Positions 1 through 39,123 of a stretch of 39,123 bases of DNA are shown piece after piece. Each line of letters starts with the position of its first letter. Within the stretch, counting starts at the first letter, position 1. Origin of the DNA: Deltaproteobacteria bacterium (lineage in GTDB: Bacteria > Desulfobacterota > GWC2-55-46 > DRQE01); contig WGEY01000004.1 in the NCBI GenBank assembly GCA_015492495.1, positions 1-39,123 on the forward strand, written 5' to 3'. The position numbers and the translations under genes are program-made. The notes below the pieces were generated by a model. That model did not search any database, was not told the DNA's origin, and saw only the letters and a list, made by a program, of their open reading frames with translations.

Positions 1-329
1 CCCCTGTAATAGAGGAGTCTCCTGGTATCAAGCTCATCGAAGAGCTCCTGCGCCAGAGGGATGTCGAGATAATCGCCTACGACCCCCTCGCAATGGATAA
101 TGCCCGGGCTCACTTCGGAGACGACATCCTCTATGCATCCTCGGTAAGGGACTGCTTTGCCAATGCCTCCATATGCATAATCACGACCCAGGCCGATGAG
201 TTCAAGTCCATAGACTCCAGCTTCATAGCCCACGACCCCACCACAATAATAGACTGCTGGAGGATGCTTGACCCTTCGAGGTTCGGTGATAATGTCAAGT
301 ATATGGCGTTGGGGAGTTCTTTCGTATGA
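1..329 (+). CDS. UDP-glucose/GDP-mannose dehydrogenase family, C-terminal fragment
   Basis: This is the 3' end of a gene that enters from the left; the frame is open from base 3. It encodes the C-terminal substrate-binding domain of a nucleotide-sugar dehydrogenase, the family that oxidises a UDP- or GDP-hexose at C6 to a uronate with two NAD+. Visible family features are an ESPGIKLIEELL helix, the strand IIAYDPLAM typical of this domain, and a terminal segment ending in a Rossmann-like strand. The NAD domain and the catalytic Cys lie outside the window, so the substrate cannot be judged. The stop overlaps the next start (ATGA, 326-329), which indicates translational coupling. A complete CBS-fused relative lies at 24338. 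The family call is firm and the specificity is open. Confidence 0.85.
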   Translation, partial: PVIEESPGIKLIEELLRQRDVEIIAYDPLAMDNARAHFGDDILYASSVRDCFANASICIITTQADEFKSIDSSFIAHDPTTIIDCWRMLDPSRFGDNVKYMALGSSFV

Positions 330-1138
330 GCAGCATCGAAGATGTCAGGCGATACTGGAACAGTCGTCCCTGCAACATAAGGCACTCTCCCAAGCCTGTA
401 GGAAGCCGCGAATACTTCGATGAGGTGGAGGCCAGAAAGTACTTTGTAGAGCCTCACATACCGGGGTTTGCCGAATTCGAAAAGTGGCGCGGCAAGAAGG
501 TACTCGAGATAGGTTGCGGCATAGGTACCGATTCCATAAACTTCGCCAGGGCCGGCGCCGACCTTACTGTCATAGACCTTTCCTCCGAGAGCCTCGAGCT
601 GTGCAAGAGAAGGTTCAAGGTCTACGGCCTTGATGCAAACTTCTACTGCGGCAGCGCAGAGGAGCTGAGTAAGATAGTTCCGGTCGAAAAGTATGATCTG
701 GTCTATTCTTTCGGAGTCCTGCACCATACCCCACACCCTGAGAAGGCCTTCAGCGAGATAAAAAAGTACTGCGGTCCAGAAACTGAGCTCAGGGTGATGC
801 TCTATTCAAAGTGGTGCTGGAAGGTCCTCTGGATCATACTGACCTACGGCAAGGGTGCGTTCTGGAAGGCCGACGAGCTGGTAAGGACATATTCTGAGGC
901 CCAAACAGGGTGTCCGGTGACATATTACTACTCCTTCAAAGAGGCACGTCGCCTGTTGAATGACTTTCAAGTCATTGACATCAGGAAAGAACACATATTC
1001 CCTTACGTCATTGAGAAGTATATCAGATACGAGTATGAAAAGGTATGGTACTTCCGCTGGATGCCCGCGTGGTTGTTTCGTTGGCTCGAGAGGAACTTCG
1101 GTTGGCATACATTGATACGCGCCAGGCTTAAGGGTTGA
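326..1138 (+). CDS. class I SAM-dependent methyltransferase
   Basis: The 270-residue protein has a class I methyltransferase core. SAM-binding motif I is VLEIGCGIGTDS near residues 59-70, followed by the acidic strand end TVIDLS and the motif IV-like YDLVYSFGVLHHTPHP, which is typical of Methyltransf_11/25 small-molecule methyltransferases. The C-terminal part (about 170-270) is aromatic and basic (YRF-WMPAWLFRWLERN) and may be a membrane-contacting tail. The gene overlaps the dehydrogenase by ATGA and precedes a GT4 gene, so a sugar or glycan methylation role is a reasonable inference. The acceptor cannot be read from sequence. Confidence 0.85.
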   Translation: MSSIEDVRRYWNSRPCNIRHSPKPVGSREYFDEVEARKYFVEPHIPGFAEFEKWRGKKVLEIGCGIGTDSINFARAGADLTVIDLSSESLELCKRRFKVYGLDANFYCGSAEELSKIVPVEKYDLVYSFGVLHHTPHPEKAFSEIKKYCGPETELRVMLYSKWCWKVLWIILTYGKGAFWKADELVRTYSEAQTGCPVTYYYSFKEARRLLNDFQVIDIRKEHIFPYVIEKYIRYEYEKVWYFRWMPAWLFRWLERNFGWHTLIRARLKG

Positions 1139-1171
1139 TGGTGGCGTTATCTTTCATGCAGCTTGCAGGTT

Positions 1172-2395
1172 ATGAAGATTCTTATAGTCCAGCCAACCTG
1201 CGATAAACGCGGGCACTACGGTATCTGGACCACCAAGATGTGCCAGAATCTGGCGAAAAAGGGGCATTCGGTAACCCTGTGCACGAACAGGCTCGTTCCC
1301 GAAAAATACCTGCAGGAGAAGCCGTTATTCCGGCTTTACGAGGTGGAAGGCGGCAGATACAACTTTGAAAAATTCGATGAGGCGAGAAGCAGACACCAGC
1401 TCTATTACTTCTACGGTTACTTCAGCGTCTGTTATCACATTACCAAGGCCGCGCTGAGTTTGTCGACCCGCGAGGGCTTTGATGTGATTTTCATAACCGA
1501 TGCAGAGTTCCTTCTTGCATCCCTGCTTTTGAAGAGGTTCAGCGGTCGTATCCCGCCGGTTGTCATGCAGGTAAACGCAGCCAACTTTTCCTTCACAACC
1601 TACGCCGGTTCCGTTTTTAAGAAACTGTACAAGGTCTTTCAACGGAGTTTTTTCAGGCGTACGCTCGGCAAGGAGATAAGGGGCTTTGCCGTTCTGGGTG
1701 AGTGGCATAGAGAGAGGCTGCGCCGCCAGCTGCGTTTGGATGAAGATTTTCCGATAGATGTAGTACCGGATGCAGGGGATGAACCTCTGGAGTTTATGAA
1801 TAAATACGATGCACGCAGGAAGCTGGGGATTGACTACGCAGGGGATATATTACTCTTCTTCGGCATGTTACGGAAGGACAAGGGCATAGGTGAGCTTCTT
1901 GAAGCCATGCGCCATGTAAGGACAGAGAACTACAGGCTCCTCGTCGTAGGGGCTCCGACCGAGTATACGGAAGAGGAGGTACGGGATATCGTCAAAAAGA
2001 ACCGAATCTCCGACAGGGTGATACTGAGGCTTGAGTATGTTGCTGATGACGAAGTGCCTGCATATTTTTTTGCAGCGGATGCACTGGTTCTACCTTATTC
2101 GAATATCTATACCGGCGGGAGCGGTCCCTTGCTGAAGGGTGCCTGCACCTACAGAAGGCCTGTGATTGTAACCGATGTCTCCGAAATGGGAAGATTGACG
2201 AGACAGCACGGAATCGGATTGTTGGCCAGGCCCGGTGACCCGCATTCTTTGGCTGAAAAGATGGATGAATTCCTTGCGATGACTGAGAATGAGCGAGAGG
2301 AAATGGCGAAGAGGTCCTCTTACCTCGCAAAATTGAACTCATGGGGTTCCGTGGCAGACAGGTTTGTAAGTTTGTTCAACAAGGTCCGGCATTGA
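1172..2395 (+). CDS. GT4-type glycosyltransferase (GT-B fold)
   Basis: The protein has about 407 residues if it starts at ATG 1172 (MKILIVQPT); an in-frame TTG lies nine bases upstream, and neither start has a strong Shine-Dalgarno site. The N-terminal domain shows the donor-sugar GT-B opening (GHYGIWTTKMCQNLAKKGHSV). The C-terminal domain has LLFFGMLRKDKGIGELLEAM, the usual first strand of the GT4 nucleotide-binding domain, then ADALVLPYSNIYTGGSGPLLKG, which resembles the E-x7-E region although the first Glu is replaced. It probably transfers a sugar from a nucleotide donor to the growing lipid-linked glycan at the inner face of the membrane. It is the last gene before the 599-bp non-coding region and so ends the upstream unit. 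Confidence 0.8.
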   Translation: MKILIVQPTCDKRGHYGIWTTKMCQNLAKKGHSVTLCTNRLVPEKYLQEKPLFRLYEVEGGRYNFEKFDEARSRHQLYYFYGYFSVCYHITKAALSLSTREGFDVIFITDAEFLLASLLLKRFSGRIPPVVMQVNAANFSFTTYAGSVFKKLYKVFQRSFFRRTLGKEIRGFAVLGEWHRERLRRQLRLDEDFPIDVVPDAGDEPLEFMNKYDARRKLGIDYAGDILLFFGMLRKDKGIGELLEAMRHVRTENYRLLVVGAPTEYTEEEVRDIVKKNRISDRVILRLEYVADDEVPAYFFAADALVLPYSNIYTGGSGPLLKGACTYRRPVIVTDVSEMGRLTRQHGIGLLARPGDPHSLAEKMDEFLAMTENEREEMAKRSSYLAKLNSWGSVADRFVSLFNKVRH

Positions 2396-2441
2396 TTCAG
2401 CGGTTTAACAAACTGCCGGTTGTCGCCGCCTTTGCCATTCT

Positions 2442-2463
2442 AAAAAATTTTTGTGAATTTTTT
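2442..2463 (+). promoter_or_regulatory. A/T-only inverted repeat upstream of the -35 box
   Basis: AAAAAATT (2442-2449) and AATTTTTT (2456-2463) form a perfect 8-bp inverted repeat around TTTGTG. It lies just upstream of TTGACA, where an UP element for RNA polymerase alpha subunits would sit. Read as RNA it could also be a weak terminator for the upstream unit, since it ends in T6. I cannot choose between the two roles. Confidence 0.4.
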
Positions 2464-2474
2464 CAATTTATCAC

Positions 2475-2503
2475 TTGACAATTTATATCAGCATGATATT
2501 GTA
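2475..2503 (+). promoter_or_regulatory. sigma-70-type promoter with internal operator-like palindrome
   Basis: A perfect -35 box, TTGACA, lies at 2475-2480. A -10-like TATTGT lies at 2497-2502 with a 16-bp spacer (4 of 6 to consensus). The spacer and the start of the -10 hold a perfect inverted repeat, ATATCA-GCA-TGATAT (2485-2499), which is a good position for a repressor. A/T tracts lie just upstream. It would drive the array from 2995 onward with an untranslated leader of roughly 480 nt. Confidence 0.6.
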
Positions 2504-2849
2504 TTAACCATAGATTACATGCACTTGTGTGTTCTACCCGATTTGCTGCATCAGCGTCAGGCTTGTTGAAAAACTTCAGCCTGGACGTCTCATCTTGCAA
2601 GGGACGGGATACTGTAAGACACAACCCGTCCGCCTCTCAGAATCTTCCCGTTTCTCAACCGGTGTGTAAGTAGTTGCCTCGCTTCTGTCGTCTCCGGGGC
2701 AGACGCGCATCACTGTTGAGCATCCCAAGAGAGTTCTTCTTCTCAAAGCTTCTCCGTGTACCATCATCGGTCGCTGAAAAAGTCGCGACGAGCGCATTCA
2801 CCGCAGCTCGGTGTTGCGGACGGAAGTGATCTTTAGATTCCTTTCAGTT

Positions 2850-2913
2850 GGAGCTTCCTGCACCTTGATGCAGGAGGCTTTGGTGCCTTCCCGCGCATAG
2901 CGGGAAAGACGGC
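2850..2913 (+). ncRNA. two-hairpin leader RNA element (unidentified)
   Basis: Hairpin A pairs 2850-2862 with 2869-2881: a continuous stem with three G-U pairs, loop CCTTGA and the loop-closing sequence TGCA. Hairpin B pairs TTCCCGC (2888-2894) with GCGGGAA (2900-2906) around GCATA, extended by GCC/GGC (2885-2887 with 2911-2913) across a bulge. No T-run follows, so neither is a standard terminator. I do not recognise the fold as a known riboswitch. It lies about 80-145 nt before the Wzz gene. A similar pair occurs at 20148-20193. Confidence 0.4.
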
Positions 2914-2994
2914 TGGATCTCTGTAGGAACCTTTTGCAAGTTGTAGGTCCTTCTCGCTCCTGTGTTACGCATCGTGGCAGAACCGTAGGGTAAG

Positions 2995-4428
2995 ATGGAT
3001 AACGAAGTAGAAGAGATAGACCTTATCGACTACCTCAAGGTCCTCTGGAAGCGTAAGTGGACCATAGCGGGTATCACCCTTTTTTCGGTGGCAGGTGCGG
3101 TTGTCGTAAGTTTCTACCTAAGCCCTCTCTACAGGGTGACGACCATCATCGAGCCGGTCAAGGAGGTCCCCCAAGATCTCACATACTCGATATTTTCCAA
3201 GGTGAGTGAGGATGTTTTCAACGACGCAATCACGAGGGTGTTGTCTCTTGAGTACTTTGCCGACCCGGAATTCACCGTCGAGGCCATAGGGGAAAACAAG
3301 GGCGATATGGCACTGGTACGCATATCCATAGAGTATCCCGACCGAGAGGAGGGTAGGCTGGTCCTTGAAGAACTGAACAGGATCATAGCCATGGAATATA
3401 TCGATGGGCTTGATACGACTATCAGGAACATAGACAACGAGATAGCCAGGAAGAGGATAGACATCCTGCAGCACGAAAGAGAAGTGGAGGATCAACGCCT
3501 GGCGCTTTCTGCCGTGGATATCGAGATAGGCAGAAAGGAGCTTCGCATGGAGCAGAAGTCAGGAGACATAGTGCGGCTTGAGAACGAGATCATGAAGAAC
3601 AAAAACCGCATACGGCTTTTGAAGTTAAAGCTTGAGATGATGGACAGGGAGCTCATTTCGCTGGAAACACGTCTTGGCATGATAGGCGAGGACATAAGGT
3701 CGGCCGCGGAAAACAGGAAGGAGATTCAGAACCAGCGGAAGCTTCTCTTGAAGGACGGCCCAAAAGACAGTGAGGCCCTTGCGCTCTTGCTTTATTCCGC
3801 CAGCCTTCAACACCAGCAGGCTATCTCCTATGCCGATCAGCTCAGAAAAGAGGCCCATGCGCTCGTCCTGGAGAAGGAAAAGTACAGCATAGAGAGGGAA
3901 AACATCATGAATCATATAAATGATCTCGAGATAGAGATAGGCGGACCTCTGCCGGAAAGGAATGCAATGATAAACAATGCGGAAAATGCGAGTTTCAAGG
4001 GACTCACAGCTAAGAGGGTCGGATTGACGCAAGATGCGGCGGATGTAACCGTGGAGATAGCGGAACTCGAGACCAAGAACAAGGGAACGCTTCAGCTCAA
4101 GGTGGATGACATAAGGACGGAGATAAGGAATATCGGGCTTGATATAGACGGCCTGAGGAAGAAAAAGAAGAACATCATGAACAACATTGAAAAGATAAGG
4201 CTTGCTGAAAAAAGGATCGAGCAGGACATAAAGGATCTCTTGTTGAAGAAGGAAAAGATGCAGAATCCGGTAAAGATTGTCTATGAGCCGAGGGCATCCA
4301 TGTATCCGGTTAAACCGAACATGGTACGTAACGCCGGGATGTCGTTCGTTTTTTCTCTGGTTTTTGCCGTATTCCTCGTCTTTGCGATCGAGTACGTAGA
4401 GAGAAACAGGGACACAGGCAGGCTATAG
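2995..4428 (+). CDS. Wzz/GumC-type chain-length determinant (polysaccharide co-polymerase)
   Basis: The 477-residue protein is an inner-membrane polysaccharide co-polymerase that sets glycan chain length. The N-terminus has the Wzz signature EIDLIDYLKVLWKRKWTI and then TM1 (about 20-45). The large periplasmic part (about 130-430) is rich in heptad-like charged sequence, as expected for the coiled-coil domain. A PVKPN motif precedes TM2 (about 448-468), the usual Pro-rich junction in this family. No C-terminal tyrosine-kinase (Walker A/B) domain is present, so this is the kinase-less type. It is the first gene after the long leader and is followed after 3 bp by the GT39-like gene. The upstream SD (AGGGTAAG) is weak. 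Confidence 0.9.
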   Translation: MDNEVEEIDLIDYLKVLWKRKWTIAGITLFSVAGAVVVSFYLSPLYRVTTIIEPVKEVPQDLTYSIFSKVSEDVFNDAITRVLSLEYFADPEFTVEAIGENKGDMALVRISIEYPDREEGRLVLEELNRIIAMEYIDGLDTTIRNIDNEIARKRIDILQHEREVEDQRLALSAVDIEIGRKELRMEQKSGDIVRLENEIMKNKNRIRLLKLKLEMMDRELISLETRLGMIGEDIRSAAENRKEIQNQRKLLLKDGPKDSEALALLLYSASLQHQQAISYADQLRKEAHALVLEKEKYSIERENIMNHINDLEIEIGGPLPERNAMINNAENASFKGLTAKRVGLTQDAADVTVEIAELETKNKGTLQLKVDDIRTEIRNIGLDIDGLRKKKKNIMNNIEKIRLAEKRIEQDIKDLLLKKEKMQNPVKIVYEPRASMYPVKPNMVRNAGMSFVFSLVFAVFLVFAIEYVERNRDTGRL

Positions 4429-4431
4429 TAG

Positions 4432-5937
4432 ATGGACAGGACAACCGTATCATCATCCTATCACCACATAGAGGCCCATATAAAAGGCCTCCTTATGAAG
4501 GGAGTCGATTCGCTCTGGGCCATGACATGGCAGCAGAAGCTGATGCTCATTCTCGGCCTCGGCTTCTTCATAAGGCTCTATGTCGTGCTCAACGCGGCAA
4601 CCATCGCAACTGACAGTCCTCTTTATATAGAGCTTGCACGAAACTTTGCCGAGGGAGACTACTACGGCGGGCTCAACATAATCAGGCCGCCCCTGTATCC
4701 GGCGATGATAAGCCTTGTGTCATACATCGTAGGCGACCTTGAGCTTGCGGGGCGAGTGGTCTCGTTGGTATTCGGCACCCTCGTAATATGGGCGAGTTTT
4801 TACCTCGGAAGGTTTATCTACAACGAGAGGGCGGGTATCATATCGGCGCTCTTTGTTGCCTTGCATCCGTACATGACCCGCTTTTCTGGCGAGGTGCTGA
4901 CCGAAGGGCTGTATTACTTCCTCGTCACAACGGCGACACTGTTGGGGCTCAAGGCCGTACTTACAAGGAGCACAAGGTTGATGTTTTTTGCCGGCCTCTT
5001 CTGCGCGCTTGCGTACCTCACCAAGCCAGGGGGTATAGGTTTCCTGGTCCTTATAACATCTCTGGCGCTATTTCATGAACCTGGAAGGATAAGGGAAGAC
5101 TGGAAGAGGCGGCTTATCGTGCTCGGCTCAGGCTGGGCGGTATTCGTAATATTGGCGTTGCCGTATATCTTTTTCCTGTACGAAGAGACAGGCGCTGTGG
5201 CGATCAAGGGCAAGTTTGTGAGCTCGGTTTTCGCGTCAAAAGAGGCGTTTCCAGTAAGTATGAACGTCAAAAAGTTCCTGGAACACTTTCCAGAGTCGTT
5301 TTCCTATCCGTTCTTTTTGACCTTTCTCTACGGGGTCTACCGGCGCGGACGCGAAGGCTTCACCTTGGTCGAGCGCTACCTGCTCTTCATTCTTGCAGCA
5401 TGGTGGATCGTGTACTTTCTCACATTGCCGTCCCGGAGGTACCTGGTGCATCTCATGCCCATGGCCCTGGTGATGGCTGCTGCGGGTTTCGTCTATGTCG
5501 AGCAATGGATCGAAGAGAGGTTCAAGCAGAAGGCTCGTGTAATCATAAGCGTCCTGATACTCGTGACGTCGGCTATACAACTCCCTCGCGCAATGGTCTC
5601 GCTGCATGCGCACAGGCTGCCTGAAAAAAAGGCGGGGCTGTGGATAAAAGACAATGTCGGCACCGAAGCCGTAATCATGTCGCACAAACCGATCATTGCC
5701 TACTACGCAGAGGGTAGGTACGTGCGTATCTACGGTGGTGACGTCATGCGTTACATCATTAGGAATGCTAAAAAGGACGGTGCCGTGTTCTTCGCCGGCT
5801 ACCCGTCAAAGCTCAGAAAGAGGATACGTGACTTCGACGAGGAACGGGCGAGGTTCCTTGAGGTTGTAAAGTCCTTCGATGGAACGGACGGAAGGAAGTT
5901 CGTGTTGTACAGGGTGATCGGTGGTGCACGTGGTTGA
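4432..5937 (+). CDS. GT39/ArnT-like membrane glycosyltransferase
   Basis: The 501-residue polytopic protein looks like the PMT/ArnT family (GT-C fold), which moves a sugar from a polyprenyl-phosphate donor to a periplasmic acceptor. After a cytosolic start, TM1 is LMLILGLGFFIRLYVVL. The first periplasmic loop holds the family acidic segment ATDSPLYIELARNF, followed by IIRPPLYPAMISL and about ten further hydrophobic segments. The C-terminal domain (about 400-501) contains IMSHKPIIAYYAEGR, a common GT39 tail motif. It starts 3 bp after the Wzz gene and overlaps the in-frame upstream extension of the next gene. It is a candidate for adding a late decorating sugar; the donor is unknown. Confidence 0.8.
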   Translation: MDRTTVSSSYHHIEAHIKGLLMKGVDSLWAMTWQQKLMLILGLGFFIRLYVVLNAATIATDSPLYIELARNFAEGDYYGGLNIIRPPLYPAMISLVSYIVGDLELAGRVVSLVFGTLVIWASFYLGRFIYNERAGIISALFVALHPYMTRFSGEVLTEGLYYFLVTTATLLGLKAVLTRSTRLMFFAGLFCALAYLTKPGGIGFLVLITSLALFHEPGRIREDWKRRLIVLGSGWAVFVILALPYIFFLYEETGAVAIKGKFVSSVFASKEAFPVSMNVKKFLEHFPESFSYPFFLTFLYGVYRRGREGFTLVERYLLFILAAWWIVYFLTLPSRRYLVHLMPMALVMAAAGFVYVEQWIEERFKQKARVIISVLILVTSAIQLPRAMVSLHAHRLPEKKAGLWIKDNVGTEAVIMSHKPIIAYYAEGRYVRIYGGDVMRYIIRNAKKDGAVFFAGYPSKLRKRIRDFDEERARFLEVVKSFDGTDGRKFVLYRVIGGARG

Positions 5938-5977
5938 GGGCTTCGGTGGTGCGTTTGTACGGAAGGGGAAGGATCGG

Positions 5978-7402
5978 GTGAAGAAAAAGAGGGTGTTGTT
6001 GGTCTCTCCTCCGAAGGGGCTTGTTGCCGGAGAGCCGGAAAGGCCGAAGTTCCAGACGCATCCTCTCGGCCTTTTGTACGTGGCGAGTGTGCTGGACGGT
6101 AACGGTCACCAGGTAAGGATCTATGACGCGTACAGCTTCGGTAACACCCTCGGTGAGATCAAAAGGGAAGTCTTGGACTTTGACCCTGATGTGGTGGGCG
6201 TAACATCGATGACGATCCTGGCAAAGGACGCCTATTTGATCGCAAGGACCGTTAAAGAGATCAACGCCGCGATTATTGTAGTGATGGGCGGTCCGCACGT
6301 GAGCGCCCTTCCCGAGGAGGCGCTTCGAACAGGCTGCGTGGACGTGGCGGTCATGGGAGAAGGCGAACACACCATGCTTGAGATATGTGAAGGTGAATGG
6401 CGCGGTTTTGCCTGGATCAAAGGTATTGCCTACAGGTGTGGAGAAAGGATCGTCAGGACCCCGGCAAGGGTGAAGACAGAGGCGCTGGACAGTATCCCCT
6501 TCCCGGCGTATCATCTCCTCCCGTCGATGGACAGCTACAATCCACCGCCTCATTGGGGTAAGAAGGGAGGTTTCGCCTCGATGTTGACCTGCAGAGGGTG
6601 TCCCTATGACTGCACATTCTGTTCGGTGACAAGGGACTGGGGCAGGAAGTACCGCTTCAGAAGCGCAGGGAACGTCCTGGACGAGCTGGAGATGCTTCAT
6701 GGCAGGTACGGTGTTCGGTACGTCTCGTTCAGGGATTCGGTCTTCACGCTGCATAAAAGAAGGGTTATCGAGATATGCAGGGGCATGATCGAAAGAAGAA
6801 TCCGCATCGTATGGAACTGTAACGGCAGGGTGAACGAGGTGGACCCCGAGATGCTCTCCTGGATGAAGAGGGCGGGGTGCAAAGCCATACAGTACGGCAT
6901 AGAATCGGGTAATGAAGAAATACTGTCCAGGTTCAAGGGGCTCGAGAAGGATACGATAAGAAGGGCCATTGACATGACGAGCAGGGCAGGGATAGAGGCC
7001 CACGGATACTTCATGTTCGGTCTTCCCGGAGAGACAAAGGAGACGATGCACGATACCATAGAGTTTGCAAAAAGCCTTGACCTCCACTCGGCCGGCTTTA
7101 CATCGGTGACTCCGTTCCCTGGTTCCGCCCTGTGGGACTATTGCATAGAGAACAACCTCATACTGACGACCGACTGGGGCGAGTACGACCTCAAGGGGCT
7201 GCCGCCCGCAAGGCATGCGAACCTGACCTCGGCGGAAATACTGGATGCCCAGAAGGCCGCGTTCAGGCAGTTTTATCTGCGGCCGAAGGTTATCTTCAGA
7301 CACTTGAAGGATATAAGGAGCATGAACGACATGACGAATTACTTATACGAGGCGCTTATAAACCTCAGGAAGAACAATAAGGTGAAGAGAAGGGCTCATT
7401 AG
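5978..7402 (+). CDS. B12-binding-type radical SAM protein (1)
   Basis: I chose GTG 5978 (about 474 aa, MKKKRVLLVSPPKG) because a purine-rich SD lies just upstream; the open frame extends to GTG 5921 inside the previous gene. Residues about 1-160 form a cobalamin-binding-type Rossmann domain (HPLGLLYVASVLDGNGHQV, VVMGGPHVSALPEE, DVAVMGEGEHT). The radical SAM core has Cys at about 208, 212 and 215 in CPYDCTFC, then the GIESGNEEIL and GLPGETKETM motifs of class B enzymes. Relatives include C-methyltransferases and other B12-dependent enzymes, and many are uncharacterised. The classical DxHxxG B12 motif is not seen, which is common in this class. The context suggests modification of a sugar or lipid carrier. 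Confidence 0.85.
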   Translation: MKKKRVLLVSPPKGLVAGEPERPKFQTHPLGLLYVASVLDGNGHQVRIYDAYSFGNTLGEIKREVLDFDPDVVGVTSMTILAKDAYLIARTVKEINAAIIVVMGGPHVSALPEEALRTGCVDVAVMGEGEHTMLEICEGEWRGFAWIKGIAYRCGERIVRTPARVKTEALDSIPFPAYHLLPSMDSYNPPPHWGKKGGFASMLTCRGCPYDCTFCSVTRDWGRKYRFRSAGNVLDELEMLHGRYGVRYVSFRDSVFTLHKRRVIEICRGMIERRIRIVWNCNGRVNEVDPEMLSWMKRAGCKAIQYGIESGNEEILSRFKGLEKDTIRRAIDMTSRAGIEAHGYFMFGLPGETKETMHDTIEFAKSLDLHSAGFTSVTPFPGSALWDYCIENNLILTTDWGEYDLKGLPPARHANLTSAEILDAQKAAFRQFYLRPKVIFRHLKDIRSMNDMTNYLYEALINLRKNNKVKRRAH

Positions 7403-7475
7403 ATTTCATCGCATGATCTCCTCGCTTTGCTCGATCTGATAGATGTCCGTACGGAGACGAGAGGGTCGATCCAAG

Positions 7476-8873
7476 ATGAACGTTTTTTTGAGGAGTCCTA
7501 TTAAAAAGAAGCAATATGTATTGCTGGTCGTCGACGTTCTTATCATATTCTTCGTCTTCGTCTTTGCGTATGCCTTCAGAATAGTCGTCTATGAAGGAGA
7601 AAACATCAACGTCCTGTCGGCACGCTTTTCGTGGCTGGTTCTGCTGGCCGTACTCCTGCATCTTGTCAGCTTTTACATCTTCGAGCTCTACAGCATCGAC
7701 ATAAAGAGGTCCGGGGTAAACCTTTTTTCACTGATAACCATAGCCGTCCTGTTCGCAGTCGGACTCATTGCCATCGCTGGATACATCTTCCCGCAGGCAA
7801 GGCTGGGCAGGGTGATAGTAAGCATACATACCCCGGTCCTTATTACGATCCTGTTCCTGTGGCGAAGGTTTTTCTACGCGGTGGTTTTGAGGAAGTCCCC
7901 GAGGAATAATCTTCTTTTGATCGGCTCTGATTGTTCGCTTAAGGAAATCAGGAACCTTCTGGAGAGATACCGGATGGTCGACTACAACCTGAGTGCAGTG
8001 ATCTGTGACTACAAGGATAACCCCGGGCTCATAGATATCAACGGTGTCGAGCACGGGCCAAGCCTGGAGTCGTTTGTTAAAAAGAGCAGGATAAGGACGA
8101 TAGTCATGGCCGATGAGTTCAAGAAGTCATCCAGGTTGAAGAGGGAGCTTATAGACCTCAAGTTCGCCGGCATTGAGATCTACGACATGCCGACCTTCTA
8201 CAAGAAGTTGACCGCAAAAATCCCCGTACTTCATATCGGTGACGACTGGGTGCTCTTCTCCAACCAGGACAAGTCATTCAATCCGGCGGTGTACCTGAAG
8301 CTCAAGCGCATAATGGACGTCGTCTTCGCAGGCGCAGGGCTGGTTCTTTCGGTTCCGCTTTTTCTCATAATCGCCCTTGCCGTCAGGTTGACCTCGAGGG
8401 GGCCGGTGATCTTCAGACAGCAGCGGCTGGGGTTGAACGAGAGGCCGTTTACGTTGTTGAAGTTCAGGACCATGGTCGATGACGCGGAAAAGGAGACCGG
8501 CCCGAGGTGGTCGAGCGCTTATGACCCGAGGATTACGCGGGTCGGCAGGTTCCTTAGAAAGACACGGCTCGATGAGATCCCCCAACTCGTCAACATACTG
8601 AGGGGTGAGATGAGCTTTGTAGGACCGCGCCCTATAAGGAAGCACTTTGCAGAACAGCTTGAAGAGTGGCTTCCGTACTATCGACTCAGGTTCACGGTCA
8701 AACCAGGGATCACCGGCTGGGCGCAGGTAAGGGGTGATTACGCCGGCTCCGTCGAAGGGCAGTTGAAAAAGCTCGAATACGACCTTTTCTACATACAGAA
8801 CCGTTCAATGTTTCTGGATCTCTTCATCATACTCAAGACGGCCCAAACGGTCCTCTTCAGGCGGGGTCAGTGA
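7476..8873 (+). CDS. polyprenyl-phosphate sugar-1-phosphate transferase (WbaP/PNPT family)
   Basis: The 465-residue enzyme starts at ATG 7476 (MNVFLRSPIKKK), with GAGGG 10-14 bases upstream; ATG 7443 lacks an SD. It has four N-terminal TM helices, a central CoA-binding-like Rossmann domain (NLLLIGSDCSLKEIRNLL) and a fifth membrane segment (KRIMDVVFAGAGLVLSV). The C-terminal bacterial sugar transferase domain contains PVIFRQQRLG, FTLLKFRTM, TRLDEIPQLVNILRGEMS, FVGPRP and KPGITGWAQVRG. These are the catalytic signatures of enzymes that load the first sugar phosphate onto undecaprenyl phosphate. This is the initiating transferase of the locus. Its sugar cannot be decided, but glucose, galactose or a diacetamido sugar are family options. 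Confidence 0.93.
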   Translation: MNVFLRSPIKKKQYVLLVVDVLIIFFVFVFAYAFRIVVYEGENINVLSARFSWLVLLAVLLHLVSFYIFELYSIDIKRSGVNLFSLITIAVLFAVGLIAIAGYIFPQARLGRVIVSIHTPVLITILFLWRRFFYAVVLRKSPRNNLLLIGSDCSLKEIRNLLERYRMVDYNLSAVICDYKDNPGLIDINGVEHGPSLESFVKKSRIRTIVMADEFKKSSRLKRELIDLKFAGIEIYDMPTFYKKLTAKIPVLHIGDDWVLFSNQDKSFNPAVYLKLKRIMDVVFAGAGLVLSVPLFLIIALAVRLTSRGPVIFRQQRLGLNERPFTLLKFRTMVDDAEKETGPRWSSAYDPRITRVGRFLRKTRLDEIPQLVNILRGEMSFVGPRPIRKHFAEQLEEWLPYYRLRFTVKPGITGWAQVRGDYAGSVEGQLKKLEYDLFYIQNRSMFLDLFIILKTAQTVLFRRGQ

Positions 8874-9883
8874 TGTCGAACGCAGGGTTCGGGAAAAAGA
8901 GCTGGCTTGTAACTGGCGGGGCGGGTTTCCTCGGTACGAGTTTTATTCGGCACCTGCTCAAGATGCAGCCCGCCTCCGGTATAAGGGTGCTCGACAACCT
9001 TTCCGTCGGCACAAGGCAGGATCTTTCAGAGGTCTGTGAGTTCATGGAGGTCAAGCCGTCGGATATCAGCGGTCCTCCCGAGGGCGTTGAGCTGGTAGTC
9101 GGTGATGTGGTCGATCCGGATGCGTGCTTTGCGGCGTGCAAGGGGGTGGAGACAGTGCTTCACCTTGCCGCCAACACCGGGGTGGAACCGTCGGTCAGAG
9201 ATCCCGGAATGGATATGAGGAGCAACGTGGTGGGGACCTTCAATACGCTCGAAGCCGCACGCCTCAACGGTGTTGAGAGGTTCATCTTCGCATCCTCCGG
9301 AGCTCCGGTCGGAGAGGCGCCGCCCCCCATCCACGAAAATACGCCCCCGAGGCCCGTGTCGCCCTACGGTGCGGGCAAGCTGGCCGGCGAGGCGTATTGC
9401 TCGGCGTATTACAGGACCTTCGGACTGAAGACGGTCGCGCTTAGGTTCGGCAATGTCTACGGGACGAGATCCGGCCACAAAAGCAGCGTTGTCGCGAAGT
9501 TCATCAAAGCGGCGTTGTCCGGCGGACCGCTCGAGATCTACGGAGACGGCGAGCAGACGAGGGACTTCATATACATAGACGATCTGCTGAGTGCGATAAT
9601 GCTCTGTGCCGTAAAGGACGTCGGCGGAGAGGTGTTCCAGATCGCGACCTGCAGGGAGACCACTGTAAACGAAGTGGCCCGGATCATTACAAGGCTTGTA
9701 AGGGAAAAGACCGGAAACGAGGTTGGGATAATATACACTGGTCGGAGGCTCGGTGACGTCAGGCGTAACTTTTCCGACATATCCAAGGCGCGGCGCATGC
9801 TGGGTTTCGAGCCGGCCTGGACCATTGAGCACGGGATAGAAGAAACCTTGGGGTGGTTTTTAAATGAGGGATACTTTGTCTGA
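8873..9883 (+). CDS. NAD-dependent sugar epimerase/dehydratase (extended SDR)
   Basis: A 336-residue extended SDR that starts at ATG 8873, sharing a TGATG junction with the previous stop (GTG 8870 is an alternative). The NAD-binding motif GGAGFLG is near residues 16-22. The active-site Ser region reads SSGAPVGE, where family members usually have SSxxVYG, so the position before the Gly is altered. Y-G-A-G-K supplies the YxxxK pair, followed by RFGNVYG and GDGEQTRDFIYIDD, which are typical of UDP-glucose 4-epimerase-like enzymes. It probably interconverts or dehydrates a UDP-sugar for this locus. The next gene starts 20 bp before its stop. Confidence 0.8.
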   Translation: MSNAGFGKKSWLVTGGAGFLGTSFIRHLLKMQPASGIRVLDNLSVGTRQDLSEVCEFMEVKPSDISGPPEGVELVVGDVVDPDACFAACKGVETVLHLAANTGVEPSVRDPGMDMRSNVVGTFNTLEAARLNGVERFIFASSGAPVGEAPPPIHENTPPRPVSPYGAGKLAGEAYCSAYYRTFGLKTVALRFGNVYGTRSGHKSSVVAKFIKAALSGGPLEIYGDGEQTRDFIYIDDLLSAIMLCAVKDVGGEVFQIATCRETTVNEVARIITRLVREKTGNEVGIIYTGRRLGDVRRNFSDISKARRMLGFEPAWTIEHGIEETLGWFLNEGYFV

Positions 9884-11012
9884 CTTCTACGCAAACAGGA
9901 AGATACTCATAACCGGCGCGGCCGGGACCGTGGGCAGGGAGCTGGTCAGACAGCTTTACGCAATGGATCCGGCGGAGCTCAGGCTCATGGACAACAACGA
10001 GACAGAGATGTTCTTCCTCATGGAGGAGTACAGGAACAGGAACGTTTTTTGTTTCATAGGAGACACGCGTGACAGGCACAAGATAGAAAAGCTCTCCGAG
10101 GGCATAGACATAATCATCCACTGCGCCGCGTTCAAACACGTGATACTTTCGGAGTACAATCCGTTCGACCTGGTGCAGACCAACATAATAGGAGTGGAGA
10201 ATGTCTTGAGCGCCGCCACATCGTGCGGTGTCAAGTATGTGCTCTTTACAAGCAGCGACAAGGCCGTAAACCCCACGAGCGTAATGGGTACATCGAAGCT
10301 CATGGGCGAGAGGCTCGTGACCGCGGCAAACGCGACGAGAAGGGGCAACAGGACGATCTTCAGCAGCACGAGGTTCGGTAACGTCGTGGGGTCGAGGGGA
10401 TCGGTTGTACCGGTGTTCATGAAGCAGATCATGAGCGGCGGGCCGGTGACCATCACCGACAGGAGGATGACGAGGTTTTTCATGACCACCGCCGAGGCCG
10501 CACGGTTGGTATTGAACTCGGTGGTTCTGTCAAAGGGCGGAGAGGTCTTCGTTACCAAGATGGCCGTTGTGAGGATACCCGACCTTGCCGAGGTCATGAT
10601 AGAACACCTCGCTCCCAGGTACGGCTACAGGCCTTCCGACATAGAGGTTGTTGAGATAGGGGCCAAGCCTGGTGAAAAACTCTACGAGGAGCTTATGAGT
10701 GAAGAGGAGGTGGCGAGGTCGCTCGAGCTTGAGGACATGTTCGTCGTAACACCTGCATTCAAATGCATATATCAGTCGATCAGCTACGAGTACCCCGATA
10801 CGGTAGCCGACAGGGCATACAAGTCCTACGTCTCGGCCACGGAAAAACCCTTGAGCAAAGCCATGCTCAAGAAGTATCTCGTGGAGAACAACATACTTGA
10901 GGGGATAGAGGATGATTCTCACTGGGGCGTTGTGCAGGCCGGCCGTAAGGAGATCAAAGGGATGGATAAAAGGAGGCGGACAGTATTCATGGCAGGCAAG
11001 ACCGTACTGTAG
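9864..11012 (+). CDS. CapD/PseB/FlaA1-type nucleotide-sugar 4,6-dehydratase
   Basis: The 382-residue protein belongs to the Polysacc_synt_2 family (short form without membrane domain). GAAGTVGREL is the NAD loop. DNNETEMF follows, then IIHCAAFKHV and the diagnostic TSSDKAVNPTSVMGTSKLMG, in which the usual YxxxK Tyr is Met (M-G-T-S-K), as is normal for PseB/FlaA1-like dehydratases. STRFGNVVGSRGSVVPVF and GEKLYEELM are further family signatures. The reaction would be conversion of UDP-GlcNAc or a related nucleotide sugar to a 4-keto-6-deoxy product, the first step to pseudaminic acid, QuiNAc or FucNAc-type sugars. No PseC/PseH/PseG set follows directly, so the end product is open. Confidence 0.85.
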   Translation: MRDTLSDFYANRKILITGAAGTVGRELVRQLYAMDPAELRLMDNNETEMFFLMEEYRNRNVFCFIGDTRDRHKIEKLSEGIDIIIHCAAFKHVILSEYNPFDLVQTNIIGVENVLSAATSCGVKYVLFTSSDKAVNPTSVMGTSKLMGERLVTAANATRRGNRTIFSSTRFGNVVGSRGSVVPVFMKQIMSGGPVTITDRRMTRFFMTTAEAARLVLNSVVLSKGGEVFVTKMAVVRIPDLAEVMIEHLAPRYGYRPSDIEVVEIGAKPGEKLYEELMSEEEVARSLELEDMFVVTPAFKCIYQSISYEYPDTVADRAYKSYVSATEKPLSKAMLKKYLVENNILEGIEDDSHWGVVQAGRKEIKGMDKRRRTVFMAGKTVL

Positions 11013-11054
11013 CCATAGGCGTTCTACCGAACGGTCGGTGATAGGAGGTCTGGT

Positions 11055-12203
11055 ATGAGGGTACTTGTGTTGGGTGCGGATGGATATCTCGGCTGGGCGA
11101 CCTCCATGTACTTCTCCATAAGAGGATACGAGGTCATGGGGGTCGACAATTACTTTCGTCGCGGTGCCGCAGAAGAGCTCGATTGTACGGCCCTTGTGTC
11201 GAGCCCGGATCTCGACCGCAGGGCAGCGATATGGAAGGGTGCAAGCGGCAGGGACATCCATGTACGCATAGGGGATGTGACGGATTACCCCTTCATCAGG
11301 GGCGTGTTCGAGGAGTTCATGCCCGAGTCTGTGATCCACTACGCAGAGCAGCCGTCGGCCGTCTACTCCATGATGGACAGGGAGAAGGCGGCCCTGACCG
11401 TAAGGAACAACCTTTTGAGCACACTGAACATAATCTATGGCGTAAACGAGGTCGTACCGGATTGTCATATCGTAAAGCTCGGCACCATGGGGGAGTACGG
11501 GACCCCTGACATAGACATCGAGGAGGGTTGGATAGAAATAGAGCACAACGGCCGAAGGGACAGGTTTCTTTTTCCGCGGCAGGCGAGCTCCCTTTACCAT
11601 ACAACAAAGATACAGGATACCGACATGCTCTGGTTCTATGTGAGGACATGGGGGCTGAGGGTGACTGACCTGATGCAGGGACCGGTGTACGGGATACAAA
11701 CCGATGAGTCCGTGCTCGATCCGAGGCTTATGCCCAACTTCCACTACGACGAGATATTCGGCACCGTCCTCAACAGGTTCGTGGTACAGGGGGTCGCCGG
11801 CTATCCTCTCACTGTGTACGGCAACGGGAACCAGGTAAGGGGGTATCTCAACCTGAAGGATACCATGCAGTGCGTATACCTCTCTGTGACCAGGCCGGCG
11901 GAGAGGGGTGAGCTGAGGGTCTTCAACCAGATGACCGAGACATTTTCGGTAAACGAGCTTGCCGAGAGGGTCAGGGACGTGGGTGACAGGATGGGCTACA
12001 GGGTGGAGATACAGAAGATCGAAAACCCCAGGGTCGAGAAGGAAGACCATTACTACAATCCCAGGTATACGGGGCTTCTCGATCTCGGACTAAAGCCCCA
12101 CTATCTGACCGACGAGGTTTTAGAGGGCATGTTCGAGATGGTGGAGAAGTACAGGGACAGGATAAACATCGATGCCATATTCAGGGGCATAAGGTGGAGA
12201 TAG
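11055..12203 (+). CDS. sqdB: UDP-sulfoquinovose synthase homologue (SQD1/SqdB/Agl3 family)
   Basis: The 382-residue protein matches the SQD1 family over its whole length. It has GADGYLGWATS (8-18) as NAD loop, EQPSAVYSMMDR, KLGTMGEYGTPDIDIEEG (141-158) with the catalytic-type Thr144 and Glu147, and YHTTK (181-185) as the Tyr/Lys pair. LTVYGNGNQVRGYLNLKDTMQC and VFNQMTETFSVNELA follow. Known members make UDP-sulfoquinovose from UDP-glucose and sulfite, for the sulfolipid SQDG or, in Sulfolobus (Agl3), for a protein glycan. No SqdX/SQD2 transferase is visible here and all neighbours are surface-glycan genes, so a sulfonated sugar in the glycan is inferred. GGAGG lies 6 bases before the ATG. This is one of the most diagnostic genes of the window. 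Confidence 0.9.
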   Translation: MRVLVLGADGYLGWATSMYFSIRGYEVMGVDNYFRRGAAEELDCTALVSSPDLDRRAAIWKGASGRDIHVRIGDVTDYPFIRGVFEEFMPESVIHYAEQPSAVYSMMDREKAALTVRNNLLSTLNIIYGVNEVVPDCHIVKLGTMGEYGTPDIDIEEGWIEIEHNGRRDRFLFPRQASSLYHTTKIQDTDMLWFYVRTWGLRVTDLMQGPVYGIQTDESVLDPRLMPNFHYDEIFGTVLNRFVVQGVAGYPLTVYGNGNQVRGYLNLKDTMQCVYLSVTRPAERGELRVFNQMTETFSVNELAERVRDVGDRMGYRVEIQKIENPRVEKEDHYYNPRYTGLLDLGLKPHYLTDEVLEGMFEMVEKYRDRINIDAIFRGIRWR

Positions 12204-12222
12204 GTCTGGGAGAGGATCGCAG

Positions 12223-13257
12223 GTGGAAGGAGCTCAGCTCAGGGTGCTTGTCGTAGGCACGGGATCCGCCGGGTGCAGGCACATAGAAAACCTTTTGAGC
12301 CTTGGTGCCGCGGTGTCGGCCTTCAGATACCGTACCGAACTCGCCGGAGAGCTTTCTTCAAGGTATGGAATAAGGGTGTTTACGGACCTCCAAGAGGCCC
12401 TCGATTCCCCTCAGGATGCGGTCGTGGTGGCCAACAGAACGGACATGCATATACCCACTGCGCTTGATGCCGCGCAGAGAGGGAGCCATCTTTACATAGA
12501 AAAACCGCTTTCGAGCACCATGGACGGTGTTATGGAACTCAGAGAGATTGTAAAGGAAAAGGAACTGGTCGTGGAGGTGGGTTTCATGATGCGTTTTCAT
12601 CCGGCCATCAGAACGATCCACAGGCTCCTTACTGAAGGGGCCGTCGGAAGACCCTATCTTGCGAGGGTCTCCGTGGGACAGTACCTGCCCGACTGGCGTC
12701 CTCACACGGATTACCGGCTGAGTTACAGCGCAAAGGCCGACCAGGGGGGCGGCGTGCTGCTGGATCTTGCGCATGAACTAGACTACCTCTACTGGTACTT
12801 CGGTAAGGTCAAGGAAGTGACTGCATTTCTCGACAACGTCTCGGATCTCCGAATCGAGTCCGAAGATATTGCACAGCTCATGCTCCGTTTTGAATCCGGA
12901 CCGTTGGCCCAGGTCGAGATGGATTATCTGAGCCCGCTTTACAGGAGGAGCTGCGAGATAGTGGGCGATGAGGGCGTCATGGCCTGGGATCACAACTCGG
13001 GAGATGTCGTCCTCCAAAGACGCATCGATAACGGTCGCAAGGCGGTCTTTCCCGGACCGGCGGCATTCGAAAGAAACATGATGTTCATGGAGCACATGAA
13101 GCATTTTCTAAGGAGGATCGAGGAGGGTGGGGAGCCGTCTTCCGGGCTCGAGGACGCGATCGATGTTCAGAGAATAGCCCTGGCCGCGCGCCTCTCTTCT
13201 GCGAATGGAACGGTACAGCGGCCCTCGGATATGGATTCGGAGGTGCACCATGGATGA
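12223..13257 (+). CDS. Gfo/Idh/MocA-family oxidoreductase
   Basis: A 344-residue protein with GTG start (12223; AGAGG upstream). The N-terminal Rossmann fold has GTGSAG at 12-17. EKP at 93-95 gives the family catalytic Lys, and the second-domain signature GGGVLLDLAHELDYLYW contains the D-x2-H arrangement. These enzymes oxidise or reduce sugars or nucleotide sugars with NAD(P). The stop overlaps the next gene by 8 bp. Grouped with a CMP-sugar synthetase, an SDR and a NeuB-type synthase, it may act with the SDR in oxidation-reduction (epimerisation or keto-reduction) of a nonulosonic acid or its precursor. That role is inferred. Confidence 0.85.
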   Translation: MEGAQLRVLVVGTGSAGCRHIENLLSLGAAVSAFRYRTELAGELSSRYGIRVFTDLQEALDSPQDAVVVANRTDMHIPTALDAAQRGSHLYIEKPLSSTMDGVMELREIVKEKELVVEVGFMMRFHPAIRTIHRLLTEGAVGRPYLARVSVGQYLPDWRPHTDYRLSYSAKADQGGGVLLDLAHELDYLYWYFGKVKEVTAFLDNVSDLRIESEDIAQLMLRFESGPLAQVEMDYLSPLYRRSCEIVGDEGVMAWDHNSGDVVLQRRIDNGRKAVFPGPAAFERNMMFMEHMKHFLRRIEEGGEPSSGLEDAIDVQRIALAARLSSANGTVQRPSDMDSEVHHG

Positions 13258-13993
13258 TAGAGAGGGCATCGTACTGGGCCTTGTCCCTGCAAGGGGGGGA
13301 TCAAAGGGGGTAAAGAGGAAGAATGTAAGGTCACTTGTGGGCAGGCCGCTCATCGCATATGCCATCGAGGTCGGCTTGTCCTGCCCGTCGATAGACAGGT
13401 TGGTCGTCTCCACCGACGACGGCGAGATAGCCAGGATCGCAAGGGTCCTTGGAGCCGAGGTGCCCTTCATGAGGCCGGCCTCACTGGCACGTGATGATAC
13501 GCCCATGCTCCCCGTGCTGCGCCATGCGCTGGAGTGCATGGAGAGGATCCATGAAACAATTGTGAGTACCGTCGTGTTGCTTGACCCTACAAGCCCTTTC
13601 CGCACGGTGGATGATATAGACAGGGCGCTCGGGCTTTTTTACAAGGACGGGGGATGTCACGCGGTCGTTTCGGGGTGCATGGCTCGTCACAGCCCTGAGT
13701 TCAACATGGTCCGCCTCGAAGAAGGCCGTGCGAGGCTGTTGATGCCGACCGCAAGGCATATCGGCCGGCGACAGGACTGCCCACCGTCCTACGACTTGGA
13801 CACTACAGTATGGATATATTCGAGGGAGGCCTTGATGGAGATAGGGGAGAGGATCCCTCCGGACACCAGGCTTTATCAGGTGCCCGAGGAGCGATCGTTT
13901 CACATCGATACGGAGTTTGACTTCATGGTGGCAGAGCTCCTGCTCAACCATAACTTGACCGGAGAAGCGGATGTTTCGCACGGATGGGTATGA
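13250..13993 (+). CDS. neuA: CMP-nonulosonate synthetase, NeuA/PtmB type (1)
   Basis: The protein is 247 residues from ATG 13250, chosen because GGAGG lies seven bases upstream; an in-frame ATG at 13205 is inside the previous gene and has no SD. LVPARGGSKGVKRKN (11-25) is the nucleotide-binding signature of acylneuraminate cytidylyltransferases, followed by RLVVSTDDGEIA and LLDPTSPFR (about 110-118). The C-terminal FHIDTEFDFMVAE carries the metal-binding Asp. It activates a nonulosonic acid with CTP to the CMP-sugar. It is followed at once by an SDR, the same order as ptmB-ptmA in Campylobacter flagellin glycosylation. All active-site motifs look intact. Confidence 0.92.
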   Translation: MDDREGIVLGLVPARGGSKGVKRKNVRSLVGRPLIAYAIEVGLSCPSIDRLVVSTDDGEIARIARVLGAEVPFMRPASLARDDTPMLPVLRHALECMERIHETIVSTVVLLDPTSPFRTVDDIDRALGLFYKDGGCHAVVSGCMARHSPEFNMVRLEEGRARLLMPTARHIGRRQDCPPSYDLDTTVWIYSREALMEIGERIPPDTRLYQVPEERSFHIDTEFDFMVAELLLNHNLTGEADVSHGWV

Positions 13994-14834
13994 ACGGATA
14001 CCAGAGCTGCACGAGATAGACACCCTCTTCGATCTGAGGGAGAAGGTGGCCGTGATAACCGGAGGGGCCGGAAAGATGGCCGAGCAGTTCGCCTACACGC
14101 TCGCCGGTGCAGGTGCATCGGTGGCGCTGGCCGATTTGAACGGCAGAAGATGCGACATGCTCGCAGAGGAGATATCCTGTAGGACCGGTTCCAATGCAAA
14201 GGGGTTCAGGTGCGACGTGACCGATCAGAGGGACATAAGGTCGCTCTTCAAGGCGGTGGCCGAGGGGATGGGACCTCCGGACATACTCGTCTTCAACGTG
14301 ATGGCAAAGCCCCGCGGTTATTACAAGCCGCCTGAACGGTATACGCTCAAGGCCTGGAAGGAGGTCCTTGACGGCAATCTAACGGGTGCCTTCCTGTGCT
14401 CGCGCGAGGCAGCAAAGTACATGAAGGAGAACGGAGGAGGGGCCATAGTGTTGACCTCCTCGGTCTACGGGATCGTAGGGCCGGACCAGCGGATATACAG
14501 GGAGTGCTGTGCATCGAACAATATCTACGGAGGAGGCGAACCGCTCAACTGCCCCGCTCCGTATTCAGCCTCTAAGGCCGGTTTGAACGGTCTGGCAAGG
14601 CACCTGGCGACGTTATGGGGAATCTATAACATAAGGATCAATGTGCTCGTGCCCGGTGGTGTGTACGACGGCCAGGAGGAGGCGTTCCACAGAAGCTACG
14701 TGAACCGCACGCCCATAGGCAGGATGGCCGTCTGGTCGGACTTCAACGGCGCGATACTCTTTCTCGTGAGCGATGCATCCAGGTACATGACCGGGGCGAC
14801 ACTGGTAGTGGACGGCGGCTGGACGGCATGGTGA
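13971..14834 (+). CDS. SDR oxidoreductase (PtmA-like)
   Basis: A 287-residue classical SDR. After about 25 extra N-terminal residues comes VAVITGGAGKMAEQ (cofactor loop), LADLN, then LTSSVYGIVG with the catalytic Ser and YSASK for Tyr/Lys. It ends with the usual TGATLVVDGG. It overlaps the CMP-nonulosonate synthetase by 23 bp and has GGAGAAG before its ATG. The neighbour order resembles Campylobacter ptmB-ptmA, where PtmA is an SDR of the legionaminic acid locus. A redox role on a nonulosonic acid or hexosamine precursor is likely; the exact substrate is unknown. Confidence 0.85.
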   Translation: MFRTDGYERIPELHEIDTLFDLREKVAVITGGAGKMAEQFAYTLAGAGASVALADLNGRRCDMLAEEISCRTGSNAKGFRCDVTDQRDIRSLFKAVAEGMGPPDILVFNVMAKPRGYYKPPERYTLKAWKEVLDGNLTGAFLCSREAAKYMKENGGGAIVLTSSVYGIVGPDQRIYRECCASNNIYGGGEPLNCPAPYSASKAGLNGLARHLATLWGIYNIRINVLVPGGVYDGQEEAFHRSYVNRTPIGRMAVWSDFNGAILFLVSDASRYMTGATLVVDGGWTAW

Positions 14835-14880
14835 CAGAGCCGCACCGCCTCGTATCCGGCGTGTATCGGAGGTGTCTACG

Positions 14881-15921
14881 GTGAAGGTCAAGGAGATAGA
14901 TATAGCGGGCCGCAGGATAGGGAGGGGGCATCCGCCCTTTGTGATCGCTGAGGTGGGCATAAACCACGATGGGGACGTTTCGAGGGCCGAAGCGCTTGTG
15001 GATGTCGCCGTTGATGCGGGGGCGGACTGCATCAAGTTCCAGTGTCACATAACAGAGGCGGAGATGATACCCACGAACATGAGGCCCGGAGAGATATCGG
15101 ATGAGCGTCTGTGGGATATCATAAGACGTTGCGAGCTTACCGGGGACGAGGAGAGGAGGATAAAGAAACGTTGTGAGGAAAAAGGGATACTGTACCTGTC
15201 CACCCCCTTTTCCAGGGAAGCGGCGGACAGGCTCAATGACATAGGTGTGGCCGCATTCAAGGTAGGCTCGGGTGAGTGCAACAACATACCCCTCCTGGAG
15301 TATGTGGCCGGTATGGGCAAACCGATCATCCTTTCGACCGGCATGAACGACCTGGAGTCGATAAGGAGGTCTGTGGATGCCGTTGAAAGACACGGCTGTC
15401 CGCTCATGCTCATGCACTGCACCTCCATGTATCCCACACCGTACGAAAAGGTCAGGCTCGGCGCGTTGAGGGAGCTTGAGGATAACTTCAGGGTCCCGGT
15501 CGGCCTGAGCGATCACTCCCTGGGCATATACACATGCCTCGGCGCGGTGGCCCTGGGTGCTGCGGCCGTGGAGAAGCACTTCACTGTCTCACGTAAATGG
15601 TCCGGTCCCGACGTGCCCATCTCGATAGAGCCCGACGAGCTGAGGGAGCTTGTTAGGGGGGCGCGTGCGATATTCCTGGCATCGGGAGGGCATAAGACCG
15701 TATTGCCGGAGGAAAAACCAGTCATGGACTTCGCCTACGCCTCGGTCGTGACCATCGCGCCCGTAAGGGCCGGTGAGACCTTCACACTGGAGAATACATG
15801 GGTCAAGCGGCCTGGTACAGGCCCTATACTGGCGAAGGATCTGAACATGGTTCTCGGCAAAAAGGCGGCGCGCAACCTTAAGGAGGATTGTCAGATAAGC
15901 CACGATGATATCCGCGATTGA
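14881..15921 (+). CDS. neuB: nonulosonic acid synthase, NeuB/SpsE family (1)
   Basis: The enzyme has about 346 residues from GTG 14881, which has CGGAGG eight bases upstream; GTG 14872 overlaps the SD itself. It condenses a 6-carbon amino sugar with phosphoenolpyruvate to a nonulosonate. The TIM barrel shows FVIAEVGINHDGD, ADCIKFQ, STPFSREAADRL, FKVGSGECNN, LSTGMNDLE, GLSDHS and EKHFT. A C-terminal SAF domain is present (PVRAGETFTLENTWVKRPG). The usual RRS/RAS element at the start of the SAF domain reads YAS here, so the conserved Arg is replaced by Tyr. It belongs with the upstream CMP-synthetase and SDR. Substrate identity is open. Confidence 0.9.
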   Translation: MKVKEIDIAGRRIGRGHPPFVIAEVGINHDGDVSRAEALVDVAVDAGADCIKFQCHITEAEMIPTNMRPGEISDERLWDIIRRCELTGDEERRIKKRCEEKGILYLSTPFSREAADRLNDIGVAAFKVGSGECNNIPLLEYVAGMGKPIILSTGMNDLESIRRSVDAVERHGCPLMLMHCTSMYPTPYEKVRLGALRELEDNFRVPVGLSDHSLGIYTCLGAVALGAAAVEKHFTVSRKWSGPDVPISIEPDELRELVRGARAIFLASGGHKTVLPEEKPVMDFAYASVVTIAPVRAGETFTLENTWVKRPGTGPILAKDLNMVLGKKAARNLKEDCQISHDDIRD

Positions 15922-16864
15922 AAGTCTCGAAGGGTACAAAATTCTGGTAACAGGCTCGTCCGGGTTCATAGGGCGCGCCCTTGTAAAGGGCCTCTTGGAG
16001 CGTGGTGCGTCGGTAGTCGGGGTGGACCTCCGTCCTTGTTCCGAGCCGATGCCCGGCACGGTCCCGGAAGCTGCTTACCGTTTTGTCCACGGTCCCTTTT
16101 CCGGAGTGGAAGGAGAAGCGGCCAGGGCGTTGGGCCGGTCCCCTAGACGGCCCGCGGCCGTCTTCCACATGGCCGGGATGGTCAATACCCGCAGCTGCAA
16201 CATGGATCCGCAGAGGGCCTTTGAAACCAACGTGGCGTTGACGATGACGGCACTGGAGTTTTGCAGGAGGAACAATGTGGAAAGGTTCGTCTTCCCGTCG
16301 ACCGGGCTGGTCTACGGTGACGGTCTCGGTCGCCCGGCCACCGAGGGTGATCCGGCCGTGGCCCGCGATGTCTATACCGCCACGAAGCTCGCATCCGAGC
16401 AGATGATACGCGGCTACGCATCAAGCTACGGGCTTGCGGCTGTCACGGCCCGCCTGAGTAATGTCTACGGACCCGGCAGTCCTCCCGACACGGTTGCAGG
16501 CGCCATATTGAAGCAGGTACGGGAAGGCGGGGACGTTGTTTTGCGGGACCTCTCGCCGGTGAGGGACTTCATACGCATCGACGACGTCGTGGACGGCCTC
16601 GTTGCGCTGCTCGTATCGATGGATGGCCCGGGATGCCGTATCGTCAATCTGTCGACCGGGGTGGGAACGTCGGTAAGAGGGCTTGCCGAGTCGATGTGCA
16701 GGGCGGCCTCGGTCCCGCTGAAGAGGATTCGATCCGCGGCTTCGCAGCCCCGCAGGATCTCAAGCCTCGTGCTCGACAACAGCCTTCTCGTTCAACGCAC
16801 GGGATGGAGGCCAAGGTATCTGCTTAACGGTGATGCACAGTCGACCACGGAGATGTGCTGCTGA
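15905..16864 (+). CDS. NAD-dependent sugar epimerase/dehydratase (extended SDR)
   Basis: A 319-residue extended SDR overlapping the NeuB-type gene by 17 bp. The NAD loop is VTGSSGFIGRAL (about 15-26). The active site is PSTGLVYGDG, with YTATK giving the YxxxK pair. NVYGPGSPPDTV and RDFIRIDDVVDGLV are UDP-glucose 4-epimerase-like. The C-terminal end is short. It is followed within 4 bp by the NeuC/LegG gene, so it probably supplies or edits a nucleotide sugar. Specificity cannot be read. Confidence 0.8.
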   Translation: MISAIESLEGYKILVTGSSGFIGRALVKGLLERGASVVGVDLRPCSEPMPGTVPEAAYRFVHGPFSGVEGEAARALGRSPRRPAAVFHMAGMVNTRSCNMDPQRAFETNVALTMTALEFCRRNNVERFVFPSTGLVYGDGLGRPATEGDPAVARDVYTATKLASEQMIRGYASSYGLAAVTARLSNVYGPGSPPDTVAGAILKQVREGGDVVLRDLSPVRDFIRIDDVVDGLVALLVSMDGPGCRIVNLSTGVGTSVRGLAESMCRAASVPLKRIRSAASQPRRISSLVLDNSLLVQRTGWRPRYLLNGDAQSTTEMCC

Positions 16865-16868
16865 GGCT

Positions 16869-18059
16869 ATGAACGATAAGAGAAGGATAGCCGTTTTCAC
16901 CGGAAACCGTGCCGAGTACGGGCTGCAGTATCCGATACTTAAAGCCATACGCAGTCACCCGTCGCTGGACTATCGTCTCCTCGTCTCAGGGGCCCATCTC
17001 GACGAGGACTTCGGCTACACGGTGCGGGAGATAGAAAAGGACGGCTTCGAGGTCCACGGCGAGGTCAGGATAGAGGCGGACGGCGACAGCCTCCTTTCGA
17101 CCGCGCGGGCCATAAGCTCCGGCATCCGTAGCCTCAGCACGCTCTTGAATGAGGTAAGACCCGACTTCATGGTCGTCTATGCCGACCGATACGAGGGGTT
17201 TGCAGCGGTGGTAGCCTCCAGCCAGATGAACATCCCGACGGCCCACGTAGAGGGCGGAGACCTTACCGTAGGCGGTGCGCTCGATGATTCGGTGAGGCAT
17301 GCTATGACAAAGCTCGCGCACCTGCATTTTACGACGAACGAGGAGGCGGCCGAACGCGTGCTGTGCCTCGGTGAGGAGCCCTGGAGGGTCTTCAATGTAG
17401 GTTCGCCAGCGCTCGACCTTATAGCAGACGGCGACTACGCATCACCGGATGAGATATACCGCAGATACCGCCTCGATCCCGCTATGCCGGTCGTCATATT
17501 CACCCAGCACTCGGTGACGACCGAGTACGACAGGGCGGCCGAGCAGGTGAGGCCGTCCATCGAGGCGTTGAAGATACTTGCACGGGAGGGTTGCCAGGTG
17601 ATCATCACGTATCCGAACAACGACGCCGGCGGTCGTCGCATAGTAAAGGAGATAGAGCTCTTAGCGGCTGAAACGCCGCCGGGGATCCGGGTTTACAAAA
17701 GCCTCGGCCGTTACGACTACCACGGCATGCTGAACGTCTGCGGCAGGGCCGGAAGGGGCGTGTGCGTGGGCAACTCATCGAGCGGCATAAAGGAGACGCC
17801 TGGGCTCGGGTGTCCCGTGGTCAATATCGGCTCCCGGCAGAACGGCAGGCTCAGGGCCGACAACGTGATAGACGTTGGTTACAGGACGGACGAGATAGTC
17901 TCGGCCGTTCGAAAGGCCCTGAACGACGAGGGGTTCCGTGCCAGATGCAGGACCGCCAGGAACCCCTACGGTGCGGGCAACGCGGGAAGGCGGATCGCCG
18001 ACGTCCTGGCGACCGTGGACATAAACCTTGCGTTGTTGCAGAAGAAGATGACCTATTGA
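16869..18059 (+). CDS. legG: hydrolysing NDP-sugar 2-epimerase, NeuC/LegG type
   Basis: The protein has 396 residues from ATG 16869 (MNDKRRIAVFTGNRAEYG), which has GAGG close upstream; the frame extends back to 16830 inside the preceding gene. The N-terminal TGNRAEYGLQYPIL, SGAHLDEDFG and YADRYEGFAA mark the NeuC subgroup rather than WecB. The C-terminal donor site has VGNSSSGIKETPGLGCPVVNIG and RQNGR. The enzyme removes the nucleotide from UDP-GlcNAc (NeuC) or a 2,4-diacetamido-trideoxy sugar nucleotide (LegG) while inverting C2. The next genes (PtmE type, LegB) make the LegG reading likelier. No missing residues were noticed. Confidence 0.9.
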   Translation: MNDKRRIAVFTGNRAEYGLQYPILKAIRSHPSLDYRLLVSGAHLDEDFGYTVREIEKDGFEVHGEVRIEADGDSLLSTARAISSGIRSLSTLLNEVRPDFMVVYADRYEGFAAVVASSQMNIPTAHVEGGDLTVGGALDDSVRHAMTKLAHLHFTTNEEAAERVLCLGEEPWRVFNVGSPALDLIADGDYASPDEIYRRYRLDPAMPVVIFTQHSVTTEYDRAAEQVRPSIEALKILAREGCQVIITYPNNDAGGRRIVKEIELLAAETPPGIRVYKSLGRYDYHGMLNVCGRAGRGVCVGNSSSGIKETPGLGCPVVNIGSRQNGRLRADNVIDVGYRTDEIVSAVRKALNDEGFRARCRTARNPYGAGNAGRRIADVLATVDINLALLQKKMTY

Positions 18060-18071
18060 GCGGTGCCTGAG

Positions 18072-19130
18072 ATGAAGGAGTTCAAGGAGTTTGATGTAAA
18101 AGCGAGTTGTGTCGACGAGTCGCTCTCCGTGCGCGAGTGCATGCGGATCATAGACCGGAACAAGCAGGGGATCGCGCTTGTCGTGGACAAGGACGGCAGG
18201 CTCGTCGGGACCGTGACGGACGGTGACATACGGCGCTTTACGCTCGCCGGGCGGTCCATAGATGAGCCGGTCTCGAGCGTTATGTGGACAAACCCGCTGA
18301 CCGCTCCGGTCGGCACACCGGAAAGTGAGCTCAAGGAGTTGATGAACAGGCATCTCATAAGAAACATTCCACTGCTGGACATGGACGGGCGTCCGCAGAG
18401 GATCGTGAACATGATGGACTTCATCGGCAAGGAGGAGACAGGGGTGTCAGCGGTCGTGATGGCAGGCGGCGAGGGCAGGCGTCTCAGGCCCATAACGGAC
18501 ACCATCCCCAAGTCGCTCGTAAAGGTAGGTGACCGGCCTGTTCTGGAGGACATAATCATCTCGCTCGCAAGGGCCGGCATAGTGGACATCTACATATCGC
18601 TGAACTACATGGCCGACCTCATAGAGGAGTACTTCAACGACGGTTCAAGGTACGGCGTAAGGATACGCTACCTCAGGGAAGATAAAAAGCTCGGGACCGT
18701 GGGACCGCTGACGCTGCTGCCTGAGCCCCTCCGCTCACCGCTTCTCGTCATGAACGGAGACGTCGTAACCAGGGCGAACTTACTGAGGCTCATAGACTTC
18801 CACAGGGAGCACAGGTGCGTCATGACGGTCGCTGCAACGCAGTACAAGTTCGACGTCCCTTACGGGGTTATAAACACCACAGGACATTACCTTCTCGGGA
18901 TAGAGGAAAAACCGAGACAGAAGTTCCTTTGCAATGCAGGTATCTACATGGTCAATGCCGAGGTGATTCCCTTGATCCCGGCATACACCAAGTTCAACAT
19001 GACCGACCTCATACAGGAGGTCGTAAGGAGGGGGCTTCCCATTACGACCTTTCCCATACACGAATACTGGATAGACATAGGTCAGATGGAGGACCTCGAA
19101 AAGGCGCAGAACGACATCGGCGGATGTTAG
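18072..19130 (+). CDS. ptmE: CBS-pair nucleotidyltransferase, PtmE type
   Basis: The protein has 352 residues from ATG 18072; GTG 18063 is an alternative and neither has a strong SD. Two CBS domains fill about 1-117, with VGTVTDGDIRR in the first. The rest is a sugar-phosphate nucleotidyltransferase, starting with AVVMAGGEGRRLRPITDTIPK (split motif at about 127-147) and followed by PLLVMNGDVVT and EEKP. This CBS plus NTP-transferase order is that of Campylobacter PtmE, which makes GDP-glucosamine for legionaminic acid, so a GDP-linked pathway is suggested. The CBS pair may bind an adenosine or nucleotide ligand and regulate activity. A similar CBS pair is fused to the dehydrogenase at 24338. 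Confidence 0.85.
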   Translation: MKEFKEFDVKASCVDESLSVRECMRIIDRNKQGIALVVDKDGRLVGTVTDGDIRRFTLAGRSIDEPVSSVMWTNPLTAPVGTPESELKELMNRHLIRNIPLLDMDGRPQRIVNMMDFIGKEETGVSAVVMAGGEGRRLRPITDTIPKSLVKVGDRPVLEDIIISLARAGIVDIYISLNYMADLIEEYFNDGSRYGVRIRYLREDKKLGTVGPLTLLPEPLRSPLLVMNGDVVTRANLLRLIDFHREHRCVMTVAATQYKFDVPYGVINTTGHYLLGIEEKPRQKFLCNAGIYMVNAEVIPLIPAYTKFNMTDLIQEVVRRGLPITTFPIHEYWIDIGQMEDLEKAQNDIGGC

Positions 19131-19139
19131 GGGGTGCTT

Positions 19140-20138
19140 ATGAGCGGTTACTGGAGCAACAAAAAGGTGCTTGTAACAGGGGCCGGAGGTTTCATAGGGA
19201 GCTACCTTACGGAGAGGCTCGCCCGAGCGGGGGCGAGGGTCAGGGGCTTCGTTCATTACAATTCCCTCGGCCGCTGGGGATGGCTCGACCGGATTGGGGC
19301 TGAGCTGATGGACGATATCGAAGTCTTTGCCGGTGACGTACGCGACCAGAACCGTGTCTTCGAGGCGGTGGATGGGATGGAGGTCGTCTTTCACCTCGCA
19401 AGCCTCATCGCCATCCCGTACAGTTACCACGCCCCCGACAGCTACGTTCAGACAAACGTAGGGGGTGCGTTGAACATACTCAACGCCTGTCGCAGGAGCG
19501 GGGTCGAGCGGGTCGTCCACACCTCCACCAGCGAGGTCTACGGCACGGCCCGTTACGTGCCCATCGACGAAGACCATCCCCTTCAGGCCCAATCTCCGTA
19601 TTCGGCCTCGAAGATAGGCGCCGACATGCTTGCGGAGAGCTTCCACCGCTCCTTCGACCTGCCGGTTGTGATCGTCCGGCCCTTCAACACCTTCGGCCCG
19701 CGCCAGTCGGAGAGGGCCGTGATCCCTACGATCATAAGCCAGATCGTCTCCGGCACAGACGAACTCAGCCTCGGCTCACTCGCACCGACAAGGGACTTCA
19801 ACTACGTCGAGGACACGGTGGATGGTTTCTTGAAGCTTGCAGTGTGTGACAGAGCGGTCGGCCAGGTCGTCAACATAGGCTCCGGCAGGGAGGTCTCCAT
19901 TGGCGAGCTGGCGGAGAAGATAATGGATATTGCGGGAAGAAGGATAGTTATAAGGGAAGAGTGCGAGCGCAAGAGGCCTGAAAAGAGCGAGGTGGACCGG
20001 CTTATGTGTGACAACACGCGCGTAAGGCGGTGGACCGGTTGGGAACCGACTCACACGCTCGAAGACGGGCTCATCAAGACCTTTGAATGGATCTTCAGGA
20101 ACCAAAGTGGATTCAGGCCCGGTATGTACGCTGTTTAG
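19140..20138 (+). CDS. legB: NAD-dependent 4,6-dehydratase, LegB type
   Basis: The protein has 332 residues from ATG 19140, with GGGGG five bases upstream. It is an extended SDR very like LegB: KKVLVTGAGGFIGSYLTE, then FVHYNSLGRWGWLD (the LegB-specific segment after the second strand). TSTSEVYGTARYVPIDEDHP gives the dehydratase Glu and YSASK the Tyr/Lys pair. RPFNTFGPRQSERAVIP and RDFNYVEDTVDGF follow. It converts GDP- or UDP-GlcNAc to the 4-keto-6-deoxy intermediate. It sits directly after the PtmE-type gene, as expected for a legionaminic pathway. A double hairpin lies after its stop. Confidence 0.88.
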   Translation: MSGYWSNKKVLVTGAGGFIGSYLTERLARAGARVRGFVHYNSLGRWGWLDRIGAELMDDIEVFAGDVRDQNRVFEAVDGMEVVFHLASLIAIPYSYHAPDSYVQTNVGGALNILNACRRSGVERVVHTSTSEVYGTARYVPIDEDHPLQAQSPYSASKIGADMLAESFHRSFDLPVVIVRPFNTFGPRQSERAVIPTIISQIVSGTDELSLGSLAPTRDFNYVEDTVDGFLKLAVCDRAVGQVVNIGSGREVSIGELAEKIMDIAGRRIVIREECERKRPEKSEVDRLMCDNTRVRRWTGWEPTHTLEDGLIKTFEWIFRNQSGFRPGMYAV

Positions 20139-20145
20139 GCATGCC

Positions 20146-20193
20146 TTGAAGATGCACTCGCGATGCATCTTCCCCGTGGCTTGCTGCGGGGAG
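20146..20193 (+). repeat. double hairpin between legB and the capsule-type gene
   Basis: GAAGATGCA (20148-20156) pairs perfectly with TGCATCTTC (20164-20172) around a 7-base loop. Next, TCCCCGTGG (20171-20179) pairs with CTGCGGGGA (20184-20192) with two G-U pairs and a CTTG loop. The two stems share at most two bases. No T-run follows, so it is not a standard terminator; it could be an RNA-processing or REP-like element. The next gene's SD (GGAGG, 20202-20206) is free. Confidence 0.5.
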
Positions 20194-20216
20194 CTTCAAC
20201 CGGAGGATTTCTTTGA

Positions 20217-21803
20217 ATGAACGCAATTTTTCTTACACAGAGCACCAGCCTCGGGATGTTCTTCAGGCTCATGGAGGCCCTCAGGGAACCGCTCGGGCTT
20301 GAAAGGGTGGGCTTCTATGTCACGGATTCGGTGGAGTATGAGAGGTTCGCGCATAACTGCCCCGAGATCGAGTCGGGCGAGTACCGGGTGCTGAAGGAGT
20401 GGGAGATACTCAGGGCCGCCTCCGGCAGGGAGCCTGACATGGAGCTCATAAGAAGCTATGAGTCCGAGATAGGCGACCCCGACCTCTGGGGGGCCGTGGT
20501 ATGCGACAGGTGGCTGTCCCTCGGCAGGCGCTGCATTTACCGCCAGGACTACGGAAGGAGGTATACGCACGGTGAACTGCTCGCCATCCTGTCGGAGGGG
20601 CTTTTACGTATCGACCGCTTTCTCGACGAGGTGAAGCCGCATGTAATATTTTCGTTCATATGCGTCACATTCGGGGAGTACATAACATACCTCATGTCAC
20701 GCTCGCGCGGGATACCATTTCTTAATCTCCGGCCGACCCGGATCAGGGACTTCGTCGTCTTTGCCGAAGGCATATTCGAGCCGTCGAGGTACCTTGTGGA
20801 TCGATACTGCGACTACCGGAAGGGCAGGGGCGGGGAACGCTGGCTCAGGGAGGCTGTACAGTACATTGATTCGGTAAGGACCGGGCACGCGATGTACGAG
20901 GGGGTGATACCGCCGTCGAGAAGGGCCCCGAGGGTCGTCAAAAGCGGAAGATCCCTGTATTCAAGGACCATGGACAAGCTGAGGCACACCGGCGGCTATC
21001 TCATGGGAAGGTACCGCAACGACAACCAGTACCCCGGCGTATGGAGTCCGCTCCTCTACAGGAGTTTCATAAACCCCCTGAGGGGCGCCTATACCAATGC
21101 GGTGCTCCGGAAGCACCACCTGACCGAAAGGGACCTCGACGGCATGGAGTACGTCTTTTACCCATTGCACAAGGAGCCCGAGGTTACCATGATGGTTTAC
21201 AGCAGGCGTTACCTAAACCAGGTGGAAGTGGTGAGGAACTTCGCCTCCAGCATACCGGTGGGGATGAAGCTTGTGGTAAAGGAGCATCCCGCCTCGGTGG
21301 GGTGGCGTTCGCCCGGATTCTACCGCAAGCTCCTGGACATACCGAATGTTTGCATCGCAGAGCCTTCAATTGTGTCAAAAAGGCTGATAGAGAATGCCAG
21401 GCTCGTGGCCATAACAGCCGGATCCATAGGGCTCGAATCGCTGCTCCTCGGGAAGCCGGTCGTAAGCCTGGGGAACTGTCCCTTCAATATCCTGCCGGAC
21501 TCCATGATACGCAACGTCAAGATCCTCGAAGGGCTCGGCGAGGAGGTTTCCGCTCTGTTGAACGGCTACAGTTACGACGAGGGGGCGATGAAGAGTTACG
21601 TCGCCGCCGTGATGGATTGCGGTACGAGGGTTAACCTCTACTCCATGCTCTTGGGCAAACGCGGCGTATACAGTGTCGACCCCGCCCCTGTCGGGATCGA
21701 GGATGAGATCGGGAAGCTGGCAAAGTACGCGGTAAGGCGCGTCAGAGAAGAAAGCGCAGCGCAAGGGGTCGGATCAGGCGAATGGAAGACAGGATCACGA
21801 TAG
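20217..21803 (+). CDS. capsule/surface polysaccharide biosynthesis protein, putative GT-B transferase
   Basis: The 528-residue protein resembles the capsule-synthesis (KpsS/LipB-like) family. Its C-terminal half has VFYPLHKEPEV, MKLVVKEHPASVGWRSPGF, VCIAEPS and AGSIGLESLLLGKPVVSLG, the order seen in GT-B enzymes of this group that bind a CMP-sugar. The N-terminal half (about 1-250) has Rossmann-like strands (IFLTQSTSLG, VIFSFICVTFGEYITY) and is less conserved. Being between legB and a NeuB-type synthase, it is a candidate nonulosonic acid transferase. That is an inference. It overlaps the next gene by 22 bp. ATG 20217 has GGAGG ten bases upstream. Confidence 0.65.
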   Translation: MNAIFLTQSTSLGMFFRLMEALREPLGLERVGFYVTDSVEYERFAHNCPEIESGEYRVLKEWEILRAASGREPDMELIRSYESEIGDPDLWGAVVCDRWLSLGRRCIYRQDYGRRYTHGELLAILSEGLLRIDRFLDEVKPHVIFSFICVTFGEYITYLMSRSRGIPFLNLRPTRIRDFVVFAEGIFEPSRYLVDRYCDYRKGRGGERWLREAVQYIDSVRTGHAMYEGVIPPSRRAPRVVKSGRSLYSRTMDKLRHTGGYLMGRYRNDNQYPGVWSPLLYRSFINPLRGAYTNAVLRKHHLTERDLDGMEYVFYPLHKEPEVTMMVYSRRYLNQVEVVRNFASSIPVGMKLVVKEHPASVGWRSPGFYRKLLDIPNVCIAEPSIVSKRLIENARLVAITAGSIGLESLLLGKPVVSLGNCPFNILPDSMIRNVKILEGLGEEVSALLNGYSYDEGAMKSYVAAVMDCGTRVNLYSMLLGKRGVYSVDPAPVGIEDEIGKLAKYAVRRVREESAAQGVGSGEWKTGSR

Positions 21804-22837
21804 GCACAAGGTCGGTCGGCCGCGGCTGCCCGGTCTTTGTCGTGGCAGAGGCCGGCATAAACCACAACGGCGACCTCGAGACCGCGATGGAGCTTGTGAG
21901 ATCCGCCGCGGTTGCGGGTGCGGATTGCGTGAAGTTCCAGACCTTCAGGGCCGAATGCGTTGTGACCAGAGGGGCGCCGAAGGCCGTCTATCAGGTCGAG
22001 ACGACCGGCCGCTCGGGAAGCCAACTCGAGATGTTGAGGCAATGCGAACTTGAACCTGATGCCTTCAGGGGGCTTAAGGCATATGCTGAAGAGCTCGGCA
22101 TGGTCTTTCTGTCGACACCTTACAACTTCGAAGACATAGAGCTTCTGGAGGATATAGGGGTCGCGGCGTACAAGGTGGCGTCGGGACAGATTGTGGAGCA
22201 TCCATTTCTCAGGAAGATCGCACGCACAGGCAAACCGGTCATACTTTCAACCGGCATGGCGACACTCGCCGAGGTGGATGCGGCACTGAGGGTGATGGTG
22301 GACGAGGGGGGTGGCGGGGTGGTTCTGATGCAGTGTACGACCGATTACCCCTCGCGCATGGAGGATGCGAACCTCAAGGTGATAAGGACGTTTATGGAGA
22401 CCTTCGGGTGTCCTGTCGGCTATTCGGACCACACCATCGGTATGGAAGCTGCCGTTGCCGCGGTGGCCCTAGGCGCAAGCGCCGTGGAGAAGCACTTTAC
22501 GCTCGACAGGGCGCTTCCCGGTCCGGACCACTCCTCGTCGGTTGTGCCGGCGGAACTCGAGATGTTCGTCCAGTGTATACGCCGAACCGAGCGTGCACTC
22601 GGCAACGGACGCAAGGAACCCTCCGGGGCCGAAAGGGCCAACGCCGCGGCCATGAGGCGCAGTATAACGGCTGCGCGTGACATACGGAGAGGCGAGGTCA
22701 TAACGGAAGGGCACCTCATCTTCAAGCGGCCGGCGACCGGGCTTTCACCGGCGTTCTACGACGCCGTTGTCGGAAAGAGGGCTGCAAGGGACATACATGC
22801 GGATGACGTCTTTGAGATGGACATGATCGAATGGTAG
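21782..22837 (+). CDS. legI: nonulosonic acid synthase, NeuB/LegI family (2)
   Basis: The 351-residue PEP-dependent synthase has all expected motifs. FVVAEAGINHNGD (about 19-31), ADCVKFQTF, STPYNFEDIELL, YKVASGQI, STGMATLAE, GYSDHTIGMEAAVAAVALGA (split across two strands) and EKHFTLDRALPGPDH are present. The SAF domain has intact MRRSI and FKRPATGLSP. The sequence QTFRAECVV and the neighbours (NeuD-type, aminotransferase, CMP-synthetase) fit the LegI subgroup. It would join the 6-deoxy-diacetamidomannose product of LegG with PEP. NeuB or PseI specificity cannot be excluded by eye. It overlaps both neighbouring genes. Confidence 0.9.
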   Translation: MEDRITIGTRSVGRGCPVFVVAEAGINHNGDLETAMELVRSAAVAGADCVKFQTFRAECVVTRGAPKAVYQVETTGRSGSQLEMLRQCELEPDAFRGLKAYAEELGMVFLSTPYNFEDIELLEDIGVAAYKVASGQIVEHPFLRKIARTGKPVILSTGMATLAEVDAALRVMVDEGGGGVVLMQCTTDYPSRMEDANLKVIRTFMETFGCPVGYSDHTIGMEAAVAAVALGASAVEKHFTLDRALPGPDHSSSVVPAELEMFVQCIRRTERALGNGRKEPSGAERANAAAMRRSITAARDIRRGEVITEGHLIFKRPATGLSPAFYDAVVGKRAARDIHADDVFEMDMIEW

Positions 22838-23463
22838 ATAGGGTCATAGTTGTGGGCGCAGGCGGTCATTGCAGGGTTGTGTTGTCGATACTGCGCAACG
22901 ATGCGAGGTTTGAGGTCGCAGGCATTGCCGATAGAGACGCCGCCTCCCTGGGTGAGGAGATATCCGGCAGCACCGTGCGGTACACCTGGGACGACTTTGA
23001 AGGTATCTACAGGAGCGGAATAAGACACGCCGTCATAGCGGTGGGTGACAACGCGGAGAGAAGGAGGCTTTATTCGAGGCTTAGGGAGACGGGGTTTGAA
23101 GTACCGACCATAGTGCATCCCACGGCATTGGTGGAGAGTGACGCGGAGGTGGACAGGGGATGCGTCATCTGCATGGGCGCCAGGATTGGCCCCATGGTGT
23201 CCGTAGGAGAGAACTGTGTTGTGTACACGGGGACGATACTCGATCATGAAACCAGGCTCGGCCGCGACGTCTTCATAGCACCCGGCTGCACCATAGCCGG
23301 CAGGGTGACCGTGGGGGACAGGAGCTTCATAGGGCTGGGCAGTACGGTGAAAGAGAAGGTCACGATAGGTACGGACGTCGTCGTAGGCGCAGGCTCCGTG
23401 GTGGTCGGAGACGTTCCGGACGGCTGTGTCGTGGCCGGGGTTCCTGCGAGGAGTCTCAAGTGA
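22831..23463 (+). CDS. neuD: NeuD/PglD-type sugar O/N-acyltransferase
   Basis: A 210-residue left-handed beta-helix acyltransferase. The N-terminal PglD-type domain begins VIVVGAGGHCRVVLSIL. Hexapeptide repeats fill about 85-205 (VVYTGTILDHETRLGRDVFI, AGRVTVGDRSFIGLG, VVVGAGSVVVGDVPDG as separate turns). The His in LDHE is the likely catalytic base. In legionaminic loci the equivalent (LegH) N-acetylates the 4-amino sugar; in sialic acid loci NeuD O-acetylates. Position after the LegI-type gene favours a LegH role. It overlaps the previous gene by 7 bp and the next by GTGA. Confidence 0.87.
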   Translation: MVDRVIVVGAGGHCRVVLSILRNDARFEVAGIADRDAASLGEEISGSTVRYTWDDFEGIYRSGIRHAVIAVGDNAERRRLYSRLRETGFEVPTIVHPTALVESDAEVDRGCVICMGARIGPMVSVGENCVVYTGTILDHETRLGRDVFIAPGCTIAGRVTVGDRSFIGLGSTVKEKVTIGTDVVVGAGSVVVGDVPDGCVVAGVPARSLK

Positions 23464-24335
23464 TATTCATCTCCTCTTCAGCGGTGAAGGCCGGGGATAT
23501 GGAGGGCTGTCTCGACGAGCTGGTGAAAGCCGGGTTCAGGAACATCGAGCTGAGCGGCGGGACGAGGTTCAACGGGGATCTTTCTGAGATGCTTACGGGT
23601 TACAGACAGAGGTATTCGCTCAATTTTCTCGTCCACAACTACTTTCCGCCGCCTGAAGACGACTTCGTTCTGAATATCGCGAGCACGGACGAGGCGGTGA
23701 GAACGAGGAGCGTGGAGTTCGTCAAAACGAGCATCGAGCTGGCCCGCAGACTCGGATCACACCTTTACACAGTGCACGCGGGATACACGAGGAACTTAAG
23801 CCCGGGTACCGACGGCCGTTTTGTTGTGGACCGTTCCGACGGGACGGGGAGCGGGGAGGCGGAAAGGATCATGCTCCGTTCCATGGCCGAGATCGAAGGG
23901 CATGCGGCCAGGTTCAATGTGAGGGTCGGCGTGGAGAACCTCTTTCCGGTCGAGGAGGCGCAGGATGCCTCGCTCATGTGCACGCCGGTGCAGATACTCG
24001 GGTTTCTCGATTCAGAGGTAGGCAAGAAGACGGGACTCCTTCTCGACCTCGCACACCTCGAAATCTCATCGAGGATACTCTGCTTCGACAGGGACGGGCT
24101 CGTAGACGCCCTCAGGCTGGGATACCGCGACAGTATAGTGGGGCTGCACCTGTCGGCCAATGACGGACGGAGCGATCTGCACGGCTTGTTGCCGCCGGGA
24201 AGCTGGCAGCTCGAGGCCGCGGCAAGCCTATGGTCCGCCGGGTTGCCGGTGACCTTGGAGTGCAGGGCAGTGGGGGGGGATAAGGCGTTTGAACAATACC
24301 GGATGGTCAAAGATTGCCTGGAAGGGAGTGGTTGA
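23460..24335 (+). CDS. TIM-barrel sugar isomerase/epimerase-like protein
   Basis: A 291-residue protein of the xylose isomerase-like (AP_endonuc_2) fold. GTG 23460 overlaps the previous stop (GTGA). Family strands are seen in order: FISSSAVKAGDMEGCLDELVKAGFRNIEL (two segments), FLVHNYFPPPED, LYTVHAGYTRNL, VGVENLFP with a metal-ligand Glu, TGLLLDLAHLEI and VTLECRA. His and Glu/Asp residues at strand ends fit a divalent metal site. No standard step of legionaminic or sialic acid synthesis needs such an enzyme, so it may give an isomer or feed a side branch. Specific function unknown. Confidence 0.75.
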   Translation: MIFISSSAVKAGDMEGCLDELVKAGFRNIELSGGTRFNGDLSEMLTGYRQRYSLNFLVHNYFPPPEDDFVLNIASTDEAVRTRSVEFVKTSIELARRLGSHLYTVHAGYTRNLSPGTDGRFVVDRSDGTGSGEAERIMLRSMAEIEGHAARFNVRVGVENLFPVEEAQDASLMCTPVQILGFLDSEVGKKTGLLLDLAHLEISSRILCFDRDGLVDALRLGYRDSIVGLHLSANDGRSDLHGLLPPGSWQLEAAASLWSAGLPVTLECRAVGGDKAFEQYRMVKDCLEGSG

Positions 24336-24337
24336 CG

Positions 24338-26020
24338 GTGTTGCATGATCTGAGTTCCATACAGATCCCCGAGGACAAGAGCATCATCGAGACCATGAAG
24401 GCCATAAACGAGTCGGCATCGAAGTTCGCGCTCATAGTCAACAAGGATGAGCGTCTGGTGGGGATAGTGACCGACGGCGACATACGCAGGGGGTTTCTGA
24501 ACAAGCACAGCCCGAACGAGCCCATAAAAAACATCATGAACAGGTCACCGGTTGTAGCCAGGGAGAGCCTGGGGCGCGAGGCCATACTGGAGCTTGTAAA
24601 CGACAAGTTCGCACAGATACCGGTGGTCGATGGCAGGGGGCGAGTCAAGGGTGTTCTCACCTTCAAGGACAAGAGCGTGTTGCTGGATGCAAGGTCGAGG
24701 CGCATATGCGTGCTCGGGCTGGGCTTCGTGGGCCTTACGATATCGGTCGTTTTGGCGGAGCTCGGCTTCAAGGTCTACGGGTTCGACATAAACGAAAAGC
24801 TCATAGAAAAGGTCGGGAAGGGGCAGACACCCTTTCATGAGAACGGTCTTTCGGGTTACCTGCACAGGTTCGTGGGCAAGAGGCTCTTTCCGGTGACCGA
24901 CCTGAACGGCTCGGATGCGGATACCTACATAATAACCGTGGGAACCCCGGTCGACCCGGTGACAAGGGAGCCGGCGATCCACTATATAGAGGATGCGGCA
25001 AGGACCATAGCGCGACGGCTGAAGCCCGAGGATCTGGTGGTACTGCGTTCGACCGTACCGGTCGGCACAACCCGTAACGTGGTACTTCCCATCCTGAACG
25101 AATGGAGCGGTCTGAAGGCGGGGGTCGATTACTACCTGGCGTACGTGCCCGAAAGGACCATCGCCGGCAGGGCCATCACCGAGCTCAAGGAGCTTCCGCA
25201 GGTCATAGGGGGCTATGACAAGAAGAGCACCATGATAGTTGACAGGCTCTTCCGCGAGATAACACCGACCATAGTGGATGTCGGCTCGCTGGAGGGAGCC
25301 GAGATGGTCAAGATACTCAACAACACCTTCAGGGACGTGAGGTTCGGCTACGCCAACGAGATGGCGCTCGTGTGCAAGGAACTGGGGCTGGACATGGTCA
25401 AGCTGGTCCAGGCCGCGAACCTCGGCTATGTGCGCGATGAAATACCTGTGCCGAGCCCGGGCGTGGGAGGGGCCTGTCTGACGAAAGATCCCTACATCCT
25501 CATGTACTCGTGCAGGAACCTGAAGTACCGGCCGAGGATTGTGGAGCAGTCGAGGAAGGTAAATGAATTCATCCCGGCACAGATCGTCGAGGAGGTGGCG
25601 GAGGAGATCGTACGGCTTGGAAAGAGGAAGGACGCGCTCAAGGTCTTTATCATGGGTTTCGCCTTCAAGGGGGAGCCCGAGACATCGGACACGCGCGGCT
25701 CGACCACGCTTGCCCTCCTGGATTCTTTGCGCAGCAACGGGTTCAACGGACGCTCCCTCGTCGGCTACGATCCGGTGGTGCCCGATGAAGAGATAGAATC
25801 GTTCGGCGTAAAGCCGGTTGCACCGGCCGAAGGCTTCGTTGATGCGGACGTGGTGGTGATCATGAACAACCACAAGAGCTACAAGAAGATGGATATCTTT
25901 GAGCTCCTGAACACCGCCAGGGAGGACTGCGTCTTCGTGGACGGATGGCACATCTTTGAACCGAGGGACATCAAGACCATAAACTCGGTGAGGTACATAG
26001 GTACGGGATGCAGGGCATAG
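24338..26020 (+). CDS. CBS-pair fused to nucleotide-sugar (UDP-ManNAc-type) dehydrogenase
   Basis: The protein has about 560 residues from GTG 24338, which has GGGAG nine bases upstream; TTG 24332 overlaps the previous stop and is also possible. Residues about 5-112 are two CBS domains with VGIVTDGDIRR. The rest is a complete dehydrogenase: CVLGLGFVGLT (NAD loop, 127-132), TVGTPVDP, RSTVPVGTT, YVPERTIAGRAITEL, and catalytic Cys at about 380 in GVGGACLTKDP. GFAFKGEPETSDTRGS and YDPVVP follow. YVPER and CLTKDP resemble UDP-ManNAc or archaeal-type dehydrogenases rather than UDP-glucose enzymes. A CBS pair at the N-terminus of this family is unusual and suggests ligand control. Such a uronate product is not part of a plain legionaminic route. 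Confidence 0.88.
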   Translation: MLHDLSSIQIPEDKSIIETMKAINESASKFALIVNKDERLVGIVTDGDIRRGFLNKHSPNEPIKNIMNRSPVVARESLGREAILELVNDKFAQIPVVDGRGRVKGVLTFKDKSVLLDARSRRICVLGLGFVGLTISVVLAELGFKVYGFDINEKLIEKVGKGQTPFHENGLSGYLHRFVGKRLFPVTDLNGSDADTYIITVGTPVDPVTREPAIHYIEDAARTIARRLKPEDLVVLRSTVPVGTTRNVVLPILNEWSGLKAGVDYYLAYVPERTIAGRAITELKELPQVIGGYDKKSTMIVDRLFREITPTIVDVGSLEGAEMVKILNNTFRDVRFGYANEMALVCKELGLDMVKLVQAANLGYVRDEIPVPSPGVGGACLTKDPYILMYSCRNLKYRPRIVEQSRKVNEFIPAQIVEEVAEEIVRLGKRKDALKVFIMGFAFKGEPETSDTRGSTTLALLDSLRSNGFNGRSLVGYDPVVPDEEIESFGVKPVAPAEGFVDADVVVIMNNHKSYKKMDIFELLNTAREDCVFVDGWHIFEPRDIKTINSVRYIGTGCRA

Positions 26021-27030
26021 ATACAAGGAGCCTTGGAAAGGTCCTGGTAACCGGAGGGACCGGATTCATCGGCGCGGCACTTACAAAGAGGCTGGTCGAC
26101 GAAGGGGTGCGGGTGCGTGTCCTTGACAACAACGCCAGGGGGGATACGGAGAGGCTCGGCCCTTACCTGGACAGGGTGGAGTACATCGAGGGTGACGTAA
26201 GGGACTACGATCTTGTGCTCGAAGCGACCGGAGGGATCGACACGGTATTCCACCTCGCCTTCATAAACGGCACGGAGAACTTCTACAGGTTTCCCGGAAG
26301 GGTGCTGGATGTGGGGATCAGGGGCGCCTTGAATACGATCGATGCGGCCGTCTCCAGGGGCGTGCGTAACTACATCGTCACATCGTCATCAGAGGTCTAC
26401 CAGGAGCCCACGCGCATCCCGACGCCCGAGGACGAGAGGATAATGATACCGGATGTGAAGACCCCGAGGTTTTCGTACAGCGGCGCGAAGATAATAACGG
26501 AGCTCCTGGCTATCCACTACGCAAGGAGGGGCTCCTTGAGGAGCGTAATCTGCAGGCCCCATAACTTCTACGGCCCGGACATGGGCATGGGGCATGTGAT
26601 ACCACAGTTCATAACGCGCATGCTCGACCTGTCCGGGGGTTGTGCCGAGGTGGATTTTCCCATACAGGGCACGGGCGAGGAGACCCGTGCCTTCTGCTAC
26701 ATAGACGACGCCGTGGAAGGTATGCTTATCTGCGCCGTGCGGGGCATGGACCGGGAGATATACCACATAGGCACGGAGGAGGAGGTTTCGATCGCGCACC
26801 TGGCCGAGGAGATAGCCTCGCTCATGGGTCTGAAGCTGAGGTTGAAGAAGGGCGAGCTACTTCCGGGAGGGGCCCGCAGGAGGTCCCCCTGCATATCGAA
26901 GCTTAGCGCGCTCGGGTACATGCCTCGTGTGGGGCTGAAAGAAGGGCTAGAGAGGACGATAGCGTGGTATGTTGAGAATACTGAAGCGACAGGTGCAACC
27001 GTTGAAAGAGAAGAGGGGGTGGCCAGATGA
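26008..27030 (+). CDS. NAD-dependent sugar epimerase/dehydratase (extended SDR)
   Basis: A 340-residue extended SDR. KVLVTGGTGFIGAALT holds the NAD loop. VFHLAFINGTENFYRFPGRV is followed by TSSSEVYQEP (the usual VYG is VYQ), and YSGAK is the Tyr/Lys pair. RPHNFYGPDMGMGHVIPQF and RAFCYIDDAVEGM are epimerase/4,6-dehydratase features. It overlaps the CBS-dehydrogenase by 13 bp and the aminotransferase by ATGA. It may act on the dehydrogenase product or give the 4-keto sugar for the aminotransferase. The exact reaction cannot be settled by reading. Confidence 0.8.
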   Translation: MQGIDTRSLGKVLVTGGTGFIGAALTKRLVDEGVRVRVLDNNARGDTERLGPYLDRVEYIEGDVRDYDLVLEATGGIDTVFHLAFINGTENFYRFPGRVLDVGIRGALNTIDAAVSRGVRNYIVTSSSEVYQEPTRIPTPEDERIMIPDVKTPRFSYSGAKIITELLAIHYARRGSLRSVICRPHNFYGPDMGMGHVIPQFITRMLDLSGGCAEVDFPIQGTGEETRAFCYIDDAVEGMLICAVRGMDREIYHIGTEEEVSIAHLAEEIASLMGLKLRLKKGELLPGGARRRSPCISKLSALGYMPRVGLKEGLERTIAWYVENTEATGATVEREEGVAR

Positions 27031-28139
27031 AGAACATCCCAGTTGCGCAGCCCCTCTTGGGCGAGGAGGAGGCCAGGGCCGTCTATAATGTGGTCAGATC
27101 CGGCTGGATCAGCTCGGGCGAGAAGGTGAAGGAGTTCGAGGAGGTGTTCGCCTGCTACGTCGGATCGAGGTACGCCGTTGCCACCACCAACGGTACCGCG
27201 GCACTGCACCTTGCGCTCATCGCCTCGGGCGTGACAGAGGGGGACGAGGTGCTCGTGCCCGACATAACATTCATTTCCACGGCCAACGTGGTCTTGTACG
27301 AGCGTGCGGTACCGGTTCTGGTCGAATGCGATCCAAGGACATACAACATTTCCCTCGAGGACGCAGAGAGGCGTCTGACCCCCCGGACTAAGGCCGTGAT
27401 TGCGGTTGATATGAACGGTTTGCCGGTTGATTACGACGCAATGGAGGAGTTCACCTCAAGACACGGGCTCAGGCTCATCGCAGACAGCGCCGAGTCGCTC
27501 GGTGCCGTGTACAAGGGCAGAAAGGTCGGAAGCATCGCGCCGTTCCACATATTCAGCTTCTTTCCCAACAAGAACATCACCACCGGCGAAGGAGGCATGG
27601 TCACGACGAACGACGGCGAATGTGCGGAGCTTCTTCGCAGGCTCCGCAACCAGGGGCAGGAACGCCGCTACCTGCACACTCACCTCGGATACAACTACCG
27701 AATGCCGAATCTGCCGGCTGCCATCGGCCTGGAGCAGCTGAAGAAGATAGAGACCATCCTCTCGGAAAAGGAGCGGATAGCGGGGCGTTACAGCCGCGCC
27801 TTCGAAGACGATGACGACATCGCACCTCCGTACATCCCGGACTACGTCGACAGGCACTCCTGGTACATGTATGCGGTAACACTCGACGCTTCTGTCGACA
27901 GGGACTCGGTGGTTACAGGGCTGCGTGCAAGGGGAATAGATACGCGGCTCAGTTTTCCGCCCGTTCATGTGCAGCCGTACTACCGGGAGCGTTTCGGATA
28001 TTGCGAGGACTCCTATCCCATGAGCCTCAACGCCTGGAAGCGGCTCTTGAACCTGCCGTTATGGGCGGGTCTTACGGAAGAGGATCAGGACCGTGTTGTA
28101 GACAACCTCAAGGAGCTTGTAAGGGAGCATAGGAGATGA
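27027..28139 (+). CDS. DegT/DnrJ/EryC1-type sugar aminotransferase
   Basis: A 370-residue PLP-dependent aminotransferase for 4-keto sugars. It begins IPVAQPLLGEEEARAV and has SGWISSG, ATTNGTAALHLAL, EVLVPDITFISTANVVLY and IADSAESLGA. SFFPNKNITTGEGGM carries the PLP Lys, and LGYNYRMPNLPAAIGLEQL follows. The sequence looks closest to perosamine synthase/PglE-like enzymes; LegC belongs to the same superfamily and fills this place in legionaminic loci. With LegB, the NeuD-type and LegG genes nearby it probably aminates C4 of the LegB product. ATGA overlaps on both sides indicate tight coupling. Confidence 0.9.
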   Translation: MKNIPVAQPLLGEEEARAVYNVVRSGWISSGEKVKEFEEVFACYVGSRYAVATTNGTAALHLALIASGVTEGDEVLVPDITFISTANVVLYERAVPVLVECDPRTYNISLEDAERRLTPRTKAVIAVDMNGLPVDYDAMEEFTSRHGLRLIADSAESLGAVYKGRKVGSIAPFHIFSFFPNKNITTGEGGMVTTNDGECAELLRRLRNQGQERRYLHTHLGYNYRMPNLPAAIGLEQLKKIETILSEKERIAGRYSRAFEDDDDIAPPYIPDYVDRHSWYMYAVTLDASVDRDSVVTGLRARGIDTRLSFPPVHVQPYYRERFGYCEDSYPMSLNAWKRLLNLPLWAGLTEEDQDRVVDNLKELVREHRR

Positions 28140-28837
28140 AGGTGCTCGGGCTCATACCGGCAAGGGGTGGATCCAAACGCGTCAAGAGGAAAAACCTGCG
28201 TCTCCTCGCCGGTAAGCATCTGATAGTGTATACCCTGGATGCCGCGCTGCAAACCGAGGCCATAGACCGCCTCGTAGTGTCGACCGATGACGCGGAGATA
28301 GCCGAGGTAGCCCGCAATCACGGCGTGGACGTGCCTTTTCTTAGGCCGTCGTACCTTGCGGGTGATTCCATACCGGACCAGCCGGTCTTCAGGCACGCCG
28401 TAGATTGGCTCATGGAACACGAAGGCTTTGAACCGGACATCATACTGAACCTTCGTCCCACCACCCCGTTCAAGACACCGGAGATAATCACCAGGGTCGT
28501 ACGGACGATGACAGAGACCGGTGCCGACATCGTGCGGACGGTGACGCGCGTTGAGGGGGTTAACCATCCTTACTGGATGTACAGGCTCTCGGATGACGGA
28601 TGCGCCATGCCGGTCATCGAGCATGTGGACATCAAGGACTACTACCAGAGCCAGCTGCTCCCGCCCGTGTACCGCATAAACGGTGTGGTCGATGCGTTCC
28701 GCACCCATGTGGTCAGGAGCGGGGAGATGTTGAGCAACAGTAATATGACGGGTGTCGTAATACCCGCCGAGAATTCGATCGACATAGACGATGAGTTCGA
28801 CTTCAAGGTCTGCGAGTTGTTGATGGAGGCGATATAA
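28136..28837 (+). CDS. neuA: CMP-nonulosonate synthetase, NeuA/LegF type (2)
   Basis: A 233-residue acylneuraminate cytidylyltransferase. LGLIPARGGSKRVKRKN (4-20) is intact, then RLVVSTDDAEIAEVA, VPFLRPSYLA, LNLRPTTPFKTPE and, near the end, IDIDDEFDFKVCE with the metal-binding Asp. It starts by ATGA overlap with the aminotransferase and ends the legionaminic-type block. It is the natural partner of the LegI-type synthase at 21782. It shares about the same frame of motifs with the copy at 13250 but differs clearly in sequence, so the two probably act on different acids. Confidence 0.92.
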   Translation: MKVLGLIPARGGSKRVKRKNLRLLAGKHLIVYTLDAALQTEAIDRLVVSTDDAEIAEVARNHGVDVPFLRPSYLAGDSIPDQPVFRHAVDWLMEHEGFEPDIILNLRPTTPFKTPEIITRVVRTMTETGADIVRTVTRVEGVNHPYWMYRLSDDGCAMPVIEHVDIKDYYQSQLLPPVYRINGVVDAFRTHVVRSGEMLSNSNMTGVVIPAENSIDIDDEFDFKVCELLMEAI

Positions 28838-28857
28838 GAGTTCCCTACGGTTGGACC

Positions 28858-30213
28858 ATGACGATACTTTTCATAAACAGGCATAACGACATAGACCATG
28901 TGGTCCCCATAGCATACAGGCTTGCGAAGGATGCATCCGAGGAGGTCGCGGTTCTGTGCATTAATCCGGTTTACGACATAGAAGGTGACTTCAGGTTGAG
29001 GTTTCTCAAGGAGATCTGCGGCGTGACAGTCGACTATGCATACTGCCGTTACCAGCCCACGGTCGTACACAGGGTCTTCGGTTCTATTATCAGGAGCCGT
29101 TACTTCCAGGGGACATCCAGGAGAATGCTGCGCTCGCTCTTCAGGAGAAAAAGATCCGAAGGGTGCAGCGTGGTGGATGGCTTCAAGTATCTCTTCTTCG
29201 CCGTCTTTAAAAAGACCATGTTCTGGCGTGTGTTCAACGGCCTTCTTGTAAGGTATTGCTACAACGTCAAGTGGGCCGAGGGGTTGTTCGCGAAACTCGG
29301 ACCTTCGAGGCTCGTCTTCGACTTCGCCTGCCGCTCGAAACTTCTCATCGTGGACGCGCTCATGGGAGCGGCAAGGCGAAACGGCATAAAGGTGATATTC
29401 GTTCCGCACGGACTGTACTATTTTCCTCAGAACCACTGGCAGATGAGGAATCACCTGCCGCCTCTTAGGGAACACGAGCCCGATGCGATAATCGTCTCGC
29501 ACAGGGCATGGGCAGAGGAGCTTGCGGCAAACGGCATAGAGCCTTCAAGGATACACGTGCTGGGGAGCGCGAGATACTGCCGCGAGTGGAGCGAGATCCT
29601 GCACGCCATAACGCCTCCGGCCGCACTCCCCGCAGGCGATGGTCCGCGGTTGCGGGTGCTTTACATGGAAAGGCAGGCCAACCGCCATGGCAAGTACAAG
29701 GACGTCGTGGGCGAGACGATAAGAAGGCTGAGTCGTCTTCCGTATGTACACCTCCTCATCCAGCCGAGCACCAGGTCGAAGAAGGTGCACTTCGACACAT
29801 CGGATCTGCCCGAAGGGTGCGTAACCTCAGTGGACTCGGTCAACCTGTGCATGTGGGCGGATGTGGTCATCTGCCTTTCAAGCATCATGTTCGAGGCCAT
29901 GGCGTTGAAGAAGATATATATCAACGCCAAGTTCCTCCACGGTGAGGTCCTGCTGAGCGAGTTGTACGGGGCCGGATTGACCGTCAACAGCTACGACGAA
30001 CTGGAGGAGGCCTTGATGAGGATAAGTCAGGACCCCTCGTACAGGCCGTATCGCAAAGAAGACGTGGAACGCTTCATGACCGACATGATTTACGGAGGGA
30101 GGGCGGGCAGGGACGTCCTCGGCGGATACAGAGATCTTATACTTTCACACGGAGGAAGATTTGAAGCAGACGAACTCGAGGCCGAAGGTAAGCGTTGTCA
30201 TCACGGCACGTAA
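28858..30213 (+). CDS. putative GT-B/CDP-glycerol-transferase-like protein
   Basis: A 451-residue protein that I cannot assign to a firm family. It looks two-domained: an N-terminal Rossmann-like start (ILFINRHNDIDHVVPIAYRL), then VIFVPHGLYYFPQNHW, PDAIIVSHRAWAEELAANGI and IHVLGSARY, and a C-terminal nucleotide-binding-like part (RVLYMERQANRHGKYKDVV, VHLLIQPSTRSKK, DVVICLSSIMFEAMALKKI). The His-Gly motif, the LGSARY motif and the S-S-x-M-F-E-A element are what GT-B and CDP-glycerol-glycerophosphotransferase-like proteins show. Placed after a CMP-sugar synthetase it is a candidate nonulosonate transferase. The last 53 bp overlap the next gene. Confidence 0.6.
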   Translation: MTILFINRHNDIDHVVPIAYRLAKDASEEVAVLCINPVYDIEGDFRLRFLKEICGVTVDYAYCRYQPTVVHRVFGSIIRSRYFQGTSRRMLRSLFRRKRSEGCSVVDGFKYLFFAVFKKTMFWRVFNGLLVRYCYNVKWAEGLFAKLGPSRLVFDFACRSKLLIVDALMGAARRNGIKVIFVPHGLYYFPQNHWQMRNHLPPLREHEPDAIIVSHRAWAEELAANGIEPSRIHVLGSARYCREWSEILHAITPPAALPAGDGPRLRVLYMERQANRHGKYKDVVGETIRRLSRLPYVHLLIQPSTRSKKVHFDTSDLPEGCVTSVDSVNLCMWADVVICLSSIMFEAMALKKIYINAKFLHGEVLLSELYGAGLTVNSYDELEEALMRISQDPSYRPYRKEDVERFMTDMIYGGRAGRDVLGGYRDLILSHGGRFEADELEAEGKRCHHGT

Positions 30214-31651
30214 TTACGGCAAGTACATCTGTCAGTGCATCGACAGCGTCATAAACCAGAGGTACGACGACCATGAAATCATCGTGGTCAATGACGGAAG
30301 CACCGACAATACGGCCGTGATACTCGCTGATTATGAGAGAAAGTATCCTGGAAGGCTCGGGGTGATAACGCTCGACGGCGTGGGGCTCGCCGGTGCGTGC
30401 AACAGGGGCATAAGGGCGTCAAGGGGCGAGTACATCGTAAGGCTCGATGCGGACGACTACTTCGACGAGAATCTCCTGCTCCTGGAGTCGAATATCCTGG
30501 ACTCGGATCCGCACATACACATGGTGTACCCTGATTATTACCGCATAACGAGACACGGCGAGATCATCGACTATTGCAGGCTTTCCAAGGCGAATGTGGA
30601 GGTGAAGCTCCTTGACCGGAGTCCTCTTGCCGCCGGTGCCATGTACAGGAGGGAGTGTTACGACGCCATAGGCGGCTACAACGAAGAGCTAAGCTTTCAG
30701 GAGGACTATGACTTCTGGGTGAAGTTCATCGACAAGTTCAACGTCTACAACATCAACCTGCCGCTCCTGTACTATCGCCAGCACGGCAACAACATGTCGA
30801 AGAACTTCGAGGCCAGGATGGAAGCCCGCAGGTATGTAAAAAAGAAGTTCGTCCTTGAAAAGGGATACAGGGAGGGCAAGAAGATATTGGCCGTGATTCC
30901 GGCGATGGGACTCTTCAGGAACAAGGAGAAGCTGGCGTTAAGGGATCTGGCCGGCAGGCCGCTCATAGCATATACGATAGAAGAGGCCAGAAAGACCGAG
31001 CTGATAGACAGGGTGGTGGTATCCACGGAGGACCGCGAAATCGCCGAGGTGGCCGTAAGATACGGCGCCGAGGTGCCGTTTTTGCGCCCCGTGTCCCTTG
31101 CGAGGACCTGTGTGCCGGTCGACGATGTCTTGAGAAACCTCCTCGAGGGTTTGAAGGAGATGGACGGCTACGAACCGGATATAGTCGTCGTTCTGCAGTA
31201 TTATGCGCCGTTCAGAAAGGAGTGCCATATAACCGAGGCCATAGATACGCTGCTTCTGTACGATACCGACTCGGTCATAAGTGTTACGCCGGATATATCG
31301 TTCCACTGGAAGCCCGGCAAGTACGGATTGACGCCCGTGGGCTACCAAAAGAGGTTGCTGCGCGAGGACAGGGAGACCGTCTACAAGGAGACCGGTTCGG
31401 TATACGTCGTCAGGGCGGACAATATAAGATCAGGCGGCTACCTCGGTGAGGTGATAGGCCATACGGAGATGTCCAGGACCGAGGCGTGGCGTATAGAGGA
31501 CGACTTCGATCTGTGGGTGGCGGCCAAGTATATCGAGGAGAGGGCGTTGAGTGAAGGACAAGGTTGTGCTGGTACAGCCGAGGAACACGCTTGCGCTGAA
31601 CATCTATCCACCGCTGAACCTGATAAAGATAGGTTCGGCGCTGCAGGCTGA
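30161..31651 (+). CDS. GT2 glycosyltransferase fused to a degenerate CMP-sugar synthetase domain
   Basis: A 496-residue protein with TTG start and GGAGG five bases upstream. Residues about 8-235 are GT2: VSVVITARNYGKYI, VVNDGSTDN, DxD-type DADD (96-99), AAGAMYRR and EDYDFW (181-186). Residues about 242-462 align with acylneuraminate cytidylyltransferases (DLAGRPLIAYTIEEA, VVVSTEDREIAEVAV, VPFLRPVSLAR, RIEDDFDLWVA). However, the nucleotide loop PARGGSK is PAMGLFR, the following KN is LA, and the LDPTSPFR-like motif is LQYYAPFR. The second domain is probably inactive, or a CMP-sugar-binding module. The final 33 codons run out of frame through the next gene and are low in complexity. Confidence 0.85.
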   Translation: MKQTNSRPKVSVVITARNYGKYICQCIDSVINQRYDDHEIIVVNDGSTDNTAVILADYERKYPGRLGVITLDGVGLAGACNRGIRASRGEYIVRLDADDYFDENLLLLESNILDSDPHIHMVYPDYYRITRHGEIIDYCRLSKANVEVKLLDRSPLAAGAMYRRECYDAIGGYNEELSFQEDYDFWVKFIDKFNVYNINLPLLYYRQHGNNMSKNFEARMEARRYVKKKFVLEKGYREGKKILAVIPAMGLFRNKEKLALRDLAGRPLIAYTIEEARKTELIDRVVVSTEDREIAEVAVRYGAEVPFLRPVSLARTCVPVDDVLRNLLEGLKEMDGYEPDIVVVLQYYAPFRKECHITEAIDTLLLYDTDSVISVTPDISFHWKPGKYGLTPVGYQKRLLREDRETVYKETGSVYVVRADNIRSGGYLGEVIGHTEMSRTEAWRIEDDFDLWVAAKYIEERALSEGQGCAGTAEEHACAEHLSTAEPDKDRFGAAG

Positions 31652-33041
31652 GGGATACGATGTAAGGATCATCACCGCTCCGACCATCAAGCACCCCGTT
31701 AAGACCGTCGTCGATGAATGCAGGGATGCGCTGATGATGGGTATAGGGGTTCTTACCTCGGAGATGCCGGATGCCATAGAGATCGCACGTGCCGTAAGAA
31801 GGGAGTGCAGGCTTCCCATTGTATGGGGCGGCTGGCATACGACCCTCTTTCCGGAGCAGATGGCCAAAAGCACCTTGGTGGACAGGGTTGTCGTGGACGA
31901 GGGCGACGAACTCATAGTGAAGATAGCGGACCACTACCGTAAAAACGGCTACAGGGAAGGCGATGGATGCAGGATATTCAGGAACAGGAACAAGTTGAAC
32001 CTTGACAGTCTGCCCATGCCTGACTATGGTCTCGTGGCGGAGATAGAACGGTACATAAACACGCCGTTGACCGACAAGTTCCTGGAATACGACAAGAGGA
32101 GGATCAGGTGGCTGCCGTACGAGGCTAGCCGCGGCTGCCCCTCGAACTGCACCTTTTGCATCAACGTGGTGACCGGAAACCGCCTGTACAGGCGAAAGCG
32201 CCCCCGGAAGGTACTGGAAGAGATAGAAACCTTGGTCGAGAGATACAACATAAACCACCTCAAGATCATCGACGACAACTTCTTCGTCGACGTCAAGTGG
32301 GTGAAGGAGATCGCAAGGGGTCTTGTTGAAAGAAGACTGGGACTTACCTGGGATGCGGAATGCAGGGTGAACTACTTCAATGACAATCATGTCAACGACG
32401 AGTGCCTGGAACTATGCGTTAAAAGCGGGTTGAACGAGCTGAACTTCGGTATCGAGTCCGGATCCCAGCGTACACTTGACATAATGAAGAAGGGTATAAC
32501 CCCGGAGCAGTCCATTCGCGCCGTGGAGACCGCATCGAGGCACGGTATCGTGTCGAGGTGCTCATTTATCATAGATATCCCCGGCGAGAGGAAGGAGGAC
32601 ATCTACAAGACCGTGGAGCTCGTAAACAGGATAAGGCAGATACCGAGGACGACCTGCGGGGTACATACGTACAGGCCGTATCCAAGGAGTGAGCTCTGCG
32701 AGGAACTCCTCAAAAGCGGCGTGATAAGCCAGCCCGACACCATGGAGGGGTGGGCCGACAAGGAGTACATCGAGCAGTTCACCTACACCGATGCAAAGAG
32801 AAAATGGCAGAAGAACTACAGGATATCGAGCAAGATCAGTTACTACCAGAGCCTTGAGTCGGGCATGTGGCTCAAGCCGCACCAGGTCCGCAGCAGGACC
32901 GTTGCGGCGATCAACAGGTTCTTCATGAATATCGCCCGCTTGAGGAACCGGAAGACCTTTTACGGGTTCGCCATAGACCGCTATATGTACAATTTTTTCA
33001 AGGACATCTTCTACAGGTACCATCAATGGAGCAAGTTATGA
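31551..33041 (+). CDS. B12-binding-type radical SAM protein (2)
   Basis: A 496-residue protein with GTG start 31551; GAGG/GAGAGG lies about 8 bases upstream. Residues about 1-130 are a B12-binding-type domain (YPPLNLIKIGSALQAEGYDV, IVWGGWHTTLFPEQ, VVVDEGDE). The radical SAM cluster motif is CPSNCTFC with Cys 196, 200 and 203. LNFGIESGSQRTLDIMKKG and FIIDIPGERKEDI are conserved core motifs. The C-terminal 120 residues are basic and unlike the other two copies. It overlaps the previous ORF by 101 bp and the next gene by ATGA. Likely roles are methylation or another radical change of a sugar or lipid intermediate. The substrate is unknown. Confidence 0.87.
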   Translation: MKDKVVLVQPRNTLALNIYPPLNLIKIGSALQAEGYDVRIITAPTIKHPVKTVVDECRDALMMGIGVLTSEMPDAIEIARAVRRECRLPIVWGGWHTTLFPEQMAKSTLVDRVVVDEGDELIVKIADHYRKNGYREGDGCRIFRNRNKLNLDSLPMPDYGLVAEIERYINTPLTDKFLEYDKRRIRWLPYEASRGCPSNCTFCINVVTGNRLYRRKRPRKVLEEIETLVERYNINHLKIIDDNFFVDVKWVKEIARGLVERRLGLTWDAECRVNYFNDNHVNDECLELCVKSGLNELNFGIESGSQRTLDIMKKGITPEQSIRAVETASRHGIVSRCSFIIDIPGERKEDIYKTVELVNRIRQIPRTTCGVHTYRPYPRSELCEELLKSGVISQPDTMEGWADKEYIEQFTYTDAKRKWQKNYRISSKISYYQSLESGMWLKPHQVRSRTVAAINRFFMNIARLRNRKTFYGFAIDRYMYNFFKDIFYRYHQWSKL

Positions 33042-33895
33042 AGGTGGTGGCCGTGATACATGCAAGGATGACGTCGTCGAGGCTTCCGGGCAAGGTGCTG
33101 AAGGATCTGGGCGGCAGGTCGGTCTTTTACCACCACTATGAGAGGCTCTCTCGGTGCGCAAAGATCGACAAGATATACCTTGCTACATCCAAGAGCGAGA
33201 CCAACGATCCGCTCAGGGAAGAGGCCAGGAGGTACGGCGTGCCGTGCTACTCCGGGGCCGAGGAAGACCTGCTCGAGCGATACACATCCATAGCGAGGAA
33301 AGAGAGTCCCGATGCGGTCGTAAGGTGTGGATGCGACAAGCCCCTTTTCAGCTACGAGGTCGTCGACCACCTGCTGGACGCATACGACGGTGAGGACCTC
33401 TTGTACGTCACTACACCTCTGGGAAAGGGGATAGGCTCCGAGGTCCTTTCCCCTGCCGCGCTCGAAAGGATACACGAGCATTACAGGGGACCGGCTATCG
33501 CCAAGTACGTCTTTGAATATCCGCATCTCTTCAATACGAGGGGGGTGGAGGTGGACGACGAATTTTCCAGGCCTGAATTCAGGCTCACGCTGGATACTGC
33601 CGAGGATTACGAGCTTCTGAAGACGATATACGACCGGTTTTACGAGGACGGGGTCCCTGTGGACATAAGGGAGGTCTTCAAATACCTCGATGACAACCCG
33701 GACATAGCCAACATAAACCGTTTCACCGAGGACAAGTACGTGAACACCTACCTGAAGGATCTGCAGGAGAGGGCGGTCTTTTCCGTCTACCAGGCGCGTA
33801 GCGGAAGATGTGTCGTCAGAAACCGCATGGGAGAGGTCATAAGCCCAGGCGAGTTTCTCGATGCCGTGGGAAAGCTTGACTGGGAGGAAGGCTGA
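33038..33895 (+). CDS. spsF: SpsF-type cytidylyltransferase-like protein
   Basis: The protein has 285 residues from ATG 33038, which has GGAG close upstream and an ATGA overlap; the longer frame from 32867 lies inside the previous gene. The start MKVVAVIHARMTSSRLPGKVL is split over the NTP-binding loop typical of SpsF (COG1861), followed by DLLERYTSIAR, VVRCGCDKPLF and FRLTLDTAEDYEL. SpsF proteins are found in spore-coat and surface polysaccharide loci next to SpsE/NeuB-type synthases and are thought to be nucleotidyltransferases. Here the third NeuB-type synthase lies 3.5 kb downstream. The last 50 residues (YQARSGRCVVRNRMGEVIS) extend beyond the domain. Confidence 0.85.
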   Translation: MKVVAVIHARMTSSRLPGKVLKDLGGRSVFYHHYERLSRCAKIDKIYLATSKSETNDPLREEARRYGVPCYSGAEEDLLERYTSIARKESPDAVVRCGCDKPLFSYEVVDHLLDAYDGEDLLYVTTPLGKGIGSEVLSPAALERIHEHYRGPAIAKYVFEYPHLFNTRGVEVDDEFSRPEFRLTLDTAEDYELLKTIYDRFYEDGVPVDIREVFKYLDDNPDIANINRFTEDKYVNTYLKDLQERAVFSVYQARSGRCVVRNRMGEVISPGEFLDAVGKLDWEEG

Positions 33896-33897
33896 AG

Positions 33898-34890
33898 ATG
33901 TCCTCGGGCAACCCCTATCATGAACTCAACTTCCTGAAGAGCACCTGGAACAAGTTCAAGGCGGTGGGTATGAACCCCGGGTACTTCACCTACAGGTTGA
34001 AGTGGAATCTCCTGGGGAGGTACCCGATAAGGACCAGGGTTCCCACGCACGTGGATATAGAGCTATCGAGCTTCTGCAACCTGAGGTGCACGATGTGTCC
34101 CCACGGCGACGACGGACAAGACATACAGAAGGGGCTCATCGATTACGATGTTGCGCTGAAGGTGATCAGGGAGTGCGAGGAATTCGGTGTCTCGTCGCTC
34201 AAGTTCAGCGGACGAGGCGAGATGCTGCTGCATCCGAGGTTCGAGGAGATCGTCGCCTCTGCCAAGTCCGCCGGCATCCTTGATGTGATGTTCAACACCA
34301 ACGGGCTGCTGTTGACGCCCGAGAGGGCGCGTAGCGTCATGGACAGTGGCGTCGACCTGATAATAATCTCCATAGACGGCGCCACCAGGGAGACATACGA
34401 AAAGATACGCGTGGACGGAGACTATGACACCTTGTTACGTAACGTCGAGTTCATCATAGACTACAGAAAGAAGAGCCGAAGGACAAAGCCGCTTATAAGG
34501 CTTCAGTTCGTGAAGATGAAGGACAATATACACGAGTTCGGGATGTTCCGTGAGATGTGGAAGGACAAGGTCGATGTCCTGGTGGGGCTGGATTATTCTA
34601 ACCGTTCGTCACGGGAGGACAGGTCCGTAAGTTATAGGCAGCCAGTGGGTCGAGCCTGGTGTCCCCATCCATGGCGGCGCCTGACGGTCACATCAAGCGG
34701 CACCGCGCTCATGTGTTGTGTGGACTGGGACGTCAAGTATGCGGTCGGGGACTGCAGGAAGGAGACCATCTTCGAGATATGGAATGGAAAGAGGATCGAG
34801 CACGGCAGAAGGTGCATAAAGGCGCTCGAGCACCACAAGATCCCGTCGTGCAGGGACTGCTTCGCGCCGATCAGCTACAGGTGGCGGTGA
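33898..34890 (+). CDS. radical SAM protein with SPASM-like C-terminus
   Basis: A 330-residue protein. The cluster motif CNLRCTMC has Cys 60, 64 and 67, preceded by HVDIELSSF. Core motifs are SLKFSGRGEMLLHP, MFNTNGLLLTP and IISIDGATRETYEKIR. The C-terminal region has WCPHPWRRLTVTSSGTALMCC, GDC and PSCRDCF (separate short motifs), a Cys set expected for an auxiliary 4Fe-4S SPASM/twitch domain. Family members dehydrogenate, epimerise or crosslink substrates, often peptides or sugars. There is no B12 domain. It starts 2 bp after spsF. A sugar-modifying role is inferred from context only. Confidence 0.85.
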   Translation: MSSGNPYHELNFLKSTWNKFKAVGMNPGYFTYRLKWNLLGRYPIRTRVPTHVDIELSSFCNLRCTMCPHGDDGQDIQKGLIDYDVALKVIRECEEFGVSSLKFSGRGEMLLHPRFEEIVASAKSAGILDVMFNTNGLLLTPERARSVMDSGVDLIIISIDGATRETYEKIRVDGDYDTLLRNVEFIIDYRKKSRRTKPLIRLQFVKMKDNIHEFGMFREMWKDKVDVLVGLDYSNRSSREDRSVSYRQPVGRAWCPHPWRRLTVTSSGTALMCCVDWDVKYAVGDCRKETIFEIWNGKRIEHGRRCIKALEHHKIPSCRDCFAPISYRWR

Positions 34891-34959
34891 GCGGACTTTG
34901 AAGTGCGTGGTGGCATGCCTTGTTGTTCATACGTACACTGAGGAGAGACCGAACAATCC

Positions 34960-35826
34960 ATGAGTGAACCGGGTTTTCACACGTTACTGTTTCATGCCCT
35001 GTACAAGGACGAGTCACACAGGGAGATGACTCACCCGTTCCTCTACATATCGCTCGAGGAGTTGGAAGGCTGCATCAAGGTCCTCTTGGACAACGGTTAT
35101 ACGTTCCTGGACCCGGCTGAGCTTGGTTCGTGCAACGGCTCGGGCAAGGATATTCTCCTCACTTTCGACGACGGCTATTACGACAACTACCATGCGCTCG
35201 AGGTGCTGGAGAAGTACTCCATCAGGGCGCTGTTCTTTTACGTAAAGCAACAGATAGTCGAGCAGAAGCTCTTCTGGTGGGAGGTGTACTTCAGAAATCG
35301 CATCACCGAGACATCCTTCCGCGATGTCTACGAAGAGATGCAGGAGCTCAAGAAGCTGCCGAGGGCCCGGATCGAATCGATGTTGAAGGAGCGCTACGGC
35401 GAGGATTGCTTCGAACCGGACGATGACCTGAACCGCCCGATGACGGTCGACGAACTGAAGAGGTTCGCCGCGCATCCCCTGGTGGAAATAGGCGTCCATT
35501 CCGCATCGCACGAGATATTGACCAATTGCACCAGGGAAGAGGTCTTGCACGAGATGGAGGGGTGCAAGCGCTTCCTGGAGGAGGTCACCGAAGGCAGTAT
35601 CCCTTTCATCTCTTATCCGAACGGAGACTTCAACGACGAGGTCCTGGCCGTGGCCGGTGATCTCGGTTTTGAATGGGGATTCACCACACTGCCGGGGCTC
35701 AACCGCAGGAAGAGGTTAGGGGAACGGTCCTACAGGCTCAGCCTGAGGAGAAACGTCTTCCCGGTGCCCAACGACGACAACAATGTTGTGAGGCAGGTGG
35801 AGATCTTCGCAGAACAAAACCGTTGA
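34960..35826 (+). CDS. NodB-type polysaccharide/sugar deacetylase
   Basis: A 288-residue carbohydrate esterase 4-like protein without a signal peptide, so probably cytosolic. LLTFDDGYYDNY holds the catalytic/metal Asp pair, and EIGVHSASHEI gives the metal-binding H-x3-H. FISYPNGDFND and WGFTTLPG are later family motifs. It could remove an N-acetyl group from a sugar or nonulosonic acid, or act on a lipid-linked glycan. Its proximity to the formyltransferase at 38620 makes deacetylation followed by formylation a possible pair. The upstream 69-bp gap has GGAG about 14 bases before ATG. Confidence 0.85.
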   Translation: MSEPGFHTLLFHALYKDESHREMTHPFLYISLEELEGCIKVLLDNGYTFLDPAELGSCNGSGKDILLTFDDGYYDNYHALEVLEKYSIRALFFYVKQQIVEQKLFWWEVYFRNRITETSFRDVYEEMQELKKLPRARIESMLKERYGEDCFEPDDDLNRPMTVDELKRFAAHPLVEIGVHSASHEILTNCTREEVLHEMEGCKRFLEEVTEGSIPFISYPNGDFNDEVLAVAGDLGFEWGFTTLPGLNRRKRLGERSYRLSLRRNVFPVPNDDNNVVRQVEIFAEQNR

Positions 35827-35893
35827 TAAACAAAGGTGTAGGTGTAATGAAGCGGTCCGCCGGGCCCTGAAGTCCGCACGGAGGTAACGGGAC

Positions 35894-37324
35894 ATGAGTA
35901 TAGGTGAGTGCAATATAGATCTTGACGGAAGGAAATCCGCTTTCAGGATTCTTTTCATTTCTCCTGCCAGCCTCGAGTTCACGAACTTCGAGTCCGGGAG
36001 GCCGACAGCCATCTCTCACTCGCCGAACCTGAGCCTGTCCTTTCTTTACCACTGGCTCAAGATGAAGTTCGCGGACCGGGTGGATATCAGGACCATAGAG
36101 CAGGTCAACTACAACATCCCCTTCGAGGATATGCCCGAAGTGATCCGGACCTTCGATCCCCACCTTGTCGGCATTACATCGTCGACCTTCAACCTCCTCG
36201 GTGCATACAGGATAGCCAGGACTGTGAAGGAAACCTCGCCCGAATGCACGACGGTCCTCGGAGGCGCCCATGCCACGGTGCTCCCGGTCCACACGCTCAA
36301 AGAGTGCGGGGACATTGACATATGCGTCTGCGGCGAGGGCGAGCTCACCATGGAGGAGCTGGTGGAGCACCTGATGTCTGGCGGCTCCACGGACGAGATG
36401 CGGCGCATAAAGGGCATAGCCTATCGTTCCGACGAGGGCAGGGTGGTGCAGACACCCTCCCGTCCGGTCATCGACGATCTTGACATCCTGCCACATCCCA
36501 CGTACGAGGAGTACGACATGAACCGCATAGACTACAGGTTCTGTCCCATAACCAATAAGAATGAAATCTATTTTTCGGTCTTCAGCTCACGCGGCTGTGT
36601 TTTCAAGTGTGCCTTCTGCACACCGGTGCTGCCAAGAAAGTTCAGATACAGAAGCCCGGCAAAGGTGATCGAAGAGATACGCTACCTGCGCGAGAAGTTC
36701 GGGGCCGAGGTCATCTACTTCGAGGACAGCTGCATGTCCACGAACAAGAACTGGTTCAGCAAGGTCTGTGACGACTTCATATCCTCGGGCCTTTCGTCCG
36801 AAGTCCGCTGGGGATTCGAGACCCGCGTGGACCTGGTGGAGCCCGAGTTGATGAGAAAGGCGGTCAGGGCCGGATGCATCTTCGTGAACTTCGGCCTCGA
36901 GTCCGGAAGCGACCTCGTACTGAAGATGAACCGTAAGGGATTCACCAAGGACACAATATTGAAGTCATTGAAGGTCACCAGGGAGAGCGGAGTTCAGATC
37001 ATTCACGGAAGTTTCATCCTGGGACTTCCCTACGAGACGAGCGGGACGGTAGAGGAGACCATGGAGTTCATCGACAAGGTCGACCTGAACATGATCCCCA
37101 TCAATGTCGCCGACGTGTATCCCGGCACCGAGTTCTTCCGCATGGTCGACAGAGGGGATGGGGGGCTGCGCTGGATCCCGGGGCAGAGGATGAACTGGGA
37201 GGCGTACCGCAGGGACACGTTGATGACCGAGGTGAATGACCTTGACAAGGACCGGCTGCTCGATTATTACCGCAAGATCCTGGACAAGGTCGAGCGGAAG
37301 ACATCGATAAGGTACAGCATATGA
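35894..37324 (+). CDS. B12-binding-type radical SAM protein (3)
   Basis: A 476-residue protein, ATG 35894 with CGGAGG about ten bases upstream. The N-terminal B12-type domain spans about 17-160 (ILFISPASLEF, VLGGAHATVLPVHTL, ICVCGEGELTMEEL). Radical SAM Cys are 235, 239 and 242 in CVFKCAFC. EVIYFEDSCMS, VNFGLESGSDLVL and FILGLPYETSGTVEE follow. The overall plan is like the copies at 5978 and 31551, but sequence is clearly different, so the three are paralogues rather than a duplication. Its stop overlaps a small open frame by ATGA. Confidence 0.87.
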   Translation: MSIGECNIDLDGRKSAFRILFISPASLEFTNFESGRPTAISHSPNLSLSFLYHWLKMKFADRVDIRTIEQVNYNIPFEDMPEVIRTFDPHLVGITSSTFNLLGAYRIARTVKETSPECTTVLGGAHATVLPVHTLKECGDIDICVCGEGELTMEELVEHLMSGGSTDEMRRIKGIAYRSDEGRVVQTPSRPVIDDLDILPHPTYEEYDMNRIDYRFCPITNKNEIYFSVFSSRGCVFKCAFCTPVLPRKFRYRSPAKVIEEIRYLREKFGAEVIYFEDSCMSTNKNWFSKVCDDFISSGLSSEVRWGFETRVDLVEPELMRKAVRAGCIFVNFGLESGSDLVLKMNRKGFTKDTILKSLKVTRESGVQIIHGSFILGLPYETSGTVEETMEFIDKVDLNMIPINVADVYPGTEFFRMVDRGDGGLRWIPGQRMNWEAYRRDTLMTEVNDLDKDRLLDYYRKILDKVERKTSIRYSI

Positions 37325-37458
37325 AGACCATGAAGAGGTTGCTTTCCCGTGCATTTCATTTATCCGGAGACGCGGAATACCGGCGCAAACGTCTCTGGAT
37401 CTTAGCGGGATCCATCACTGGCAATGTCGGACCTAATAAGGAGGGGGTTGATGCATGA
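37321..37458 (+). CDS. possible small protein, 45 aa (hypothetical)
   Basis: A 45-codon frame fills the 130-bp gap. Its ATG (37321) overlaps the previous stop by ATGA and its TGA (37456-37458) overlaps the next ATG (37455) by ATGA. It begins MKTMKRLLSRAF and is basic (about ten Lys/Arg), with a short hydrophobic stretch WILAGSI. No family is recognised. An SD for the next gene (AAGGAGGGGG) lies inside it. The two exact ATGA junctions, the same coupling used by established neighbours, are the only support. It could be chance. Confidence 0.4.
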   Translation: MKTMKRLLSRAFHLSGDAEYRRKRLWILAGSITGNVGPNKEGVDA

Positions 37459-38471
37459 AGATAGGCGATCGTGATATCGGAAAAGGCGTTTTTATTACCG
37501 CCGAGATCGGGAACAACCATAACGGCGACTTCGAAACGGCGGCGAGGATGATCGAAGAGGCGGCCCGCTGCGGGGCCGACGGGGTGAAGCTGCAGCTCTT
37601 CAGGGCCGAGAGGCTTGTCACGGAGTCGGCCCCGTCCCATCTGCCTCACCTGACCGGAGGACGGTCGATCTTTGAAAGGTTCAAGGGCCTTGAGTTATCA
37701 AAGGAAGAGCTGCTTAAGCTGGCCGGAGTGGCGAAACGGGCCGGGGTGGTCTTCTTTGGAAGCGTCTTCGATAGAGAGAGCGCCGACATGGTCGAAGAGA
37801 TCATGCCGGTCTACAAGATAGCATCCTGCGACATCACCAACTTCCCCCTGATCAGGCACGTGGTCAAGAAGTGCAGGCCGGTCATCGTGTCGACCGGAAT
37901 GGCCTCGCTGGAAGAGATAGGGGCGGTGATGAACGAGATTCCCAGGGACCGCCTGATCCTGCTTCACTGCGTATCAAGGTATCCGGCCCCGGCTGAGACG
38001 GTGAACCTGAGGTCCATACCCTTTCTGCGCGAAGAGTTCGGCGTACCGGTAGGCTACTCCGATCACACCGTGGGCAGTGTGTCCGCTCTCGGTGCCGTCG
38101 CACTGGGTGCCGTGATGATCGAAAAGCACTTTACGCTGGACAAAAATCAGGAGATGGGTGACCACAGGCTGTCGGCCGAACCACGGGACTTGAGATACCT
38201 GGTGGACGGCATAAGAAGTATGGAGACCATGCTGGGCCGCTACATGAAGGAGCCGGACGGGGCGGAGCTTGAGACGAGCAAGGTCATGAGGCGGAGCATC
38301 TTTGCCAGGGAAGACATACCCGTGGGGACGGTCCTCACCCAGGATATGCTGATTCCCCTTAGGCCGGCGGTGGGCCTCTCCCCGGCCCTCATAGACGATG
38401 TGATAGGCAGAAAGGTCGTCAGGCACGTGAAGAAGGGCACACCGTTGACAAGGGAGATGCTCTCCTGGTGA
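37455..38471 (+). CDS. neuB: nonulosonic acid synthase, NeuB/SpsE family (3)
   Basis: A 338-residue PEP-dependent synthase. FITAEIGNNHNGD, GADGVKLQLFRAERLV, FGSVFDRESAD, YKIASCDITNFPL, STGMASLEE, GYSDHT and EKHFTLDKNQEMGDH are barrel motifs; the SAF domain has intact MRRSIF and LRPAVGLSP. ITAEIGNNHNGD and the shorter middle region set it apart from the other two synthases, so its acceptor sugar is probably different. AGGAGGGGG lies about eight bases before ATG. It ends at 38471 and a 115-148-bp spacer leads to the formyltransferase. Confidence 0.9.
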   Translation: MKIGDRDIGKGVFITAEIGNNHNGDFETAARMIEEAARCGADGVKLQLFRAERLVTESAPSHLPHLTGGRSIFERFKGLELSKEELLKLAGVAKRAGVVFFGSVFDRESADMVEEIMPVYKIASCDITNFPLIRHVVKKCRPVIVSTGMASLEEIGAVMNEIPRDRLILLHCVSRYPAPAETVNLRSIPFLREEFGVPVGYSDHTVGSVSALGAVALGAVMIEKHFTLDKNQEMGDHRLSAEPRDLRYLVDGIRSMETMLGRYMKEPDGAELETSKVMRRSIFAREDIPVGTVLTQDMLIPLRPAVGLSPALIDDVIGRKVVRHVKKGTPLTREMLSW

Positions 38472-38619
38472 CGCGCGGCTGAGCCCCGGGGAAGGGCGGC
38501 ACCCGGTGCACAGTCTGCTGTCGTGATCTTTCTTGACGGGGATATGACGGAGGGGTTCAGTTTTTCCGCTTCGCTGTATGGAGTAGATGAAGGGCCCATC
38601 CATAGGGGTTGCTCTTAAG

Positions 38620-39123
38620 ATGAAAAGGGTATGCATACTCACGTTTGAAGGGAACCCGGTGGCGACAGAGCTCTTCCGGCTCCTGAAGGACGACTATGAA
38701 ACCTTTGTCCTGTATACGGCCAACAGAAGCGTTTCGCTCGTAGAGGCGTGGAGGAGAAAGAGGGGGACGAGGTGGCTGTGGTACAACCTGCTCTTCAATG
38801 CCGCGGCAAGGCTCTACGGTGTAACACACGTACCCGAGCCATCTTGGAAGGAACTGAAGGATCGTTGTCCGGGGTCGTTTCTTAAAACGGACCATCACAA
38901 CTCCGAGCTCACCAGGGAAAGGCTTCGTAGCCTCAACCTCGATTTGGGCGTCCTCATAGGCACACCGCTGATAAGACCGGAGGTCTTCGAGATACCCGCA
39001 TCCGGGATGATCAACCTTCACCAGGGAAACATCCCCCGCTACAGGGGGGCTCCTCCCGCATACTGGGAACACAGGAACGGGGAGGCCGAGATGTTCGTGA
39101 CGGTCCACGTCGTGGTCAAGGGA
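38620..39123 (+). CDS. formyltransferase family protein, N-terminal part (truncated by window)
   Basis: The open frame runs off the right end with 168 codons seen. I start it at ATG 38620 (MKRVCILTFEGNP); an in-frame ATG at 38587 with GGAG three bases upstream is an alternative. The N-terminal Rossmann-like strand, then DLGVLIGTPLIRPEVFEIP and GMINLHQGNIPRYRGAPPAY are the formyltransferase core, with the Asn and His of the N-H pair visible. The catalytic Asp would lie beyond the window. Relatives include sugar N-formyltransferases and methionyl-tRNA formyltransferase; a long insertion after residue 35 and the context favour a sugar amine as acceptor. Confidence 0.78.
   Translation, partial: MKRVCILTFEGNPVATELFRLLKDDYETFVLYTANRSVSLVEAWRRKRGTRWLWYNLLFNAAARLYGVTHVPEPSWKELKDRCPGSFLKTDHHNSELTRERLRSLNLDLGVLIGTPLIRPEVFEIPASGMINLHQGNIPRYRGAPPAYWEHRNGEAEMFVTVHVVVKG

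Follow-up and report, generated by a model that had tools for sequence, protein, structure and literature searches.

Described relatives of the two halves

The closest described relatives of the protein analysed here are the CMP-nonulosonate synthetases of the NeuA/PseF type. In characterised NeuA enzymes, Arg12, Ser15, Lys16 and Lys21 hold the phosphates and Asn22 contacts the ribose, while Asp209 and Asp211 bind magnesium, with D209A being the most severely affected of the metal-site mutants (PMC2901514, PMC6580227). Known NeuAs mutated at Lys21, Asn22, Asp209 or equivalent residues lost most of their activity (PMC2901514). Arg71 reads the cytosine base (PMC6580227), and Arg165 extends from the dimerisation arm into the active site of the partner subunit, where it binds the sugar carboxylate (PMC2901514, PMC6580227). 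The structures 6ifd, 1eyr, 9ftb and 9t4z share the whole fold and the dimerisation arm (Z 25-28) with the second half of a fusion protein encoded in the window, i.e., the whole stretch of 39,123 nucleotides that was analysed. Unlike these enzymes, the fusion carries the domain behind a family 2 glycosyltransferase (GT2), has a new motif at the tip of the arm and belongs to a separate lineage.

Stand-alone GT2s, such as the Leptospira enzyme 6p61 and the E. coli K4 chondroitin polymerase, have the same GT-A domain with its DxD motif but, in contrast to the fusion, no synthetase-like domain. The DxD of GT-A enzymes goes with NDP-sugar donors and a metal, and we know of no GT2 that uses CMP-sugars. 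A glycosyltransferase and a NeuA domain are joined in a single chain, as in the fusion, in Campylobacter jejuni Cj1143; however, in this GalNAc-transferase/NeuA protein the NeuA is active and the transferase belongs to another family than GT2. Our literature search retrieved no paper on the Cj1143 fusion. A GT2 gene with a synthetase gene immediately behind it also occurs in a nonulosonate operon, the pseudaminic-acid operon of Parabacteroides (L053), but there the two genes are separate and the PseF loop (PARGGSKRIPHKN) is intact. The SpsF-type cytidylyltransferases belong to the same Pfam family (PF02348) and are encoded beside most of the fusions; the SpsF of the window, unlike the domain in the fusion, has an intact P-loop.

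Dead relatives of active enzymes (pseudoenzymes) have been studied in depth for kinases and for some glycosyltransferases. Our literature search, which covered subscription journals sparsely, returned no fused or inactive CMP-sialate synthetase that fits and no prior report of a dead one kept as a domain, in agreement with the original prediction that no such system had been described.

The fusion gene, its neighbours and its distribution

The features of the fusion gene and its product are as follows:

30161-31651, plus strand: whole gene of the GT2 and NeuA-fold fusion, 496 aa, TTG start
30182-30784, plus strand: GT2 domain with a GT-A fold, residues 8-208 (PF00535; structure match to 6p61)
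30785-30871, plus strand: helical linker, residues 209-237 (helix 216-234 in the AlphaFold2 model)
30872-31558, plus strand: predicted pseudo-CMP-nonulosonate-synthetase domain with the full NeuA fold, residues 238-466 (VcNeuA 6ifd; PF02348/PseF)
31562-31648, plus strand: C-terminal tail, residues 468-496 (pLDDT <50; lacking in most homologues)

The gene overlaps the upstream gene (to 30213) at its 5' end and the next one (start 31551) at its 3' end, and its TTG start is matched by equivalent start sites in the aligned homologues. Pfam assigned residues 11-118 to GT2 (PF00535, E 8e-30, 104 bits) and residues 259-369 to CTP_transf_3 (PF02348, E 8e-12, 46 bits). The best NCBIfam model was PseF (residues 243-425, E 6e-26), with 91.5 bits against a cut-off of 205.7, which is a weak test because the loop-intact NeuA of the window at 28136 also scores only 131.9; no matched NCBIfam model covers both domains together. 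The AlphaFold2 model, built from an alignment of 20 fusions, had a mean pLDDT of 85 and a pTM of 0.81. The solved structure closest to its GT2 half was the Leptospira glycosyltransferase 6p61 (Z 29.7, 36% identity), while the synthetase half matched the Vibrio cholerae CMP-Neu5Ac synthetase 6ifd over 217 residues (237-464), arm included, with Z 28.1. The reading frame, both Pfam and PseF matches and the full NeuA fold of the model thus bear out the predicted joining of a GT2 to a CMP-sugar-synthetase domain. The DxD of the GT2 half (Asp96-Ala-Asp98-Asp99, DADD) was invariant in all 20 aligned fusions, and since it is intact, an NDP-sugar donor is suggested and a CMP-nonulosonate donor appears unlikely.

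The neighbouring genes include the following:

28136-28837, plus strand: loop-intact CMP-nonulosonate synthetase of the PseF/NeuA type (profile matches, alignment)
28858-30213, plus strand: putative glycosyltransferase, matching GT4 weakly (L032 and L035 have homologues close to the fusion)
31551-33041, plus strand: B12-binding radical SAM protein (adjoins the fusion in L029 and L031 too)
32867-33895, plus strand: SpsF-type cytidylyltransferase, P-loop ARMTSSRLPGK intact (profile match, sequence)
33898-34890, plus strand: radical SAM/SPASM protein (a recurrent neighbour of the fusion)
37455-38471, plus strand: NeuB-type synthase (closest relatives often directly adjoin the fusion in other genomes)

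The nonulosonate cluster of the window has three NeuB genes and holds four radical SAM proteins (5921-7402, 31551-33041, 33898-34890 and 35894-37324), three of them B12-binding and one of the SPASM type. The window also encodes, at 24314-26020, a UDP-glucose/GDP-mannose dehydrogenase with an N-terminal pair of CBS domains.

A search for the same fusion in other genomes, proposed in the original prediction together with a check of the loop, gave 26 further fusions of this type from bacteria and archaea (27 in total), none of which has Lys21 or Asn22. Nineteen of them came from one scan of species genomes and belong to Omnitrophota, Nitrospirae, Desulfomonile, Elusimicrobia, Hadarchaeum, haloarchaea, Pacearchaeota, Anammoxibacter, Chloroflexi, Verrucomicrobia, Acidobacteria and Alphaproteobacteria. 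The phylum of the window contributed five more genomes (6 of 297 in all), the haloarchaea one more (2 of 194) and an Azospirillum plasmid the last. This wide but sporadic spread would fit a gene that has moved between lineages. A search of a phage collection found one distant synthetase only. Most of the loci come from metagenome-assembled genomes (MAGs). The fusion is, however, borne by the closed chromosome of a Halomicroarcula haloarchaeon (L039; NZ_CP119794.1) and by the Azospirillum plasmid (L052), which is complete and where it is annotated merely as 'glycosyltransferase family 2 protein', and these two replicons rule out an assembly chimera.

Lost and retained residues of the synthetase half

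The residues of the 27 fusions were compared with those of 21 loop-intact synthetases, i.e., 19 from these or related genomes, 1eyr and 6ifd. The relevant sites of the window's protein are listed below:

30899-30937, plus strand: degenerate P-loop by alignment, residues 247-259, PAMGLFRNKEKLA (NeuA: PARGGSKGxPxKN)
31085-31087, plus strand: Arg309, equivalent to NeuA Arg71
31361-31396, plus strand: tip of the dimerisation arm by alignment, residues 401-412, REDRETVYKETG; Arg401 is equivalent to NeuA Arg165
31490-31510, plus strand: metal-site remnant, residues 444-450, RIEDDFD; Asp209 replaced by Arg444 and Asp211 by Glu446

Lys21 and Asn22 were present in all 21 comparison synthetases and in none of the 27 fusions. 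Arg12 was kept in 10 of the 27, Ser15 in 7, Thr106 in 3 and Asp209 in a single one. In the window, the positions of Arg12, Ser15, Lys21 and Asn22 are occupied by M, F, L and A, respectively, and an equal-length alignment to the N. meningitidis NeuA reproduced the motif changes described earlier (PARGGSK to PAMGLFR, KN to LA and PTSPxR to YYAPFR). The accompanying statement that the metal site IEDDFD is retained proved wrong, as Arg444 and Glu446 stand where NeuA has its magnesium-binding Asp209 and Asp211; the remaining Asp450 corresponds to position 215, outside the two reported ligands. The metal argument is weak on its own because Asp209 occurs in only 13 of the 21 comparison synthetases.

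The degree of loop loss differs among the fusions. In the window's clade, a basic residue (Arg) stands at position 16 in 13 of 13 members and a Lys stands one residue before position 21 in 9 of 13, so a weak phosphate contact may be possible there. In the other fusion group, the loop pattern is gone. Archaeal fusions have kept parts of the loop (PARAKSR in L034 and PARGESRIDGGK in L037). The early Lys and the L037 loop, which is one residue longer, mean that the alignment may be shifted by one residue at these places, and the strict claim that Lys21 became hydrophobic was softened for this reason. Taken together, the comparison gives good support to the predicted pseudo-synthetase, and the C-terminal half is, judged by its residues, very probably dead as a synthetase.

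Several other residues are largely kept. Arg71 was found in 26 of the 27 fusions and Arg or Lys at position 165 in 23; as in NeuA/PseF, the Tyr/Phe172-x-x-Asn-Gly region was also retained, with Tyr/Phe172 in all 27 and Gly176 in 23, and the window's protein has in addition kept Gln104 in the alignment to NeuA. The arm tip of the fusions carries a new, near-invariant charged motif, R-x-[DE]-[RK]-E-x-x-[YF]-x-[ED]-[NT]-G. Among the synthetases, mean pairwise identity is highest in the P-loop (70%) and the arm has one of the lowest values (23%). This usual pattern is inverted in the fusions, where the arm ranks with the best-conserved parts and the P-loop is poorly conserved: the values for P-loop and arm were 34% and 58% in the window's group and 16% and 31% in the other. 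Arg71 and the arm could persist for reasons of folding, and the most diverged fusions (L045 and L052) have little of the pocket left.

The tree placed all 27 pseudo-domains on one side of a branch with a support of 94/96, and dN/dS was about 0.2 in the pairs of fusions with unsaturated dS. These values point to an old pseudoenzyme lineage that is still constrained, with a domain that appears repurposed and not decaying. The 27 open-frame fusions and the purifying selection, where measurable, rule out a local mutation or a pseudogene, and the refutation that the original prediction had tied to a local mutation fails because the lineage is conserved.

Gene context and candidate roles

A profile search of the flanks, which were of unequal length (4 to 39 kb), found a NeuB-type synthase in 26 of the 27 loci, the exception being L029, a contig of 7.9 kb. 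Intact cytidylyltransferases (NeuA or SpsF) were encoded in 25 of the loci. The frequent gene orders were SpsF - fusion - NeuB and SpsF - NeuA - fusion - NeuB, and radical SAM/SPASM proteins recurred around the fusions. It is thus very likely that the fusion is part of a nonulosonate pathway. The nearby SpsF was often joined to a second NeuB in one chain; such proteins stand beside the fusion at L033 4100-5917, L036 4220-6001, L041 4229-6007 and L128 11433 (minus strand), and L129 has the NeuB/SpsF fusion in the reversed order. Three loci encode a NeuA-NeuB fusion with a short NeuA-like part ahead of NeuB (L125 5622, minus strand; L126 2, minus strand; L127 4603, plus strand). At L086 1501-2718, an intact NeuA was, by eye, apparently joined to a HAD phosphatase-like domain.

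Because the fusion nearly always lies beside nonulosonate-making genes, its dead half is probably kept for recognising such a sugar or for holding the enzyme together. The reading that we favour, although tentatively, is that the domain provides the GT2, within a nonulosonate-glycan cluster, with a module for dimerisation and nonulosonate recognition. Two fusion chains would pair through their arms in the manner of NeuA, and the pocket at the interface would be formed by Arg71 of one chain with Arg165 and the new arm-tip motif of the other. This pocket would hold a nonulosonate, whether free, linked to CMP or terminating a growing glycan, with no reaction taking place, and the GT2, presumably with an NDP-sugar donor, would add a sugar onto the nonulosonate-bearing acceptor. 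Such an acceptor-reading, dimerising module is favoured because the retention of Arg71, Arg165 and the arm agrees with a dimer whose interface pocket recognises a nonulosonate; the loss of the ribose contact Asn22 in all 27 fusions counts against it, and the acceptor-reading mechanism itself is proposed a shade more cautiously than the module. If confirmed, it would be a case of a metabolic enzyme turned into a substrate reader, it would flag a set of bacterial and archaeal nonulosonate-glycan clusters that await characterisation, and it would help to identify the transferases in them that act on nonulosonates.

After the acceptor-reading module, we rank docking next, followed by the holding of a donor and plain dimerisation. 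Docking to an active synthetase and the holding of a CMP-nonulosonate are the two roles put forward in the original prediction, and the kept Arg71 and Arg165 would agree with the binding of a ligand. Docking would mean that the pseudo-domain heterodimerises with the active NeuA or SpsF of the operon, either bringing the GT2 to the site of activation or lending Arg165 in trans. In NeuA, two subunits together form the active site (PMC2901514, PMC6580227), and an intact NeuA gene overlaps or abuts the fusion in L034, L038, L039 and L128; in L049, such a gene immediately precedes a fusion of a second type (see below). In L034, moreover, the pseudo-domain and the adjacent NeuA (6697-7380 and 7361-8077) have in common a tract of 164 bp, 92% identical, that is bounded by the P-loop and the Arg71 loop. 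Their P-loops themselves remain different, and the shared tract is probably the result of gene conversion. However, four fusion-bearing MAGs (G344, G356, G357 and G221) gave no stand-alone NeuA and show SpsF, and the partners vary (NeuA, SpsF or a NeuA-NeuB fusion whose synthetase part is very short), whereas the pseudo-domain has one type of arm throughout. Docking to NeuA could therefore not easily be universal, and we consider docking unlikely.

Improbable, too, is a pocket that keeps the product-like CMP-nonulosonate and hands it over to the GT2, which would then be an unusual nonulosonate transferase. Arg71 would contact the cytosine and Arg165 the carboxylate of such a donor, and the basic position 16 and early Lys of the window's clade would suit it, but the Asn22 and Lys21 positions are altered in all fusions and the invariant DxD points to NDP-sugars and a metal. 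We give the same low standing to a ligand-free domain that just pairs two GT2 units: the inverted conservation of arm and nucleotide loop agrees with it, whereas the kept Arg71 and Arg165 of the pocket, the new charged motif at the arm tip, where the NeuA ligands are bound, and the close to strict association with NeuB do not. It is a little harder still to credit that the pseudo-synthetase clamps CMP-nonulosonate as the acceptor, to be glycosylated by the GT2; if true, this would yield glycosylated, already activated CMP-nonulosonates, built up while attached to the nucleotide and only then passed on to the glycan. A still-active synthetase with a rebuilt loop and alternative metal ligands, for which the loop remnants of the archaeal L034 and L037 and the Gln104, Arg71 and Arg165 of the window might speak, is very improbable in view of the missing Lys21 and Asn22 (27 of 27), the single Asp209, the loop-intact synthetase usually encoded alongside and the mostly inactive mutants of these or equivalent residues in known NeuAs (PMC2901514).

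A second kind of GT2-synthetase fusion, with a different GT2, was found in the genome that carries the L030 locus (L049 16379-17758, minus strand), directly behind an intact NeuA. Its relative in another genome (L094 1450-2799, minus strand; L094, L131) lies beside NeuB, and this kind likewise lacks the loop. The tree separates it from the first kind, so the second kind may well be of separate origin and such fusions may have two origins, although its branches are long.
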